Part shown: positions 1-64,000 of the stretch, piece by piece | Layout: the number at the start of each line of letters is the position of its first letter | How positions within the stretch are numbered: the stretch's first letter is position 1 | Origin: Chitinophaga oryzae | GTDB taxonomy: Bacteria > Bacteroidota > Bacteroidia > Chitinophagales > Chitinophagaceae | Assembly (NCBI RefSeq): GCF_012516375.2 | Contig: NZ_CP051204.2 | Span: forward strand, 3,472,001-3,536,000 | Length of the DNA stretch: 64,000 bases | Direction: 5' to 3' | Notes under the pieces: generated by a model | What the model was told of the DNA's origin: nothing | The model's database searches: none | Seen by the model: the letters and a program-made list of their open reading frames with translations, nothing else | Program-made: the position numbers and the translations under genes

Positions 1-3000
1 AAATCCGGTGGACCCCAAAAAAACAGCGCCATTGCCACGCTGATATTACTCAACAATATGACCGGGTTCGACCGGGATTTTACCGCACGCTATTTTAATC
101 CGCTTCAACAGCTAAGCAATCCCGCGCCCTACACCTACGCCCTGTGGTTCTTTGAGCCGGTACTGGGTAGCTATGGACTTAAAAAAGGCGTGCAACTGCA
201 GAACCTGGAAAAAGTGTTGTCGGATACTGTGAACTTTAACGGGTCCCTGAATGCCGCCGCCTCCTATTTTATGGGCATGCATCAACTGGTCAGCAAACGG
301 ATGGACCTCGCCCAGCCGCTCTTTAACCGTATCGGCGCATTAGAAAAATGGGCTTTTACCGGTCCCTTTGATAATCTCATGGGAAGCGGATTTGATAAGG
401 ACTTCGGGCCGGTACGCAAACCGGAGGGCGGCGCCTTTATCAGCAGCAATAATAACAGCCCGGTAAACTGGTTTGAGCCGCTGTATGCAACAGGGCAGGG
501 CTGGAGCTACGTAGGGGCCTATTTCCCGGTGAGCAACGCCGTTGGATATGCGCAGACTTTTGTAAACGCGCCTGCGGATATGGAGCCCCTGTTGTGCCTG
601 GGTGGCACAGGCGCCCTGAAAGTGTGGGTGAATGATAAACTGATGATCAGCCAGCCGGAAGAAAGAGTCACAGAGCTGGACTGGTGGAAAACCAGGGTGC
701 GCCTGAAAAAGGGCTTTAACAGGATACTGGTGCAGATCGGCTTCACAAAACAGAATATCCGGCCCAATTATATTGTACGGCTGACAGATAATGATTACAA
801 AGCGGTGAAAGGGATTGTTTGCCAGGCATCCCCGGCGCCTTATCAGCCGGATACGCAGAAAGATGAGCCGGTACTGGTCCCGCATTTTGCGGAAACCTAT
901 TTCAAAAAGCAACTGGCAGCACACCCGCAGGACCCTATTAACGCGGTGTTATTAAGCAGGGTTTATATCCGTAACCAGGAATGGGACAAAGCCAAAGCCG
1001 CACTGGCAAAATTTTACAAGACCTACCCCAAAAATGCTTTTATCACGAACTACTACTCGGACTGTATGTCAGGCAGTAACGACAGGACGGGCTATGCGGA
1101 AGCATTGGAATCCTTTAAAACACTGTTGCCGGATAATTACTGGACCCTTTATGCTAAAGTTGTCAAGCTGGAAGAGGAAAAGAGTTATGCGGAAGCCATG
1201 GAAGTACTGGACAAACTGGTCGGCATGCAGGGAGAGCAACGGGTCACAACCGTAAAGAAAATGCAGCTGTTAGCCGCGCAGGGGAAGATCGACAGCATGG
1301 TGCAGTTGCTGAAAAAAGCGTATGCTGCCTATCCTGAAGACGAGGAGCTGGTGCAGACAATGTACCAGTATGAAGCCAGCATGAACAACGATCCTGCTGC
1401 GGCACTCAAAGTGCTGGAAACGTATTGCAACCGGCAGTACGGCTATAGCACAGCATCATTCCTGGCCAGCGTATACCTTAACCAGGGAAAAACAGATGCA
1501 GCCGTCAACCAGATGAAACAACTGATTCAGGTGGCTCCTTATGAACTGGATGAATACAGCAAACTGATAAAATATTACTTTGCCAGCCAGCAATACGATT
1601 CTGCTATTCATTACCTCAACATACAACGGCAGATCAGTCCTTATTACCATCTGCCGCTGGGAGACCTGGGCCATTGTTATCTCCAGAAAAAAGAAACCGA
1701 TTCCGCTATCGCATATTTCAGGAAAGCGCTGGCTTTATATGCCGGAGGCTTCGACTACCGCGAACAACTGCGTATGCTGGAAAATAAGCCGCAGGTAGAC
1801 AAATATTTTCCTGCGCTGGATTATTACAAGGAGATAGAAAAGTATATACAGCAACCCCACGACTCCACCCATGCCTATGCTTACATTTTTGACGAGAAAA
1901 ATGTAATCGTATATCCGGAAGGAGCGGGGGAACAAACCTTTAACACTGCCGTTGTCGTTAATAACAAAAAGGGGATCGATCACTGGAAGGAGATTTCCAT
2001 ACCCTACAACAGTGTCTACCAGACCGTGTCTATAGTAAAAGCAGAAGTAATTAAACCGGGAGGCGCAAAGATTCCCGCTGAAACAGACGAGAATCAACTG
2101 GTATTCACCAAACTGAATGAAGGGGATGTGATCTACTACAGCTATAAGGTGAAAAGCACCGGAAGCGGCCGCCTTGGCCGTGAATACTGGGATAAATTCT
2201 ATTTCGCTGACTTCATGCCGGTCAATATCTCCAGTTATAATTTGCTGATAGCTGACACCATCCCCCTGAATTATGAATATGTGAATGGCGGTAATATCAA
2301 GCCAAAGATAACACAGCACGAAAAGTTTAAACTGTACAGCTGGAGGGAAGACAATATTCCGCCGGTACGGAATGAAAGTTATATGCCCAGCATCAATGAT
2401 GTGGGAAAGGTACTGCACCTTTCTACTGTCAAAAACTGGGATGTAATAGCGGAATGGTACAGTGATGTTACACGCGAACAATCGAAGGAAGATTTTGAGA
2501 TCAATGAAGCCTTCAGGGAATTGTTCCCGGCAGGAGTAAGCGGCCTGGACGATCTGGCCAAAGCCCGGAAAATTTATGAGTTCATAGAGAAAAATATTTC
2601 CTACAGCTCTGTTTCATTCCGGCAGGGCGCCTACGTCCCCCAAAAAGCAGGAAAAACCCTGTTAACGAAACTGGGAGACTGTAAGGATTTGTCGACACTC
2701 TTCCTTGCATTTGCCCGCAAAGCCGGCTTGCCGGCAAACCTGATCCTGGTGAGCACCAGGAGATACGGTCAGCGCAACATGCAGCTGCCATCGCTGGATT
2801 TTAACCACTGTATCATCAGCTTCAAAGCAAACAACAAAACATACTACCAGGAACTGACGGACAATACGCTTCCCTTTAATGCACTGCCTGGCAGGCTGGT
2901 AGGCGCACAGGTGCTCAACATCCCTTACGAATACAAGGCGGGAGAGAAAATCACCACCTTGCCGTTGGATAACTTCACCTCCAATATAATACGCCGCCGG

Positions 3001-3627
3001 ATGGACATTACGCTGGAAGACAATAGCCTCAGCGCTAAATCAAGCTGCGCGTATATCGGTGAAGTGGCTGCGGCCATGAGAAGTACCTATCAGCATGCCA
3101 CCAGCGAAGAGGCAAGGGACGCTATACAAAATAATGTCAGCAGCTCATTCAAAAAACAAGTAGTGCTGGACAGCCTGTCATTCAGAAATCTCGATAACCT
3201 GTCAGATACCGTTTGGCTGGATACCTATTTCACGGTAAAAGACGAAGTGATCAGCGTAGGAGACTTCAGCATGATCAAGCCTACTTTTATGGACGTAGTT
3301 GCCACCGCGAATATCTTTACGCCGCTGCCCAGACAACATCCGTTTGAATATGCCGACTATGAATCGATAGAAGATTATTATACCGACCTGGTGGTACATT
3401 TACCGGCAGGAAAGAAATTTGAACAGGTCCCCTCCGGCACCAGCCTGCGGCTAAATGACATGAATTACACACTGGACTTTAAAAAGACGGACGACAACAA
3501 CCTGATTATCAACAGACATTTTAAAACAAAAAGTAATACAACGATCGCCCCCGCCGCATTTAAGGAACTGGAAACATTTTTCAACGGCATTATCAAAGAG
3601 GAGCAGAAATACATCTCATTCAAATAA
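1..3627 (+). CDS. TPR / DUF3857 / transglutaminase-like protein (5' partial)
   Basis: The reading frame is open from the first base, so the gene starts before the window; the ATG at 58 is only the first internal Met. The visible part of about 1,200 residues has a central TPR-like region (roughly residues 290-580 counted from base 58). A DUF3857-like beta domain follows (about 600-800), then a transglutaminase-like core. The catalytic triad looks intact: Cys875 in GDCKDLS, His917 in FNHC and Asp935 in LTDN. Proteins of this architecture are common in Bacteroidota and are usually exported, but the substrate is unknown and cysteine-protease-like activity is possible. A strong hairpin terminator follows. 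The family call is confident; the role is not. Confidence 0.85.
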   Translation, partial: KSGGPQKNSAIATLILLNNMTGFDRDFTARYFNPLQQLSNPAPYTYALWFFEPVLGSYGLKKGVQLQNLEKVLSDTVNFNGSLNAAASYFMGMHQLVSKRMDLAQPLFNRIGALEKWAFTGPFDNLMGSGFDKDFGPVRKPEGGAFISSNNNSPVNWFEPLYATGQGWSYVGAYFPVSNAVGYAQTFVNAPADMEPLLCLGGTGALKVWVNDKLMISQPEERVTELDWWKTRVRLKKGFNRILVQIGFTKQNIRPNYIVRLTDNDYKAVKGIVCQASPAPYQPDTQKDEPVLVPHFAETYFKKQLAAHPQDPINAVLLSRVYIRNQEWDKAKAALAKFYKTYPKNAFITNYYSDCMSGSNDRTGYAEALESFKTLLPDNYWTLYAKVVKLEEEKSYAEAMEVLDKLVGMQGEQRVTTVKKMQLLAAQGKIDSMVQLLKKAYAAYPEDEELVQTMYQYEASMNNDPAAALKVLETYCNRQYGYSTASFLASVYLNQGKTDAAVNQMKQLIQVAPYELDEYSKLIKYYFASQQYDSAIHYLNIQRQISPYYHLPLGDLGHCYLQKKETDSAIAYFRKALALYAGGFDYREQLRMLENKPQVDKYFPALDYYKEIEKYIQQPHDSTHAYAYIFDEKNVIVYPEGAGEQTFNTAVVVNNKKGIDHWKEISIPYNSVYQTVSIVKAEVIKPGGAKIPAETDENQLVFTKLNEGDVIYYSYKVKSTGSGRLGREYWDKFYFADFMPVNISSYNLLIADTIPLNYEYVNGGNIKPKITQHEKFKLYSWREDNIPPVRNESYMPSINDVGKVLHLSTVKNWDVIAEWYSDVTREQSKEDFEINEAFRELFPAGVSGLDDLAKARKIYEFIEKNISYSSVSFRQGAYVPQKAGKTLLTKLGDCKDLSTLFLAFARKAGLPANLILVSTRRYGQRNMQLPSLDFNHCIISFKANNKTYYQELTDNTLPFNALPGRLVGAQVLNIPYEYKAGEKITTLPLDNFTSNIIRRRMDITLEDNSLSAKSSCAYIGEVAAAMRSTYQHATSEEARDAIQNNVSSSFKKQVVLDSLSFRNLDNLSDTVWLDTYFTVKDEVISVGDFSMIKPTFMDVVATANIFTPLPRQHPFEYADYESIEDYYTDLVVHLPAGKKFEQVPSGTSLRLNDMNYTLDFKKTDDNNLIINRHFKTKSNTTIAPAAFKELETFFNGIIKEEQKYISFK

Positions 3628-3699
3628 TTTATTGTTGTAAATTAGATTATTTAATATATTGATAATCACATATAATGTATCGGCTGGCGACAGCCGGCT

Positions 3700-3736
3700 A
3701 AAGCCTTGCAGGAGCTCCCTGCAAGGCTTTGTTTTT
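3700..3736 (+). terminator. Rho-independent terminator
   Basis: A perfect 13-bp stem (3700-3712 with 3718-3730) has a 5-nt loop and is followed by GTTTTT. It ends the transglutaminase gene. A smaller hairpin, CGGCT/AGCCG, lies just before it at 3681-3696. The rest of the 3628-3843 gap is AT-rich and shows no gene. Confidence 0.85.
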
Positions 3737-3843
3737 AATTGGCGGATTGGTTTGTAAATTATTGCCAATACTATCATGTTATTCTCTATTTTTATAGTTC
3801 CATTACGGAGGATGCGATTTTTAGAAACAAGTGAGTGACTATA

Positions 3844-4452
3844 ATGAATATGTCAGGTGAGCGGGATGAACAGGTACTGTTGGCTTCGGCGGCTACAGGA
3901 GACGAAACAGCTTTTGAAGCACTTTTCAGGAAGTACGGACGGAAGCTGTATAGTTTCATGCTGCCGCTGAACGGCGCCGCGGCTGCAGAAGACATCGTGC
4001 AGGAAGTGTTCTTCAAACTCTGGAAAGAACGTGATAAACTGGCGGCTATCACGCACTTCAACAGTTATCTTTTCCGCATGGCGCAAAACCAGGCCATCAA
4101 CGATTTCCGGAAAATGGCCAGGGCTACGCTCTTACCCATAGAAGAAGCCGGCCGGCAGGAAACAACACCGGCTACGGATTCCAACGAAGAAATAGAATTC
4201 AAGGCCCTGCGCGAACGGGTACACGAAATTATCGGCTCCCTGCCTCCGCAGCAACGCAAAGTATATCTCCTGAACAGGGAACAGGGCCTGAAACACAAAG
4301 AAATTGCCGAGCTGCTGAATATTTCCCCTTCCACCGTGAATAAACACCTGGTACAGGCGCTCCACGCATTGCGCACGGGTTTGGGCAATCATACCGACCT
4401 GCTGCCGGTATTCTTTCTGTTGCTCAGCTTTTCTGAAAAGTCCCCCTTCTGA
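3844..4452 (+). CDS. ECF-type RNA polymerase sigma-70 factor
   Basis: About 202 residues, the usual size of a Bacteroidota ECF sigma factor. Region 2 is visible as AAEDIVQEVFFKLW, followed by the -10 recognition stretch FNSYLFRMAQNQAINDFRK. Region 4 is a C-terminal helix-turn-helix with the motif LKHKEIAELLNISPSTVNKH. A GTG at 3835 would add three residues; ATG 3844 or 3850 is equally plausible and no Shine-Dalgarno site decides between them. The gene sits about 100 bp before a FecR gene and the SusC/SusD pair. By analogy with other sigma/FecR/SusC sets, it is inferred to switch on the downstream transporter when the ligand is sensed through the outer membrane. Confidence 0.93.
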   Translation: MNMSGERDEQVLLASAATGDETAFEALFRKYGRKLYSFMLPLNGAAAAEDIVQEVFFKLWKERDKLAAITHFNSYLFRMAQNQAINDFRKMARATLLPIEEAGRQETTPATDSNEEIEFKALRERVHEIIGSLPPQQRKVYLLNREQGLKHKEIAELLNISPSTVNKHLVQALHALRTGLGNHTDLLPVFFLLLSFSEKSPF

Positions 4453-4553
4453 AAAAATTTTTCCATTACACTAGACATATCCCGCTTTTTGATTGTCTTA
4501 CTGGTATCCAGGGACATTTTTAACACCTGGCATTACCTATTAAACCTGTTTCC

Positions 4554-5738
4554 ATGTCCGAAGGAAGAATAGATGACCTTGTGGCGAAATTTTTTCAGCA
4601 GACCTGTACGCCGGCTGAGAAAAGAGAACTGGCCGCCTGGATAGAACAGTCCGCCGACGATGCTGCGCTGCAGCGGGTGCTGGAGCGTGCATGGGCCCAT
4701 TACGAGCCTGTGGCGGACCTGACGCCCACGGCTTCTTCCCGGATACTGGACGATATCCTGGGCAGGCAGGAAGAGACAGGGCCGGTAACCGCCCGCATAC
4801 GCCCGATGCGCAGGACGTGGCGATATGTCGCCGCCGCCGTGACCATCGTGGCACTGGCAGGCGGGTATATCGTGTGGAAGTCACGCCCGCAGACACCTCC
4901 CGCACCGGCGGTGGCCCAGGCGGTGAAGAAGGACGTTGCGCCACCGGGTGGCAACAGGGCCACGCTGACTATGGCCGACGGATCGGTGATCCCGCTGGAC
5001 AGCACCATGAACAACACCGTCATAGCCGGGAGTAACGTGCGTATCGTTAAAACGGACAGCGGGCTGGTGACCTATCAGCAGCTGGCCGTACAGGGAGCCA
5101 AACCATCCTATAATACGCTGGCAGTCCCCGCAGGCGGGCAATTCAGGGTAATCCTGGCAGACGGCACCAAAGTATGGCTCAACGCGATGAGCAGCCTGCG
5201 TTATCCGGACATGTTCCCGGAAGGAACACGAAAAGTGGAACTCACCGGCGAAGCCTACTTCGAAGTATCGGCCAGCGCCGCCCAACCGTTCCTCGTAAAA
5301 GTAAACGACATGGAGCTGACCGTGCTGGGGACCAGCTTCAATGTGATGGCCTACCCCGACGAGGCATTTGTGAACACCACGCTGCTTAGCGGCAAAGTAG
5401 TGGTAAAACATCATAACGTCAGCCTGCCGCTGAAGCAGGGCTATCAGGCAGCCCTCAACAGGCGCACGGGGCAGGTGACCATTACACAGGCAGACACCAA
5501 TGAAGCGATAGCCTGGAAAAACGGCAGGTTCCTTTTTAACGGTACCCCGATAAAGGAGATCATGCTGCAATTAAGCCGATGGTATAATATAGAAGTAATA
5601 TATGCAGGAGAGGTGAATGAACAGTTTTATGCGGAGATACCTCGCTTTGCCAATGCGGCCGAAGCGTTAAGGATTCTGGAACTTACCGGAAAAGTACATT
5701 TCCGGCTGGAAGGACGGCGTGTAACCGTGTATCCCTGA
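4554..5738 (+). CDS. FecR-family anti-sigma factor
   Basis: 394 residues. A short cytoplasmic N-terminal part (about 1-85) should bind the sigma factor. One membrane helix follows near residues 87-105 (VAAAVTIVALAGGYIVW). The periplasmic FecR domain (about 190-290) carries the conserved stretches VPAGGQFRVILADGTKVWLN and LTGEAYFEV. A DUF4974-like C-terminal domain ends in LELTGKVHFRLEGRRVTVYP, which resembles an STN fold and is the expected contact for the STN domain of the downstream SusC. Together with the sigma factor at 3844 it forms a trans-envelope signalling unit. Length and order are standard for the family. Confidence 0.93.
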   Translation: MSEGRIDDLVAKFFQQTCTPAEKRELAAWIEQSADDAALQRVLERAWAHYEPVADLTPTASSRILDDILGRQEETGPVTARIRPMRRTWRYVAAAVTIVALAGGYIVWKSRPQTPPAPAVAQAVKKDVAPPGGNRATLTMADGSVIPLDSTMNNTVIAGSNVRIVKTDSGLVTYQQLAVQGAKPSYNTLAVPAGGQFRVILADGTKVWLNAMSSLRYPDMFPEGTRKVELTGEAYFEVSASAAQPFLVKVNDMELTVLGTSFNVMAYPDEAFVNTTLLSGKVVVKHHNVSLPLKQGYQAALNRRTGQVTITQADTNEAIAWKNGRFLFNGTPIKEIMLQLSRWYNIEVIYAGEVNEQFYAEIPRFANAAEALRILELTGKVHFRLEGRRVTVYP

Positions 5739-5791
5739 ACTACCATGAACAAAGAGACGAACCAACCATTCGTATAGCCATCCCGTAAAAA

Positions 5792-5847
5792 ATCCTGTTC
5801 ACTGCTAATGAACAGGATCGGCGCCTGGTGCTGCTAACACCAGGTGC
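5792..5847 (+). promoter_or_regulatory. Tandem hairpins with identical CTGCTAA loops
   Basis: Two adjacent stem-loops lie between the anti-sigma factor and susC. The first pairs 5792-5801 with 5809-5818 (10 bp). The second pairs 5821-5830 with 5838-5847 (10 bp including one G-T pair). Both close the same seven-base loop CTGCTAA (5802-5808 and 5831-5837) although the stems differ. No T-run follows, so a simple terminator is not an obvious explanation. They may act in the susC leader RNA as a protein-binding, processing or attenuation element; this is inference. Confidence 0.5.
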
Positions 5848-5905
5848 TGCGGGTAATTTAAACATCACGCTGATGATCATTTATTAATCACCCAACATCA
5901 AAAGT

Positions 5906-8900
5906 ATGATTTTACCCGCTTGGAACCAAGCCGGAATCGATTTCCGTTTCCCATCAACCAAATTGTGGAGGATTATGAAGTTATCCGCCGTTATTATGCT
6001 GGCGGCCTGTTTACAACTCAGTGCCACCGGCTATTCGCAGCGATTACAACTGTCTCTGAACGACGCGCCTGTCAGCAAGGTATTCAGTGAGCTACACCGG
6101 CAATCGGGGTATACTTTCGTGTATACCGCGTCACAGCTGCGTCAGACAGAAAAAGTTACGTTAAACCTGAAGGACGTTACGCTGATGCAGGCGCTGGACA
6201 GCTGCCTGCGCAATCAGCCGCTCGCCTATACCATCCAGGATAACATGGTGATTATCCGGGAACGTCCCATCCCGCCACCGCCGCCTATCCGCGTGGCAGG
6301 CTTCATCTATGATGAGAACGGGCAACCGGTGCCGGGCGTGTCTGTCGGCGTAAAAGGCACCACTAAAGGCGCCATCACCAATGCCAACGGAGAGTTTATC
6401 CTGCCGGAGGTAGCGCCCGACGCTGTACTGGTGGTGTCTTCCATTGGTTACCAACCGCAGGAAGTACCGGTCAATAGCCGGCCCGCCATTAAGGTAGTGC
6501 TGAAAATCGCGCCGCAGGCGCTTGATGAAAAAGTGGTGATCGGTTATGGCTCCGCCAGAAGGAGAGACCTGACCGGCTCCATCGCCAAGGTGGCTTCCGT
6601 ACAGCCGGAACAGAATATGTCGTCCAACACGGTCAACGGCCTGCAGGGCCGCGTGGCCGGTCTGTTCGTGAAACAGGGCGACTCCAGGCCCGGAGCTGTT
6701 CCTCAGTTCACCATCAGGGGGATACAGACGCTGCAGACAGAAGTGGGCGGCGGTTCCAATCCCCTGATGGTAATAGACGGACTGGTGGTAGATGCCGCCG
6801 GCACCGGCGCTAATGCCAACTATAACCTGGCCAACCTCAACCCGCAGGATATTGAGTCCATAGAAGTGCTGAAAGACGCTGCTTCTTCAGCGATATATGG
6901 TGCAAGAGGCGCACAGGGCGTTATATTGATCACTACCAAAAAAGGTAATTTCAACAGCAAACCGAATGTTAACGTGAACGCCTATTGGGGCGTCACCAAA
7001 GCTGTTTTCAACTACAACCCGCTGAACACGCAGGAATACGGAATGATGTTCCGCGAAGCGCGAAACAACCGTATCAGCGATATCGACAAACAACTGGCCG
7101 GTGGCGGACTGACACCCGACCAGATTGCCAGCCTGAACACTGAAAAAGGGCTCATGCAGGCGCAGATCGATAACCTCGGGCTGGGCACGGCAGACAACAA
7201 CTGGCTGAAGAAGATCACCCCTTCACTGGCGATGACCAGGAATATACAGACCAGCGTATCCGGCGGTACCGACAGGACCACCTACTACCTTTCCTTCGGA
7301 CAATATTCCGAAGAAAATTCTATCGGGAAAGGACGTTTTTCCCGCTACTCCGGTAAGCTGGCCGTTACCCAGAAACTATTCAACTGGTTCAAAGCAGGGG
7401 CAGATATCGCCATCTCCAGTGTACTGGACAAAGACATTGACATGATGGGCTCTCCTCTCGCCAATGCCATGGGAGCCAGGCCTGATACGCCCGATTCCAT
7501 TAAATATAACAGCGACGGTACCTACGGTTACTGGTACGGACTGCAGGAACATCCCTATGCAAGAAGGGATGGCTATACCAGCGCCAGACGCACCTGGAAC
7601 TATGTCGGCAACTTCTTCGGGGAAATCACCCTGCCGAAGAACTTCTCCTTCCGCACCATGCTGGCTGCCTCAAAGAGCGACGTGACAGAAGAAACGTTCG
7701 ATAACCCGATTAGCTATATGGGGCAGGCCCGGCGTGGAGTTTATCAAAATATTGGCAACAAGGGACTGCGCTACACCTGGAACAACGTCCTGAGCTACCG
7801 TTACCAGCTCGACAAATGGAGAGGCGATGCGGTACTGGGACAGGAATACACCGATAACAGCTATAACACCAGCGGCTACTCGCTGATCGGTTTCCCTGCC
7901 ACGCCAAGCCTCTGGAAACCAGGCAACGCCTCCGCGTTTGACAACAGCTATGCCTCCAGGAACCGCGAGTTCCGCGAAAACTCGCAATCATTTTTCCTGC
8001 GTACCAACATGAGCTGGGACCATAAATACCTGTTCAGTGCTTCCCTCAGGAGAGACGGTTCTTCCAAACTGAAAGACTTCCGCTACGCCTGGTTCCCGGC
8101 AGTTTCCGCAGGCTGGGTGGTCAGCAGCGAACCTTTCATGAAAGAACAAAAATGGATCAGCTACCTGAAAGTACGTACCAGCTACGGTATCACCGGTAAT
8201 ATCCGTCCGCTTGGCTTAACAGACGTCACCAGCCTGCTTGCCACGCAAACCTACCTGAACGCCCCGGCCCTGCAACTGAATGCCCGGCTGGGTAATCCGG
8301 CGCTTAAATGGGAGCGCACCCGGCAACAGGACATTGGCCTGGAAGCACGTTTCCTTAACGACCGCTTAAGCGCCACCATTGAGTATTACAGCAAGAAAAC
8401 CGACGGTTTGCTTTCTTCCGTTCTCATCCCTTCATCCAGCGGCGGCTTCACCAGTCAACGCGTAAACCTCGGCGCCATGGACAACCGCGGCGTGGACATT
8501 GCCATCAACTACAGCAGCGCTGCTTCCGGCGCCAACAGCTTCAAATGGAACGTCGGCATGGTGGGCAATATCAACCGTAACCGCATTACACAGCTGCGCG
8601 ACAGCATCATGAACTATGCCGGCTATTACCCCGGCGGCCCGATGGGCTTCGTCGTCATGGGACAGCCTGTAGGCATGCTGCAGATGTACAACGCACAGGG
8701 GGTAGATCCGCAAACAGGAGATGTGATATACGAAGACACCAACAAAGACGGTGTGATCAACCAGGCGGACATGATCTATCTGCCGGTAGCGCAGCCTAAA
8801 TTCAGCGGCGGTTTTAATGCCGAAGCTTCCTGGAAAGGTTTCAGCGCCTCCGCGCAGTTCGTTTATACCGTCGGTAACAAGATCTACAACCTCAGCGACC

Positions 8901-9319
8901 AGTTCGCCCGCTTTTATGGCCTGAGCGATGAAACCGGCGTGATGGAAAACATGCCCGACTGGGTACTGGACCGCTGGACCAAACCCGGTGACAACAGTCA
9001 CTACCCGCGCGCGGTAACCGGGCCTCACGGCGCCGGACAAACGACCGACTGGAACAGCAGGCCATCTACCTTATACCTGTTCAGCGGCTCTTACCTCCGC
9101 TTCAAAAACTTTACGCTGGGCTATGATTTCGCCGGAAGGATCGTGAAGAACAGGATGTTCGAACAGTTACGGTTATACGGAGCCGTGCAGAACATCTTTA
9201 TCCTTAAAGACAAAGGTCTGAAAACGGGAGACCCCGAACAGGCGCTGGAAAACGGCGTACAGCAGGCGATTGTGCCCATGCCGCGTACCGTTTCCATCGG
9301 TATCAACGCCCGGTTCTGA
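5906..9319 (+). CDS. SusC/RagA-type TonB-linked outer membrane protein with STN domain
   Basis: 1,137 residues from ATG 5906. A second ATG at 5975 has a GGAGG six bases upstream and starts directly at the signal peptide (MKLSAVIMLAACLQLSATGYSQ region), so the first 23 residues may not be made. After the signal peptide come an STN domain (about 50-115), a CarboxypepD_reg-like beta domain (about 130-205), a TonB plug (about 215-345) with the motif NPQDIESIEVLKDAASSAIYG, and a large beta-barrel ending in a typical aromatic terminus. The STN domain marks it as a signalling transporter partnered with the FecR protein upstream. It should import a SusD-captured nutrient with TonB energy. No glycan-degrading enzyme sits beside it, so the ligand is unknown. 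Confidence 0.95.
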   Translation: MILPAWNQAGIDFRFPSTKLWRIMKLSAVIMLAACLQLSATGYSQRLQLSLNDAPVSKVFSELHRQSGYTFVYTASQLRQTEKVTLNLKDVTLMQALDSCLRNQPLAYTIQDNMVIIRERPIPPPPPIRVAGFIYDENGQPVPGVSVGVKGTTKGAITNANGEFILPEVAPDAVLVVSSIGYQPQEVPVNSRPAIKVVLKIAPQALDEKVVIGYGSARRRDLTGSIAKVASVQPEQNMSSNTVNGLQGRVAGLFVKQGDSRPGAVPQFTIRGIQTLQTEVGGGSNPLMVIDGLVVDAAGTGANANYNLANLNPQDIESIEVLKDAASSAIYGARGAQGVILITTKKGNFNSKPNVNVNAYWGVTKAVFNYNPLNTQEYGMMFREARNNRISDIDKQLAGGGLTPDQIASLNTEKGLMQAQIDNLGLGTADNNWLKKITPSLAMTRNIQTSVSGGTDRTTYYLSFGQYSEENSIGKGRFSRYSGKLAVTQKLFNWFKAGADIAISSVLDKDIDMMGSPLANAMGARPDTPDSIKYNSDGTYGYWYGLQEHPYARRDGYTSARRTWNYVGNFFGEITLPKNFSFRTMLAASKSDVTEETFDNPISYMGQARRGVYQNIGNKGLRYTWNNVLSYRYQLDKWRGDAVLGQEYTDNSYNTSGYSLIGFPATPSLWKPGNASAFDNSYASRNREFRENSQSFFLRTNMSWDHKYLFSASLRRDGSSKLKDFRYAWFPAVSAGWVVSSEPFMKEQKWISYLKVRTSYGITGNIRPLGLTDVTSLLATQTYLNAPALQLNARLGNPALKWERTRQQDIGLEARFLNDRLSATIEYYSKKTDGLLSSVLIPSSSGGFTSQRVNLGAMDNRGVDIAINYSSAASGANSFKWNVGMVGNINRNRITQLRDSIMNYAGYYPGGPMGFVVMGQPVGMLQMYNAQGVDPQTGDVIYEDTNKDGVINQADMIYLPVAQPKFSGGFNAEASWKGFSASAQFVYTVGNKIYNLSDQFARFYGLSDETGVMENMPDWVLDRWTKPGDNSHYPRAVTGPHGAGQTTDWNSRPSTLYLFSGSYLRFKNFTLGYDFAGRIVKNRMFEQLRLYGAVQNIFILKDKGLKTGDPEQALENGVQQAIVPMPRTVSIGINARF

Positions 9320-9345
9320 TTTTCTTATGCTAAAAAGATTATAAC

Positions 9346-10722
9346 ATGCTGACATATAAAAATACTTTGCTGATATTGGTTACCGCGCTTTCACTGGCTG
9401 GTTGCAGCGGTAAACTGGATGAACCACAGCCGGATACTTCCATCGACCTGGACCGCCTGCAGCCGCAGGAACTGCCACTGTTATTACAGGGCGCCTACAA
9501 GCCGGACGGCGTTTATTACCAGTCCTACCCGGTATGGGACATCTATAGTGATGATATCGTATCCATACAGGGCGGTACGCCTGCCCAGTTTAACCCCCTG
9601 GGTTATGACGCGTGCAATCCCACGGTAGAAGATGGTTTTGGTAACAACCGCACCACTGCCAGCGCTTACAAAAGCATCGGCAATGCCAATATTATCATCA
9701 ATTACATCAGAAGTAAAAAATTGTCAGACCAGTCGCAGGTACTGGGAGAAGCGTTGGCCCTGAGGGCCTACCAGTACACCCGGCTGGTTGAAACTTACGG
9801 TGGCGTCATCCTTACATTGGACACAGAAACGGATATCAACAAAATCCGCCGTGACAAGAATACGGAAGCAGAAGTATATGCCGCTATCGTGGCGGACCTG
9901 ACAGAAGCCATTCCGCTGCTAAAGGATTTTACCACGCCTAACGCCGCCTGCCGGCAAACAGCGCAGCTGTTGCTGGCGAGGGTGTACCTGCAACTGGGTA
10001 AAAACCAGGAGGCCGCTGATCTGGCCGCAGCGGTGATCAGCTCCGGAAAATTCGCTCTTGTCAGCAGCAACTATGGACAGATCTTCCAGTTCGCCACTCC
10101 TGCGAAAGAAATGATGTGGAGGGGTGTAGATGGGCCGCTCAGCGCCAACTTCAACCGTTATGGCATGTACTCCTTTTACAGCCCCGGCGCTCCGTTTAAA
10201 GGAAACAGCCCCGGGCTGACCTGGATGAGCGAAGACCTCGTGGCGCTGTACGAGCCAAACGATATCCGGAAGCAACTGTTGCACCGCCAGCGCAATGCCG
10301 CTACAGGGCTCCAGGTGACCTACCTGCTGAAGTATTCCGCAGACACATTACAGCCGGCTGCTTCATCTTATGCTATCTATCCGTATATCCGTTACAGTGA
10401 GGCTTTCCTGATCGCGGCGGAAGCCAGTGCCAGGAAGGGCGTGGTAGACGTGACCTATTACAACCAGCTGAGAGCTGCCCGTAAAGCCAGCACCAAAAGC
10501 AACGGCGACTTTGCGAACGCCGCTGCTTTCCTGAAAGAGCTGGAAAATGAAAGAAGAAGGGAGTTTGCAGGAGAGGGCCGCCGCTGGCAGGACATGCGCC
10601 GCTTCGGTACGGCTATTCCTTTCCTGGCCACCAAAGGCAAGGATGCTACCCGTTTATATCTGCCATTTAACTCTATCGATATTGCGCGGAATCCGAAACT
10701 AACACAGAACAAAGGATACTGA
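9346..10722 (+). CDS. SusD/RagB-family nutrient-binding outer membrane lipoprotein
   Basis: 458 residues. The signal peptide ends in a lipobox (LAGC, Cys20), so the mature protein is a lipoprotein. The helical TPR-like SusD fold is shown by LGEALALRAYQYTRLVETYG near residue 130 and by the C-terminal family signature ELENERRREFAGEGRRWQDM. It begins 26 bp after susC and would form the lid of the SusC transporter, capturing substrate at the cell surface. It is shorter than many SusD proteins (about 500-550 residues). A strong terminator follows, so sigma factor to SusD looks like one functional block. Confidence 0.94.
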   Translation: MLTYKNTLLILVTALSLAGCSGKLDEPQPDTSIDLDRLQPQELPLLLQGAYKPDGVYYQSYPVWDIYSDDIVSIQGGTPAQFNPLGYDACNPTVEDGFGNNRTTASAYKSIGNANIIINYIRSKKLSDQSQVLGEALALRAYQYTRLVETYGGVILTLDTETDINKIRRDKNTEAEVYAAIVADLTEAIPLLKDFTTPNAACRQTAQLLLARVYLQLGKNQEAADLAAAVISSGKFALVSSNYGQIFQFATPAKEMMWRGVDGPLSANFNRYGMYSFYSPGAPFKGNSPGLTWMSEDLVALYEPNDIRKQLLHRQRNAATGLQVTYLLKYSADTLQPAASSYAIYPYIRYSEAFLIAAEASARKGVVDVTYYNQLRAARKASTKSNGDFANAAAFLKELENERRREFAGEGRRWQDMRRFGTAIPFLATKGKDATRLYLPFNSIDIARNPKLTQNKGY

Positions 10723-10749
10723 GTTTTAACTGTTCCATCTCCTATGCCA

Positions 10750-10778
10750 GGCCGGTCTTCATCAGACCGGCCTTTTTT
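10750..10778. terminator. Hairpin terminator between convergent genes
   Basis: A 9-bp perfect stem (10750-10758 with 10764-10772) with loop TCATC is followed by six T on the plus strand. It ends the susCD operon and also lies just past the stop of the minus-strand M48 gene, so it may serve both. Confidence 0.85.
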
Positions 10779-10779
10779 G

Positions 10780-11868
10780 TTATTGGATTCTTTGCCGTTC
10801 TTTCAGCAGTTTGGCCCTGTCGATGTCTTTTTGCGCATCCTTTATATTGAGCTGATTCGGCAGCTGCGTTTTCAGCCGGCCTCTGTTCTCGAAGAATTCG
10901 GCCCGGTTACTGTTAATCAGTATCGCCTTGTTGAAGTCTTCCAACGCGGAAATATTCTGTTTCAGCTGTAGTTTGATCATACCCCGGTTGTTGTACATCA
11001 TCGGTAATTGTTTGCTGCTGATCCTGTCAAACAACTTGTCGATCTGTTCCAGTGCCTGCTGGAATTTCTTCTCCTGGTACAGCTGATTGGTCCGGTTGAG
11101 CAGCTGCTCAATGCCTTCGGCTTTGACGAGGCTGTCAATATTCAGAAAGCTGCGTACAGACGCGCCCGGCTGGTTGACGAAGTTATACCCCTTAGCGATG
11201 GCCGCGAGCCTTTTGGCTTTGGTGGGGTGGCTGCATCCTGCTTCGAGTTCGGGAGAAGGGTGATTGTCGATCGCCCGGATACCTGATTCCGCCTGAGGCA
11301 GGGTACCTTGCAGTTTTTTGATGATATAGCCGGAGAAAAAATCTGCTTCTAATTCTCTTTGCCTGGATAGAGCGTACGTGAGTCGTTTGTTCCGGAGCGA
11401 GTGGCCCAGGAAGTGGTGCCCTACCTCATGTGCGAAGATCGCAAAAGTCACCCAATCGGTATTCTGCGCCACTAGCCTGTTTAGATATTCCCGGTTATAT
11501 AAGATATACCGTGTACTGTCGCCCCGCGTCATAACGGCTTTAAATACGGGCCCGGGAAAACGGCATTCATACAGGACGAAATTGGCGGCCGTCTGATTGT
11601 CGTTGTCCATGCCCAGCAGTTGCTGGATTTTAACAACGACCATAGCAGGAGTGAGGCCGTCAGGGCTCAACGATGGCATCATGTCCGGGATGCATTGGTC
11701 TTCCAGCTGATTACTGACAAATCCGCAGGAGAATATAAAGTATTTGTCTTCCGGGATGGTATCGTTCGTCGGTTGTGCAGGTAATGCCTCCTGGCCGTAT
11801 ACCGTACTTTGTCCGTGCAGCAGTATGATGGCGGAGCATAGCAGCAGGCGCTTTATATAGGTTGCCAT
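10780..11868 (-). CDS. M48-family metalloprotease with TPR-like tail
   Basis: 362 residues with an N-terminal signal peptide, so it is probably periplasmic. The zinc site is HEVGH at 147-151, with the third ligand in the helix RELEAD (about 171-176) as in M48 peptidases. Residues 255-350 form two or three TPR-like helical repeats, including ALEDFNKAILINSNRAEFFE. This combination resembles BepA/YfgC-type periplasmic proteases that act on outer-membrane assembly, though the domain is short and orthology is not shown. Its start codon overlaps the stop of the upstream minus-strand gene (TAATG), which suggests translational coupling and a shared task. Confidence 0.85.
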   Translation of the reverse strand: MATYIKRLLLCSAIILLHGQSTVYGQEALPAQPTNDTIPEDKYFIFSCGFVSNQLEDQCIPDMMPSLSPDGLTPAMVVVKIQQLLGMDNDNQTAANFVLYECRFPGPVFKAVMTRGDSTRYILYNREYLNRLVAQNTDWVTFAIFAHEVGHHFLGHSLRNKRLTYALSRQRELEADFFSGYIIKKLQGTLPQAESGIRAIDNHPSPELEAGCSHPTKAKRLAAIAKGYNFVNQPGASVRSFLNIDSLVKAEGIEQLLNRTNQLYQEKKFQQALEQIDKLFDRISSKQLPMMYNNRGMIKLQLKQNISALEDFNKAILINSNRAEFFENRGRLKTQLPNQLNIKDAQKDIDRAKLLKERQRIQ

Positions 11869-13412
11869 TATCGTGTGAGGTTATAGGTGACAGCCAGGAA
11901 ATTACCCCATCGGTGGAAAGACTCCGTTTCTACGGTGGTCCCCATAGCGGACCTCGCTACTACCTGTCCTTCCTGGTATTTGGACGACAGCAGGGTAGCC
12001 TGTGTCAGCGTCCATCCAAAGCTTGCGACAATCCGTTGGTCACGGCCTGCGGCGAGAGAAATGCCGGCGTGGTAGTTGAATTTGGTGGAAGAGCCGGTGG
12101 ACAGGCTTACTCCTATAGCCAGCGCCGGCTGGACGGCCCATCCGGTCCTGTAGTAGGCATGCATCAACGCTCCCAGAGAAGGGATTACTTTATTGCGGTT
12201 ATCGTTGCGGGCAATGGTGGCGTGGTCCGGATCGCCGGCGATACTGTCAAGCCGGTAAGACTGATCAAAAAAGTTGTTGTTGCCGAAGTTCATAAAAAAG
12301 CCGGTGCTGAAGTCGATTTTAAAGCCGCCGAATGTTTTTACGATAATCGGCGTTTGCAGGCCCGGGTCGGCGCAGATAGTGTTGTCTTTTGGATCTATTT
12401 TGATCTCAAATTTCAGTTCATCCTTGTCTGCCAGGGCGGTCTGCCGGATGGTATAATTGACCGGGGTGATCATCTTATAACTGTTCGCGATTAAAGTCTT
12501 CTGGTCAAGCAGGACGTAGTTGTCCACCAGGTCGCCGGCTTTGGAGACAATCGTCTTATTGGACTGTACAGCATCCACTCTTTCATAGGTGATTCTGATG
12601 GCTTTTTCGAGGATAGTGCTGTCTTTGACAAAGTCCATTGATTTGGCGCCTTTCTTCAGTGGCTGCAGACCAGCCATCACGTTATCCGATACCTCTTTGA
12701 ATGGTTTCACTTCCTCTTCTATGTCTTTTTCCAGTTGTTCGAGGTTCGCTTTTTCGGTGGTAGCTATTTTCGTGTAGTGGTCGATGATGTTCGTCACCTG
12801 GGCGAGCAGCAGGTCCTTAGAGGTGGCTGCAGTCTCGTTCTTTATTTTATTATTGTTGACGAAAGCAGTGGTTGCAGTCAGCAGATCCTGTTCTGCTTTT
12901 GCATAAGTGCCGTCACAGGCGTCTTTGACGGTTGTCAGCTCATTTTTGTACAGCAGGCTATGTTGCAGTACATCGACTGCTTTCGTGAAGTCTTCCAGGC
13001 TTTTCCAGTAGCTGTCCAGTTTGTCATTGAGCTTTTTGTAGCTGGCTTTGAAGGGCGTTAGTTCTTCCTGCAGTTGCGCTCTTAGCGCCAATACGCCATC
13101 GTTAAAAGCGAAAGATGATCCTTCGTCTGGTTTGGGATCTTCCGTTGTATTGAGTTTAACCGCCGACCCGTCCAGCTTTTTAAGAATATCGGGCTGCTGC
13201 AGGAAGAAATTGGTGCTGGTACTGTTTACCTGGATATTGTACCGGCTTTTGTTGATGTTGACGATCTCCAGTACGACCAGGCTGCCATGGCGTGCTTTGT
13301 GCCTGATGTTGGATTGGGGCAAATGCTGGTAATCGATCCGGATAGTATCTGGTGATTGAGCGTAGGCCGTCGCCACAGGCAACAGGAAAAATAGCGTAAA
13401 GATTTTCTTCAT
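11868..13412 (-). CDS. Exported protein with coiled-coil middle and barrel-like C-terminus, unknown function
   Basis: 514 residues with a clear signal peptide (cleavage after AYAQ, about residue 19). Residues 20-100 are beta-rich. Residues about 105-260 are charged, helical and probably coiled-coil. Residues 355-514 alternate polar and hydrophobic positions with many Gly and aromatic residues and end in NFLAVTYNLTR, as in a small outer-membrane beta-barrel. I do not recognise a named family. It is coupled by a 1-nt overlap to the M48 protease, so the two may form a protease/substrate or protease/anchor pair; this is inference. Confidence 0.7.
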   Translation of the reverse strand: MKKIFTLFFLLPVATAYAQSPDTIRIDYQHLPQSNIRHKARHGSLVVLEIVNINKSRYNIQVNSTSTNFFLQQPDILKKLDGSAVKLNTTEDPKPDEGSSFAFNDGVLALRAQLQEELTPFKASYKKLNDKLDSYWKSLEDFTKAVDVLQHSLLYKNELTTVKDACDGTYAKAEQDLLTATTAFVNNNKIKNETAATSKDLLLAQVTNIIDHYTKIATTEKANLEQLEKDIEEEVKPFKEVSDNVMAGLQPLKKGAKSMDFVKDSTILEKAIRITYERVDAVQSNKTIVSKAGDLVDNYVLLDQKTLIANSYKMITPVNYTIRQTALADKDELKFEIKIDPKDNTICADPGLQTPIIVKTFGGFKIDFSTGFFMNFGNNNFFDQSYRLDSIAGDPDHATIARNDNRNKVIPSLGALMHAYYRTGWAVQPALAIGVSLSTGSSTKFNYHAGISLAAGRDQRIVASFGWTLTQATLLSSKYQEGQVVARSAMGTTVETESFHRWGNFLAVTYNLTR

Positions 13413-13735
13413 GTGTGAATCTTAGGGATGATAAATGAGGAATAACAATCAGGGGTGTTTTGCTGCTTCAGTGAATAGTTGAAGCTAATATAGGGATTAT
13501 TTATATATCTGCAAAGTTTCCTTGTTGGAACTTGTCAAAGTTTTTTTGTCAAACCGGGAGGCAGCCATCGCGCTGAATAATGTATTTTTTGCCGATAGCG
13601 TAATTATTTGTTATTTTATCCTGCAGAAGTTAATTTTTCCTATAGCACGTACCGTTCGGGATCTTAAAATAACTATTTAGATAATTATTCCACCCCCAAT
13701 TAAATACACCAAAATCAAATTCAAAAACTATAACT
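13413..13735. other. AT-rich divergent intergenic region without a gene
   Basis: 323 bp lie between the divergent starts of the coiled-coil protein and the HsdR-like nuclease. The stretch is AT-rich. No ORF, tRNA or strong hairpin was found, so it presumably holds the two promoters. No clear TAnnTTTG element was found on either strand. Confidence 0.5.
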
Positions 13736-14848
13736 ATGGATTTTAAAGATGCAATTAAACAGCTTGGTGACAGAGTGGTCAAGCTGAAGTCTCAGGTACT
13801 TACTGAAGAGGCAACGAAAAACGCTTTTATCATGCCATTTATCAAAGAGTTAGGTTATGATGTTTTCAACCCGCTTGAAGTTATCCCCGAATTTGTTGCT
13901 GATATAGGAATAAAGCAAGGCGAGAAAATAGACTACGCTATAATAAAAGACGGCGCCCCTATCATTCTGATAGAATGTAAATGCCATACCGGGCCACTTA
14001 GTGTACACAACGCATCCCAACTCTTCAGGTATTTTCATGCTACCAAAGCTAAGTTTTCAATTTTGACTAATGGTATAGAGTATCGGTTTTACACAGATCT
14101 TGTTGAGCCCAACAGAATGGATGAAAAGCCCTTCTTCGTTTTTGATATAACAGAAATGAAGGATACTCAGATAGAAGAGCTGAAAAAATTTCACAAAACG
14201 AACTTCGACTTCACAAAAATTGTGAATACAGCAAGTGAGTTGAAATATACAAATGAATTAAAGTTACTCATTGCGCAGGAGCTGAATAATCCATCGCCTG
14301 ATTTTGTGAAATACTTCGCACGACAAATTTATCCTGGTGTCGTTACACAGAAAATAGTGGACCAGTTTACTGAGTTAACGAAGAAGTCATTCACCCAGTA
14401 TATAAATGACATCATAACTGATCGGCTTAAATCGGCTTTGAGTAAAGAAGCCGAAGCACAAAAGCTGGAAGCAGCTACTGTTGAAAACGATAGCTCACCG
14501 GTGGAGGATATTCCCAAAATAGTGACTACTCAGGAAGAGATCGACGGTTTCTTAATAATAAAGTCGATTTTAAGGCAAATTGTATCTGTAAACAGGATCG
14601 TTTACAGAGATGCACAGTCTTATTTTTCTATCCTGCTGGATGACAATAATCGTAAGACGATCTGTCGGCTGTATTTCAATGGTGCCAAAAAGCAGGTAGG
14701 ATTGTTTGACAGCAATAAAAAAGAATCGAAGGTAGAAATTCTTAATCTCGATGACTTATATACCCATTCTGTAGCCTTACAGGAAACCGTAAAAAATTAC
14801 GACAGCAAGAAGATGTCAGCTGAAACAGAATTAGAAAACAGTAATTAA
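13736..14848 (+). CDS. Orphan HsdR N-terminal-type (PD-(D/E)xK) restriction endonuclease-like protein
   Basis: 370 residues. The N-terminal 170 residues resemble the nuclease domain of type I restriction R subunits: a conserved Asp67 in KIDYAI, then Glu80-Cys-Lys82 in LIECKCH, and a Q-motif-like stretch ASQLFRYFHATKAKFSILTN. The C-terminal part (about 260-350) is a small separate domain ending in a Lys/Glu-rich tail. There is no helicase domain and no HsdM or HsdS gene nearby. Such stand-alone proteins are widespread in Bacteroidota and their role is not settled; defence or DNA repair are options. The gene is visibly more AT-rich than its neighbours, which suggests later acquisition. Confidence 0.82.
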   Translation: MDFKDAIKQLGDRVVKLKSQVLTEEATKNAFIMPFIKELGYDVFNPLEVIPEFVADIGIKQGEKIDYAIIKDGAPIILIECKCHTGPLSVHNASQLFRYFHATKAKFSILTNGIEYRFYTDLVEPNRMDEKPFFVFDITEMKDTQIEELKKFHKTNFDFTKIVNTASELKYTNELKLLIAQELNNPSPDFVKYFARQIYPGVVTQKIVDQFTELTKKSFTQYINDIITDRLKSALSKEAEAQKLEAATVENDSSPVEDIPKIVTTQEEIDGFLIIKSILRQIVSVNRIVYRDAQSYFSILLDDNNRKTICRLYFNGAKKQVGLFDSNKKESKVEILNLDDLYTHSVALQETVKNYDSKKMSAETELENSN

Positions 14849-14929
14849 AGAGTATTGCATAAATATTAATATATAATAATTTTTTAATTAATAGATTGTT
14901 GAACGAATTCTGAGTTTATAAAATAAGAG

Positions 14930-14957
14930 GCTTGTAAGCTTTGCTTACAAGCTTTTT
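14930..14957 (+). terminator. Rho-independent terminator
   Basis: A perfect 10-bp stem GCTTGTAAGC (14930-14939) with GCTTACAAGC (14943-14952), loop TTT, followed by TTTTT. It ends the nuclease gene about 80 bp after its stop codon. The stem sequence recurs at other gene ends in this window. Confidence 0.88.
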
Positions 14958-15033
14958 GTTTCCAGGACCCCGCCAGTCCCTTTATTCTAAATTATTGTCC
15001 GCTCTAATTCCTGTACTTTTACCCGATAGCCAA

Positions 15034-15041
15034 TACCTTTG
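15034..15041 (+). promoter_or_regulatory. -7 promoter element TACCTTTG
   Basis: An exact match to the Bacteroidota -7 consensus TAnnTTTG, 55 bp before the ATG of the SCO1-like gene. Transcription would begin near 15048. The possible upstream start (TTG 15039) would then lie outside the mRNA, which supports ATG 15096. No clean -33 TTG was seen. Confidence 0.45.
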
Positions 15042-15095
15042 CACCAGCAAACAGCCCGTTTTGCCGTGGTTGTTGTCTTAAAAACAGGTTATCGT

Positions 15096-15740
15096 ATGAG
15101 AGTTGTTATGTTGATGCTGGCGGGCATGCTGTTATGGGGCGCCTGCCGGCAGCCGGAGAAAAAACTGCCTTACCTGGGTACGCCGGTGGTTACCGAACAT
15201 TTCCGGAACGGTAAGGTGGTGTATGACTCCGTCTATCCGGTGGTGCCTGATTTCTCACTGACCGATCAGGACAGTATGACCGTTACCCCGCAGACATTCC
15301 GGGGGAAAATATATATAGCGGATTTTATTTTCCTGTCATGCCCTACTATCTGCCCTAAAATGAACGCCAACATGTTGCAGGTGTACCGGCATTTTAAGTC
15401 GGAAGACAGGGTCAATTTCCTGTCGCATACCATCGACCCTAAGCATGATACCATACCCAGGCTGAAAGCGTTTGCCGGCAGCCTGCAGATAACGGATCAG
15501 AAATGGCGGTTCGTAACGGGCAACCAGGATACGATATTCCGGCTGGCAGAGAAAGGCTATTACGTATCGGCCGTGAAAGACAGTACGGATCCGGTCAATT
15601 ACATCCATAGCGGAGGAATGCTGCTCATAGACGCGCAACGGCATATCCGGGGCATCTATGACGGCACCAGTAAGGAAGCCATGCAAGTGCTTATCAATGA
15701 CGTTCAAACCCTCCTCAGGGAAGAAGCACAAAAAATTTGA
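15096..15740 (+). CDS. SCO1/SenC-family thioredoxin-fold lipoprotein
   Basis: About 214 residues from ATG 15096. A signal peptide ends in a lipobox (WGAC), so it is anchored in an envelope membrane. The thioredoxin-like fold carries the SCO CxxxC copper/redox motif CPTICPKM, and the third SCO ligand is likely the His in NYIHSGG. SCO proteins deliver copper to, or keep reduced, cysteines of terminal oxidases. The gene opens a plus-strand stretch that leads to two cytochrome c-tailed membrane proteins, so a respiratory role fits. It overlaps the next ORF by 4 nt (TTGA). Confidence 0.9.
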   Translation: MRVVMLMLAGMLLWGACRQPEKKLPYLGTPVVTEHFRNGKVVYDSVYPVVPDFSLTDQDSMTVTPQTFRGKIYIADFIFLSCPTICPKMNANMLQVYRHFKSEDRVNFLSHTIDPKHDTIPRLKAFAGSLQITDQKWRFVTGNQDTIFRLAEKGYYVSAVKDSTDPVNYIHSGGMLLIDAQRHIRGIYDGTSKEAMQVLINDVQTLLREEAQKI

Positions 15741-16102
15741 AGAAGATATTGTCCATATGGCTCCTGGGTATCATACTTGTGCAAAGTACGGGTAACTGCT
15801 GGATCATTGCCGCGTTTTACCTGAACAGGAACCGTATCGCCAGTACGCTGTGCGTGAACCGCTTTGAGCAGATTCCGGTATGCCGCGGGATCTGCTACCT
15901 GCAACAGAAACTGGAAGAGAATGAACATCAGCAGGACCGGGCGCCGGAACTTAAGCATAAGGAAGTGCTGCTGTTTTTTGAACCGGTTACCACGCCGACC
16001 CTCGGCCTGCCACCGGAATCGAAGCAGCCGTCCGGCATTTATATATCTCCCTATTTTCCCACCACCCACCAGCACCCCGTCTTTAAGCCTCCGGTCTGTT
16101 AG
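15737..16102 (+). CDS. Small exported Cys-containing protein, unknown function
   Basis: 121 residues starting at a TTG that overlaps the stop of the SCO1-like gene, so translation is probably coupled. An N-terminal hydrophobic segment (about 1-27) is a signal or anchor. It is followed by a Cys cluster: Cys21, then CVNRFEQIPVCRGICYL near residues 39-55. The C-terminal 60 residues are Pro- and Glu-rich and end in Cys. The spacing of Cys residues and the coupling to SCO1 suggest metal or redox handling in the periplasm, but I recognise no named family. Confidence 0.7.
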   Translation: MKKILSIWLLGIILVQSTGNCWIIAAFYLNRNRIASTLCVNRFEQIPVCRGICYLQQKLEENEHQQDRAPELKHKEVLLFFEPVTTPTLGLPPESKQPSGIYISPYFPTTHQHPVFKPPVC

Positions 16103-16143
16103 CTTCACTGACAAGAGACCATTTAACGTTACCAATCTTTTAT

Positions 16144-17013
16144 ATGCTTATGAAAACAGAAGAAATAGCTGTTTTGTCGCTGAGCATGTTTCAGGGGGGT
16201 AGTGATTATTGCTGGGTGGGTGACCTGGAGCATGTGCTGGAGAAATTCCCTGTACTGGAATTTCCCAACAGACGACGTTTTTACATACTGATGATCATAG
16301 AAAGAGCGCAGGGAACGGCTATTATAGACGGCCATACCCTGCGGCTGGACCACCCAAAGATTATCTGCATCCATCCCGGAAGTATATTCAGCCTGGAGAT
16401 AAACCGGAAGGCCATGGGCACCCTGCTCTGCTTTACGGAAGACTTTTTCTCTATCCGGTATAACAACAATGCACTGTCCAACTTCACTTTCCTCGAAAGG
16501 GAATATGGCAGCCATGTACGGTTGACCGAAGAAAAAGCTGCGGAATGGGAACAGCTGGCGGCTTTCATGAAAAAGGAATACGCAGGGCAACAGAAAGGGG
16601 CGGACAGCGTCCTCAGATCTTTTCTGAATATCATGTTGTGTAAGCTGGACCGTGAGTTTTCCCATGTGGTACCACTGATGAAAAAAAACACGTATGAGGA
16701 AAAGATCAAGCAGTTCAGATCATTGCTGGATGAACATTTTGTGGCACATAAAGCACCTTCTTTCTACGCCTCCAGGTTAAATATCACCACCAACTACCTG
16801 AACAAGCTATGCGGAAAATATCATGGCGTGTCTACCGGTGAACTGATCAGAAAGCGGATCACCATTGAAGCGCAACGGCTGTTGCACTATACGGTGCTGC
16901 CCATTGCGGACATCGCCAAGCAGCTGGAGTTTGAAAGCGTGTCTTACTTTATTACTTTTTTCAAAAGGAACGTAGGTACGACACCGGAAAATTTTCGAAA
17001 AAATCATCAATAA
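16144..17013 (+). CDS. AraC-family transcriptional regulator
   Basis: 289 residues (a second Met lies two codons in). The N-terminal ~150 residues form a cupin-like sensing domain with IIERAQGTAIIDGHTLRLD. The C-terminal ~100 residues are the AraC double helix-turn-helix: FYASRLNITTNYLNKLCGKY and then PIADIAKQLEFESVSYFITF, ending in the family signature GTTPENFRK. It lies between the SCO1 pair and the small membrane ORFs of the cytochrome locus, all on the same strand, and may control that locus. The effector is unknown. Confidence 0.9.
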   Translation: MLMKTEEIAVLSLSMFQGGSDYCWVGDLEHVLEKFPVLEFPNRRRFYILMIIERAQGTAIIDGHTLRLDHPKIICIHPGSIFSLEINRKAMGTLLCFTEDFFSIRYNNNALSNFTFLEREYGSHVRLTEEKAAEWEQLAAFMKKEYAGQQKGADSVLRSFLNIMLCKLDREFSHVVPLMKKNTYEEKIKQFRSLLDEHFVAHKAPSFYASRLNITTNYLNKLCGKYHGVSTGELIRKRITIEAQRLLHYTVLPIADIAKQLEFESVSYFITFFKRNVGTTPENFRKNHQ

Positions 17014-17019
17014 AACAGG

Positions 17020-17130
17020 ATGGATAAACATTCAACAGGAGAAAAAACAGCAATCAGGGTAGAGGTACGTGTCCGTAAAGACATTAAAATCGTACCGCGC
17101 CCCAGGATTGTTAAAATGAATCTTAACTAA
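17020..17130 (+). CDS. Possible 36-residue basic peptide
   Basis: An ORF begins 6 bp after the AraC stop and encodes 36 residues rich in Lys, Arg and Val (EVRVRKDIKIVPRPRIVKM core). It has no membrane segment or known motif. Support is limited to its position: it fills the space between two genes with tight spacing on both sides (11 bp to the next ORF). It may be a real small protein of the locus or a chance ORF. Confidence 0.3.
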   Translation: MDKHSTGEKTAIRVEVRVRKDIKIVPRPRIVKMNLN

Positions 17131-17141
17131 AAAAACAACAT

Positions 17142-17294
17142 ATGCTGAGAGATACAGTAGACGTACTGAAAGAAAACGAACGGAAGTTCAACCGCAGCAG
17201 AAGAATGCTGAAAGCCGTATTGGTACTGCTGTTGTCGCTGATGGCGCTGTTGCAGTTTAACCATATCACGGCATTGCTTAAAAGTATTTTTTAA
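17142..17294 (+). CDS. Small single-pass membrane protein (50 aa)
   Basis: 50 residues: a charged N-terminal half (VLKENERKFNRSRR) and one hydrophobic helix (about 24-38, VLVLLLSLMALLQF). No family was recognised. It lies 14 bp before another tiny membrane ORF and upstream of two cytochrome c-tailed membrane proteins. Small one-helix subunits such as CydX or CcoQ are common parts of terminal oxidases, so a subunit or assembly role is plausible; this is inference from size and place only. Confidence 0.5.
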   Translation: MLRDTVDVLKENERKFNRSRRMLKAVLVLLLSLMALLQFNHITALLKSIF

Positions 17295-17308
17295 ACATTT
17301 TTTATCTC

Positions 17309-17443
17309 ATGAAACTAACAGATTTTATATCAAGATATGTAGACCCTGAGAACAGGAATGTGATTGACACCATCATATGGGCCAACAGAATAGCACTGGT
17401 GGTGCTGTTTTGTTGCCTGGTACTGCTGTTGGTCCGTATGTAG
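17309..17443 (+). CDS. Small single-pass membrane protein (44 aa)
   Basis: 44 residues: an amphipathic N-terminus (MKLTDFISRYVDPENRN) and one C-terminal membrane helix (IALVVLFCCLVLLLVRM) with two Cys. It follows the 50-residue ORF by 14 bp and precedes a hairpin terminator at 17534. As with its neighbour, it could be an accessory peptide of the respiratory complex; no homologue was recognised. Confidence 0.5.
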   Translation: MKLTDFISRYVDPENRNVIDTIIWANRIALVVLFCCLVLLLVRM

Positions 17444-17533
17444 TTCCCGCGGCAGTGCCGGAACTTTATATTGTTGTCACTGAAATCAGCATTGCCACTG
17501 GTTTTTTTCTAAGTATTTATTTATTAAATCAGC

Positions 17534-17568
17534 AAAAGCCGGCTTGTTTTCTGAAACTTCCGGCTTTT
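17534..17568 (+). terminator. Hairpin terminator after the small membrane ORFs
   Basis: Stem AAAAGCCGG (17534-17542) pairs with CCGGCTTTT (17560-17568). A 4-bp inner stem (546-549 with 554-557) shortens the loop, and a T-rich run follows. It separates the AraC/small-ORF unit from the cytochrome genes, which have their own promoter. Confidence 0.65.
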
Positions 17569-17598
17569 CTGTTTCTTCGCTTTTATCAGCCACCAGTC

Positions 17599-17606
17599 TA
17601 ACTTTG
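17599..17606 (+). promoter_or_regulatory. -7 promoter element TAACTTTG
   Basis: An exact match to TAnnTTTG placed 24 bp before the ATG of the first cytochrome gene, giving a short leader of about 17 nt. No perfect -33 TTG is seen at the expected distance. It would drive the two cytochrome genes and the 50-residue ORF behind them. Confidence 0.45.
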
Positions 17607-17629
17607 CGGCATACTAAAAGTATTGTCGC

Positions 17630-19087
17630 ATGGACTTTCCAATGTTTCATCTCGACTGGCTGAACGACCGGTTTCTGATAGCGGTGATCGCTATTGTGCA
17701 CGTATTTATCAATCATGGCCTGGCGGTCGGCTTTATCCCCTATATCGCCTGGCTGGAGCAAAAAGGCGTAAGGATGGCCGGTGCAGCTAAAATTACCGAT
17801 CCCGATTGGGACCATCTCGTATACCGGAAAATGAAAGTCGCCTTTATCATTACTACTACGCTGGGGGCAATGACAGGCGTAGGGATCTGGTTTTCCGCCG
17901 GTCTGATCAGCCCTTCTTCCATCGGCAGCCTTATCCGGGTATTCTATTTTGCATGGTTCGTGGAGTGGCTGACATTCGTGACGGAAGTGGTACTGATCAT
18001 GATCTATTTTCTGACATGGAAACAGAGCAATCAATCCCTGAAAGCCAAAATAAGACATATCCGATTCGGTTGGTTTCTGTCCGTTTTCTCATGGATCACC
18101 ATGTGCATCATCGTTTCCATCCTTGGGTTTATGATGGACCCGGGCAACTGGAACAATGACCATTCGCTGATCAGCGGTTTTACAAACCCTATATATCTGC
18201 CGCAGCTGTTTTTCAGAACACCCACGGCCATGGTGCTGGGCGGCGTATTCGGGATGTTACTCACTACTTTGTTTGCCGCGCGGGATTCCACCTGGAGGGC
18301 TACCGCCCTGAAAGATGGCGCAAAGTGGGTGCTGTGCTGGGCGCCCGTTTCATTGGTGGCGGCTGTCATCTACTACAGCGCGATGCCGGAAGCAATGCGC
18401 GAAAATATGAGTACGGCGGTAGGGACCATGGAATTTGCCCGATACTATGATCTGCTGCGTTACATCATTCCCGGAGCGGTATCCCTGGTGGTGGTCCTCG
18501 GCGTATGGACATGGCTCCGGCCCCGTTCCGTCCGCATGTGGATGGTGCTGGTGCCTTGTATCGCTGCTTTCGGGTTTCTGGGGATTTTTGAGCGGGTGCG
18601 GGAATTTATCCGTAAGCCTTATGTGATAGGGAGGTACATGTATTCCAACCTGTTAAGGGAAGAAGACTATCCGTTGTATAAACGGGACGGGCTGCTGACA
18701 TACGCTACCTATGCGACCGCCGGTAAGGTAACGCCGGAGAATAAGTTAAGCACCGGGCAGGATGTCTTTATGCTCTCCTGCAGCCGCTGTCACACTACCA
18801 ACGGTATCAATTCCATTGTGTATGTCTTTGAAAGGCTTTATGGCGCCGGCAAACCGCTGGACGAAAACTCCGTGGCGGCCTATATCCCCAATATGCACCA
18901 GGGGCGGACTTACATGCCGCCGTTTCCCGGGAACGCTGAAGAACTTCATGCCCTGGCCGCCTATATCAAACATCTGCAGCTGACAGGAGAGACGCTGGAA
19001 GGAGCCCAGTCAGCAGGAGTAACGGTCAATCCGGACAACAACATGAACAACACCAAACCTTTAGCCGATACGGCGCAATCGAAATAA
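17630..19087 (+). CDS. CydA-like multi-pass membrane protein with C-terminal cytochrome c domain
   Basis: 485 residues with about eight to nine membrane helices in the first 330. Features recalling the heme-bearing subunit of the cytochrome bd superfamily are His24/His29 in the first helix, the loop GAMTGVGIWF (79-88), and Glu112 and Glu119 in the following helix, at about the place of CydA Glu99 and Glu107. After the last helix a soluble domain carries a heme c site CSRCH (384-388) with a likely Met ligand in GRTYMPPF. A c-type domain fused to this fold fits the cytochrome-c-bearing branch of the superfamily (called OR-C in published classifications, from memory). The electron donor and reaction, presumably oxygen reduction, are inferred. 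Confidence 0.7.
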   Translation: MDFPMFHLDWLNDRFLIAVIAIVHVFINHGLAVGFIPYIAWLEQKGVRMAGAAKITDPDWDHLVYRKMKVAFIITTTLGAMTGVGIWFSAGLISPSSIGSLIRVFYFAWFVEWLTFVTEVVLIMIYFLTWKQSNQSLKAKIRHIRFGWFLSVFSWITMCIIVSILGFMMDPGNWNNDHSLISGFTNPIYLPQLFFRTPTAMVLGGVFGMLLTTLFAARDSTWRATALKDGAKWVLCWAPVSLVAAVIYYSAMPEAMRENMSTAVGTMEFARYYDLLRYIIPGAVSLVVVLGVWTWLRPRSVRMWMVLVPCIAAFGFLGIFERVREFIRKPYVIGRYMYSNLLREEDYPLYKRDGLLTYATYATAGKVTPENKLSTGQDVFMLSCSRCHTTNGINSIVYVFERLYGAGKPLDENSVAAYIPNMHQGRTYMPPFPGNAEELHALAAYIKHLQLTGETLEGAQSAGVTVNPDNNMNNTKPLADTAQSK

Positions 19088-19100
19088 TAATTACTACTCC

Positions 19101-20441
19101 ATGAATCAAATGTTAACGTTACTGCAGTCGGTCACCCCGGTGCCGAGGGATATTCCATTGCCGCTTCCATTGCCGGAATGGTTGCTGGTAGTACTACTGG
19201 TCGTTTCTTTCCTGGCCCATATCCTTTTTGTGAACCTGATGCTGGGCGGTTCCCTGCTGACGTTGTGGGCACAGGTGAAAGGCATGAAAGATAAAGCCTA
19301 CGATACGCTGGCTTATGAAATCGCTAAAACCATTACTGTCAACAAAAGCCTGGCGGTCGTACTGGGTGTGGCCCCGCTGTTGAGCATCAATGTGCTTTAT
19401 ACCGTTTATTTTTATTCCGCCAATGCGCTGACGGGCCTGATGTGGATCTCTATCATACCCCTGGTGACGGCGGCTTTCCTGCTGACTTACCTGCATAAAT
19501 ATGCCTGGCACAAACTGGAGGCGCACAAAGGGCTGCACATCGCCATCCTTGGATTGGCCGTGCTGATTTTTCTTTTTATCCCGCTGATTTTTCTGACCAA
19601 CGTCAACCTGATGCTGTTCCCTGAGAAATGGGGCACCGTTAAGGGGTTTGTCAGCGCGCTGATGCTGCCCAACGTATTCCCGCGGTACCTGCATTTTCTC
19701 TGCGCATCGCTGGCCATTACCGGCCTGTTCCTGTTCTGGTACTTCGGAAGACGCCGGTACGCTTTCGAAACCCGTTTTGAAACGATTTCCCTTTATTATA
19801 TCCGCAAATGCATGTACAGCCTGACGCTGGGTACGTCCGTATTTCAGTTTGTACTGGGCCCGCTGGTATTGATCACATTACCTGCCAAAGGGATACAGTG
19901 GAATCTTATTGTTGTGGTCCTTTGCGGCGCTGCCGCTGCTTTGCCGGCGATGTACTGGATGTGGAAGGGTATCACCGGAAAACCGGAAGACATCGGTAAA
20001 AATTTTGGGAGGGTGATTACAGCCATGAGCCTTACGGTGCTGCTGATGGCCAGCGGGCGGCATGTATACAGGTCCAACGCGCTGGCGCCTCATAAAAAAC
20101 TGGTGGCAGAAAAGACAAAAGCTTTTGAGAAGTTGTCAGCTGCCGCGAGAGCGCAGCCGGCGCCGGAAGAAAGTGCAGCGGTAGCTGTGGCAACGCCGCA
20201 CGCAGCCGGGAAAGCGGTATTTCAAACTAACTGCGCTTCGTGCCATAAAAAAGACGGGCGGTTGGTAGGGCCGCCGGTGACGGAGATGGTCAGCATCTAC
20301 CACAACGATCTGCCCGGGCTGAAAGCATGGATACGCAAGCCGGGAAAGAAAAGAGATGACTATCCGCAGATGCCCGGATTTCCGCAGCTCTCCGAACAGG
20401 AGATGACCGTCCTGACCGATTATATTTTATCTGTTAAATAA
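19101..20441 (+). CDS. Second multi-pass membrane protein with C-terminal cytochrome c domain
   Basis: 446 residues. About eight helices occupy residues 25-340. His40 in the first helix (SFLAHILFVNLMLGGSLLTL) may ligate heme b. A linker rich in Ala and Glu leads to a cytochrome c domain with CASCH at 378-382 and a probable Met ligand in DYPQMPGF. It follows the CydA-like gene by 13 bp and a 50-residue membrane ORF follows it by 3 bp. It probably forms a heterodimer with the first protein, giving a complex with two c hemes plus b-type hemes. It shows no obvious CydB signature, so a CydA-related second subunit is more likely; this is inference. Confidence 0.68.
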   Translation: MNQMLTLLQSVTPVPRDIPLPLPLPEWLLVVLLVVSFLAHILFVNLMLGGSLLTLWAQVKGMKDKAYDTLAYEIAKTITVNKSLAVVLGVAPLLSINVLYTVYFYSANALTGLMWISIIPLVTAAFLLTYLHKYAWHKLEAHKGLHIAILGLAVLIFLFIPLIFLTNVNLMLFPEKWGTVKGFVSALMLPNVFPRYLHFLCASLAITGLFLFWYFGRRRYAFETRFETISLYYIRKCMYSLTLGTSVFQFVLGPLVLITLPAKGIQWNLIVVVLCGAAAALPAMYWMWKGITGKPEDIGKNFGRVITAMSLTVLLMASGRHVYRSNALAPHKKLVAEKTKAFEKLSAAARAQPAPEESAAVAVATPHAAGKAVFQTNCASCHKKDGRLVGPPVTEMVSIYHNDLPGLKAWIRKPGKKRDDYPQMPGFPQLSEQEMTVLTDYILSVK

Positions 20442-20444
20442 AGG

Positions 20445-20597
20445 ATGATGCTAACGACCTGTTTTGTAATGGCTATCGTACTGCTGCTGTTCGGGATATT
20501 GCGGCAGCTGATATTGGTCTCTACCAATATTTTGTATCTGTCGAAAGATGACGCGCTGGTAAATACCAGGGATGATTCATCGTGGATGCCCTTTTAG
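20445..20597 (+). CDS. Small membrane protein (50 aa) at the end of the cytochrome operon
   Basis: 50 residues starting 3 bp after the stop of the second cytochrome gene, with AAAGGA directly before the ATG. One N-terminal hydrophobic helix (about 4-27, ending ILRQLILV) is followed by a polar tail. Size, topology and tight coupling recall the CydX/CcoQ class of one-helix oxidase subunits, although the sequence itself gives no family match. It is the best supported of the small ORFs in this locus. Confidence 0.6.
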   Translation: MMLTTCFVMAIVLLLFGILRQLILVSTNILYLSKDDALVNTRDDSSWMPF

Positions 20598-20620
20598 TGC
20601 GTTGTGGACAGAAAATAATG

Positions 20621-20653
20621 ATGTACAAACCGGAAGCGCTCCGGTTTGTACAT
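20621..20653. terminator. 14-bp perfect hairpin after the cytochrome operon
   Basis: Arm 20621-20634 pairs perfectly with 20640-20653 around loop AGCGC, 23 bp after the last small ORF. The T-run is weak (TTGTTGT). It probably ends the cytochrome operon. The remaining 20654-20934 gap holds only a possible 30-residue minus-strand ORF. Confidence 0.65.
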
Positions 20654-20697
20654 TGTTGTCGGAGTGTTTCCCCGCCACGGTACTTACCTTGAAAGGT

Positions 20698-20790
20698 TCA
20701 GGGCAGGGGAAAGGTAGTAATCGCTGCCAGGCACACTAAAATAATTAAGATTAACATGACAACTGCTTCGACGGGTGTTACGAGGAACAT
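20698..20790 (-). CDS. Possible 30-residue hydrophobic peptide
   Basis: A minus-strand ORF of 30 codons with a single hydrophobic stretch (VVMLILIILVCLAAITT). It lies alone in the gap between the cytochrome operon and the GxGYxYP gene. The composition is that of a one-helix membrane peptide, but an ORF this short can arise by chance and no promoter was identified. Confidence 0.2.
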   Translation of the reverse strand: MFLVTPVEAVVMLILIILVCLAAITTFPLP

Positions 20791-20934
20791 AAGCTACTTT
20801 TTTGGTTAAAAATGGTTATTTTTATATAAGAACAGTTCAATTAAGGTTTAGTTGACCTGACCTGAAATTTCTTGTATTCCACGTTGGCACGGTATCTTCT
20901 TGTCGTTACCCTGTCGTACTAATTGTTAAAACCT

Positions 20935-22974
20935 ATGGTAAACCCAACACACCCGTCTCTCAGGACCATTGCACTGCTGTTGTTGTTGCAGCTTTTTTTT
21001 ACACTACCGCTTTCCGCCCAGATCAGCTGGCCCGCAGGGCAGATACTCCCTTCTTTTCCGGCGCCGGCGCAAACGCAGGACCTGATTATGCTGCGGGAAT
21101 CGACTTCCCGCTGGGAGGCCGAAGGCTCCTCGCTGAGCCATAAAACAGGCAGGCTGGAATCGGACGGCTGGTTATGCCAGACCGGCATCGATGCGGCCAA
21201 CCAGCACATGATCTATGGCCCTTACGATACTAACCTGTCGGCAGGCCCTAATGTGGCCGAATTCCGGATGAAAATCGACAACAATACGGCCAATAACGAC
21301 CCGGTAGTGGACATCGACGTCCGGAACGCTACCACCGGCGCCATACTGGCCTCGCAGACGATTACCCGGCAACAGTTTCCCGTTGCCTCCAACTACACGA
21401 ATTTTACGCTGCCCTTCACTATTCCGGCAGACCATCAGTCGATAGAGCTGCGAATATATTGGCGCGGTACCGCCTATACGAAAGTGGACTGGGTCGGTGT
21501 ACAGCAAAACGGCTCTTCGGCTGAAATGTACCTGTTTGCCTCCCTGAAAGGGGTGGTTAACAGAACGCAGCCACGCATCTTCTCCTACGAAGGCGACGCC
21601 TTCGCAGAGGGGCCGTATACCTGGCTGCAGTCTTTAGGCTTAAACTGGTCGGACGTCACGGACAAATGGAGCCTTATCTCCAAATACCGCAGCGAGATAG
21701 CAGGACTGATCGTATATGACCCGGCGCAGATACATACGGTCAACCTGGCGACCATGCTGGCTAAAGACCGGCGCGCACTGGTGGTGTCCCCGCTGCTGCT
21801 GTCCAGGTTGACTGCCGCCCCTTACAACCTGCCGGTAGTAATGGACCTGCGAGGGCAGTTTACCAGCAAACTGCAGGTGTACCAGGCGCTGTATAATACC
21901 TATTGGCCTAACCTGGACCACCGCCTGTTGATCGGCCTGAACCCCGAGGTCCATAAATCCGCATTGCGCGAATATGCTGCAGCGCTGGGCGCTGGCGTTA
22001 TATGGCTCGATCCGGCGATACCTGCGGAAAGCACCCTGCTGAACAGCTTCCTCGCTTCCATGCCGGCGGGCGCCAACTTTATGGGGTGGTGGCCGGAAGA
22101 AGCGCCGGGAGTGGAGCGGTCTTCCACCTATGGTATACCCACCATCGCGAGTGACTGGTGCACAAACCTGACCATGCATAGCGGCACTCCCCGGACAATC
22201 AATAAAAAGCCGATACCGCCCAAACCGCCGCTGCAGAATAAATTGTACGTGGCTTTCATCCTGAGCGACGGCGACAACCTGCAGTATATTGAACACCTGA
22301 TGCGCAAGCTCTGGAACAACCCCGACCGTGGCGCAGTGCCCATCGGATGGACGCTGTCGCCCGCCATGGTAGATGCCATGCCGGGGGCGCTCAATTACCT
22401 GTGGCAAAGCTCCACCAACAATGACAACCTGATTTCCGGTCCTTCCGGTTACGGCTATACGTATCCCAACAGCTGGCCGGACCAGCAAAAGCTGAATCAG
22501 TTTGTGGCGACAACGGAGACCTACAACCAGCGTGCAGGCTTCCGCGTGGTGACTATCTGGAATACCATCACCGGGGGCATCAGTCAGAACACTGGGCAGA
22601 CGTTCGCCCTGAAAGCCCCGTCACTGCTGGGGATGACAGGACAGAACACCGGCGGCGGACTGACGATCTACAATAACAGTCTGCCGGGAATGGCGCTGTC
22701 CTGTAACTATTGCACCAATGAACAGGCCATGAAAGACCACATCGCTTCCGCCGCCGCGGGATGGAACGGGAACAGCCCGCGCTTTATCATCATACAGGCG
22801 CAGCCCTGGCAGAATGTTACGCCCACCAGCTTTAAGAACGTCGCTGCTTCACTGAATGCAGACTACCAGGTGGTGCGGCCTGATCATATTTTCCAGCTGA
22901 TCCGCGAAGCCAACAGCCTGCCGGTGGGCGATGCCTATTTGAGGGGAGGTGCGTTACAGCATTACCGGCGTTAG
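20935..22974 (+). CDS. GxGYxYP-domain exported protein (putative glycoside hydrolase)
   Basis: 679 residues from ATG 20935 (an in-frame TTG at 20923 adds four). A signal peptide ends near LPLSAQ (about residue 28). The N-terminal half includes a beta-sandwich-like part (60-190) and then the GxGYxYP N-terminal region. The C-terminal domain carries the family motif GYGYTYP near residue 505, preceded by the acidic stretch FILSDGDNLQY. The family is classed as putative glycoside hydrolases, but to my knowledge no substrate is established. It faces a polysaccharide lyase-like gene, which supports a role in polysaccharide breakdown. Confidence 0.85.
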   Translation: MVNPTHPSLRTIALLLLLQLFFTLPLSAQISWPAGQILPSFPAPAQTQDLIMLRESTSRWEAEGSSLSHKTGRLESDGWLCQTGIDAANQHMIYGPYDTNLSAGPNVAEFRMKIDNNTANNDPVVDIDVRNATTGAILASQTITRQQFPVASNYTNFTLPFTIPADHQSIELRIYWRGTAYTKVDWVGVQQNGSSAEMYLFASLKGVVNRTQPRIFSYEGDAFAEGPYTWLQSLGLNWSDVTDKWSLISKYRSEIAGLIVYDPAQIHTVNLATMLAKDRRALVVSPLLLSRLTAAPYNLPVVMDLRGQFTSKLQVYQALYNTYWPNLDHRLLIGLNPEVHKSALREYAAALGAGVIWLDPAIPAESTLLNSFLASMPAGANFMGWWPEEAPGVERSSTYGIPTIASDWCTNLTMHSGTPRTINKKPIPPKPPLQNKLYVAFILSDGDNLQYIEHLMRKLWNNPDRGAVPIGWTLSPAMVDAMPGALNYLWQSSTNNDNLISGPSGYGYTYPNSWPDQQKLNQFVATTETYNQRAGFRVVTIWNTITGGISQNTGQTFALKAPSLLGMTGQNTGGGLTIYNNSLPGMALSCNYCTNEQAMKDHIASAAAGWNGNSPRFIIIQAQPWQNVTPTSFKNVAASLNADYQVVRPDHIFQLIREANSLPVGDAYLRGGALQHYRR

Positions 22975-23012
22975 TAACGGCGGCGGTTATACGTATCTGT
23001 GGAGCGATTGTT

Positions 23013-23816
23013 TTAATTGCCAGCCGGTGCTGCATCGGCATAGGAAGACCCTATCCTGATAGCATGCACATAGTTGGTAATGTCAGCATCGTCGCCGCCA
23101 TACACGCCGAACTTAGGGTCACAGAAATCGGCGTCGAGGGTGCGGGCAGGATATCGCTGGGTGCCGTTCACAAGCGTTTGTTTGACGCCATTGTACCAGA
23201 ACTCAATGAAACCGGTGGAGGCATCCCTGGATACTTTGATGCGCAGCACCATCGTATTCCAGGTGTTGCGGGAGAGGGATGTTGCCCATACTTCCGTGCC
23301 GATTTTGCCTGGCGCAAAATGCATCAGGTGAAACTGGCCCGTGCTGGTGGTGCTGATCACGATCGGATAGTTCTGCGTCATAGGGAGGGTGGAACCGTAG
23401 GCTTTCCACTGGAATACCGCGTTGGTCTTCTGCGATGCGGGGATGGCCAGTTTGGACCGCCATCCGATATAGATGTCATCGCCTTCCACGGCCTGGTAAT
23501 TTTTGGCGCCATGCCCTTCGGTGCGATGGCTGCCGGCAGGCTTATAGAATTTCCAGACTTTCCCGTACACTGGGTCTGTGGCTGTCGTGATAGTGCCGGA
23601 ACCTTCTATGTTAAGGACTTTCCATACGGCAGACGGACCTAATGCGGCGTCGCCATTAAACAGGAGCGACTGTACCTGCATGTCGGACGCCGCACTGCTT
23701 TCCGTGTTGGACGCACGCTTTGCAGGCGCTTCGTTCATGTTTTTGCTGCAATGGGTAAAGATAAGCATGGTACTGCTGGCAAGCAGGAGGGTGGCCAGGG
23801 CCGGAGGTGTTTTCAT
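23013..23816 (-). CDS. Polysaccharide lyase-like (heparin lyase I / PL20 type) lipoprotein
   Basis: 267 residues from ATG 23816; a longer frame reaches 23921 but would place residues before the signal peptide. The signal ends in a lipobox-like FTHC. The mature part looks like the beta-jelly-roll of the Pfam polysaccharide lyase family PF14099: GDDIYIGWRSKLAIP, VFQWKAYGS, the central HLMHFAPG, and the typical late motif PKFGVYGGDDADI. It should cleave an acidic polysaccharide by beta-elimination. It is convergent with the GxGYxYP gene with a 38-bp gap. The family assignment is by pattern and the substrate is not predicted. Confidence 0.75.
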   Translation of the reverse strand: MKTPPALATLLLASSTMLIFTHCSKNMNEAPAKRASNTESSAASDMQVQSLLFNGDAALGPSAVWKVLNIEGSGTITTATDPVYGKVWKFYKPAGSHRTEGHGAKNYQAVEGDDIYIGWRSKLAIPASQKTNAVFQWKAYGSTLPMTQNYPIVISTTSTGQFHLMHFAPGKIGTEVWATSLSRNTWNTMVLRIKVSRDASTGFIEFWYNGVKQTLVNGTQRYPARTLDADFCDPKFGVYGGDDADITNYVHAIRIGSSYADAAPAGN

Positions 23817-23969
23817 AACAGAGCAATTAAGGGTTATTGAGAGATAATCAATATACAACCTTCGCCACGATGAAACACGTACCATCTTCACCAATACAGG
23901 TATTGGATTGACGGCAATCAATTTTTGGGCAGCGTGCTAACGTTCCGGTGAAGCGCGGCAGCAGTGGGT

Positions 23970-24605
23970 TCAGTTCAGCAATCCCTGGTTGTTGGCAGCT
24001 TGTATCAGCCCTGCCACATTTTTTACTCCGAACTTCTGCAGCAGGTTCTTACGGTGGTTTTCTACGGTGAACTTGCTCAGGAAGAGCATTTCCGCGATAC
24101 GCCGGGTGGTAATGCCGGAAGCAATCAGTTTCAGTATTTCCTGTTCCCGTGCGGTCAGGGCAGGCGCTGCCGCCATATCCGGCGCAGGGCGCGTAATGAT
24201 TTCCCGGATAGCGTCGCTGAAAACGATCTGCCCCGCCAGTGCATCGGTGATGGCATTCACCAGCTCTTCGATGGAGGCGTTTTTAAGCAGGTAACCACTG
24301 GCGCCGTTTTCCAGCATCTTCATGATAGCGCTGCGCTGGTCGTGGTTACTCAGCGCCAGTACCACCGTATCCGGGGCTGCCGCCTTGATGGTTTTACACA
24401 GGTCCATACCGTTGCTGTCAGGTAAGATGATATCCAGCAGCACCACATCTACAGGGCGGCTGCCGAGGAAAGCGAGAAAATCTTTTGCCGTGGTAAAGGC
24501 GCCGGCGATTTCAAAAGCGTCTTTGCCCGAAAGTACCCTGACCAGCCCTTCCAGTACGATGGGATGATCATCCAGGATGGCCAGCTGGTATGGCTGATGT
24601 GACAT
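23970..24605 (-). CDS. NarL/FixJ-type response regulator
   Basis: About 211 residues from ATG 24605 (a TTG at 24614 would add three). The receiver domain has Asp11-Asp12 and the phosphoacceptor Asp58 in VVLLDIILPD, with Lys in YLLKNAS. The C-terminal LuxR-type HTH is AREQEILKLIASGITTRRIA followed by FTVENHRKNLLQKFGV. It overlaps the end of the sensor kinase gene upstream by about 38 nt, so the pair is translationally coupled. Target genes are unknown; the adjacent lyase and GxGYxYP genes are candidates. Confidence 0.94.
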   Translation of the reverse strand: MSHQPYQLAILDDHPIVLEGLVRVLSGKDAFEIAGAFTTAKDFLAFLGSRPVDVVLLDIILPDSNGMDLCKTIKAAAPDTVVLALSNHDQRSAIMKMLENGASGYLLKNASIEELVNAITDALAGQIVFSDAIREIITRPAPDMAAAPALTAREQEILKLIASGITTRRIAEMLFLSKFTVENHRKNLLQKFGVKNVAGLIQAANNQGLLN

Positions 24606-26526
24606 ATACTTCAATATTTATGGATGTGCCTTTTCTGTTTTGCGGACTCACAATGTCGATACTGCCGTGAAGGTAAGCGACCCTGTTCCGGATGTTGATG
24701 AAACCCATACCGTCTTTGGCGTCAGCGGTGGTATCGAACCCTTTGCCGTTGTCTTCCACGGTGATAAAGAACCGGTTGTCCCGTTGATTGCACTGTAATA
24801 AAATTCTGGTGGCTGCCGCATGTTTGACCGCATTGGTGAGCAGTTCCTGTATGATGCGGTAAATGGTCACCTGTTCCTGCTGCGGGATGTCGGGCTGGAT
24901 GTCGAGGCATTGGCACCGGACCATCAGCTGCTCCGTGGTAAAAGCATTGCAGAGGTCTTGCAGCGCGGCTTCCAGTCCAAGCCTCAGCAACATTTCCGGC
25001 ATCATGTTATGTGCAATTTTTCTCAGTTCGGTGACGGAAACATCCAGCTGGCTGATAATAGGTTTTAACTCCGGCTGGTGGCCAGCGATGGCTGACAGGT
25101 TTATTTTGGTAGATGCGAGCAATCCGCCCAGGCTGTCGTGCAGGTCACGGGCCACCCGCTGGCGCTCTTCTTCCTGGACTTGTAACATGGCCTGTGAAAC
25201 CTTTATCTGTTCCCGTTGGGCCGCGGTTTTCTTTCTGTTCCGGTAGAAGAAATAACCGAGCAGCAGGATGGAAAACAACAGCAGGACGACCACACTCAAC
25301 GACCAGTTCAGCAGCCTTGTGCGCTTCAGGGCTGACCGGGCCTTGTCATTGGCGGCGTTGAGCGCCGTAATTTTCCGCTGGTCTTCTGCCTTCCTGTATT
25401 TTATTTCCAGCGCGTTGATCTTCGCTTCGAGGTTACTTTTGGAGATGCTGTCCCGCAGGTTGCTGTAGCGCTTCAGCCAGCCGAAAGCTTCGGGGATGTT
25501 GTGCAGTTCTTCGTAGGTGACCACCAGGCCATAGTATATCAACAGCCGGTTCATCGCAACATGGATAAAGGGTTGCCTTTCCGACAGGTCCAGTGCCACG
25601 TCCCGGGCTTTCGTCAGGTCTTTTTTATTGTAAAGGGCGTAGAATTTCTGCAACAGCAGGCGTTGTTCCGGGTAAGTTCTCTTCAGTTGCTTCGCCAGCG
25701 CAATACCTTTATCTGCGGCCTCGAGCGACTGTTCAAATTTTGCGGCTACGGTAAGGCGCATACTTTCGCCGGCGTAGTAGTCCAGCCAGGCGGCGGCGTG
25801 AGGGTAGGGCAACAGCAACAGCCGCATACTGTCCATATAGGCAGCCGCTTCCGCAGGGTGGCCGGACAAGGAATTGTTTTCCGATAACGTATGATAGGCG
25901 GCGGTCAGAAAGCTGATACCGCTTTTTTCATCCCGCAGCGTTTCAATGGCCTGCTTCAGGTAAGTTTCTGCTTTGGGATGCTGCTGGAGGTTTTTAAACC
26001 CGTATGCCAGATCGAGGTAGTTTCTTCCGAGCCACACCCGGTCGCCGGATTGCAACGCCAGCGGGATCGCCCGCTCCATCATCAGGTTAATGTACGATTC
26101 GGTATCATCTTTATCGAAATGGAGAAGGCGCGCATAATCGTGCCAGCACATGGAGCGGTAACGCAGCGCCTCTTTGTCGGTGAACTTCTTCAGCCTGTTT
26201 TCCGCCTGCAGGTAGATGGCTGCAGCGGAATCGGGCATGGTGAAAGCCAGCAGCCTGGCGTCATAATAAAGCGAGATGCCCTGCAGGCGGACGTTATCAT
26301 GGACCAGCCTTTTTCCCTGCCCGGCATATTTCTTTGCCATACCGGTATCCTGCTCTATCCAGTCTTCTGCCAAACGGAAAAAGGTAGCTGCCCTGACGCT
26401 GTCCGGCAACGGCTGTTCCGCCTGCCGGGCAAGACTGTCCCTGTTATATCTTCCCGGCGGCTCCTGGGAGCGCCCGCAAAGACCAGATAATAAAAGCAGC
26501 AGTAGGGGTGGAAGGTATTTCATCAT
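24568..26526 (-). CDS. TPR-containing sensor histidine kinase (HisKA_3)
   Basis: 652 residues. A signal peptide is followed by a periplasmic TPR-rich sensor region (about 30-385) and one membrane helix near 400-425 (LSVVVLLLFSILLLGYFFY). The dimerisation/phosphoacceptor domain has His463 in RVARDLHDSLGGLLAS. The HATPase domain shows IQELLTNAVKHA (N box) and EDNGKGFD (G1 box). The architecture is the common Bacteroidota NarX/DesK-like kinase. It is the first gene of a two-gene operon with the response regulator that overlaps its 3' end. The signal sensed is unknown. Confidence 0.93.
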   Translation of the reverse strand: MMKYLPPLLLLLLSGLCGRSQEPPGRYNRDSLARQAEQPLPDSVRAATFFRLAEDWIEQDTGMAKKYAGQGKRLVHDNVRLQGISLYYDARLLAFTMPDSAAAIYLQAENRLKKFTDKEALRYRSMCWHDYARLLHFDKDDTESYINLMMERAIPLALQSGDRVWLGRNYLDLAYGFKNLQQHPKAETYLKQAIETLRDEKSGISFLTAAYHTLSENNSLSGHPAEAAAYMDSMRLLLLPYPHAAAWLDYYAGESMRLTVAAKFEQSLEAADKGIALAKQLKRTYPEQRLLLQKFYALYNKKDLTKARDVALDLSERQPFIHVAMNRLLIYYGLVVTYEELHNIPEAFGWLKRYSNLRDSISKSNLEAKINALEIKYRKAEDQRKITALNAANDKARSALKRTRLLNWSLSVVVLLLFSILLLGYFFYRNRKKTAAQREQIKVSQAMLQVQEEERQRVARDLHDSLGGLLASTKINLSAIAGHQPELKPIISQLDVSVTELRKIAHNMMPEMLLRLGLEAALQDLCNAFTTEQLMVRCQCLDIQPDIPQQEQVTIYRIIQELLTNAVKHAAATRILLQCNQRDNRFFITVEDNGKGFDTTADAKDGMGFINIRNRVAYLHGSIDIVSPQNRKGTSINIEVYVTSAIPAGHPG

Positions 26527-26616
26527 ACGTGCAATTTGCTACACAAGACAATAACGGCAAAGGGCTGCCTGCAGAATGACTGAAAACAGCTATATAAAAA
26601 TAGCCAATTGACGTCA

Positions 26617-26647
26617 TTGTCCCGCCTGGCCGGTGAAGATAATTTTG
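26617..26647 (+). promoter_or_regulatory. Promoter TTG-N20-TAATTTTG
   Basis: TTG at 26617-26619 and TAATTTTG at 26640-26647 are separated by 20 nt, the usual spacing of the Bacteroidota -33/-7 promoter. The start codon of the small lipoprotein follows at 26691. Confidence 0.55.
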
Positions 26648-26690
26648 TAGTCGTTGTTTCACTTTGAACCAACGCCTAAAAACTGTTGAT

Positions 26691-27080
26691 ATGTTCAGAA
26701 AATTATCCATTGCAAGTCTCCTCATGGCCGCCGTCCTGGTAACCTCCTGTTCCAAAGACAAGAAGGAAGATAATAACGACCAGCCCGGGCATAAAGTGCG
26801 GTTCGAAGCCGTAGGACAGAACGGCGGGGTCGTTAATGCGGCCGTGTATGGCGTAGACGCCGATACGCACAATGCGCTCAACCTTAACGCAACAACCTGG
26901 AGCAGCCCCGATGTAACAGCCCCCGCGGGCGCCTACAACGCCAATATTGTGGTCAACGGAAGCGGGCCTTCTACCACCAGCACCATGAAAGTAAGGATTT
27001 ATGTGGACGATGTGATGAAGAAAGAGGAGACTGCTGCTCCCGGCAAGGTGTTGTCAGTCACGCTGGGGTATAAGTTTTAA
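26691..27080 (+). CDS. Small lipoprotein of unknown function
   Basis: 129 residues from ATG 26691; a frame start at 26664 lies between the promoter and the lipobox and adds only nine polar residues. The signal peptide ends in VTSC, a lipobox, followed by a KDKKEDNND linker. The mature ~100 residues are beta-rich with no recognised motif and could be a small immunoglobulin-like fold. It is a single-gene unit with its own promoter and terminator. Confidence 0.7.
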   Translation: MFRKLSIASLLMAAVLVTSCSKDKKEDNNDQPGHKVRFEAVGQNGGVVNAAVYGVDADTHNALNLNATTWSSPDVTAPAGAYNANIVVNGSGPSTTSTMKVRIYVDDVMKKEETAAPGKVLSVTLGYKF

Positions 27081-27124
27081 AAAGACATGCCAGGCTACTG
27101 AAAAAAAGTTTCCCAGTACGGTAA

Positions 27125-27155
27125 AAAGGCTTGTAAGCGCTGCTTGCAAGCCTTT
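27125..27155. terminator. Bidirectional terminator between convergent genes
   Basis: Arm 27125-27138 (AAAGGCTTGTAAGC) pairs with 27142-27155 around loop GCT, with one G-T pair. A-rich and T-rich flanks allow it to act on both strands, ending the lipoprotein gene and the Fur-family gene. Its core resembles the hairpin at 14930. Confidence 0.8.
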
Positions 27156-27160
27156 CAGGC

Positions 27161-27553
27161 TTATATCCCGCCGGGCGCGCAATGGCTGCAATACCCCGAT
27201 ATCATACCGTTAAAGTCCGTGATCACATACCCCTCCGGCAACGGGATGTGCATCTTGTGCTGCAAACACTCCACCTTCCCGCACCTGCGGCATTTAAAGT
27301 GAAAATGATTGTGGTTGTGTTTATTGTTCGGTTTATCACAACCGGCACAATAAGCGAAATACTGCTTCCCGTCGTCATCCATGGCTTTATGTACCAGGCC
27401 ATCTTCACAAAACCTGTTCAACACCCGGTAGATCGTGGCCCGGTCCACTTTCGTGCCCAGCACCGCCTGTAGCTGCTCATGGCTCATGGCCCTGTCCGAG
27501 GATTTCAGCACCTCCAGAATATCCGTCTGCGCCTGCGTATTCCTTCTTTTCAT
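27161..27553 (-). CDS. Fur-family metalloregulator
   Basis: 130 residues. The N-terminal winged helix includes KVDRATIYRVLNRFCEDGLV. The C-terminal half has a His-rich metal-binding stretch (HNHNHFHFKC, about 79-88) and two CxxC pairs at Cys88/Cys91 and Cys122/Cys125 that should hold structural zinc. It is somewhat shorter than most Fur proteins. Whether it senses iron, zinc or peroxide cannot be told from sequence. A perfect palindrome directly upstream (27558-27584) lies between it and a divergent operon, so it probably represses both itself and the Rid-like/DinB genes. Confidence 0.92.
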   Translation of the reverse strand: MKRRNTQAQTDILEVLKSSDRAMSHEQLQAVLGTKVDRATIYRVLNRFCEDGLVHKAMDDDGKQYFAYCAGCDKPNNKHNHNHFHFKCRRCGKVECLQHKMHIPLPEGYVITDFNGMISGYCSHCAPGGI

Positions 27554-27557
27554 TTTT

Positions 27558-27584
27558 TATTATTGCGACTCAATCGCAATAATA
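27558..27584. promoter_or_regulatory. Perfect palindromic operator, probably for the Fur-family regulator
   Basis: TATTATTGCGA (27558-27568) and TCGCAATAATA (27574-27584) form an 11-bp perfect inverted repeat around CTCAA. It starts 5 bp upstream of the regulator's start codon and lies 35 bp before the divergent Rid-like gene. A second half-site, TATTATTGCA, follows at 27596-27605. AT-rich palindromes with a short spacer are typical of Fur-family boxes. Confidence 0.65.
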
Positions 27585-27618
27585 AGAATTTTCCCTATTA
27601 TTGCAAAAAAATACCACC

Positions 27619-28116
27619 ATGATCAGACAGATAAAACAAGCGGCCCTCATCGCGGTATGCGTGCTGGCGGCATACAGCTGTAACCAGCAAGCGCCGAAAG
27701 CACCGGCAGCCACAGCGCCGGAAAAACCGGAATATTTCCTGCTGCGGCCCGAACTGGAAAAAATGTACGGCTACACGCAGGCGGTAAGAGTAGGCAACAT
27801 CGTCAAAATTGGTGGCGTCATCAGCATCGATGATAAAGGAAATCTGACAGGGAAAGGAGATTACGGTCAACAACTGGTCAATGTTTACGCCAGCCTGGAG
27901 AAAGTGCTGAAACATTATGGCTGTACGTTTGACGATGTGGTCCTTGAAAACATTTATACCACCAGCATGGCGGAACTGCAGAAGAATGCAGCGTACCGGC
28001 AGAAAATATACACACATCATTTTCCCACGGGCAGCTGGATCGGTGTGAAAGAACTGGGCCTGCTTGACGCCATGGTGGAAATAGAATTGGAAGCACTGAT
28101 TTCAAAAGAACAGTAA
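27619..28116 (+). CDS. Rid-family (YjgF/YER057c) lipoprotein without the catalytic Arg
   Basis: 165 residues from ATG 27619. A signal peptide ends in a lipobox (AAYSC), unusual for this normally cytosolic family. The Rid fold is seen in VRVGNIVKIGGVISIDDKG, ENIYTTSM and the C-terminal MVEIELEALIS. In E. coli RidA the imine-deaminating Arg lies in PARS; the equivalent stretch here is PTGS, so that Arg is replaced by Gly and classical RidA activity is unlikely. It is divergent from the Fur-family gene across a perfect palindrome and is followed 5 bp later by the DinB gene, so metal-dependent control is likely. Confidence 0.85.
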   Translation: MIRQIKQAALIAVCVLAAYSCNQQAPKAPAATAPEKPEYFLLRPELEKMYGYTQAVRVGNIVKIGGVISIDDKGNLTGKGDYGQQLVNVYASLEKVLKHYGCTFDDVVLENIYTTSMAELQKNAAYRQKIYTHHFPTGSWIGVKELGLLDAMVEIELEALISKEQ

Positions 28117-28121
28117 CGCGC

Positions 28122-28568
28122 ATGAAAACATTCTTTCAGTCGTTGTTTGAATATAATCACAACGTTAACCGGCAACTGTGGGAGGTGATGAACGCCCATC
28201 CGGACAAGACGTCTGAAAAAGCCATCAGGCTATATAATCATATCCTGAACGGGCATCAGATCTGGAACAACCGCATAGCCAGGCGGAACGACTCCCCGGA
28301 CGTGTGGGACATGCACTCCCTGCAGGCCTGCAGGGACCTTGACCAGGCGAACTATGAACATTCGCTGGGTATCATCCTTCAGTTTGACCTGAATGATACC
28401 ATTCAGCACCCTAACGTCAAAGGAAAACCTTTCAATAAAAAAATTAGTGAGATACTCTTTCACATTATTAATCACTCCACCTACCACAGAGGGCAGATAG
28501 CCACCGAATTCAGGCAAAGCGGACTGGAACCTGTGATGACTGATTTTATTTTCCATGAAAGGAAGTAA
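28122..28568 (+). CDS. DinB-family four-helix protein
   Basis: 148 residues, normal for the family. Metal-binding His residues are seen in the N-terminal half (LYNHILNGHQIW) and in the C-terminal HxxxH of FHIINHSTYHRGQIA, the usual DinB triad arrangement. DinB-like proteins are often thiol-dependent transferases or hydrolases and the specific reaction cannot be predicted. It follows the Rid-like gene by 5 bp and is probably in the same Fur-family-regulated operon. Its stop codon lies inside the terminator hairpin. Confidence 0.88.
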   Translation: MKTFFQSLFEYNHNVNRQLWEVMNAHPDKTSEKAIRLYNHILNGHQIWNNRIARRNDSPDVWDMHSLQACRDLDQANYEHSLGIILQFDLNDTIQHPNVKGKPFNKKISEILFHIINHSTYHRGQIATEFRQSGLEPVMTDFIFHERK

Positions 28569-28590
28569 TAAGCGGCTGCTTATTACTTCC
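28561..28590. terminator. Shared terminator that contains both flanking stop codons
   Basis: A 13-bp perfect stem (28561-28573 with 28578-28590, loop GGCT). The DinB stop codon (28566-28568) is in one arm and the stop of the convergent minus-strand gene (28583-28585) is in the other. It should act on both strands, although T-runs are short. Confidence 0.6.
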
Positions 28591-28930
28591 TTGTCAGCAG
28601 TCCTCCAACAGGGATAAACAACAACCAGAAACCGGAAGCGGGCATGAGAATCACCGCAAGGACGGTGAGGACCAGCAATCCCTGGCTGATCGTTCTGGGC
28701 ACAGCCAGCTGCTTTTTCTCTGCGTCATCGATAAAGATGCCCAGTAAAACCCAGACCAGCCCGGTGTACAAAAACCAGAATGCGGCGTTCCGGTCAAATT
28801 CCTCGTGAATGGTGTTGAACAGCCCCTCACGGACCAATTGCCATAGAATGTCGTTGAAGAATACCAGTCCGAATACGATGTGGACCAGCGCGATGCCTAT
28901 CACTGTTTTTCCGATCCAGGCTTTTTTCAT
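28583..28930 (-). CDS. Small membrane protein, DUF6463-like
   Basis: 115 residues with about four hydrophobic helices (near 8-28, 48-66, 80-98, 99-112), the first containing IGIALVHIVFGLVFFNDILW. It resembles the DUF6463 family, whose function is unknown. It is a single-gene unit on the minus strand with a -7-like element 44 bp upstream and shares its terminator with the DinB gene. Confidence 0.7.
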   Translation of the reverse strand: MKKAWIGKTVIGIALVHIVFGLVFFNDILWQLVREGLFNTIHEEFDRNAAFWFLYTGLVWVLLGIFIDDAEKKQLAVPRTISQGLLVLTVLAVILMPASGFWLLFIPVGGLLTRK

Positions 28931-28973
28931 AACAGCTACTTTAGGGTATGCTAACAGGATTGATTTGTCTTTA

Positions 28974-28981
28974 CAAAGGTA
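28974..28981 (-). promoter_or_regulatory. -7 promoter element TACCTTTG (minus strand)
   Basis: CAAAGGTA on the plus strand reads TACCTTTG on the minus strand, an exact TAnnTTTG match, 44 bp before the DUF6463-like start codon. Confidence 0.4.
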
Positions 28982-29065
28982 ATTCCCGTATAGCCATCAC
29001 CTATGATATTTGTCATGTTTCTGCGGGCTGTGGGCCGCTTTCTTCCGATGATGACGGCAGGTTCG

Positions 29066-30538
29066 TCACTCCCTGCGCAATATCACCTTTCCGCGATAGA
29101 TTTTTCCATCCCGCCCGTAAACACTGATAAAGTAGCTGCCCGGCGGTATGGACGAGGGTATGTTGAGTGTCCGGCTGGCAGATGTTACCCGGAACACTTC
29201 TTTGCCAAATATATCCGTGAGGGTGATGGTACTTCCGGAAGGGTCCGGTTTGCCGCTGATATTGATTCTGCCCGTTGTCGGGTTCGGAAACAGTTCAAGT
29301 GCCTGCGTATTCGTTCCTCCGGCTGCCTTTTTTTCAAACGCAGCGCCGGGCAATACAGGCGCCCCCATAGCCGGAATATTATAGGAGTCCCAATAGGCTT
29401 TAATTGCTGTTGGCGTTAATGCGCGGTCATAGAAGACAAGATCGTCCAGGTAGGCATTGCGTATGGTGAGATTTTGTCCTGTAAATAGGACGGGATAAGG
29501 CGTAATGTCAAGAGGGGCTTCACTTACAAGAAAGCCGTCTTTATAATACGATATAATAGGATTTTTGTAGGTAAATACATACTGATGATACCGCTGTTGT
29601 GAGGACGTTGGGTCAGCAGCCATAGGATAGCGTTGATAAATCGGGATATCCCCGGTATATATCACAGTGACGCTGTCTTTGCCGAATGCTTCGGAACGTT
29701 CATACACTACCTCCCAATGTCCGAAAGTAATAGCTGCTTTTGAATTACCTTTCCCGGTTATACTCTTTGCCCAAAAGGCGATGGTAAATTCCTGTGGCAG
29801 GGAGGGCCTGTCTGCTACAAAAAACTTTCTTGATACGCCGGAGGTGTCCGCTATACCCGCCTGGCAGATTCCCCTGTCTGTATATTGAATATTGTTATTG
29901 ACACCGTGATGTGGATTGGCGGAAACGTCTCTGAGTGACAGCTCAAACGGGTAATACCCGTAAGGGTTGGCAGGCGGCGTGCCACAAAAAGAAGGCGGCG
30001 GCGTCTCGTTGTAGGCATAATATATTCTTAAACTGTCGCCCAGTGACAGGATGCCTCCGTCTAATGTTATTTCAACACGGTCATACTTTTTATTGGTCAG
30101 GAAAGTATACGTCGCCTGTACCGAATCGGGCTGATAGCTGATACTGGTGCTGTCAATGATACGGAAGTCTCCGTTAGTGGCCGTGCCCTGATAGGTCATC
30201 ACGGAGATATGGCCCAGTAGCTTCAGGGCGAGCCCTCTTCCCCGGCCAAGACCGATAACGATTTTTGATACGGGCGCGGTCTGCATCTGAGGGAAAACGA
30301 GGAACTGGCTGATAGAACCGCCGAGCGCACTGGTATTGATGACGATGGTGGAATAATCATTATGGTTACTGCCAACGGCGCCGTCCGGATTGAGGATCTG
30401 GCAGCTGCCGCAACCAATAATCTGCTCTGAATACTGCGAACTGGCGTAAGTCCTGGTTTGACCACGCGATGTTTTACAAACGAATAAGGAAATAAACAGA
30501 AAGAGCGCCAGGGTGTAAGCGGGTTTTAAACGTTTCAT
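29066..30538 (-). CDS. Secreted LamG-like protein with T9SS type A sorting domain
   Basis: 490 residues. A signal peptide ends near TSRGQ. Residues about 30-165 form a beta domain. Residues about 190-390 look like a LamG/concanavalin-like sandwich, with EFTIAFWAKSITGKGNS and the late signature NAYLDDLVFYDRALTPTAIK. The last ~75 residues are a type IX secretion sorting domain starting at ALELFPNPTTGRINI and ending in a Lys/Arg-rich GKVILRRE. The protein should therefore be secreted or attached to the cell surface. No catalytic motif was seen; carbohydrate or surface binding is a reasonable guess. Confidence 0.85.
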   Translation of the reverse strand: MKRLKPAYTLALFLFISLFVCKTSRGQTRTYASSQYSEQIIGCGSCQILNPDGAVGSNHNDYSTIVINTSALGGSISQFLVFPQMQTAPVSKIVIGLGRGRGLALKLLGHISVMTYQGTATNGDFRIIDSTSISYQPDSVQATYTFLTNKKYDRVEITLDGGILSLGDSLRIYYAYNETPPPSFCGTPPANPYGYYPFELSLRDVSANPHHGVNNNIQYTDRGICQAGIADTSGVSRKFFVADRPSLPQEFTIAFWAKSITGKGNSKAAITFGHWEVVYERSEAFGKDSVTVIYTGDIPIYQRYPMAADPTSSQQRYHQYVFTYKNPIISYYKDGFLVSEAPLDITPYPVLFTGQNLTIRNAYLDDLVFYDRALTPTAIKAYWDSYNIPAMGAPVLPGAAFEKKAAGGTNTQALELFPNPTTGRINISGKPDPSGSTITLTDIFGKEVFRVTSASRTLNIPSSIPPGSYFISVYGRDGKIYRGKVILRRE

Positions 30539-30772
30539 AAAAGGTAGATTTTTGGGTCATTGTAAATGGTTATTGATGAGAAGATGTTTTCCTGATGCAA
30601 AGGGAGTACCGTCCGGTTAACAAGTCGGTCAAGGATTTCAATGTTAGTATGTAAACATGTTTGGGTATAATGGCGCCGGATACTCCCGGACCACATATTA
30701 AATATACTTCAGGACAGCGATGAAGGAATGCAGTGGGGATAGGGGTTTAACGATCGCTGGCCAGCCGGGACT

Positions 30773-31678
30773 TCAATCATCCGTAGGCCGGAAGCTGGGC
30801 GCACTGGCGTTACTTTCTTCCAGCGCCTTACGGTATTCCCTCGGAGACTTTCCCTGATAAATTTTAAACTGCCTGTTGAAATAGGAAAGGTTATCGAAAC
30901 CACAGGCATAACATATTTCAGAGATACCATGATCGGTGCCGATCAATAATTTGGTGGCGTGACTGATCCGCGTTTCATTGACGAACTGCGAAAAGGTTTT
31001 ACTGGTCCTTCTTTTAAAGTAACGGCAGAACGCGGCTTCATTCATACAGGCGAGCGAGGCGGCCGACTTACTGTCTACATGCGTATGGTAGTTCTCCAGC
31101 ACATATTTAAATATTGACTCCAGTTTTTTCGAATCTACATCCTTATAATGTATCTTTCTGGGATCGTCTGTCAGCAGCAGTACGTTGTCACTGTTTTGTT
31201 GAGATAACCCATCCAGCAACTGTAGCAGGATGATCAGGTTTTTCATCTGCTGGTTGGCCTGGAACAGAGAAAACATGCCGGGAAGCACAGGCGGTGGTTG
31301 TCTGAATTTGATGCCGCGTTCAGATAACTGCATGAGTTCTTTTATTTTTCTTAATTCCAGTTTGTCAAAAAAATCCTTGCCCAGGAAGTCTTCTGTAAAC
31401 TGTACGATGATGGCGTGAGCCACTTCCCCTTCTGTACCGGCAGGGATGTTGTCGTTACAGAAACAATGCACCAGGCCGGGACCGAACATGTACATCTCGC
31501 CTCCGCTGAAGTTGACGACCTTATTGCCGGCATACAATTTACCCGCGCCTTTTACGATCAGGATCAGCTCATGCCCGTGGTGAAAATGAAACGTGTTCGT
31601 AAAACGCGGCTGACAGTATTCTTTAACAACAAAGCTGGCATCCTCCGGGGTAGATATATGTCGGTAGGCAACTTTCAT
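30773..31678 (-). CDS. AraC-family regulator, probable controller of the divergent catabolic operon
   Basis: 301 residues. The N-terminal cupin domain has NTFHFHHGHELILIVKG and the Gly/His-rich barrel motif GGEMYMFGPGLVHCF, typical of sugar-sensing AraC proteins. The C-terminal double HTH includes NEAAFCRYFKRRTSKTFSQF and GISEICYACGFDNLSYFNRQ, ending in GKSPREYRK. It is transcribed away from the epimerase/dehydratase operon across a 235-bp gap, the usual place for a local regulator. Confidence 0.92.
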   Translation of the reverse strand: MKVAYRHISTPEDASFVVKEYCQPRFTNTFHFHHGHELILIVKGAGKLYAGNKVVNFSGGEMYMFGPGLVHCFCNDNIPAGTEGEVAHAIIVQFTEDFLGKDFFDKLELRKIKELMQLSERGIKFRQPPPVLPGMFSLFQANQQMKNLIILLQLLDGLSQQNSDNVLLLTDDPRKIHYKDVDSKKLESIFKYVLENYHTHVDSKSAASLACMNEAAFCRYFKRRTSKTFSQFVNETRISHATKLLIGTDHGISEICYACGFDNLSYFNRQFKIYQGKSPREYRKALEESNASAPSFRPTDD

Positions 31679-31913
31679 AATTGGTGTTATTGGTACACTA
31701 TTTATTTTCTAAGGCTATAAATCGGAATTAAGGTAAATATAGTATCAATATTTTGCAAATGCAGTACTTTTATTTCAACGGTAGTCTGAATATGTTTGTA
31801 AGACAATGATGCTCCGCGTTATGAGCCAACCAGGTACATGCACTGCGAATTATTTTATCAAACACTGTAGAGGGTAAACCAGTATTTTAATCACGTTATA
31901 TACTTCATGCGTT

Positions 31914-32798
31914 ATGGAATTAGGAATACACAACTGGATGCGCTCCGAAACAATAGCCACCACCATCCGAAGGGTGTCTGCGCTTGGCTATACCCGGCTG
32001 GAAATTGCCGGCAATCCTGAACAATACGATACCAAAGAGATCGCAAAACTCATGAAGGAACACGGTCTGTCCTGCTGGGGGTCCGTTACCCTTATGCTGG
32101 GAGAGCGCAACCTGCTGGCCAAAGACGAAGCGCAGCGGGCGAAGTCTGTACAATACGTAAAAGACGTGGTGAAAATGGTGAAGGAACTCGATGGTCATAT
32201 GGTGTCCATCGTACCGGGCACTGTTGGCAAAATCGTTCCTGACGGAAGACCGGAAGAAGAGTGGAAATGGGCTGTAGAGGCCATGAAGGAAATCTACGAC
32301 TACAGCGAAGCCTCCGGCATCCTGCTGGGCATAGAGCCTATCAACCGGTTCGAGACCTATTTCATCAACAGGGCTGAGCAGGCGCTGGCACTCGCGGCCG
32401 CCACAGGACCCAATTGCGGCGTATGCCTCGATACTTTCCATATGAACATGGAAGAAGCAGACATGTTCGATGCCATCCGTAAGGCGAAAGGCAGGCTGGT
32501 GGGTTTTCACGTGGCGGACAATAACCGCATGGCGCCGGGAATGGGGCATCTCAACTGGGAGAAGATCGTCGCCACCTTAAAAGAAGTGGGTTATGACGAC
32601 GTACTTTCGGTGGAATTCTGTTCCCCGCTGGACCGTACGCCGGCTAATCCGTACCCGGACTCCATCGATGAAAATCCGGAAAATCTTTCTCCCGAACAGG
32701 CGAAGTTCCTCATCGACCATGGCAGTTCGGCTGTTACTGAAGCATTTTATACCATGCTGACCAGCCGGTCATTTAATACTTTATCAAAACTTATTTAG
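31914..32798 (+). CDS. TIM-barrel sugar isomerase/epimerase (ketose 3-epimerase-like)
   Basis: 294 residues of the AP-endonuclease 2-like TIM barrel. The metal and acid/base residues of ketose 3-epimerases are recognisable with matching spacing: Glu141 (GIEPINRFE), Asp173 and His176 (CLDTFHMNMEE), His199 and Arg205 (GFHVADNNR), Glu234 (SVEFCSP). It should interconvert ketoses or related keto-sugar acids using a divalent metal. It is the first gene of a plus-strand series ending with a SusC/SusD pair, 7 bp before the enolase-superfamily gene. Confidence 0.88.
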   Translation: MELGIHNWMRSETIATTIRRVSALGYTRLEIAGNPEQYDTKEIAKLMKEHGLSCWGSVTLMLGERNLLAKDEAQRAKSVQYVKDVVKMVKELDGHMVSIVPGTVGKIVPDGRPEEEWKWAVEAMKEIYDYSEASGILLGIEPINRFETYFINRAEQALALAAATGPNCGVCLDTFHMNMEEADMFDAIRKAKGRLVGFHVADNNRMAPGMGHLNWEKIVATLKEVGYDDVLSVEFCSPLDRTPANPYPDSIDENPENLSPEQAKFLIDHGSSAVTEAFYTMLTSRSFNTLSKLI

Positions 32799-32805
32799 AG
32801 AACTG

Positions 32806-33972
32806 ATGAAAATAGCTAATGTAGAGGCATTTTGGCTGCGTTGTCCCGTTCCAAAAGAAAAACAACATACTTCCGACTACGGGCTGCTGGCGAACTTTGA
32901 TATGACGCTGGTGGTGATCACAACAGAAGACGGGCTGCAGGGATTCGGCGAAGCCAAGGCGGCAGTGGGGTCTTCAGGGGTATGCGCTTCCATTGTGAAC
33001 TGTATCGAAAATGAACTGAAGCCGGCGTTGATCGGTAAAAACGTGAAAGATATCACCCGTCTCTGGGAAGAGATGTACAACGGCACCCGCGACCACTACG
33101 CTTTGTCCAGAGGACGCAAATTCCCGGTGCTCGGCAGGAGGGGGCTTACCGTTTCCGCCATGAGCGGCATCGATACCGCCTTATGGGACCTGAAAGGTAA
33201 AATACTGAACGTGCCCGTGATGGACCTGCTGGGTGGCGCCTGCCGCGATCAGATGCCGGCATATGCCAGCGGCGGCTGGGCAGACGCAGACAACATCGGC
33301 GCGCAACTGAACGGCTACGTGGAGAAAGGATTCGGCGGCGTTAAAATGCGGGTAGGCGTCATGGACAAAACAGTACAGAACAGTATCGAAAGGGTGAAGG
33401 CCGCCAGGGCCGCGTTAGGGCCGCACATCAAACTGATGACGGACGCACACGGCACCTTCAGCGTGCCGGAAGCCAAACAGTTTTGCCGCGGCGTACAGGA
33501 CTGCAATCTCTACTGGTTTGAAGAACCTATCAGCCCGGACAACCGCAAAGGGACGGCGGAAGTGAGAGCATCCACCCATATTCCCATCGCGGCCGGCGAA
33601 AGTGAATACACCAGTTTTGATATCAACGAACTGCTCGATATCAGGGCCATCGACGTGATACAGCCGGATGCGGCCATTATCGGCGGTATCTCCGAAGCGG
33701 TACGCGTAGCGCACCTGGCCAGCGTACATCAGCTGGAACTGGCGCCGCATTGCTGGGGATCTGCCTTCTCTTTTATGGCAGGACTGAATGTGGCGTTCGC
33801 ATCGCCTTCGGCCACCATTATCGAATTCTCCCTCGGCGGAAATCCGATGATGTACGAACTGGTAAAAGAAAAAATCACCGTCGCCAACGGTATGATCCCC
33901 GCGCCTGTGGCCCCGGGATTAGGCGTAAGCCCCGACTGGGATTTTGTACGGGAATATCAACAAAAAGCATAG
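32806..33972 (+). CDS. Enolase-superfamily sugar-acid dehydratase (mandelate racemase group)
   Basis: 388 residues with the full superfamily layout. An N-terminal capping domain (1-125) is followed by a barrel with Lys180-Met-Arg182 on strand 2, metal ligands Asp213, Glu239 (WFEEP) and Glu265 (AAGES), and the Asp288/His315 dyad (IQPDAA, LAPHCWGS). KxR instead of KxK together with the Asp-His dyad is typical of acid-sugar dehydratases rather than racemases. It should dehydrate an aldonate-like acid to a 2-keto-3-deoxy acid; the exact sugar is unknown. Confidence 0.9.
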   Translation: MKIANVEAFWLRCPVPKEKQHTSDYGLLANFDMTLVVITTEDGLQGFGEAKAAVGSSGVCASIVNCIENELKPALIGKNVKDITRLWEEMYNGTRDHYALSRGRKFPVLGRRGLTVSAMSGIDTALWDLKGKILNVPVMDLLGGACRDQMPAYASGGWADADNIGAQLNGYVEKGFGGVKMRVGVMDKTVQNSIERVKAARAALGPHIKLMTDAHGTFSVPEAKQFCRGVQDCNLYWFEEPISPDNRKGTAEVRASTHIPIAAGESEYTSFDINELLDIRAIDVIQPDAAIIGGISEAVRVAHLASVHQLELAPHCWGSAFSFMAGLNVAFASPSATIIEFSLGGNPMMYELVKEKITVANGMIPAPVAPGLGVSPDWDFVREYQQKA

Positions 33973-33987
33973 TGAAAATAATGATAT

Positions 33988-34476
33988 ATGGCTAAAGCAC
34001 TTAAAATTAACCACGTTACGCTGATCGTAGATAATCTGGAAAAAGCCGGAGCCTTCTACCAGCACGAATTGGGCTTAGAGCCGCTTGCCGCCTTTAGGTT
34101 TGATTACCCGGTAATGTTCTTCAAATTTAATGATGAACAACAATTGCATATCTCCGAATGGGAAGACAAAACTTCCTTCCGCGGTCATATCTGTGTACAG
34201 GTAGACGATTTCAACAGCATCTTCTTCCGCATGAAGGAGCTGAATGCCATCGACATCCATCCATGGGGCAAAGTCAGGAAACTGCCCGACGGCGCCATGC
34301 AGATGTTTGTCCGCGATCCGGCAGGCAACCTGGTGGAAATTTCCTCCCAGCCCGGCTCCGATATCGATCCCCGTATATTTACAGACGAACTGTATGAAGA
34401 AGGACTGTATGTTTCCAACAGAAATGATTTCAGGGGATACCGGTCCGACGACGCTACTTTATATCACGACAGATGA
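33988..34476 (+). CDS. VOC-family (glyoxalase/dioxygenase fold) protein
   Basis: 162 residues with two beta-alpha-beta-beta-beta modules: INHVTLIVDNLEKAGAFYQH at the start and FVRDPAGNLVEISSQPG at about 105-120. Likely metal ligands are His10, His54 or His65, and Glu117. The family includes lyases, isomerases and dioxygenases acting on small acids. Its 3' end overlaps the dehydrogenase gene by 4 nt (ATGA), so it works in the same pathway. The reaction is unknown. Confidence 0.85.
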   Translation: MAKALKINHVTLIVDNLEKAGAFYQHELGLEPLAAFRFDYPVMFFKFNDEQQLHISEWEDKTSFRGHICVQVDDFNSIFFRMKELNAIDIHPWGKVRKLPDGAMQMFVRDPAGNLVEISSQPGSDIDPRIFTDELYEEGLYVSNRNDFRGYRSDDATLYHDR

Positions 34477-35423
34477 GAAAAAACGTATTACTGCTCGAGA
34501 CAATTGCAGATGAGGCATTGGCCGTCCTCCGGGAGCACGTGAACGTGTTCACGGGATACAACGAAGCTGACTTAAAGGAAGTATTGGACAGGGAGGATAT
34601 CCATGCCATCATTACCAGGGGAAAGGGGCTGATCAACGAACCGCTGATGGCCGCCTGCCCGCAGCTGCAGGTCGCTGCCCGCTGCGGGGTAGGGCTGGAC
34701 AACGTGGACGTGGCGGCAGCTACCGCCAGGAAGGTAATGGTGATCAATGCACCGGGCAGCAATGCCGCCACGATAGCAGAACATACGCTGGCCCTGATGC
34801 TGATGCTCATGCGTAACATGTATGCATCTGTTGCACAGGTAAAACAGGACAACTGGACGTGGCGCAACCAATACGCCGGGGATGAACTGAACGGCAAAAC
34901 GCTCGGCATCCTGGGAATGGGGAATATCGGCAAACGGGTGGCGCGGCTGGGAGAAGCTTTTGGCATGGAAGTGTTGTACTGGAGCAAATCCGCCGGCGAG
35001 GTGCCATATCCGTTTCTCTCCATGGAGGAGGTGTTGCAACGTTCCGATGTGGTGAGCCTGCACCTGCCTTTCAATAAAGAAACAGACCGGCTCCTGGGCC
35101 CTGCGCAACTGGCCTCCATGAAAGCCGGCGCCTTACTGATCAACACCGCCAGGGGCGCCCTGGTAGACCATGCCGCCCTGCTGCAGGCTTTGGACGAAAA
35201 AAGAATAGGAGGGTATGCTGCAGACGTATTGCCGGATGAACCACCGGTACAGTCACGCGACCTGGTACATCATCCGCAGGTGATAGTCACGCCACATTCC
35301 GGCAGCCTTACCGCCGCCACTTACCGGCAGATATGCCTGCTCACGGTAGGCAATGTGGTGGCCGCGCTCACAGGGAACAACCCTGACCCTAACAGTATAT
35401 TTAACCGGCACGCGCTTGTGTAA
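34473..35423 (+). CDS. D-2-hydroxyacid dehydrogenase (NAD-dependent)
   Basis: 316 residues. The Rossmann motif is LGILGMGNIGKRVARLG near 145-165. The catalytic residues are Arg in INTARGAL, an acidic residue in DVLPDEPP and His in VTPHSG, as in the phosphoglycerate dehydrogenase group. The acidic residue after NAD strand 2 is replaced by WSKS, so NADP use cannot be excluded. It is coupled by an ATGA overlap to the VOC gene. In this operon it should reduce or oxidise a 2-keto/2-hydroxy acid produced by the dehydratase step. Confidence 0.92.
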   Translation: MRKNVLLLETIADEALAVLREHVNVFTGYNEADLKEVLDREDIHAIITRGKGLINEPLMAACPQLQVAARCGVGLDNVDVAAATARKVMVINAPGSNAATIAEHTLALMLMLMRNMYASVAQVKQDNWTWRNQYAGDELNGKTLGILGMGNIGKRVARLGEAFGMEVLYWSKSAGEVPYPFLSMEEVLQRSDVVSLHLPFNKETDRLLGPAQLASMKAGALLINTARGALVDHAALLQALDEKRIGGYAADVLPDEPPVQSRDLVHHPQVIVTPHSGSLTAATYRQICLLTVGNVVAALTGNNPDPNSIFNRHALV

Positions 35424-35446
35424 ACCGCCGCCATAAACGCTGTACA

Positions 35447-36319
35447 ATGAAAAAAATATTCCTTTGTTTATTACTCATCGCCGGTGTCAGCATCACCTGC
35501 ACCGGCATCCTCTTCGCACAGTCCGCCAAAAAGGCCAAAAAGCCGCTGGTGGTATTTGTTACCGGAGACCATGAGTACAGCAGTGAAGAAACAATGCCGC
35601 TGATAGCCGCTGCGCTGGAGAAAGACTATGGCATGAAAACGATCGTGCTCAAAGCTTATCCGGACCATAACAGCGAAGAAAATATCCCGGGCCTCGAAGC
35701 CCTGAAAAAGGCAGACCTGGCCGTTTTCTATTTACGCTGGCGCCTGCTGCCTCCTGAGCAACTGGCACTGATAGAAGCCTATCTTAAAAGCGGTAAACCG
35801 GTGATGGGCTTCCGCACCACCACCCACGCATTTCATTTTCCGGAAGGTCATGCCAGCGAAAAATGGAACGCCTTCGGCGAGTTCGCGCTCAACGCGCCTC
35901 CGGGCTGGGGCGGCGCCGCCAAACATACGCACTACGGACATGAAAGCAGCACGGACGTCAGCATCGTACCTGAACAGGCGTCCAATCCCATCCTGACAGG
36001 CGTTGCCAAAAATTTCCACGTCCGCTCCTGGCTGTACCGCGTATTACCTGACTATCCCGTAAAAGGCTCCACCTGGCTGCTGATGGGAAAGGCGGTAAAT
36101 CCCGATAAAGAAGCCATCGAAAATCCCGTGGCATGGACCGGCACCAACTCCTTCGGCGGTAAAGTGTTCATGACTACAATGGGCCATCCGGAAGATTTCA
36201 GACAGGAACCTTTCCAGCGACTGGTGATTAATGCCATCCATGATGAACTGGGACTTAAAGTGCCGAAGAAATGGAAAGGCAGGATAGATATCCGCGTGCC
36301 CTATCGCGTGGCCCAATAA
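35447..36319 (+). CDS. Exported ThuA-domain protein
   Basis: 290 residues with a signal peptide ending near LFAQS (about 25). The class I amidotransferase-like ThuA fold is seen in VFVTGDHEYSSEETMP, GFRTTTHAFHFPEGH and the late GHPEDFRQEPFQRLVINAI. ThuA proteins are linked to oxidised (3-keto) sugar metabolism in several bacteria, though the activity is not settled. It lies 23 bp after the dehydrogenase and 36 bp before the cytochrome c fusion lipoprotein, a pairing often seen in Bacteroidota and Planctomycetes. Confidence 0.88.
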   Translation: MKKIFLCLLLIAGVSITCTGILFAQSAKKAKKPLVVFVTGDHEYSSEETMPLIAAALEKDYGMKTIVLKAYPDHNSEENIPGLEALKKADLAVFYLRWRLLPPEQLALIEAYLKSGKPVMGFRTTTHAFHFPEGHASEKWNAFGEFALNAPPGWGGAAKHTHYGHESSTDVSIVPEQASNPILTGVAKNFHVRSWLYRVLPDYPVKGSTWLLMGKAVNPDKEAIENPVAWTGTNSFGGKVFMTTMGHPEDFRQEPFQRLVINAIHDELGLKVPKKWKGRIDIRVPYRVAQ

Positions 36320-36355
36320 GTACAACGTTTCCTGATTCCCGATAAAACTGATACG

Positions 36356-39300
36356 ATGTCCAGACTATTTAAAATCGGTATGTACGTACCGCTTGTGCCC
36401 TTGGTATTGGCGATAATGATACTGGATGCCTGTAAACCGAAAGGGCATGTCCCGCTGACCATCCCTCCGGGTGCTCATATTTCCCTGATCGGCAGCAACC
36501 TGGGATCGAGAATGGTCCACTATGACAACTTTGAAACAACGCTCTATCTCCGTTATCCCGACTATAACCTGGTCATCCGTAATATGTGCGACGGTGGTGA
36601 AACGCCTGGTTTCCGTCCGCACTCCGGCAGAAACTCCCCCTGGGCTTTTCCCGGCGCAGAGAAATTCCGCCCGCAGCTGGCAAAAGAAGTGGAAAATACG
36701 GACAACCACAGCCAGGGATTTTTTGAAACGCCCGACCAGTGGTTGACCCGCCTTAAAACAGATGTGATCATCGCCTTTTTCGGCTACAGCGAATCTTTTG
36801 AAGGCAAAGCCGGTCTGGCCGATTATAAAGCGGAACTGGACGCCTTTATCAAATGGACGCTGAAACAAAAATACAATGGTAAATCAGCGCCGCAGCTGGC
36901 CCTCGTTTCACCCATCGCTTTCGAAGATCTCTCTGATAAATACGACCTCCCCAACGGAAAACAGGAAAACGAAAACCTGGCACTGTACACGGAGGCCATG
37001 AAAGAAGTAGCTGCACAAAACAATATCCTGTTTGTAGATGCCTTTACACCATCCCAAAAATGGTATGCAGACACCAAAGAGCCGCTGACCATCGACGGTT
37101 CCCAGCTGAACGAAGAAGGATACAGGAAACTGGGCAACCTGCTAACGGAAACGATCTTCGGAGAAGCCCCCGCCAAAGCGGAAGCCAACAGGCAACTGGT
37201 ACATGCTGCGGTAAAGGAGAAAAACTGGATGTGGCTCAACGATTACAAAATCCCTAACGGCGTGCATGTATTTGGCCGCCGCTACGATCCCTACGGGCCC
37301 GACAACTATCCGGCAGAGATAGCGAAGATCCGCGAAATGACGGCTGTCCGCGATTCTGCGATATGGCAGGCGGCATCCAAAGGCACGAAAATGGATATCA
37401 CGGTGGCGGATAAACGTACCAGGGCGCTTCCGGAAGTGAAGACAAACTATAATCCCGCTAAGAACGGCAGCCTGCGCTATTTGACCGGTGAAGAAGCGGT
37501 TGCTAAACTGAAAGTGCCGCCGGGATATAAGGTAGAACTCTTTGCTTCGGAAGAACAGTTCCCTGACCTCGCCAAGCCCATGCAGATGTCTTTTGACAAC
37601 AAAGGTCGTTTATGGGTAGCCGTGATGCCGAGCTATCCGCATTACAAACCGGGCGATGCCAAGCCTGATGACAAGATCCTGATTTTTGAAGATACCGATA
37701 ACGACGGTAAGGCCGATAAACAAACGGTCTTCGCCGACAGCCTCCACCTGCCCATCGGCTTTGAGATAGCGCCGGAAGGCGTATACGTGGCACAGGGCAC
37801 CAACCTGAAACTGTATGTGGATACCAATGGTGACGGTAAGGCGGATAAGGAGGAGATATTGCTCAGCGGGTTCGATGACCACGATACTCACCATAGCAGT
37901 CACGCTTTTACGGTAGACGCCTCCGGGGCGATCTATTCCGGAGAAGGCGTTTTCCTGCACACAAATGTGGAAACCTCCTACGGCACCGTGAGGGCTACCA
38001 ATGGTGGTTTCTATCGCTACGATCCGAAACGCCGAAAACTGGAGCGCACGGCCCAACTGGAAATTCCTAACCCCTGGGGCATTGCTTTCGACGACTGGGG
38101 CCAGCCCTTCTTCGCAGAAACATCCAGCCCGGATGTGCGCTGGATGCTGCCCGGCACCGTGTTGCCCAAATATGGGCAACATACGCACAAATCGGTACAG
38201 CTGGTAGAAGACAAACATAAAGTACGGCCTACCTCGGGACTGGAATTTGTGTCCAGCCGGCACTTCCCCGATGAAGTGCAGGGCGATTTCCTGATCAACA
38301 ACACCATCGGCTTCCTGGGAACAAAGGAACACACCTTACAGGACGACGGTACCGGCTATAAAAGTCACCACCGCCAGGACCTGCTGGTGAGCGGCGACCC
38401 GAACTTCCGCCCGGTGGACCTGGAGTTTGCGCCTGATGGCTCTCTCTATGTGATCGACTGGCATAACATCCTGATCGGACACATGCAGCACAATGCACGC
38501 GACCCGTTACGCGACCATTCCCACGGAAGAATATACCGCATCACTTATCCGTCAAGGCCGCTGGTAAAACCAGCACACATCGACGGCGCCACTATTGACG
38601 AGCTGCTGGACAACCTGAAACTGCCGGAATACCGTACCCGTTACCGCACCCGCCGCGAACTGAGAGGCCGCGATGTGTCGGAGGTACTGGCTAAACTGAA
38701 AACATGGGTGGCCAATCTCGATAAAAACGATCCCCAATACGATCATCACCTGCTGGAAGGCCTCTGGGTGAGCTGGGGCATGAATAAGGTAGACCACGAC
38801 CTGTTGAAACAGGTGTTAAAAGCGAAAGACTACCATGCCAGGGCTGCTGCCGTACAGGTAGTGCGTTATGTCGGCCACCAGATACCCGACCAGGCGGACC
38901 TGCTCATGCAGGCGGTCAAGGATGAAAACAGCCGGGTGCGACTGATGGGCATCGTAGCGGCATCCTGGATAGGGAAGGAAAAAGGACTGCCCATCCTGGC
39001 GGAGGCAAAGAAAATGCCGCTCGACGAATGGATGGTCCATGCTTACGATGCAGCGGTGGCCCACCTGAAAGGAGAGAACGTAAGCAATGAAGAAGAGGGG
39101 GGTGGTAACGCCAAACTGAAAGGCGCTGCGCTGGCCCTTTTCAACCAGGGCAAACAGATCTATTCTATCGAAGGATATTGCAGGACATGCCATCAGCCGG
39201 ATGGCAAAGGACTGCCTGACTCAGGCTTCCCACCGCTGGCGGGCTCCCAATGGGTGACAGGCAGCGAAGAACGCCTGATAAAACTGGTGATGAAAGGGAT

Positions 39301-39544
39301 GCTGGGCCCCATAGAAGTAAATAATAAAAAGTATGCCGGGCAGGTACCGATGACACCTTTCGGTAACCTTCTGAAAGATGAAGAGATCGCTGCGGTGCTG
39401 ACTTATGTGCGCAACAGTTTCGGAAACACCGGCTCAGCCATCTCCCCGGAAAAAGTAAAACAGGTCAGAAAGCAGATAGAACACAAAACGGATTTCTATT
39501 CTGCAGAACAGCTGTTGAAAGAACACCCGATGGAAAAAAAGTGA
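36356..39544 (+). CDS. SGNH / beta-propeller / HEAT / cytochrome c fusion lipoprotein (PVC-type CxxCH)
   Basis: 1,062 residues. A signal peptide with lipobox LDAC is followed by an SGNH-like domain (about 40-280) starting ISLIGSNLGSRM, in which the usual GDS block is altered. A propeller-like membrane-bound dehydrogenase domain (about 380-750) follows, with VPPGYKVELFASEEQFPDLA and repeated Asp-rich calcium-like loops (DTDNDGKADK and DTNGDGKADK). Next come HEAT-like helices (about 760-910) and a C-terminal cytochrome c with CRTCH at 942-946. It fits PVC-type heme-binding CxxCH proteins, thought to be periplasmic sugar or alcohol dehydrogenases passing electrons to the c heme. It probably oxidises the substrate of this locus in the periplasm. 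Confidence 0.88.
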   Translation: MSRLFKIGMYVPLVPLVLAIMILDACKPKGHVPLTIPPGAHISLIGSNLGSRMVHYDNFETTLYLRYPDYNLVIRNMCDGGETPGFRPHSGRNSPWAFPGAEKFRPQLAKEVENTDNHSQGFFETPDQWLTRLKTDVIIAFFGYSESFEGKAGLADYKAELDAFIKWTLKQKYNGKSAPQLALVSPIAFEDLSDKYDLPNGKQENENLALYTEAMKEVAAQNNILFVDAFTPSQKWYADTKEPLTIDGSQLNEEGYRKLGNLLTETIFGEAPAKAEANRQLVHAAVKEKNWMWLNDYKIPNGVHVFGRRYDPYGPDNYPAEIAKIREMTAVRDSAIWQAASKGTKMDITVADKRTRALPEVKTNYNPAKNGSLRYLTGEEAVAKLKVPPGYKVELFASEEQFPDLAKPMQMSFDNKGRLWVAVMPSYPHYKPGDAKPDDKILIFEDTDNDGKADKQTVFADSLHLPIGFEIAPEGVYVAQGTNLKLYVDTNGDGKADKEEILLSGFDDHDTHHSSHAFTVDASGAIYSGEGVFLHTNVETSYGTVRATNGGFYRYDPKRRKLERTAQLEIPNPWGIAFDDWGQPFFAETSSPDVRWMLPGTVLPKYGQHTHKSVQLVEDKHKVRPTSGLEFVSSRHFPDEVQGDFLINNTIGFLGTKEHTLQDDGTGYKSHHRQDLLVSGDPNFRPVDLEFAPDGSLYVIDWHNILIGHMQHNARDPLRDHSHGRIYRITYPSRPLVKPAHIDGATIDELLDNLKLPEYRTRYRTRRELRGRDVSEVLAKLKTWVANLDKNDPQYDHHLLEGLWVSWGMNKVDHDLLKQVLKAKDYHARAAAVQVVRYVGHQIPDQADLLMQAVKDENSRVRLMGIVAASWIGKEKGLPILAEAKKMPLDEWMVHAYDAAVAHLKGENVSNEEEGGGNAKLKGAALALFNQGKQIYSIEGYCRTCHQPDGKGLPDSGFPPLAGSQWVTGSEERLIKLVMKGMLGPIEVNNKKYAGQVPMTPFGNLLKDEEIAAVLTYVRNSFGNTGSAISPEKVKQVRKQIEHKTDFYSAEQLLKEHPMEKK

Positions 39545-39562
39545 TCTTCATAAAATAAATAT

Positions 39563-39590
39563 TAGCGGGCGCTGGAGCAAGCGCCCGCTA
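39563..39590 (+). terminator. GC-rich hairpin terminator
   Basis: An 11-bp perfect stem (39563-39573 with 39580-39590, loop GGAGCA) lies 19 bp after the fusion-lipoprotein stop. The following T content is modest. It probably separates the enzyme operon from the SusC/SusD unit. Confidence 0.7.
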
Positions 39591-39886
39591 TATCATCCTT
39601 CTGTTAAATTACTATTTCATTTAGCGAAAATATCACAAGAAAGTATCGGTTTGGAGATTTAATATTGTTAGGACTTCTAATTATTACAACAGGGTATTTA
39701 TTTATCAACCAGCAAAAAATATTGTAAAACCAATCCACCCCTTTTTATGTCTTCTTCTGAAGTCCGGTGCTGTTATCCGCCGGTACGGGCGGCTATTTTC
39801 CACTGCCTGGCTGTATTTAAACCAAGTCGCTGATACAGGTGCACGGAATAAAGAATGATCAAATTTAACCTGATAACTTTTTAACT
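39591..39886 (+). promoter_or_regulatory. AT-rich leader of the second susC gene
   Basis: About 300 bp without an ORF. Apart from a small GC-rich inverted repeat near 39778-39793 it is AT-rich and presumably contains the susC promoter. No exact TAnnTTTG element was found. Confidence 0.4.
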
Positions 39887-42800
39887 ATGAAACAGTTTTC
39901 CACGGTGATGTTAAAAACGATGGCGTTGCGCCAGAAAATCATTTATGCCACTTTAGCCCTGCTGATAGGGATTGTTACACAGGCCCATGCAAATGCAGCG
40001 GCCCCGCTCATGGATGTGCGCGGACGGGTGCTGGAAGAAAACGGTGTAGGCGTGCCCGGAGTGAGCATCAAAGTAAAGAATGCCGATAAGGCGACAACAA
40101 CAGATGCAGACGGAAAGTTCGTGCTGAAAGGACTTTCTGACAATGCAGTGCTGATTGTTTCTTATATAGGTTATACCACGCAGGAGGTGCCTGTTTCCGC
40201 AGACATGGTGATCCAGCTCGTTCCGAGTGTGAAAAAAATAGACGAGGTGGTGGTAGTAGGGTATGGTACGACCAAAAAGTCGGATCTGACCGGAGCGGTA
40301 GGTACTGTAAAATCCGAAGCGCTGCAGGAGCGGCCGGCATCGTCCTTAAACCAGAGCCTGTCGGGCCGCGTGACCGGCGTGAATGTGTCTTCCAACTCCG
40401 GCAGGCCCGGTGGCAGGGCCAATATCCGTATCCGCGGCGCCAGTTCGCTGAGCGTGTCCAATAACCCGTTGTACGTGATAGACGGTGTGATACTGAACCC
40501 CGTAGACCTGCGGAACGGCAGTACTCCCATCGATTATATCAACCCCAACGACATTGCTTCCATCGAGGTGCTGAAAGATGCTTCTTCCACCGCTATCTAC
40601 GGTGCGCGCGGTGCCAACGGCGTTATCCTCGTTACCACCAAAAGAGGCAACGCAGGCGGCGGACGGTTGACGTACGACCCGGATTTCAGCATTGGTGTAT
40701 TGCCCCGGAAACTGGAACTGCTGAACGCGAAAGAGTTTTTAGCAGTGGAAGACCAGGCATATGCCAACGCTAAAAAATATGATCCAACAGGATGGGCTAC
40801 CGGTACCAAGTATACCGATCCTAAAACCAAACGCACTAATCCCTTATTATTCGATTCACAGGGAAACCCGCTCTACGACACCGACTGGCAGGATGAAACT
40901 TTTCAGAAAGCGTTTACCCAGAATCACCAGCTGGGATTTACCGATGGCGATGAAAAGAAAAGCTTCGGCGCTTTCCTGAACTATCGCACCCAGGAAGGGC
41001 TGGCACGCGGCTCATGGCAGGACAGGTATGCCGGCCGTATCGTGTTTGACAGCAAAATCAAAGACTGGCTGAAAGTAGGCGGCACGCTGAACTACACCGA
41101 CCAGCGTGAAAAACAGGTAGACCAGCTGGACGGCGGCGGTATCACCATGATGCGCCAGGTACTGGAAGCCCTGCCTATCATACCGGTAAAATATGCAGAC
41201 GGCTCCTGGGCCAGCAACCGCGACTATCCCGGTATGGAAGGCGGCGACAACCCGCTGCGCGTTTCTGCCGACAGGGTATCCATTCTGCATACACAGACTT
41301 TCCTGGGCAACATGTACGCCAACATCCACCTCGCAGAAGGACTGGAACTGAGATCTACCCTCGGCGTGAATATCATCAATCAACGGGAAGATTATTTTGC
41401 TGCAAAAGGCATGCAGTATATTTCTGATAACGGTGATGCCTATATTAATAACAACCGGTACAACTCCTGGCAGTTTGAAAACTATCTTACCTATAACAGA
41501 GAGTTTGCCAAAATACATTCGGTAAATGCAATGGCCGGTGTGTCCTGGCAGCATATCGATCGTTTCGAAAACCAGGCTACCACGCAGGGATTCACCGATT
41601 CGTACTTTAAGTACAACAACCTCGGCGCAGGCTCCAGCCCGCAGCCGCCTTATTCCATCGCTACGGCCAATGGGCTGAACTCCTTCTTCGGCCGCGTCAA
41701 CTACGGCCTTCGCAACAAATACCTGGTCACCTTTACCGGCCGTATGGACGGCTCTTCCAAATTCGGACGCGACAACCAGTTTGCTTTCTTCCCCTCCGCA
41801 GCGCTTGCCTGGAGGGTAACGGAAGAGAATTTCATGAAGAGCGTGCCCGTAATTTCCAATTTAAAACTCCGCACCAGCTACGGCGCTACCGGTAATTCCG
41901 AGATCCCTGCCTACAGGGCTTTGGCTGGTCTGGGCAACTATACCGTGATCTTTGACGGCGCCCGTAACTCCGGCGTGGGCATAGATCGTATCGCTAACCC
42001 CGGCCTGCGTTGGGAGAAAACCAAACAGGTGGATTTCGGGATGGAACTGGGATTGTTTGCCAACAGGGTGAATTTCGAAGTAGACCTGTACCGCAGAAAA
42101 GTGGACGGCATGCTGCTGGATGCACCTTTGCCCTATACCACGGGCCGCGACAGGATTTTCTCCAACGTGGGCAGTATGGAAAACAAGGGGATTGAACTCG
42201 GGCTCAATACTGTTAACATTAAAACGGACAACTTCTCCTGGAACACCACCTTCAACATCTCCATCAACAAAAACAAAGTACTGGCCCTGGCGAACGGCGA
42301 CATTCTTTCCGGTAACGGTATCATCAGGGTGGGAGAGCCGGTGGGCTCTTTCTTCGGAAGGGTGCATCTGGGTACCTGGAGTACCAAAGAAGCTGCGGAA
42401 GCGGCAGAATACGGAAAGCTGCCCGGAGACGTGAAGTTTAAGGATATCAATAACGACGGCTCCATCAACGACCTGGACAGGGTGATCATCGGAAAAGGTA
42501 TCCCGGACGGCTTTGGCACTTTCCTGAATACGTTCCAGTACAAATCCTGGTCACTGACGGTAGACCTGCAGTTCATGTATGGTAACGATGTGCTGGACAG
42601 GAGCATCCACTCTGCTGAAGACAGGCAGGGCATTGCCAACAGTTACAGGACGGTGCTGAACGCGTGGACGGAAACCAACCAGAATACGCCGATAGCCCAA
42701 CTACGCCCGATCAATGCAGGCTACGACACTTACAACGATAGCCATAAGGTAACAGACGGATCGTTTATCCGTGGGCGTAACCTGTTGCTGGGATATGTGT

Positions 42801-43000
42801 TCCCCGCCAAAACGGTATCAGCCCTGAAGCTCAGCCGTCTGCGGGTATATGCTTCCGTGCAGAACTTTTTCCTGGCTACCAAATTCAAAGGCTATGACCC
42901 TGAAGTGTCCAACTCCAGCGCTCCTTTTGACCAGGGGCTGACGCTGTACGACTATCCCAAGCCAAGGGTATTTATGCTGGGACTGAATGTAGGGTTATAG
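39887..43000 (+). CDS. SusC/RagA-type TonB-linked outer membrane protein (no STN domain)
   Basis: 1,037 residues. After a signal segment (to about residue 38) comes a CarboxypepD_reg-like domain (about 43-125: VRGRVLEENGVGVPGVSIKV), a plug (about 130-255) with NPNDIASIEVLKDASSTAIY, and a barrel ending in FMLGLNVGL. It lacks the STN domain of the first SusC, which fits regulation by a local AraC protein rather than a sigma/FecR pair. It should import the compound degraded by the operon upstream. Confidence 0.95.
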   Translation: MKQFSTVMLKTMALRQKIIYATLALLIGIVTQAHANAAAPLMDVRGRVLEENGVGVPGVSIKVKNADKATTTDADGKFVLKGLSDNAVLIVSYIGYTTQEVPVSADMVIQLVPSVKKIDEVVVVGYGTTKKSDLTGAVGTVKSEALQERPASSLNQSLSGRVTGVNVSSNSGRPGGRANIRIRGASSLSVSNNPLYVIDGVILNPVDLRNGSTPIDYINPNDIASIEVLKDASSTAIYGARGANGVILVTTKRGNAGGGRLTYDPDFSIGVLPRKLELLNAKEFLAVEDQAYANAKKYDPTGWATGTKYTDPKTKRTNPLLFDSQGNPLYDTDWQDETFQKAFTQNHQLGFTDGDEKKSFGAFLNYRTQEGLARGSWQDRYAGRIVFDSKIKDWLKVGGTLNYTDQREKQVDQLDGGGITMMRQVLEALPIIPVKYADGSWASNRDYPGMEGGDNPLRVSADRVSILHTQTFLGNMYANIHLAEGLELRSTLGVNIINQREDYFAAKGMQYISDNGDAYINNNRYNSWQFENYLTYNREFAKIHSVNAMAGVSWQHIDRFENQATTQGFTDSYFKYNNLGAGSSPQPPYSIATANGLNSFFGRVNYGLRNKYLVTFTGRMDGSSKFGRDNQFAFFPSAALAWRVTEENFMKSVPVISNLKLRTSYGATGNSEIPAYRALAGLGNYTVIFDGARNSGVGIDRIANPGLRWEKTKQVDFGMELGLFANRVNFEVDLYRRKVDGMLLDAPLPYTTGRDRIFSNVGSMENKGIELGLNTVNIKTDNFSWNTTFNISINKNKVLALANGDILSGNGIIRVGEPVGSFFGRVHLGTWSTKEAAEAAEYGKLPGDVKFKDINNDGSINDLDRVIIGKGIPDGFGTFLNTFQYKSWSLTVDLQFMYGNDVLDRSIHSAEDRQGIANSYRTVLNAWTETNQNTPIAQLRPINAGYDTYNDSHKVTDGSFIRGRNLLLGYVFPAKTVSALKLSRLRVYASVQNFFLATKFKGYDPEVSNSSAPFDQGLTLYDYPKPRVFMLGLNVGL

Positions 43001-43027
43001 TATTGTCTAATTCTTTAATTGGAAATT

Positions 43028-44530
43028 ATGAAAGCAACAATAATAAAATACGGTTTGCTGGTACTGACAACAGGCTCCCTGTGGTTGACGGGTTGCCGGA
43101 AATTCCTCGATGAATCAGATCCCAGCAATTATACAGAAGAGAACTATTTTACCAAACCCGAACACGCGCGGAGCTCTGTGAATGCGATCTATGCCAGCCT
43201 GCGTGAACCTATGGGCGGGGACTTTGGCGGCGGGCCATGGACCATGACGGAGTTTGCCACCGGCCAGGCGGCCACCGACCTGGGCCAGGCGGTAGACGCT
43301 ATTTATATCAGGACACTGCGCAATACCGCCGACAACGCGTTCGGCGTCAGCTACTGGCGAAATTATTACAAGGGCATCACCAATGCCAACCTCTCCATCG
43401 CTAAAATTCCGAACATCAAAATGGATGCGACAGAACAGAAGAAGTTGCTGGGAGAAGCACACTTTATGCGCGCCTGGTACTATTTTACGCTGGTAAGGCT
43501 GTTTGGCAATATTCCTCTTGTAACAGAGCCCGTTGACCTGAAGTCAGAGCAGATAAGGCCCAAACAGGCGAACCCGGAAGACGTGTACAAACTGATAGTG
43601 GATGATCTTAAAACTGCGGAGAATGCAGGCCTTCCGTGGGTAGATGCCGGCGGCAGGGCATCTCTCGGCGCTGTGAAGTCACTGCTGGCGAAAGTATATC
43701 TCACCATGGCCGGATACCCTTTGCAGAAAGGCGCTCCGTATTATGACCTGGCGGCAAAGAAAGCGGAAGAGGTAGTGGATTCAAAACAATATAAATTGTT
43801 TGAATCTTATTACGACCTGCACAACCCGGCAAAGAAAAATGTGGAAGAGAACATCTTCATGATCCAGTATAAAACGCAGGTCATCCCCGGAAACTGGCAA
43901 TCGCTGATCATTCCTTACAACAAAAATATCTCTGCTTATTCTTCGGAAACCGGCGGTATTTACGCGGAAGAGAGTTTTGTGAAGTCCTATGACCCCGCGG
44001 ATTACAGGGCCAAAGAAGGACAGTTCTTTTTTACGGAGTTCACCCACCAGGATGACAGAAGCAAAAAAGTAGCGCTGGGCGCGTATTTTATCTATAAACT
44101 GTTTGACGTGGCGGCACAGACGTCTACGGCCAACAGTGATCTGAACTGGTCACTGATCCGTTACGCCGATATATTGCTGGTATATGCTGAAGCTTCCAAC
44201 GAAGTGAGCGGACCGGGCGCTAAAGCCTATGAGGCAGTGAATGCCATCCGGACAAGGGCAAAACTGCCGGCACTGTCGGGGCTCACCAAAGAACAGTTCA
44301 GAGAAGCGGTATGGCGTGAGCGCTGGTACGAGTTGTGTTTCGAAAACGTAACCTGGTTTGACATGGTGCGCCTCCGCAAAGCGTTTAACGTGACCACGAA
44401 GACTTTTGAGAACTATGTAGGGCATAAGTTCCCCGTTGGCCGTGCGTTAACGGAACGGGAACTGTTGTTCCCCATCCCCAGCGTGGAGCTGAGAAACAAT
44501 CCCAACCTGGTACCAACGAAAGGGTACTAA
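43028..44530 (+). CDS. SusD/RagB-family nutrient-binding lipoprotein
   Basis: 500 residues from ATG 43028 (a TTG at 43019 would add three). The lipobox is LTGC (about Cys20). Family marks are LLGEAHFMRAWYYFTLVRLF, the helical repeats, and the C-terminal AVWRERWYELCFENVTWFDM with the final LIPxxE-like segment LLFPIPSVELRNNPNL. It follows the second susC by 27 bp and forms the surface lid of that transporter. A bidirectional hairpin follows. Confidence 0.94.
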   Translation: MKATIIKYGLLVLTTGSLWLTGCRKFLDESDPSNYTEENYFTKPEHARSSVNAIYASLREPMGGDFGGGPWTMTEFATGQAATDLGQAVDAIYIRTLRNTADNAFGVSYWRNYYKGITNANLSIAKIPNIKMDATEQKKLLGEAHFMRAWYYFTLVRLFGNIPLVTEPVDLKSEQIRPKQANPEDVYKLIVDDLKTAENAGLPWVDAGGRASLGAVKSLLAKVYLTMAGYPLQKGAPYYDLAAKKAEEVVDSKQYKLFESYYDLHNPAKKNVEENIFMIQYKTQVIPGNWQSLIIPYNKNISAYSSETGGIYAEESFVKSYDPADYRAKEGQFFFTEFTHQDDRSKKVALGAYFIYKLFDVAAQTSTANSDLNWSLIRYADILLVYAEASNEVSGPGAKAYEAVNAIRTRAKLPALSGLTKEQFREAVWRERWYELCFENVTWFDMVRLRKAFNVTTKTFENYVGHKFPVGRALTERELLFPIPSVELRNNPNLVPTKGY

Positions 44531-44587
44531 TCACGATACTGTTTTTAACCCCAGGCCTTGCCGGTGAATATGCGGCGCCGGTAGGGT

Positions 44588-44622
44588 AACAGGCTTATAA
44601 GTCACGTGCTTATAAGCCTGTT
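44588..44622. terminator. Bidirectional terminator between susD and the pqs-like operon
   Basis: Arm 44588-44601 (AACAGGCTTATAAG) pairs with 44609-44622 around a 7-nt loop, followed by TTGTTTTTG on the plus strand. It lies between the convergent ends of the susD gene and the PqsE-like gene (stop at 44638). Confidence 0.8.
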
Positions 44623-44637
44623 TGTTTTTGTATCGTA

Positions 44638-45525
44638 TCATACGGGTCTGATATACCCTGTTTCCTGCAAAATGGTGATAACGTTCCGGACGCTGGCCTG
44701 GTGCATCCTTACGGAGAAAAAGGTGCTGCTGTTGTAACTGTATTTCTCCGTGACAAGCCGCGATGCTTCTTCCAGCCCGTGTTGATGCAACATTGTTTCG
44801 AAGTAGCGAATGTAGCGCTGGTGGGTAAGCAGGCTATGGCCGGCCAGCTGTTGTGCATGTTCATCTGTCAGCAGGCCATGATGTCCTGCGGTTACCAGGG
44901 AAACAGGCAGTTGTCCCAGTCGTTCGATGCTTTGCAGGTATTGGGGCGGACTCTGAAAAGGCAGCGGGAACCAGTCGTCCGGCCGCAGCATTTCCCCGAA
45001 AGCGTCCGCCGCAAATAAATACTGATGGTCGCTGTAGAGGGAGAGCGAACACTCACTGTGGCCGGGAGTGGCCATCACCGTGAAGGTATGGTCTCCGATG
45101 GTCAGCTGGTCTCCTTCACCTACAGCGAGGAAGTCCCCGGAGGCTAAAGCATCATAGGGGTTGTCTGCCTGTTCCGACGGTGGTCCGGGAAGGAAACTGC
45201 GCTGGAGCCTGTAGAGGGAGGTCCTGTATTTTGGGGTCATGAAATTCCGGATGGCTGTTTCCGCAGCGTATATCCGGGCTTCCGGCAGCAATGTGGCCAG
45301 CAGTCCGCAGTGATCAAAATGAGAATGGGTAATAAACCAATGCCTGATATCGGAAAGATCAGGAACGATGGCTTTGAGCTGGGAGAGGACGAGCTCCTGC
45401 TCGCGCAACATGCCGCCATCCACCAGCAGCCATTCCGGCCCGCATTTCAACAGGTACAGCGGGACTTCTTTTCTGCCCAGCAGATAGAGGTCGCTGGTTA
45501 CTTTACCGGGTTCGTATATCCACAT
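44638..45525 (-). CDS. pqsE: PqsE-like metallo-beta-lactamase-fold hydrolase
   Basis: 295 residues, close to Pseudomonas PqsE (301). The di-metal site is complete: His67, His69, Asp71, His72 (THSHFDHCGLL), His156 (TPGHS), Asp174 (ADAFGE) and a His pair at 215-216 (GHHGLL). Glu178, equivalent to the PqsE active-site Glu next to the bridging Asp, is also present. Conserved surroundings compared with PqsE from memory include DLYLLGRKEVPLYLL, RHWFITHSHFDHCGLL and YLQSIERLGQLP. PqsE hydrolyses 2-aminobenzoylacetyl-CoA. This is the last gene of the minus-strand operon, 20 bp after the PqsD-like gene. No LuxR partner (as RhlR for PqsE) is nearby. Confidence 0.85.
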   Translation of the reverse strand: MWIYEPGKVTSDLYLLGRKEVPLYLLKCGPEWLLVDGGMLREQELVLSQLKAIVPDLSDIRHWFITHSHFDHCGLLATLLPEARIYAAETAIRNFMTPKYRTSLYRLQRSFLPGPPSEQADNPYDALASGDFLAVGEGDQLTIGDHTFTVMATPGHSECSLSLYSDHQYLFAADAFGEMLRPDDWFPLPFQSPPQYLQSIERLGQLPVSLVTAGHHGLLTDEHAQQLAGHSLLTHQRYIRYFETMLHQHGLEEASRLVTEKYSYNSSTFFSVRMHQASVRNVITILQETGYIRPV

Positions 45526-45545
45526 AATTACCGGGTTTTAGAGGT

Positions 45546-46526
45546 TCAGAATCGATATAACATAGCTCCCCAGGTGGCGCCGGAGCCGTAAGTCAGTACC
45601 AGCGCGAGGGCGCCGGGGCAGGGATGGTTTTCCCGGACATATTCGCTCATGGTGACAGCGAGGGAGGCTGAAGCCATATTGCCATAGCGTTCTACGTTTG
45701 TAACAAACTTCTGTGGAGGAACGGACAGCTTTTCCCTTACTGCTTCGAGTATGCGCAGGTTGGGCTGGTGCGGTAACACAATATCGATATCATCGATTTT
45801 AAGCCCGTTGCGTTCCAGTATTTCCTGTGCTATTTCACACAAACGCTGCGTAGCGTTTTCAAACATGGGCTTGCCGTTCATCCTGAAGTGAGGTATGGCG
45901 GTACTGTCGGTATAGCTGGATTGTGCAGTGCCTGGCGCAGCGGTCCATAACAGTTCGAAGCAGCTGCCATCTGCTTTGATCATCAGGTCGATGATACCAC
46001 TTGTCTGAGCGGGACTGTTACTGAGTACGACTGCGCCGGCACCGTCGCCCAGCAGGATTGAGAGGTTTCTGCCGTCATCGGAAGTGTCCATCCTTTTGGA
46101 AAGTACTTCTCCGCAGGCTACCAGGATGTGCTTGTAAACACCGGAAGTAAGCAGGTTGCGCGCCAGTTCCATTCCGTAAAGCAATCCGGAACACTGCGCC
46201 CGTATGTCAAAGACGGGAACATGCCGCAGTCCCAGCATAGGCTGTATAAAGCAGGCTTCCGACGGATCGTGATGATCGGGGCTGAGCGTATTCACGATCA
46301 GCATATCAATATCCGTTGCCTGTAGTCCCGCGTGTTCTATGGCCCGCAGACAGGCGGGTACAAGCAGGGAGCTAAGCCCTTTTTCGCGGGCAAGATGTCT
46401 TCGTGTAACCACTCCCGTGCGGGAGAGAATAAAATCTTCAGTGGTGTTGATACGGCTGACGATCATTTTATTATCAATTACCGGCTCGGGCAGGAAATGT
46501 CCGGCCCCGGTGATGGTGATGGCCAT
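45546..46526 (-). CDS. pqsD: PqsD-like FabH-family condensing enzyme
   Basis: 326 residues with the KAS III triad Cys112 (RAQCSGLLYG), His253 (LPHQPNLRIL) and Asn283 (YGNMASAS). The similarity to Pseudomonas PqsD, recalled from memory, is far above generic FabH: INTTEDFILSRTGVVTRRH, LIVNTLSPDHHDPSEACFIQ, GEVLSKRMDTSDDGRNLSI and TYGSGATWGAMLYR all match closely, and the Cys has the same residue number. PqsD condenses anthraniloyl-CoA with malonyl-CoA or malonyl-ACP to 2-aminobenzoylacetyl thioester. The gene begins 1 bp after the PqsA-like gene. A generic database name would be ketoacyl-ACP synthase III. Confidence 0.9.
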   Translation of the reverse strand: MAITITGAGHFLPEPVIDNKMIVSRINTTEDFILSRTGVVTRRHLAREKGLSSLLVPACLRAIEHAGLQATDIDMLIVNTLSPDHHDPSEACFIQPMLGLRHVPVFDIRAQCSGLLYGMELARNLLTSGVYKHILVACGEVLSKRMDTSDDGRNLSILLGDGAGAVVLSNSPAQTSGIIDLMIKADGSCFELLWTAAPGTAQSSYTDSTAIPHFRMNGKPMFENATQRLCEIAQEILERNGLKIDDIDIVLPHQPNLRILEAVREKLSVPPQKFVTNVERYGNMASASLAVTMSEYVRENHPCPGALALVLTYGSGATWGAMLYRF

Positions 46527-46527
46527 G

Positions 46528-48054
46528 TTAGTTTTTTTTCGGTTGAAAGTGTAGTTGATAGTGTGTTCTTAATTCGGTGCGGGACAATTTTCCATTGGCG
46601 TTGCGCGGCAGTTCCGGCAGGTAAAGCATTTCTCTGGGCCGGTAATGGCTTTCGGTGCATTCGTTGATAAATTGTGTGACGGTGTCCCGGGTATCTGCTT
46701 TTCCAACGAGCAACAGCAACGTGCAGGTGAGGTTTTCATCGTCGGGAAGGTCTAGCAGTACACATTCCTCCACATCGCTGACGGCATTCAGAAGGGCTGA
46801 TTCAAACGCCAGTGGATTTACCCACCTGCCGTTGGATTTGAACAGCTCGTCTTTGCGGCCGAAGTAGGTGTAGGTACCATTTGTTTCCATACTAAAAAGA
46901 TCGCCGGTATAATACCATCCGTCGCGGAACTTCTGGTTGGTCCGCACCGGATCTTCCCAGTAACCTGCCAGCGCGTAAGGAGAGCGTACGCATAGCTCGC
47001 CTACCTGTAACCTGTCGCTCAGCGGTTCTCCTGCGTATTCCAACCGTAGCTGATAGCCGGATACCGGTTTGCCGGTGCTGCCTGCGGTATGGCTTGCCGG
47101 TGAATTACTCAGGAATACATGTCCTGTTTCCGTGCTGCCGATGCCGTCTAATATGGGTTTTCCGGTAAAGGCTTTCCATTCTTCGTACAGGCTTGCGGGT
47201 AAGGTTGATCCGGCAGAAAAAAAGATCCTGACATGCTGCAATGCTTCCACCAAGCCAGCCGGACGTTGTTTTAGCAGCATGGCATATACTTTAGGCACGC
47301 CGAAAAATACGGTAGGGCGGTAGTGGTGTATATTCGCTGCGATGTTGTCTATCGTGGGCCAGGCATCGTCCAGTAACACGCCGGCTCCCGTCAGTAGCGG
47401 AAAGAAAAAGCTGTTGCCCAGGCCATACCCGAAAAACATCTTCGGAACGGAATAGATCCTGTCCTGCGGGCCAATACCAAGCGTCTCTACAGCGAAATGC
47501 CTGGTGGCGGCCAGCATGGCTTCCTGGCTGTGTTGCACTGCTTTGGGTTTTCCGGTGGTGCCCGAAGTATATTGCCAGAAAGCAATGCTGTTCGGTTTGC
47601 GGTAATAGTAGGCAGGTGCGGTTGCTGCCGGTAAGGAAAAAACGGAATGCTGCGCTGCAGGGTCGTCGGTGAAAATCAGGTCGGGCGACAGGAAAGGAGA
47701 GACCGCCAGTGCCGGTTTTACCCGTTCCAGTTCGTCCGGGTCGACGATGATCATCACTGCACGGCTGTCAAGCAGGATATGCTCCAGCGTTGGCAGATCT
47801 ACCCTGGGGTTAACGGGTACCGGTACAATACCGACAGTCGCTAATGCGAGAAAAATGTAATGAAAGGCAGGTTTGTCTTTTAATAATAACAGCGCCCTTT
47901 GTTCCGGCGCTATGCCGCTGAATGCGCCTGCCAGTTCCTGAACTTGCCGGGTCAGCCGGTGAGCGCTGACGGATTCACCTTTGCAGACAATCTGGGCGGG
48001 ATGGGCATGCCGGTGCAGGGCAGAAAGCATGGTTTCCGCAAGACTATAAAACAT
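46528..48054 (-). CDS. pqsA: PqsA-like aryl-CoA ligase (AMP-forming)
   Basis: 508 residues of the benzoate-CoA ligase group. The P-loop-like motif is WQYTSGTTGKPKAV, the adenylate motif DGIGSTETGHVFL, then GWYYTGDLF and the catalytic Lys489 in RNANGKLSR. The acid-binding region YSVPKMFFGYGLGNSFFFP followed by LLDDAWP matches Pseudomonas PqsA more closely than ordinary benzoate ligases, from memory. The expected substrate is an aromatic acid, with anthranilate the leading candidate; benzoate or hydroxybenzoates cannot be excluded. It lies 39 bp after the lipocalin-like gene and 1 bp before the PqsD-like gene. No anthranilate-synthase genes are in the window. Confidence 0.87.
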   Translation of the reverse strand: MFYSLAETMLSALHRHAHPAQIVCKGESVSAHRLTRQVQELAGAFSGIAPEQRALLLLKDKPAFHYIFLALATVGIVPVPVNPRVDLPTLEHILLDSRAVMIIVDPDELERVKPALAVSPFLSPDLIFTDDPAAQHSVFSLPAATAPAYYYRKPNSIAFWQYTSGTTGKPKAVQHSQEAMLAATRHFAVETLGIGPQDRIYSVPKMFFGYGLGNSFFFPLLTGAGVLLDDAWPTIDNIAANIHHYRPTVFFGVPKVYAMLLKQRPAGLVEALQHVRIFFSAGSTLPASLYEEWKAFTGKPILDGIGSTETGHVFLSNSPASHTAGSTGKPVSGYQLRLEYAGEPLSDRLQVGELCVRSPYALAGYWEDPVRTNQKFRDGWYYTGDLFSMETNGTYTYFGRKDELFKSNGRWVNPLAFESALLNAVSDVEECVLLDLPDDENLTCTLLLLVGKADTRDTVTQFINECTESHYRPREMLYLPELPRNANGKLSRTELRTHYQLHFQPKKN

Positions 48055-48093
48055 GACAAAATGGTTATTTTGAGAGAAGAGATATTTTCATTG

Positions 48094-48531
48094 TCAGATC
48101 CGCTTCCAGACAAGCCGGAACACCAGCTGCCGGTCTTTGACGGGCATTGGCGGCGTCACCAGTATCAGTTCATCGCCGCGTAGTTCTGCATACCTGACAA
48201 ACCGGATACCGATATAGTTGGGAAAAAGGCTTCCTTCGACCTCATGCAGGATTTCGCCGGGAGTTTCTTCGGCATAACGGCCATAATAGGCATTGTAGCC
48301 ATGGAACGCCTCGTAGGTTTCTTCGGGCGTGCCTGTGCCTGCTGCGACGGAAGCAAATAAATTTCTCTCCGGCTTCATCATCTGAACGCTCATGTTACCC
48401 TTATCATCATAGATAAGCATGCCGGTAGGGGAGTCGCCGAAAAATTGAAGAGTGTTGCCCTGCTGGTCTTCGTCTGTGCAGCTGATCAGGCGCCATGCAC
48501 CAATAAGGTGTTTGCCAATGAAGGTTTTCAT
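48094..48531 (-). CDS. Lipocalin-like protein (PF13924 type), first gene of the pqs-like operon
   Basis: 145 residues without signal peptide, so cytosolic. The lipocalin-like fold shows LIGAWRLISCTDEDQQGN at the start, GMLIYDDKGNMSVQMMKPER near 40-56, and a late ELRGDELILVTPP strand pair, typical of the lipocalin-like PF13924 family that often accompanies polyketide-type pathways. No counterpart exists in the Pseudomonas pqs operon. Because it opens the operon, it may bind or help cyclise the beta-keto aryl product; this is inference. Its upstream 151-bp gap should contain the operon promoter, but no exact TAnnTTTG was found. Confidence 0.82.
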   Translation of the reverse strand: MKTFIGKHLIGAWRLISCTDEDQQGNTLQFFGDSPTGMLIYDDKGNMSVQMMKPERNLFASVAAGTGTPEETYEAFHGYNAYYGRYAEETPGEILHEVEGSLFPNYIGIRFVRYAELRGDELILVTPPMPVKDRQLVFRLVWKRI

Positions 48532-48682
48532 ATGGTTATGTTTGAGGGTGTAAATATGTGGTAACGCAAAAGGTTTTCTATAGGATTCAGTTGTGCACTA
48601 CCGTTGTTATTTTTACTAAAGTAAGATTACTGATTTGAATTTACAAGTGGCGTAATAAAAATTTATTTTGTATTTGCCGGCG

Positions 48683-49420
48683 TTATTTTGCGCCATCCAG
48701 CTGTCGCAGCATATCAGTAGTAAAACCGTAATGTTCTTCCACCGGTACTTTGGCCCTGTGGACGCTGTTGATGTCTTTGCCCTCTTTTGTCCAGAGCATA
48801 GGATAGAAACTAAAAACTTCGTTACCATCCAGCATGCTTACTTCCTGTTCCCAGTTGCTCCAGCGAAGGTCACGATAAAAATCCCCGAGGTCGCCCTCAA
48901 AACAAAACAGCAGGAACTCCGAATAGGAGATGTCCAGCGCTTCCCATGCCATGGCTGCCGGATCGAAGTAGTATACTTTGCCCATGTCTTCGCCGAGCCC
49001 TCCGCTGTTGATGGCAAAGAACCCGCCGGCTGCGTCGTCCGCCACCAGCAGGAATCCTGCGTTGCCTTCGTCGAAGATTGTTTTGTTGATATTCCAGGAA
49101 TGCAATGTTCTGTTGAATGTGTTATGCCCGGACCCTAAGATCCTTATCCAGCCATGATCTACCAATATGCCGCCACTGTTGAATATAATAGCGCCCATGG
49201 GCGAACGCGTGGTGACCTGTGTGGCATACAGCGTTTCTTTCGCTTTACTTTCGGTAGCGGGTAAGACCGTTACTTTATGGGTGGCGTCGCCGATCCAGGA
49301 GGTGACCAGCTCCCAGCCGGGTTCCTGTGTGTTGATTAAATCTCCGAGGGATTTCTTAGGCGTCTGAACAACGGTCAACAAACGATTGACGCCGAGCAGT
49401 TGTAAATGATGGTCGTGCAT
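48683..49420 (-). CDS. DUF2625-family protein
   Basis: 245 residues, no signal peptide. Typical family stretches are WELVTSWIGDATHKVTVLP, VTTRSPMGAIIFNSGGILVD and HGWIRILGSG. DUF2625 proteins have no known function and look like SUKH/Smi1-type globular proteins. It lies 29 bp downstream of the MFS transporter and 151 bp upstream of the lipocalin-like gene on the same strand, so it may be part of a longer transcript reaching the pqs-like genes. Confidence 0.82.
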   Translation of the reverse strand: MHDHHLQLLGVNRLLTVVQTPKKSLGDLINTQEPGWELVTSWIGDATHKVTVLPATESKAKETLYATQVTTRSPMGAIIFNSGGILVDHGWIRILGSGHNTFNRTLHSWNINKTIFDEGNAGFLLVADDAAGGFFAINSGGLGEDMGKVYYFDPAAMAWEALDISYSEFLLFCFEGDLGDFYRDLRWSNWEQEVSMLDGNEVFSFYPMLWTKEGKDINSVHRAKVPVEEHYGFTTDMLRQLDGAK

Positions 49421-49449
49421 AACAGGCGCAAAAATAAATCAATCTGGAA

Positions 49450-50700
49450 TTATAACCGGGGAGTATTTTCTTTCATGTTGATCAATACCGCCACACCGGA
49501 TAAAAAGGTGATGATACCGGCAATATGCACCGCCCATATCAGTCCGAAGAAGCTGGCCACAATACCTGCCATAAGCGCGCCCACGGCATAACCGATATCC
49601 CGCCAGAAGCGATAGACGCCCAGCGAGGAAGCCCGCCAGGAAGGATGCGCCGCGTCGCTGACGGCTGCCAGTAAAGCGGGATATACCATTGCGGTACCGA
49701 TGCCCAGTAAAACAGAACCCACTAATCCGGATGTCAGCGGCGGGAATAACGAAAGACCGATCACCACATGGCCGATGGCCTGTACAAACATGCCCCATAC
49801 AATCAGCGGCTTGCGGCCGATCCTGTCTGCCAGCGGACCGGTGATCACCTGTCCGAAGCCCCACACGAACGGATACACGGCTTTTATCCAGCCTACGCCT
49901 TCCAGTCCCACGCCCGCCGCGATGAACAATAGCGGAAAAACGCCCCACGACATGCCATCGTTCAGGTTATTGATCAGCCCCGCCTGGGAAACGGCAAAGA
50001 GGTTACGGTTTTTGAGCGATGTTTCGCGGAATACCCATAACAAATCAGGCTTGTGAAATTTTTCTCCGGCCAGCTGTTGCTGCGTTACCTGCGCGGATTC
50101 CAGCCGGGCGTGCTGCCGCGTGTCCCTGATCACCAGTACTGACAGTATCAGCCCGGCGACAGTATAAAAAATACCGATGTAGAAAGGAGCGGGCCTCAGC
50201 CCGTAGCGGGAGGCCAGGTAACCCGTCAGCAAAGCGGTCAGTCCCACGGCACCGTAACCGGCCGCCTCGTTGAGTCCCATGGCGAGGCCCCGTTTTTTAG
50301 GGCCGACAAGGTCTATCTTCATATTTACGGTCATGGACCAGGCTAGTCCCTGGCTCATGCCCAGTAGCACATTGGCGACGATGATCCAGTTCCACGACGG
50401 TGCCCAGGCCAGCAGGAAAGGCACCGGCAGGCCCACCAGCCAGCCGGCGATGAGCACCCGCTTGCGGGTATACTTATCTGCCAGCACGCCGGAGATGAGA
50501 TTGGTAAAAGCTTTTACGACGCCAAAGGCGATGATGAAGGAGAACACCACAATGTCCGAGCCTATCCTGAACTCTTCTGTGCCTACCAGCGGCACGACTG
50601 TCCGCTCCAGGCCCACCATGCCGCCTACCAGCATATTGACCAGTACCAGCAGGGTGAACTGCTGCCAGTTTTCCTTTAATCCTAATTTGATGTCCGTCAT
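49450..50700 (-). CDS. MFS transporter
   Basis: 416 residues with twelve predicted helices. The loop 2-3 signature is GVLADKYTRKRVLIAGW and the repeat in the second half is GPLADRIGRKPLIVWG. The early motif LVGGMVGLERTVVPL is shared with a Bacteroidota drug/metabolite exporter group. The substrate is unknown. Because it precedes DUF2625 and the pqs-like operon on the same strand, export of the quinolone-like product is one possibility. It has its own promoter within and beside the preceding terminator. Confidence 0.88.
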   Translation of the reverse strand: MTDIKLGLKENWQQFTLLVLVNMLVGGMVGLERTVVPLVGTEEFRIGSDIVVFSFIIAFGVVKAFTNLISGVLADKYTRKRVLIAGWLVGLPVPFLLAWAPSWNWIIVANVLLGMSQGLAWSMTVNMKIDLVGPKKRGLAMGLNEAAGYGAVGLTALLTGYLASRYGLRPAPFYIGIFYTVAGLILSVLVIRDTRQHARLESAQVTQQQLAGEKFHKPDLLWVFRETSLKNRNLFAVSQAGLINNLNDGMSWGVFPLLFIAAGVGLEGVGWIKAVYPFVWGFGQVITGPLADRIGRKPLIVWGMFVQAIGHVVIGLSLFPPLTSGLVGSVLLGIGTAMVYPALLAAVSDAAHPSWRASSLGVYRFWRDIGYAVGALMAGIVASFFGLIWAVHIAGIITFLSGVAVLINMKENTPRL

Positions 50701-50740
50701 ATGTCCGGCGCTGTCGCCGGGAACTCCGGCTTCAGCCCGG

Positions 50741-50770
50741 CAAAGATATTAAAAGCGCCCGTCTATTCAA
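50741..50770 (-). promoter_or_regulatory. Promoter TTG-N19-TATCTTTG (minus strand)
   Basis: CAAAGATA at 50741-50748 reads TATCTTTG on the minus strand, and CAA at 50768-50770 gives the -33 TTG with 19-nt spacing. It drives the MFS gene, whose start is at 50700. The -33 element lies inside the terminator stem of the preceding operon. Confidence 0.55.
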
Positions 50771-50794
50771 TGGATTTATTGAATAGACGGGCGC
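50755..50794 (-). terminator. 16-bp perfect hairpin terminator of the PepSY operon
   Basis: Arm 50755-50770 pairs perfectly with 50779-50794 around an 8-nt loop. On the minus strand it is followed by TTTTAATATC. It lies 19 bp after the stop of the 59-residue gene. Confidence 0.75.
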
Positions 50795-50813
50795 GCGGGC
50801 CATAGTGGCAGGT

Positions 50814-50993
50814 TTATTCTTTTGTTCCCGTTGGGTAAAACCAATACCGTACCATCAGTGCTACCGGTATGCCCAACGCTATCCAGGAGAAGATATCCCA
50901 GATACCATCGCCCACCAGCGCGGCTATCAGTCCGGCAAGGGACAGAACGGCCAACAGGATAGGCCGGGACCATAATCTGGAAAAGCTATTCAT
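50814..50993 (-). CDS. Small two-helix membrane protein coupled to the PepSY protein
   Basis: 59 residues with two hydrophobic segments (about 9-27 and 30-50: IWDIFSWIALGIPVALMVRYW). The start at 50993 overlaps the end of the PepSY gene by 8 nt, which indicates coupled translation. A longer frame to 51101 runs into the PepSY gene and is not needed. Small proteins of this type often follow PepSY genes in Bacteroidota; no function is known. Confidence 0.7.
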   Translation of the reverse strand: MNSFSRLWSRPILLAVLSLAGLIAALVGDGIWDIFSWIALGIPVALMVRYWFYPTGTKE

Positions 50994-52125
50994 TTTCTGC
51001 TGCTGTTTTTTCGAGCCTGCTCCATTGCAGCCTCGCCGCATTTCTGCGCTCGAACCACAAATACAGGCCGGTGATAAGAATAATGATGGTGGCCAGGTCA
51101 AACAACGCCCAGATCACTTTCAGCGGCATACCGCCATAATCGCCGAAATGCAACGGTTCCGACAGGAACAGCGTATTCACATACCACGGCATCTGCCGGT
51201 GATCGGTGAGCCGGCCGGTCTGCGCATCTACCAGCGCGGGCGACAGTAGCCGGGAAGTGAGTGCTGTATTGCCTCTCATGAACACGGCATAATGGTGTTT
51301 GCTGGAAAACATCGTTCCCGGATAGGTAATAATGCGCGGCTCCATATCCGGCGCCGCGGCCTGCGCCACTACCAGGGCGCTGTCCAGTGACGCCAGTTTG
51401 CCCTCATAGGGCGGCTGCTTTTCATAGGGCGCCACCATCTCCTTTAACTGCCCCTGCTGCCACATGAACAGTACCACATCGGACATGGTGTTGATGATGC
51501 CGGTTAGGCCCACCACGCTGGCCCAGGCAAGAGTGATGATGCCCAGCAGGTTGTGCGTGTCCAGCCATTGCAGCCGTTTGGATTTGTATTTGCGCACCAT
51601 GCCGAAATCGTATTTCTTCATAATACGGCCATACAACACGGTCCCGGAAACAATGGCTGCCATAAAGAGAAGGCCCATCAGCCCCAGGAACAGCTTACCG
51701 CCAATGCCCAGGAACATATTGGTATGGATCTTCAGGACCACATCCATCAGTCCGTCGGTAGTAGGCTTGTCCAGCACCTTGCCGGTGTACAGGTTCAGCA
51801 TCGCATACCTGCTTTGCTCCGGCGGCGCGTCCGGCGCAGGCGCCAGGTCAAAGATCACTTTGTTACGGTCTTCTTCATCCCAGAAAATATAACGGATGTG
51901 ATTGCCCGGATACTGTGCGGAAGCCGCCATGGCCAGTGAATCGAGCGGCAACGGCCGCGCGCCCGGCGGTATATCGGCCACCACCTGTTTTTCCAGTACT
52001 TTGTCCAGCTCCTCGTGGAAGATGAGCGGTAAACCGGTTACACACAGCATCAGCAGGAACAGCGTACAAATAAGGCTGCTCCATTTATGCCAGTTGAACC
52101 ATCGTTTGGCGGTTTTAATATCCAT
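50986..52125 (-). CDS. PepSY-associated transmembrane protein
   Basis: 379 residues with four membrane helices: near 15-38 (WSSLICTLFLLMLCVTGLPL), 140-160, 190-215 and 340-362. The PepSY-like periplasmic parts lie between them. The start WFNWHKWSS is a family mark. Such proteins are often iron-regulated and linked to siderophore or ferric uptake, where they may act as ferric reductases. No TonB receptor is adjacent here. It forms a two-gene operon with the 59-residue membrane protein. Confidence 0.88.
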   Translation of the reverse strand: MDIKTAKRWFNWHKWSSLICTLFLLMLCVTGLPLIFHEELDKVLEKQVVADIPPGARPLPLDSLAMAASAQYPGNHIRYIFWDEEDRNKVIFDLAPAPDAPPEQSRYAMLNLYTGKVLDKPTTDGLMDVVLKIHTNMFLGIGGKLFLGLMGLLFMAAIVSGTVLYGRIMKKYDFGMVRKYKSKRLQWLDTHNLLGIITLAWASVVGLTGIINTMSDVVLFMWQQGQLKEMVAPYEKQPPYEGKLASLDSALVVAQAAAPDMEPRIITYPGTMFSSKHHYAVFMRGNTALTSRLLSPALVDAQTGRLTDHRQMPWYVNTLFLSEPLHFGDYGGMPLKVIWALFDLATIIILITGLYLWFERRNAARLQWSRLEKTAAENE

Positions 52126-52373
52126 GCAGTATTAATTGTCAGGTTTGAAGGACCCGGAATGATGCGCGGCAAAAATGCAGCTGAAATCAGCGGCGATGGT
52201 AACGGGATTGGGAAAATAATTTATCCAATCGGGAAAATTAAGTATCTTGAAAAGAGAACTGTTGCCCGGAAAACCCCGGCAGAAAAGGATCGTGAGAGAT
52301 CTTCGGGAATCAACCAGAAAAACCATTGCTATCGTACTAAAATGAAAACGCTTTGATAAGATTGTTACTATGG

Positions 52374-53813
52374 ATGTTGCAAAACAGGACATGGCGCAGC
52401 GGCTTGCTGTGTTTGATATTTCTTCCGTTAACACGATTGGCGCAGGCGCAGGATGCCAACTACTGGTCCGGTAATTTCGGCGCCGGCGGTTTCTTTTCTC
52501 CGGGCGCCGTAGTGGCTAACAACAAAGACAGCGGCGTACTGTTTTATAACCCCGCCCTGCAGCCTCTCTCCGGGAAAAATGCCATCTCTGTATCAGGGAT
52601 GATATACCAGGTAGAATCGATCAACATTAAGAACGGCGCCGGAACAGGGAAAAACCTGCATTCGCTGATATCGGCCAGCGTACCGCAGATGCTGACAGGC
52701 ACGGTGAAGGTGGGCCGTAGGAAGCCGGTATTCCTCGCGTATGCGCTCACCCACAATGCGGTCATTAACTATAACGTTACCCAGCAGCAGGACGCCCGGA
52801 TGAATGTGCTGAACGACAGCTACAGCCCCGGCCCTGAATATTATCTCGGACAGTACAACCTGCAGAATATTACGAGAGATGCCTCCGCGCTTATCAGCAC
52901 AGGGTTCAGGCTGGACAGGCACTGGGCCATCGGCTTTATGGCGGAAGGACAGTCCCGTTCCCAGCATTACAGCGAAAACTTCCTCTCCCGCGCGCTGGTC
53001 AACAGTAACCAGCCTACGCTGCCTATTACCAGCAACGAAGGGAAATACCAGGTCGACTATACGCACTTCGGCTTTAAGCTGCGGGCGGGGCTGAGTTATG
53101 AGACCGGTAAGCATCACCTGGGCCTCCTGCTGTCTTCCCCGCTGATACATGCATGGGGGAGAGGCCGGCTGCTCAGCGACAACGCGATATCCAACGTACA
53201 CTTCATTGTTGACGAACCGTTGAACCTGCTGGCCAGCACCCGGCAAACCAAACTGGATACCCGGTACAAAACACCGCTCAGCGTGGCGGCAGGTTATGCG
53301 TACGACTACAGTAAAGGTCAGTTCTATGTGGCGGCCGAGTACTTCCTGAAAGTAAAGGAATACACGATCCTCGCGCCCACCAGCGACCTCTTTGTGCGGC
53401 CGGACACCGGCAACAGCATCATCCGCGCATCAGAACTGCTGAAAATGCGGGAAGCCCGCAAGGCTGTCTTCAATGTGGCGGTAGGCGTAAGTTACCGGAT
53501 AAAGCCGCAGTTAACGGGCTTCTGTTCCCTGAGAACGGATTTCAACTACGGGGAAAGGACCTACACGGACGGCACCGCACCGAATACCGCCACATGGGAT
53601 AACTATTACTGTCAGCTGGGCGTTAACATAAAGCGGAGCAAATACAACCTGCGGACCGGCCTGTTCCTGGGATATGGACGCACGGGCAGCTATGAACAGT
53701 TCATTAATTTCGATCATCCGCAGGAAAACAACCTGCTGACAGGCGAGCGGGGAATGGTGCCCGCCTCGCGGATGACCGCCGCCGTGATGGTGGCGTTTAT
53801 CCATAACCTGTAA
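52374..53813 (+). CDS. Outer-membrane beta-barrel protein of unknown function
   Basis: About 479 residues from ATG 52374; earlier TTG starts at 52353 and 52362 lengthen the signal region. A signal peptide ends at LAQAQ. The mature protein begins with NYWSGNFGAGGFFSPGAVVA and continues as alternating strands with aromatic girdle residues, ending in AAVMVAFIHNL as expected for a barrel. The early part (SGVLFYNPALQPLSGKNAIS) resembles FadL/OmpP1-like transporters. No partner gene is evident. Confidence 0.75.
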   Translation: MLQNRTWRSGLLCLIFLPLTRLAQAQDANYWSGNFGAGGFFSPGAVVANNKDSGVLFYNPALQPLSGKNAISVSGMIYQVESINIKNGAGTGKNLHSLISASVPQMLTGTVKVGRRKPVFLAYALTHNAVINYNVTQQQDARMNVLNDSYSPGPEYYLGQYNLQNITRDASALISTGFRLDRHWAIGFMAEGQSRSQHYSENFLSRALVNSNQPTLPITSNEGKYQVDYTHFGFKLRAGLSYETGKHHLGLLLSSPLIHAWGRGRLLSDNAISNVHFIVDEPLNLLASTRQTKLDTRYKTPLSVAAGYAYDYSKGQFYVAAEYFLKVKEYTILAPTSDLFVRPDTGNSIIRASELLKMREARKAVFNVAVGVSYRIKPQLTGFCSLRTDFNYGERTYTDGTAPNTATWDNYYCQLGVNIKRSKYNLRTGLFLGYGRTGSYEQFINFDHPQENNLLTGERGMVPASRMTAAVMVAFIHNL

Positions 53814-53860
53814 TGGCATTTTTGTCGTTTTTTTCCAAACAGCCCGGCGCCTTCCTTACG

Positions 53861-53868
53861 TACCTTTG
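53861..53868 (+). promoter_or_regulatory. -7 promoter element TACCTTTG
   Basis: An exact TAnnTTTG match 18 bp before the start codon of the VOC protein, which implies a very short leader. Confidence 0.4.
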
Positions 53869-53885
53869 TAAAAAGTATTCCATCC

Positions 53886-54236
53886 ATGGCACAGCAGAAA
53901 TTAAAACACGAACAGGTACAATACCTTGAGTTCCTCTCAGAAGACCTTGAACGTACAAAGGAATTTTACAGTAAAAGTTTTGGCTGGAAATTCACCGACT
54001 ACGGCCCGGACTATACGGCTTTTGAAGGCGACTATGTGGACGGCGGTTTCACCACCGGTAAACCGGTAAAAGGGACCGTGATGGTCATTCTTTACTCCGA
54101 CGACCTGGAAGCTACGCAGCAGAAAGTCAAAGCGGCGGGTGGTAAGATAGTGCAGGACATCTTCAGTTTCCCCGGTGGCCGGCGCTTCCATTTCTCGGAC
54201 CCGAACGGCTACGAACTGGCGGTCTGGGCGCATTAA
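53886..54236 (+). CDS. VOC-family protein (glyoxalase fold)
   Basis: 116 residues. The two half-modules are VQYLEFLSEDLERTKEFYSK and VMVILYSDDLEATQQKVKAAG, ending in FHFSDPNGYELAVWA. Such short VOC proteins often act in antibiotic or electrophile resistance or bind small ligands. A likely metal site (His, Glu) is present only in part, so the activity is uncertain. It stands as a single-gene unit between a promoter and a strong terminator. Confidence 0.88.
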   Translation: MAQQKLKHEQVQYLEFLSEDLERTKEFYSKSFGWKFTDYGPDYTAFEGDYVDGGFTTGKPVKGTVMVILYSDDLEATQQKVKAAGGKIVQDIFSFPGGRRFHFSDPNGYELAVWAH

Positions 54237-54245
54237 GTAATATAG

Positions 54246-54280
54246 AAAAGGCTGTAAGTCAAGCGCTTACAGCCTTTTTT
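54246..54280 (+). terminator. Rho-independent terminator
   Basis: A 13-bp perfect stem AAAAGGCTGTAAG (54246-54258) with CTTACAGCCTTTT (54266-54278), loop of 7 nt, ending in a T-run. It belongs to the VOC gene. Confidence 0.88.
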
Positions 54281-54346
54281 GTGGATGGGGGCGGTTTTTA
54301 TATCTTCATCCACAGATCGGTACATACCTCCGTTTCATCGATACTT

Positions 54347-55417
54347 ATGAAAAATAACCCGGCCGCCTCCCTTAATTTGCATATGCTATCCTGGAAAGCC
54401 CCTCAAATCTGCATTCACATCGTCTGTTGTCTGCTGTTTATGATATTCCCGTTGTTGTTCATGTCTAACGGGAAAGGGTATACTGAATTGATAGCGCCTG
54501 CCACCCATTATAGTTATTGGCTGTTCTGCAGCTGTTACATCTGTCTGTTCTACTTTAATCGTTATTATCTGATGCCCGGATTTTTTATTCCGGGCAGATA
54601 TATTAGCTATGCCGCCATGGCCCTGCTGCTTTGTGCCGGTATCTTCTTACTGCAACCGTTCGACCGGCTGCTGCGGCAGAAATGGGCAGTGATGCCGGCA
54701 GGAGCGGAGTGGGTGTATGTGCCGCCGGTGATAGATATTACCAGTCTCTTTATCTTTTTTATGATCATGGCGCTGGGCGCAGCCATTACCACCACGCAGC
54801 GCTGGCAGCTGACCGAACAGCGGGCGCTCACCGCGGAAAGGGAGAAGATCCGGGCGGAATTGTCTTTCCTCAAAGCGCAGGTGCATCCGCATTTCCTGTA
54901 TAATACGCTCAACAATATTTATACCCTGGCGCTCACAAAAAATAATTACACTGCGGACAGTATTCTGCGCTTATCGAATATTATGCGTTACATTACGGAC
55001 GATGTGATCGCCGATTACGTGCCGCTGCCGCAGGAAGAAGCCTGTATCCGCGACTACATCGCACTGCAGCAGCTCCGCCTCCGGCCGGGAACGGTGGATT
55101 ACCAGGTATCCGGCGAGATGGAGCGCAAGGTGATCAGCCCGTTGATACTGATGACTTTCGTGGAAAATGTATTTAAGTACGGCATCAGCAAACACCTGCC
55201 GGAGACAGTTACTATCCGCCTGAATGTGAAAGACCATCAGATAGATTTTTTTTGCAGTAACCGTATCTACCGTGAACCCGCACCTGCCAACAGCTGCGGC
55301 GTAGGGATTGCCAATACAAGGCAACGGCTGGCATTGCTGTACCCGCAGAAACATATACTGGATATCACCACAGACAACAACCTATATATCGTGAGACTGA
55401 CATTATTGACAGATTAA
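54347..55417 (+). CDS. LytS-like sensor histidine kinase
   Basis: 356 residues from ATG 54347; a frame from 54281 would begin inside the terminator region. Four membrane helices occupy about 20-150, with no extracellular sensor domain. The His_kinase domain carries the motif VHPHFLYNTLNN with the phosphoacceptor His182. An HATPase part includes FVENVFKYGISKHLP and VGIANTRQRLALLY. It is paired with the LytTR regulator 32 bp downstream. The ligand is unknown. Confidence 0.93.
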   Translation: MKNNPAASLNLHMLSWKAPQICIHIVCCLLFMIFPLLFMSNGKGYTELIAPATHYSYWLFCSCYICLFYFNRYYLMPGFFIPGRYISYAAMALLLCAGIFLLQPFDRLLRQKWAVMPAGAEWVYVPPVIDITSLFIFFMIMALGAAITTTQRWQLTEQRALTAEREKIRAELSFLKAQVHPHFLYNTLNNIYTLALTKNNYTADSILRLSNIMRYITDDVIADYVPLPQEEACIRDYIALQQLRLRPGTVDYQVSGEMERKVISPLILMTFVENVFKYGISKHLPETVTIRLNVKDHQIDFFCSNRIYREPAPANSCGVGIANTRQRLALLYPQKHILDITTDNNLYIVRLTLLTD

Positions 55418-55449
55418 CCCGTACGAAACCATTTACTTCATTTGCCCGT

Positions 55450-56151
55450 ATGAAGATTAAAGCCATTGCCATAGATGATGAACCGCTGGCGCTGGAGCTG
55501 ATCAGGACCTACACCGCGCAGTTCCCCGCCCTGCAGCTGCTGCAGACATTCGACGATGCGCTGTCCGGCGCTGAATTCCTTCGCTGCCGCCGGGTAGACC
55601 TGCTGTTCATCGATATCAACATGCCGGATATTACCGGCATTGACCTGGTACGTTCCCTCGAAGAAAAACCCATGGTCATTTTCACGACTGCGCATAAACG
55701 ATTTGCACATGAAGGATTTGAACTGGAAGCGCTGGACTACCTGCTGAAGCCTATCAGCCTGGAGCGGTTCTCCCGTACCATGCAGAAAACAATGGCGCAG
55801 TACCACTACCGGCACACGGTGGCAGCGCCGCGGGAGCCGGAATCTTTTTTCGTATATGCAGAATACAAACAGGTGAGGATATGGATGGATGAAGTGGAAT
55901 ATATAGAAAGCCTGGAAGATTATATCCGCATTCATCTGCTGAGCGGCCGGCCGGTGCTGACGCTGATGCCTTTGAAGAAAGTGCTGGAGAAGCTGCCGCA
56001 CGACCGCTTCCGCCGTATTCACCGCAGCTATATTGTGGCGGTGCGCAGCATCTGTGCCATCGCCTATCGCAGGGTATTGCTGCATTCCGGTATCAGCCTG
56101 CCGGTCAGCAGCACCTATGCCGAAGATATCCGGGAGTGGAGCGGCAAATAA
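55450..56151 (+). CDS. LytTR-family response regulator
   Basis: 233 residues. The receiver domain has Asp9-Asp10 (AIDDEP), phosphoacceptor Asp55 (LLFIDINMPDITG) and the conserved Lys in YLLKPIS. The C-terminal LytTR DNA-binding domain includes YIESLEDYIRIHLLSGRPV and HDRFRRIHRSYIVAV. It works with the LytS-like kinase upstream; candidate targets are the genes that follow it. Confidence 0.94.
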   Translation: MKIKAIAIDDEPLALELIRTYTAQFPALQLLQTFDDALSGAEFLRCRRVDLLFIDINMPDITGIDLVRSLEEKPMVIFTTAHKRFAHEGFELEALDYLLKPISLERFSRTMQKTMAQYHYRHTVAAPREPESFFVYAEYKQVRIWMDEVEYIESLEDYIRIHLLSGRPVLTLMPLKKVLEKLPHDRFRRIHRSYIVAVRSICAIAYRRVLLHSGISLPVSSTYAEDIREWSGK

Positions 56152-56237
56152 TACGTCGGTACATCCTTCGCTTTTACCGATACCTGCTTGATAAAAAAAT
56201 TGTGTTGGCTGAACTTTAGCTAAACAATTTTTATCTT

Positions 56238-56948
56238 ATGGAAAGGAAAAATTTTCTCAGATCACTGGCTGTAACAGCCATCTCTGCCCCTGTGCTGCTG
56301 GAAGCCTGTAAAAAGGACACTGCAGAACCCGCAGCGGCTGCCTCCGGCGCCCAGGCCGAAGCTGCCTGTCGCCTCACAGATCCCGATATGGACGGCCCGT
56401 ATCCGTTGTATAACAGCCGCGGATCCATTATTAACCGGGTAAACATCACAGACAACAAACCCGGTCTGCCGCTCAATATCGACATCAAAGTGCAAAGCGT
56501 GAGCAGGGGCTGCGCGCCTGTGACCAACGCACGTGTGGATATCTGGCAGTGCGATAAAGACGGTTACTACTCCGGTTACATCAACAACGGTTACCTGGGC
56601 GTGCAGAACAACATCGGACGCCTGTTTGGCCGCGGATTACAGTATACCGACGCCAACGGCATGGTACATTTCCTGTCTATCTATCCCGGATGGTACCCCG
56701 GCCGTTGTACCCACCTGCATGCGCAGGTCTTCATCGGCACTTCCCTGTACCTCACCACCCAGATTGCATTCCCTGACGCTGTCAACGCCGCCGTATATAG
56801 TACACCGTTATATGCCTTACACGGACAAAACCCCACTACCAATTACCTCGACACTATCATCAACGACTCACTGGCTACCGAGCTGGCAACGGTAACACCT
56901 GCCGCCGGCGGGGGATACAACCTGTCTCACGTTATCAACATCAGATGA
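56238..56948 (+). CDS. Intradiol ring-cleavage dioxygenase-like lipoprotein
   Basis: 236 residues. A hydrophobic signal ends in LLEAC (Cys24), so it is probably a lipoprotein in the envelope. The fold of intradiol dioxygenases is seen in DMDGPYPLYN, ARVDIWQCDKDGYYSGY and YPGWYPGRCTHLHAQV. The likely iron ligands Tyr110/111, Tyr153, His159 and His161 are present. Unlike cytosolic catechol dioxygenases it is exported. Such lipoproteins are frequent in Bacteroidota and their substrates are unknown. It follows the LytS/LytTR pair by 86 bp. Confidence 0.85.
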   Translation: MERKNFLRSLAVTAISAPVLLEACKKDTAEPAAAASGAQAEAACRLTDPDMDGPYPLYNSRGSIINRVNITDNKPGLPLNIDIKVQSVSRGCAPVTNARVDIWQCDKDGYYSGYINNGYLGVQNNIGRLFGRGLQYTDANGMVHFLSIYPGWYPGRCTHLHAQVFIGTSLYLTTQIAFPDAVNAAVYSTPLYALHGQNPTTNYLDTIINDSLATELATVTPAAGGGYNLSHVINIR

Positions 56949-56991
56949 TCTCTTTTCAACCAATTTCTTACCAGTCGATTAATTTTTTATT

Positions 56992-57543
56992 ATGAAGATG
57001 CAGCCAGCGCAGATCATCCTGTCTTACAGGCAGCTTATAGATGCTGCTTCCACGGGGGACCTGGAGAAAAAGATATTCGAAGATTCCTATGTGGAATTCC
57101 TTATGCAGTCGCAGGCATACAACCCTGATAAACAATTCCGGACCTTTACGGAACTGAAAGCCCATAATCCGAAATCCAATTCGCTGCATTATAAAGTAGG
57201 CTTCGCAGTGGGGCTACACCTGCAGGAGATGGGCAACAGGATCCCGGGAGTGAAGGATTGCCTCGGTAACAAGGAGCTGCCTTTTGAACTGTATCATCTG
57301 GAGCTGATCGAGTCTGACATCGAAGACCGGCAGCAGCACCGGGTGGCGCTGAATTACATCACGCCGCCGTTCACGCTGCTGGAGATCATCGGCGACCGGC
57401 TGCTGCTGGTATCACCCGAACAGACCGGCCAGCCGGACACTTTTGATACCTTCATGGTGGCCATGCAGCCACAGCTGGCCATTACCAGTTACAAACCACT
57501 GGGGCAGCCGCAGGAAGTGCATCACGTGGCGCAGGTAAGCTAA
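56992..57543 (+). CDS. Hypothetical protein (183 aa)
   Basis: 183 residues without signal peptide or membrane helix. Sequence is mixed alpha/beta with GFAVGLHLQEMGNRIPGVKD and LLEIIGDRLLLVSPEQ; no named family was recognised. It lies 43 bp after the dioxygenase-like gene and ends at a hairpin, so the two may be co-transcribed. Confidence 0.6.
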   Translation: MKMQPAQIILSYRQLIDAASTGDLEKKIFEDSYVEFLMQSQAYNPDKQFRTFTELKAHNPKSNSLHYKVGFAVGLHLQEMGNRIPGVKDCLGNKELPFELYHLELIESDIEDRQQHRVALNYITPPFTLLEIIGDRLLLVSPEQTGQPDTFDTFMVAMQPQLAITSYKPLGQPQEVHHVAQVS

Positions 57544-57563
57544 AACAACAAAAACAGGCGGGT

Positions 57564-57601
57564 AGGGTAAGTTGCAGGCCGCAAGGCTTACAACTTACCC
57601 T
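57564..57601. terminator. Hairpin between convergent genes
   Basis: AGGGTAAGTTG (57564-57574) pairs with CAACTTACCCT (57591-57601) over a 16-nt loop. The stop codon of the minus-strand permease gene lies inside the loop (57588-57590). It is likely to act as a two-way terminator, though the T-run is weak. Confidence 0.55.
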
Positions 57602-58763
57602 CTTTGGCTGTCCTGAACAGGTACCACAGTTTTATCTTCAGCGCCAGCCAACCCAGGAAGGCATACACCAGCAATAAAATACCCAGGTGCCGGATATAAG
57701 GGAAAGTCAGTTCCACCGATCCTTTCTGGATCAACAGTATTTTGAAGGCCTGCAGGAAAGGCGTCAGCGGGATGATATTGGCCATCAACTGCACGAACGC
57801 CGGCATGGCGCTGAGCGGCCAGGTAAAACCGCTGATGATGAACGCGGGAGAGGCAATCACCATCAGTACCTGCGTGGCTTTTAAAGCGTCCGGGATGAGA
57901 ATGCTGACAAACACGCCCATAAACGATGCAGACCCCACAAAGAAGGCTGTCAGCCATATAAAGCTGAGAATGCCCTCCGGCATCGGCACATTGAAGAACA
58001 TGTGCATGAAGTAATAAATAGCAACAATCAGAATGGAAAAGGTCCAGATAGGGACCACCTTGATCAGCATGATCGGGAACGCCCGGCGGCGCATGCCGGC
58101 ATATTCCGTTACAAAAGACCCGCGCTGAAACTCCGCAGCAAAGCTGATGGCCATCGCCAGTAATATCACCTGTTGCAATACCACCGCCAGCATCGCCGGC
58201 CACATAAATATGAGGTAGTTGCTGGTAGTGTTGAACAGCGTGATGTAGTTCGTTTTAAACGGTTCGTACTGCGTGGCGGCCCTTACGGCGGGCATTCCCA
58301 TTTTCTGCAGCCCTTTGATGGACACGCCGGCGGAAAACGTTCCGATGGTAAGCTGCAGCGCTTTGGAAGCGAAGTTGGCCGTCAGTACATTGCTGGTGTT
58401 CACATACACATTCACTTCCGGGTATTTTTTCTGCAGGATGCCGGCCTCGAAGCGGGCGGGTATCATCACCACGGCAGCAGCTTCTTTTCTGATCACTTCA
58501 TCGTTTACACTGGAAGGCTCCTGCAGGTACTTCAGCGTTTTAATGCTCTTGTTATCGCCCAGCATCTCCACCAGCTGCGCAGATAAGGGGGTATTGTCTT
58601 TGTCTATAACGATCACGGGTATATTTTCCACCTTTCCGGCTTTATATACGAAGCCGATCAGGGTGGCATACAACACCGGCGCCAGGAAAAATACGGAGCG
58701 CAGGGTGGAATTGCCGAGGAACAGCTTAAACTCCCGTTTCAACAATCGGAAAAATTCTTTCAT
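57588..58763 (-). CDS. ABC-2 type export permease
   Basis: 391 residues with six membrane helices: one near 25-42, a large periplasmic domain 45-175, then five helices between 180 and 380 including IFMWPAMLAVVLQQVILLAM. The layout matches the YhbR/YhhJ-like ABC-2 permeases of HlyD-linked exporters. It starts 6 bp after the HlyD-like gene. No ATP-binding protein is encoded in or beside the operon. Confidence 0.9.
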   Translation of the reverse strand: MKEFFRLLKREFKLFLGNSTLRSVFFLAPVLYATLIGFVYKAGKVENIPVIVIDKDNTPLSAQLVEMLGDNKSIKTLKYLQEPSSVNDEVIRKEAAAVVMIPARFEAGILQKKYPEVNVYVNTSNVLTANFASKALQLTIGTFSAGVSIKGLQKMGMPAVRAATQYEPFKTNYITLFNTTSNYLIFMWPAMLAVVLQQVILLAMAISFAAEFQRGSFVTEYAGMRRRAFPIMLIKVVPIWTFSILIVAIYYFMHMFFNVPMPEGILSFIWLTAFFVGSASFMGVFVSILIPDALKATQVLMVIASPAFIISGFTWPLSAMPAFVQLMANIIPLTPFLQAFKILLIQKGSVELTFPYIRHLGILLLVYAFLGWLALKIKLWYLFRTAKEGKL

Positions 58764-58769
58764 GCCTGA

Positions 58770-59726
58770 TTATTTCAGTATAACACTTGCGTTTACCAGT
58801 ATGTCTTTCGTCTTGCCCGGATCTTTGGGCTGCACCTTGATCTCATAAATCGCGTCCTGCGGCTGATAGTCGGGGAAAGCGGTAGTGATGTCCGCATAAC
58901 GGGTCAACTGTTTGATGTAAGCGATGGTGCCTTCCATTTCTTCGTTGTTGTACAGCACCTGCATTTTGACGTCCTGTCCTTTTTTATACCCGGCGATCTT
59001 GCTTTCCGGAATGGTGAAGCGGAACCAGGTGCTGCCGGGGATGTAGCCGTTGAACAGCGCAAAGCCGGCGGTGGCCAGCTCTCCGGGGTTCAGGCTGATG
59101 GTTTCTATGTCCATATCATTGGTGGCGATCACATAACGTTCGGAGTAGGCCACATTGGCTTCCTGTAATGCGCCTTTGGCCTGCGAAGCCTGACCGGCGG
59201 CCATGTTCACTTTTTCCACGCGGGTGCCTCTCCTTACGTCGTCCAGTTCGGCGATCACCGCATCGTACTGGGCTTTGGCGCCCTGGTATTTGGCATATAC
59301 TTCGTCATAAGCCTGCGGCGACATGAGGCTGTCGTTGAACATATTGGTGGCCCTTTCATACGATTTGCGGGCGAATTCATACTGCTCTTTCAGTCCTTTG
59401 TATTTGGCCTGTAACTGTTTCAGCTGATCGGCGGTGGCGCCGTTGCGCGCCATCTGCTCCTGCGCGGTGGCAGCGTTGACGGCTCCCTGCGCCTGCGCTA
59501 TTTTAGCGGAAACTTCCGGCACGTCCAGCAGGGCAAGGGTATCTCCCTTTTTCACGGTCTGTCCTTCCTTAACGTAAATATTTAGGATCCTGCCGGTAAC
59601 CTTCGGCGCAAAAGACACCACATCTTTTTTGGCTTTGCCCTCGAAACGGTCGGCGTTGGACTTTTTGGAAGAACAGCCTGCGAATGTCAGTGAACAGATC
59701 AATAATATGGGTGTAGTTATTTTCAT
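58770..59726 (-). CDS. HlyD-family periplasmic adaptor lipoprotein
   Basis: 318 residues with lipobox FAGC (about Cys18). A split biotinyl-lipoyl domain is seen in GRILNIYVKEGQTVKKGDTL and a coiled-coil hairpin spans about 75-185. A beta-barrel domain follows. It should link the inner-membrane permease to the TolC protein. It lies 33 bp after the TolC gene and 6 bp before the permease. Confidence 0.92.
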   Translation of the reverse strand: MKITTPILLICSLTFAGCSSKKSNADRFEGKAKKDVVSFAPKVTGRILNIYVKEGQTVKKGDTLALLDVPEVSAKIAQAQGAVNAATAQEQMARNGATADQLKQLQAKYKGLKEQYEFARKSYERATNMFNDSLMSPQAYDEVYAKYQGAKAQYDAVIAELDDVRRGTRVEKVNMAAGQASQAKGALQEANVAYSERYVIATNDMDIETISLNPGELATAGFALFNGYIPGSTWFRFTIPESKIAGYKKGQDVKMQVLYNNEEMEGTIAYIKQLTRYADITTAFPDYQPQDAIYEIKVQPKDPGKTKDILVNASVILK

Positions 59727-59759
59727 CTTACTGTAATTAGTTTGAGTAATGGTGTAGGC

Positions 59760-61166
59760 TTAATACAATTTGGTGATGTCCAGCTCCTGGGTAGACCGCA
59801 TCAGTTCCACGGCGGCCCTGCGCTGGTTGAAGATAGCATTCTGATAATCCAGTTCCGCTGCTTCGAGGTCGTTTTCCGCTTCTATCAGCTGGGTGGATTT
59901 GGACATCCCGTACCTGAATTCTTTTTCTGCCTGTACCAAAGCATTGTTCGCCATTTCTTTTTCTTTTTTCTTCAGGGCTATCTGCGAATTGGCGATGTTA
60001 TAATTGGACTGATTGTTGGCCTGGTTTAACGTGAGCTTGCGCATGGCATCGTATTTCTGGTTTTGCAGCAGTTCCCGGTCGATGCGCGCCGTTTCGATAG
60101 CATGTTTTCCCTCCCTGCCGTCGAAGATCTCCCATTTAAAACCGATGCCGGCGTTCAGCATCGGGAAGATATTGAGGTTGGTGGGCCGCCAGTCCAGTTT
60201 CCGGCCGGGATAGCCGATCGCCGGAATAGGAGGGATGATATTGTCGGACGATTTGATCCTGGTGCCATACAGTCCGATGTAGTAGGCGGAGGCCTTCAGC
60301 TGTACTTTGGGTATCCACCAGGTTTGTTCCGCTTTTATTTTATAGCCGGAAGCGTTGATACCATGGTCCAGCGCGCGTATTTCCGCCCGTTGTTCAACGG
60401 ACTTCTGTGGCGCGGGCAGCGCTACAGGTACCAATACGGGTTCAATCAGCCGGAGCCGCTCCTTGCCGATGCCTGTCAGCACCTCGAGTTGGGTCAGCAG
60501 CAGTTCTTTTTTCCCCTCGTATTCGGCCATTTTGGAATCGAGGGTAGCCTGTGCCAGCTCTATCTTCTTATGGTCATAAGGGGTGATCAGCCCGTAGCCC
60601 AGCGCTTTGTCGGCCGTTTTGCGGTTGGCGTCCAGCCTTCGTTTGGCCTCGTCCAGTACTTTTTTGGACTGATGTACCAGCGCCAGCTGATCGTAGGCCC
60701 GGGAGATGGTGGCCGCCACCTCGTCGGATGTTTTCTCCAACAGCACGTTTTCAGATTGCCGCTTTTCTTCGAGGGCTTTGTTGAGCTGCTTCACCTTGCC
60801 GCCTGCATACAGCAGCATTTTGGCATCCGCTTTGGCCAGCCCGGAGAAACCGGATACATTGATGTTATTATTGTACTTGCCTTCGGGGATGGTGAGAAAC
60901 GGTTGCAGGTTGAGCTCCGGGGAAATAACATGTGCGGTGGCATTCAGGTAACCGGCCATTCCGCTGACTTCCAGGGTGGGGAGGTAAACATCCTTCAGCT
61001 TGTGCTGGTCCAGTACCGTCAGTTTGTTTTTGGTAAGCTGGGCGCTGAGGTCTGCATCCCGAATCATGGCGCTGTCCAGAAGCTCTTTGAAGCCGGGTGC
61101 CGTTTGTGCTTTGGCGTAGTGGTAAAACAGAAGTGACAGCAGTAGGAACGACAGCTTACTTTTCAT
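59760..61166 (-). CDS. TolC-family outer membrane efflux protein
   Basis: 468 residues with signal peptide ending near YAKAQ. Two long coiled-coil repeat blocks are seen: KADAKMLLYAGGKVKQLNKA to about 230 and NQKYDAMRKLTLNQANNQSN to the end, with the second-half mark YGMSKSTQLIEAENDLEAAE. It is the first gene of a three-gene export operon. The sequence upstream to 61377 is the divergent promoter region shared with the NmrA-like gene. Confidence 0.92.
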   Translation of the reverse strand: MKSKLSFLLLSLLFYHYAKAQTAPGFKELLDSAMIRDADLSAQLTKNKLTVLDQHKLKDVYLPTLEVSGMAGYLNATAHVISPELNLQPFLTIPEGKYNNNINVSGFSGLAKADAKMLLYAGGKVKQLNKALEEKRQSENVLLEKTSDEVAATISRAYDQLALVHQSKKVLDEAKRRLDANRKTADKALGYGLITPYDHKKIELAQATLDSKMAEYEGKKELLLTQLEVLTGIGKERLRLIEPVLVPVALPAPQKSVEQRAEIRALDHGINASGYKIKAEQTWWIPKVQLKASAYYIGLYGTRIKSSDNIIPPIPAIGYPGRKLDWRPTNLNIFPMLNAGIGFKWEIFDGREGKHAIETARIDRELLQNQKYDAMRKLTLNQANNQSNYNIANSQIALKKKEKEMANNALVQAEKEFRYGMSKSTQLIEAENDLEAAELDYQNAIFNQRRAAVELMRSTQELDITKLY

Positions 61167-61377
61167 TGATAAACAGGTTTTTTTAATCTACAGATGGTTG
61201 CAACATAGCTTATTACTTTGAATTAACAGATAAAATAAACCAATGTTTAATTTTTTCTTTTATATATATAAAAGATGGATTATGTTGAATGATGTGTTTT
61301 GGCTACAACAAAAGTAGATTTGACTTCGTAGGGCTGGTGCAGGTAGGTGATCTTTGTTGTTATAAAAAACGTACAAC

Positions 61378-62271
61378 ATGAATATTATCGTAACAGGTTC
61401 CCTTGGAAATATCAGCAGGCCATTGACACAACAACTGGCAGAGAAAGGCCATACCGTGACGGTTATCAGCAGCAACCCTGAAAAGCAGGCCGCTATTGAG
61501 GCTGTTGGGGCTGTTGCCGCTATCGGTTCCCTGAATGATACCGCCTTCCTGGAAAAAACCTTTACCGGTGCAGACGCCGTATATTGTATGACGCCGCCGA
61601 ATTATGTCTCTGCAGAACCTCCGGTTGACTATTACACCCGGATTGCGGGCAACTATGCGCAGGCGCTCGGGAAAGCCGGCGTAAAGCGGGTGGTGTACCT
61701 GAGCAGCTTCGGTGCGCACCTGGACCATGGCACCGGTGTTATCCTGGGCTCTCACCATTCGGAGAAAATACTGAATGCCGTGCCCGGACTATCCATCACG
61801 CATATACGTCCTACCAGTTTCTATTATAACCTGTATAATTTTACAGACATGATCCGTCACGCAGGCTTTATGGCCGCCTGCTACGGGGAAAACGACAAGG
61901 TGTTGTGGGTATCTCCCCTGGATATCGCGGACGCGGTGGCAGAAGAGATTGTGCGTACCGCCAGCGTGCCGGCCATCCGTTACGTTACCAGCGATGAACG
62001 CACGTGTAACGAGGTGGCGGCCGTGCTGGGGAAAGCGATAGGTAAGCCGGACCTCGCATGGCGGCTGATTCCCGGCGATGTTATGCGGGAACAGCTGGAA
62101 ACCCACGGTGTACCTGGCCCAATGGCTGCTGCGTTGGTAGAGCTGTATGACAGCCTCCACTCCGGCGCGCTGGCTGAGGACTTCTACCGGAACCCGCCGG
62201 CTACGACAGGGAAGGTGAAAATAGAAGACTTTGCCCGCGAGTTTGCGGCAGTTTTCGCAAAAAGTAATTAA
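61378..62271 (+). CDS. NmrA-like NAD(P)-binding protein
   Basis: 297 residues of the atypical short-chain dehydrogenase fold. The nucleotide-binding start is MNIIVTGSLGNISRPL, an altered GxxGxxG. VVYLSSFGAHLDHGTG and the TYxxK-like region around HHSEKI follow. NmrA/HSCARG-like proteins bind NAD(P) as redox sensors or act as quinone/azo reductases. It is divergent from the TolC operon and is followed 10 bp later by an AraC regulator, a common pairing. Confidence 0.9.
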   Translation: MNIIVTGSLGNISRPLTQQLAEKGHTVTVISSNPEKQAAIEAVGAVAAIGSLNDTAFLEKTFTGADAVYCMTPPNYVSAEPPVDYYTRIAGNYAQALGKAGVKRVVYLSSFGAHLDHGTGVILGSHHSEKILNAVPGLSITHIRPTSFYYNLYNFTDMIRHAGFMAACYGENDKVLWVSPLDIADAVAEEIVRTASVPAIRYVTSDERTCNEVAAVLGKAIGKPDLAWRLIPGDVMREQLETHGVPGPMAAALVELYDSLHSGALAEDFYRNPPATTGKVKIEDFAREFAAVFAKSN

Positions 62272-62281
62272 TTTAAACGTT

Positions 62282-63211
62282 ATGGCAGGCACACAGTTAT
62301 ACCAGCTTCCCACGATCAGCGCATTACATCAGCTCCGGAACTTACCCAGTCCGGAGCATCCGCTGATTAGTGTCATTAACTTTGAGGATATCAAACAGGG
62401 GGATTCCGGTGAATCCAGAAAGCTGGTGCAGGCGTTTTACGCCGTGGCCCTGAAAAGGAACTTCGCCGGAAAGGTGAAATACGGTCAGCAGCAATATGAC
62501 TTCGATGAAGGCACCCTGTTTTTCATGGCGCCCAACCAGGTGTTCTCCATTGAAACCGATGAAGAATATAAACATACGGGATGGCTGTTGCTGTTCCATC
62601 CCGATTTTCTCTGGAATACGCCGCTGGCGAAGAAGATACGGCAGTACGAATATTTCAGTTATGCGGTGAACGAAGCGCTGCACCTGTCTGAGAAAGAAGA
62701 AGCCACTATCTCCGGTATCATGCAGAACATTGCGCAGGAGTACCACGGCAACATGGACCATTTCAGCCACGACGTGATGATCGCCCAGCTGGAGTTATTG
62801 CTCACCTATTCGGAGCGGTACTACCACCGGCAGTTCCTGACACGTAAGATCACCAACCACCAGGTGCTGGACAGGATGGAGGCCCTGCTGGCGGACTATT
62901 GCAACAGCGGGGAGCTGCAGCGTAAAGGATTGCCAACAGTGCAGTACATCGCCGACCAGCTCAATATGTCGCCCAACTATCTCAGCGGGCTGCTGAAGGT
63001 GCAGACAGGGAAAAGCACGCAGCAGCATATCCACGATAAACTGATGGAGCAGGCAAAGGAGAAGCTGTCCACCACCCGGTTGTCGGTGAGCGAAATCGCC
63101 TATGAGCTGGGTTTTGAGCACCCGCAGTCTTTCAGCAAGCTGTTTAAAACAAAAACGAACCTTTCCCCACAGGCCTTCCGGCAGTCATTCTTCAAAAGGC
63201 CTTGCCGGTAG
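62282..63211 (+). CDS. AraC-family transcriptional regulator
   Basis: 309 residues from ATG 62282; an upstream ATG at 62231 would overlap the NmrA-like gene. The N-terminal cupin part has YDFDEGTLFFMAPNQVFSIE. The HTH domain has TVQYIADQLNMSPNYLSGLL and LSVSEIAYELGFEHPQSFSK, ending in LSPQAFRQ. It probably controls the NmrA-like gene and possibly the divergent export operon. Confidence 0.92.
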   Translation: MAGTQLYQLPTISALHQLRNLPSPEHPLISVINFEDIKQGDSGESRKLVQAFYAVALKRNFAGKVKYGQQQYDFDEGTLFFMAPNQVFSIETDEEYKHTGWLLLFHPDFLWNTPLAKKIRQYEYFSYAVNEALHLSEKEEATISGIMQNIAQEYHGNMDHFSHDVMIAQLELLLTYSERYYHRQFLTRKITNHQVLDRMEALLADYCNSGELQRKGLPTVQYIADQLNMSPNYLSGLLKVQTGKSTQQHIHDKLMEQAKEKLSTTRLSVSEIAYELGFEHPQSFSKLFKTKTNLSPQAFRQSFFKRPCR

Positions 63212-63413
63212 TGGTGATTATTGTTTCAAACAGCAGGTTTTTTTGAGGAAAAAGAAGGAGTAGGGATGATAGGAGGCGCGTAAAGGTATCCAATACTTTA
63301 CCATCTGCAGGGCGGGAAAATCCCCGGGGTAATTTCCCCGATCTTTTCCCCGTACCACTGTTAGCGGAATCTGGCATTAAATTGGCAATGAGAGCGGTAT
63401 AAACCGTATTTTT

Positions 63414-63928
63414 ATGAAGAAGCTTGCTGTGATGGCCGTTCTGCTGGCCGCTGGCATGTACTATGCACCAACAACTCAAGCCCAGGTCCGCGTAAATGTT
63501 AATCTGAACGTAGGCAGCCAGCCGCTTTGGGGGCCTGTTGGCTACGACTATGCCGAGTACTACTACCTCCCGGACGTTGATGCCTGGTACTATATCCCCG
63601 CCGGCAGTTTATTTTTTTCGACCGTGATGAAGGTGACTGGGTGTTTGCCTCCGCCTTGCCCCGGCATTATCAGTATGACCTGTACCGCGGGTACAAAGTG
63701 GTGGTCAACGAGCCAAGACCGTACCTGAATGCCGGTTACTACCGCAACCGTTATGGCAGGTACCGCGGCTGGTACGATCGCCAGGACCTGATCCGCGATT
63801 GTCACGACGACCGTTACCGCCGCTACCGGGACCATGATGACGATGACGATGATGATGACCGCCGTTGGCGCGGACGTGGCCGGGGTCGTGGACACGGTCA
63901 TGGACATGGTCACGGGGATGACGACTGA
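63414..63928 (+). pseudogene. Small exported protein broken by a frameshift in a T7 run
   Basis: Two overlapping frames encode the two halves of one protein. The first (from 63414) gives a signal peptide ending TTQAQ and a mature start VRVNVNLNVGSQPLWGPVGY up to YYIPAG. The second (in frame to 63928) continues with DEGDWVFASALP and LYRGYKVVVNEPRPY. The shift falls at the T run 63612-63618: one more T would join them as SLFFFDRDEGDWVF. The tail is a run of Asp followed by Gly-Arg and Gly-His repeats. Small proteins with this start are common in the group and function is unknown. A true mutation, slippage or sequencing error cannot be told apart here. Confidence 0.75.
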
Positions 63929-63945
63929 TCATGTTGTATCAAATA

Positions 63946-63990
63946 AAAAGAAGCTGTCTCAAAAGTAATTTGAGACAGCTTCTTTTGTTT
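63946..63990 (+). terminator. 18-bp perfect hairpin terminator
   Basis: Arm 63946-63963 pairs with 63969-63986 around loop AGTAA, followed by a T-rich run. It ends the broken exported-protein gene 17 bp after its stop codon. Confidence 0.85.
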
Positions 63991-64000
63991 TTTAGGAAAG

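Follow-up and report, generated by a model that had tools for sequence, protein, structure and literature searches.

The cluster pqsABCDE of Pseudomonas aeruginosa, classed as type A architecture, is among the closest described systems to the locus reported here, and the part of a 2025 survey consulted for this work gives four proteobacterial genera as alkylquinolone producers (PMC12012761). Types C and D are represented by hmqABCDEFG of Burkholderia and ABCDELFG of Chitinivorax. No report of a pqsA-D-E set in Bacteroidota was found in open-licence PMC papers among the matches listed, in line with the preliminary description of this DNA, which had regarded the system as unreported from that phylum.

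We analysed a 64,000-nucleotide stretch of a Chitinophaga genome (the window), in which the preliminary description had pointed to three consecutive minus-strand reading frames for a ligase, a condensing enzyme and a hydrolase, in this order and with gaps of 1 and 20 bp. The coordinates, the order and the gaps (46527 between ligase and condensing enzyme, 45526-45545 between condensing enzyme and hydrolase) were correct, and the peptide stretches quoted there are present in the translations. It had not included a fourth gene, for a lipocalin (48094-48531), which lies 39 bp upstream of the ligase gene and travels with the A, D and E genes. The features of the locus are:

43019..44530, plus strand: flanking gene, presumably of RagB/SusD type by its sequence, outside the unit
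44588..44622, no strand: inverted repeat between the SusD-type gene and pqsE, possible terminator
44629..48697, no strand: gain/loss unit, 4069 bp, defined by blastn of two sites (its ends are those of the blastn pieces) and by gene order
44638..45525, minus strand: PqsE-type metallo-beta-lactamase-fold thioesterase, 295 aa (PDB match, ligand columns, tree)
45546..46526, minus strand: PqsD-type KAS III, 326 aa (PDB match, alignment, tree)
46528..48054, minus strand: PqsA-type aryl (probably anthranilate) CoA ligase, 508 aa (PDB match, motifs, tree, AU test)
48094..48531, minus strand: Lipocalin_5 protein, 145 aa, first gene of the unit (Pfam PF13924, AlphaFold2 model)
48683..49420, minus strand: flanking DUF2625 gene, outside the unit (Pfam, synteny), whose last bases overlap the blastn-defined insert end by 15 bp

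The three enzymes had been described as resembling their Pseudomonas counterparts beyond the background of their families, and searches against the PDB bear this out. The condensing enzyme matched PqsD best (3h76, 394 bits; the best FabH reached 208) and the hydrolase matched PqsE (125 bits, with the next metallo-beta-lactamase at 43), while the ligase matched PqsA (5oe3) with 266 bits and a benzoate-CoA ligase with 246. This last margin is narrow and the assignment was therefore decided by the tree, where the grouping of the ligase with benzoate-CoA ligases was rejected (AU p = 4e-10; the AU tests were designed once the first tree was known). The window ligase, apart from the benzoate-CoA ligase rows, shares a clade of 36 rows with P. 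aeruginosa PqsA (SH-aLRT 100) and within it belongs to a subclade of 16 rows (98), all from Bacteroidota where the organism is known. The condensing enzyme likewise lies in a 36-row PqsD clade (100), separate from two FabH-type proteins of its own genome and 11 intermediate KAS III rows; in this tree Pseudoalteromonas rows sit inside the fork (91) to which the Bacteroidota rows belong. The tree check proposed in the preliminary description thus came out in favour of the Pqs branch for both proteins, and for the hydrolase in part: it falls among PqsE proteins, in a tree whose outgroup is one Verrucomicrobiia relative, with no generic metallo-beta-lactamase from which it could be separated. All trees are quick searches with SH-aLRT support only; dropped from them were 18 of 70 ligase rows (nine distant acyl-CoA ligases and nine near-duplicates, one duplicate locus having been omitted earlier) 8 of 57 PqsD rows, and 7 of 34 PqsE rows as near-duplicates.

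The active sites also agree with what had been noted. Cys112, His253 and Asn283 of the condensing enzyme (window numbering), which we take to be the catalytic triad of PqsD, are invariant in a 15-row alignment, and in the PqsE-type protein both the metal ligands and the DAFGE Glu are preserved, as expected of a PqsE thioesterase with a dinuclear metal site. Judged by sequence, this Bacteroidota genome does contain a genuine pqsA-D-E set.

Like pqsABCDE, the window has genes of the A, D and E types in the same relative order, on one strand and tightly spaced, with the catalytic residues conserved; identities to the PA7 proteins are 39% for the ligase, 56% for the condensing enzyme and 33% for the hydrolase. 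It differs in that the order is lipocalin-A-D-E rather than A-B-C-D-E, with the lipocalin as first gene and no pqsC, and in that no PhnAB match was found at the C. varians locus. The Burkholderia and Chitinivorax clusters share a homologous D, and that of Burkholderia also E, but HmqA belongs to another ligase branch and the window has no C. The pqs-like clusters of Chryseobacterium, Flavobacterium, Arcicella, Hymenobacter and Bizionia supply the nearest named branch for A (a 12-row fork, 99) as well as near neighbours of D and E. Whereas A, C, D and E were found in all nine other Bacteroidota loci, and B by BLAST in seven of them, the window has only A, D and E plus the lipocalin. Such fuller clusters elsewhere in the phylum had gone unmentioned in the preliminary description; the two examined by domain search (L012 and L014) also carry AurF-type N-oxygenase and flavoprotein genes.

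The lipocalin-A-D-E genes form a discrete unit, carried by few Chitinophaga and missing from most: it occurs in four of 79 same-genus genomes, which are all of the PqsD-bearing ones. A blastn comparison of both sites shows that the 4.07 kb unit corresponds to 33 bp in a near relative (G686, locus L138), and at L138 and L140, which lack the unit, the SusD-type gene directly adjoins DUF2625. The inverted repeat is present at the empty site too and is therefore part of the flank. With dN/dS of 0.08-0.16 in all four genes against two nearer orthologues, the unit is under purifying selection. A phylum sample (1 of 395) did not show the Bacteroidota carriers found by a peptide-pattern scan for PqsD (which needs exact patterns), so the sampled tallies understate the spread.

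The reading we favour, and consider likely, is that a genuine pqsA-pqsD-pqsE set, akin to those of other Bacteroidota and lacking PqsC, works together with a dedicated lipocalin: the set makes a small anthranilate product, and the lipocalin steers the beta-keto intermediate. PqsA would convert anthranilate, from tryptophan synthesis or from kynureninase (encoded in this genome, 454 bits), to anthraniloyl-CoA; PqsD would condense this with malonyl-CoA to 2-aminobenzoylacetyl-CoA, whose thioester PqsE would cleave. With PqsC missing, no fatty acyl chain would be attached and the product would be small, namely 2-aminobenzoylacetate, 2-aminoacetophenone or 2,4-dihydroxyquinoline. The lipocalin would bind the unstable beta-keto intermediate and steer its fate, most likely towards ring closure, and the presence of such a protein in place of the usual finishing enzyme points to what is probably an anthranilate-derived compound and not the Pseudomonas signal itself.

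The lipocalin scores 97.5 bits with Pfam Lipocalin_5 (PF13924; curated score 25 bits), and its AlphaFold2 model (mean pLDDT 93.8) is a beta-barrel with nine strands of at least three residues and lipocalin-like matches; inspection of the protein by eye revealed no evident signal peptide. Lipocalin folds mostly bind ligands, and the protein could act in binding, transport or protection rather than catalysis. That it is only a carrier or self-protection protein, the end product arising by spontaneous chemistry, is the most serious of the alternatives and a real, if lesser, possibility. Against it, the gene stands upstream of pqsA in all four PqsD-bearing Chitinophaga genomes, a second lipocalin-A-D arrangement exists in Microbulbifer halophilus (where no PqsE was found within the 21-kb locus), and one relative is fused to a synthase, which together suggest a step in synthesis. 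The two nearest genus relatives outside such units (G747 and G710; 48-49% identity) adjoin or join KS-AT-ACP-TE synthases, one directly following the synthase and the other fused to the synthase C-terminus, although there the partner is a type I polyketide synthase and in the window it is PqsA/PqsD. No synthase was seen within 1.5 kb of the more distant homologues, either the 14 from the phylum sample or the five read from a set of 21 more genomes of the genus, and the G702 lipocalin that does neighbour a synthase is not part of the well supported clade holding the window lipocalin. Support in the lipocalin tree is sparse (8 of 40 branches starred), and the tree puts the Microbulbifer protein on a long branch of uncertain position. 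A bolder version, which we regard as doubtful, would make the lipocalin a catalyst of the polyketide-cyclase type: it would take up what PqsD produces and then close the quinolone ring, or commit that product to some other outcome, in the terminal place that PqsBC has in Pseudomonas, having been joined to PqsA-PqsD at least twice (in Chitinophaga and in M. halophilus), after or instead of PqsBC.

As for the favoured small anthranilate product, the substrate of the ligase is probably anthranilate, to judge by its motifs and its clade. At the fourth letter of the SAG[S/A/T] motif none of the 36 PqsA-clade rows has Glu, and all seven outgroup rows do (five database proteins and two benzoate-CoA ligases with solved structures). 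By sequence and clade the protein is placed with PqsA-type anthranilate-CoA ligases. The anthranilate-CoA ligase of the aurachin starter pathway (AuaEII, 4wv3), of the same superfamily, differs in standing on a separate branch with other motifs. It is unlikely that the enzyme activates another aromatic acid (benzoate, hydroxybenzoate or 3-hydroxyanthranilate from the kynurenine route) to give a different aroylacetyl product: the closeness of benzoate-CoA ligase to PqsA in the PDB search speaks for this, as does the kynureninase, which can also feed 3-hydroxyanthranilate, but the motifs are PqsA-type and the clade includes ligases whose clusters encode PqsC, D and E as well.

A whole-genome PqsC profile gave no PqsC-level match in any of the four Chitinophaga genomes (best 132, 125, 134 and 134 bits, against 556 and 525 in positive controls), the scores being within the FabH/PqsD cross-hit level (122-158 bits in the Arcicella control). 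Alkylquinolones are therefore not expected, and of the quinolone or aryl-polyketide product proposed in the preliminary description it is a small anthranilate compound that we infer. Its proposal of a signal or toxin is not supported as stated; neither within the unit nor in the genes directly beside it is there a regulator gene. A complete alkylquinolone pathway, with PqsBC replaced by another KAS III or a polyketide synthase of the genome, appears quite improbable; it would fit the relatives of A, D and E that cluster with C and mostly B, and five other KAS III-like matches besides PqsD occur in the genome, but these five show no resemblance to PqsC (identity no higher than about 25%), and of the profile scores given above the 132 bits are those of this genome.

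A chance neighbourhood of ordinary FabH, benzoate-CoA ligase and unrelated hydrolase, as the top NCBIfam names might suggest (TIGR02262, benzoate-CoA ligase, at 319.8 bits below its curated 375, where P. aeruginosa PqsA itself scores 309; beta-ketoacyl-ACP synthase 3, a broad subfamily whose cut-off is exceeded; B3 beta-lactamase, far below cut-off), is contradicted by the trees, the AU test, the PDB margins for D and E and the conservation of the set in four genomes, and has practically negligible probability.

Pqs enzymes in Bacteroidota, in fuller clusters and in a PqsC-free lipocalin unit, would take this chemistry across a phylum boundary and so broaden its range. A natural pathway of A, D and E only would let the fate of 2-aminobenzoylacetate be studied without PqsBC, and the lipocalin is a testable candidate for a new ring-closing protein; were it a cyclase, this would be a further kind of bacterial anthranilate-malonyl pathway, and quinolone chemistry would be native to a phylum in which alkylquinolones inhibit many members. 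Inhibition by Burkholderia alkylquinolones is reported for many Bacteroidota isolates (PMC11513363), so such compounds made within the phylum would raise the question of self-resistance.

Among the 27 aligned PqsE rows, the arginine triad 243/246/247, presumably the RhlR contact, reads R, R, Y in the window and is complete only in the three Pseudomonas rows. Glu182 is present in 25 rows and replaced by His in one Chitinophaga PqsE (G735), whose thioesterase may be relaxing.

The window genome forms one contig of 8.36 Mb. The three minus-strand ORFs that the preliminary description had read as a pqsA-pqsD-pqsE-like operon were recovered on re-reading the sequence with exactly the coordinates given there, spaced 1 and 20 bp apart. 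Upstream of the ligase gene, at a distance of 39 bp and on the same strand, lies a fourth gene, which encodes a 145-residue Lipocalin_5 protein.

48094-48531, minus strand, lipocalin
46528-48054, minus strand, PqsA-type ligase
45546-46526, minus strand, PqsD (condensing enzyme)
44638-45525, minus strand, PqsE (hydrolase)

This PqsC-free unit of PqsA, PqsD and PqsE plus a lipocalin appears to be a new version of the known pqs system. The excerpts of PMC12012761 describe four producer genera and four architectures, A to D. Among the best matches listed from the open-licence PMC literature, we saw no description of pqs genes from Bacteroidota, which does not prove that none exists.

When compared with solved structures, the ligase is closest to PqsA (266 bits, versus 246 for benzoate-CoA ligase), the condensing enzyme to PqsD (394 bits, versus 208 for the best FabH) and the hydrolase to PqsE (125 bits, versus 43 for the next metallo-beta-lactamase). 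In the ligase tree (52 rows) the window protein lies inside a 36-row clade with Pseudomonas aeruginosa PqsA (SH-aLRT 100). Within this clade it belongs to a subclade of 16 rows (98), of which every one with a known organism comes from Bacteroidota; outside the PqsA clade stand AuaEII, Burkholderia HmqA and seven outgroup rows of benzoate-CoA ligase type. Forcing these seven outgroup rows together with the five rows of Chitinophaga type (from four loci and one further protein) cost 242 log-likelihood units (p 4e-10). The motifs agree with this tree, the window ligase carrying FFGYG, SAGS, TETGHVF and GDLF where two solved benzoate-CoA ligases have FFAYG, SAGE, TEMLHIF and GDKY. The condensing enzyme falls in a 36-row PqsD clade (100) of a 49-row tree, which leaves out 11 intermediate KAS III rows as well as two FabH-type proteins of the same genome; within this clade the window protein groups with Chryseobacterium and Flavobacterium (90), and the next fork outward (91) also includes Pseudoalteromonas. 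Both trees bear out the preliminary description, placing the proteins in the PqsA and PqsD branches, apart from benzoate-CoA ligases and FabH-type enzymes. The PqsE tree (27 rows) joins the Chitinophaga rows with Arcicella, Flavobacterium and Chryseobacterium (86), and the placement of Hymenobacter and Bizionia is without resolution. Positions 69, 71, 73, 74, 159 and 178 are conserved in 27/27 rows and position 221 in all 26 rows that cover it, and these we take to be the ligands; Glu182 is kept in 25 of the 27. PqsE of the Chitinophaga genome G735 (L089:8080-8961) retains the metal ligands and has His in place of Glu182, and Ala in place of Ser285 (Ser in 22/26 rows).

We then compared gene content across 62 loci obtained by scanning genome contigs with a PqsD alignment. 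PqsD is at least 46% identical to that of the window in 35 of them. PqsC lies within the fetched stretch in 29, and in a thirtieth, L030 (Polyangiaceae), a 397-bit PqsC stands just beyond it on the same contig. The five without PqsC are C. varians, Microbulbifer halophilus, Parabeggiatoa and two short metagenome contigs (L028, L042). By BLAST (E 1e-8), a relative of the window lipocalin occurs in two of these five, C. varians and M. halophilus; none was found in the 30 PqsC-bearing loci.

A PqsC profile built from ten clusters recovered PqsC in the positive controls Arcicella (556 bits) and PA7 (525) and in the Polyangiaceae genome (397). The four Chitinophaga genomes gave at best 132 bits (G000, the window genome), 125 (G735), 134 (G745) and 134 (G746); the remaining best scores were 157 in Parabeggiatoa, 128 in a Mycobacteriaceae genome and 110 in M. 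halophilus. These values are at the level of cross-hits, since Arcicella, as a control, gave up to 158 bits for its other KAS III proteins and 122 for PqsD. None of the other KAS III proteins of the window genome exceeds about 25% identity to PqsC. According to excerpts of PMC7731028, PMC6204780 and PMC12012761, PqsA yields anthraniloyl-CoA, which PqsD condenses with malonyl-CoA to 2-aminobenzoylacetyl-CoA; this either cyclises to 2,4-dihydroxyquinoline (DHQ) or undergoes hydrolysis by PqsE, which gives 2-aminobenzoylacetate (2-ABA), and the acyl chain then comes from PqsBC. When PqsBC is blocked in P. aeruginosa, DHQ and 2-aminoacetophenone (2-AA) rise (excerpt of PMC6204780). Because PqsC is lacking, the output of the Chitinophaga unit would be expected to end at 2-ABA, 2-AA or DHQ. 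The window genome also encodes a kynureninase, one possible source of anthranilate.

A window-type PqsD was found at E 1e-90 in one of 294 family genomes and at 1e-80 in one of 395 phylum genomes, in both cases the window genome itself, and at 1e-70 in four of 79 genus genomes (the window genome, G745, G746 and G735), all four with lipocalin, PqsA, PqsD and PqsE. The same SusD-type gene stands before the unit, and DUF2625 after it, in the window, G745 and G746; in the latter two an additional gene of 467-468 codons adjoins the lipocalin gene, and G746 also has two small ORFs. In G735 the flanks are others, and a rearrangement is possible, because some 3 kb away there are genes like those at window 57588-61166. 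In G686, whose proteins at the site are 89-98% identical to those of the window, SusD adjoins DUF2625, and window 44629-48697 (4069 bp) is matched by 33 bp. The site is likewise without the unit in G712 and holds one different gene in G692. Compared with G745 and G746, all four genes have a dN/dS (Nei-Gojobori) of 0.08-0.16; in the comparison with G735, three of the four show saturation of synonymous sites. Judged from sequence, the empty sites, the distribution of the unit and the dN/dS values together argue that it is a block that was either gained or lost, that is old and not recent, and whose function has been maintained.

The AlphaFold2 model of the lipocalin is a confident barrel (mean pLDDT 93.8) whose matches are generic lipocalins. 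Homologues occur at 1e-10 in 28 of the 79 genus genomes. The two nearest ones not linked to pqs (49% identity) adjoin, or are fused to, polyketide synthases:

L092:5891-10294 (G747), KS-AT-ACP-TE synthase directly followed by a separate Lipocalin_5 gene
L093:5953-10191 (G710), KS-AT-ACP-TE synthase with Lipocalin_5 fused to its C-terminus

Around the next nearest homologue, that of G702 (36%), pieces resembling a synthase and a thioesterase lie within 1.5 kb. No synthase lay within 1.5 kb of the five genus copies examined among 21 others, nor of 14 phylum-sample copies (the window's excluded). In the lipocalin tree (43 rows) the four pqs-linked copies and three more proteins form one set (98), nested with the G747/G710 pair in a 19-row clade (99) that leaves G702 outside. 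The synthase links suggest that the lipocalin handles beta-keto products, and we propose that it may be a cyclase. The lipocalin of M. halophilus is 31% identical to that of the window, with an unsure position in the tree. The arrangement of lipocalin, PqsA and PqsD has probably arisen twice, since a single clade of M. halophilus PqsA with the distant Chitinophaga PqsA is rejected (p 3e-13). In M. halophilus this set lies at L037:7671-10981, and PhnA- and PhnB-like genes are close by (2331-5292); no PqsC-level match was found in the genome and no PqsE in the 21-kb locus.

Ten of the 35 PqsD loci belong to Bacteroidota: C. varians and nine with PqsA, PqsC, PqsD and PqsE, namely five Chryseobacterium, Flavobacterium hercynium, Arcicella aurantiaca, Hymenobacter rubripertinctus and an uncultured Bizionia. 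PqsB was recognised in seven of the nine (E 1e-8; 50-105 bits); L012 and L013, which gave none at this threshold, have an unassigned ORF between pqsA and pqsC. All nine carry additional genes between pqsC and pqsD, an architecture outside the four described in the excerpts of PMC12012761. Domain searches covered genes of Arcicella and one Chryseobacterium; both have an AurF-type N-oxygenase, an FAD monooxygenase and an amine-oxidase-like flavoprotein, and Arcicella also has an SCP2 protein and FabA-type and ketosynthase-type proteins. In L012 and L014 the AurF-type gene is among those between pqsC and pqsD, and its enzyme could perform N-oxidation, the role of PqsL in Pseudomonas.

The Polyangiaceae locus L030, from a metagenome genome, is a mosaic: its ligase branches with aurachin AuaEII (SH-aLRT 99), PqsD and PqsE are of Pqs type, PqsC is on the same contig and a flavin reductase gene follows the ligase gene. 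In Candidatus Parabeggiatoa (L058:5703-8890) the gene immediately upstream of pqsA-pqsD encodes a protein of 157 residues that has no Pfam match; by eye it presumably has a hotdog-fold thioesterase pattern, and perhaps it stands in for PqsE. In the window genome, numerous adenylation-domain-like matches at about 4.43-4.81, 5.04-5.08, 5.53-5.59 and 6.31-6.37 Mb, in very long open frames of up to 8706 aa, probably represent several large nonribosomal peptide synthetase loci.
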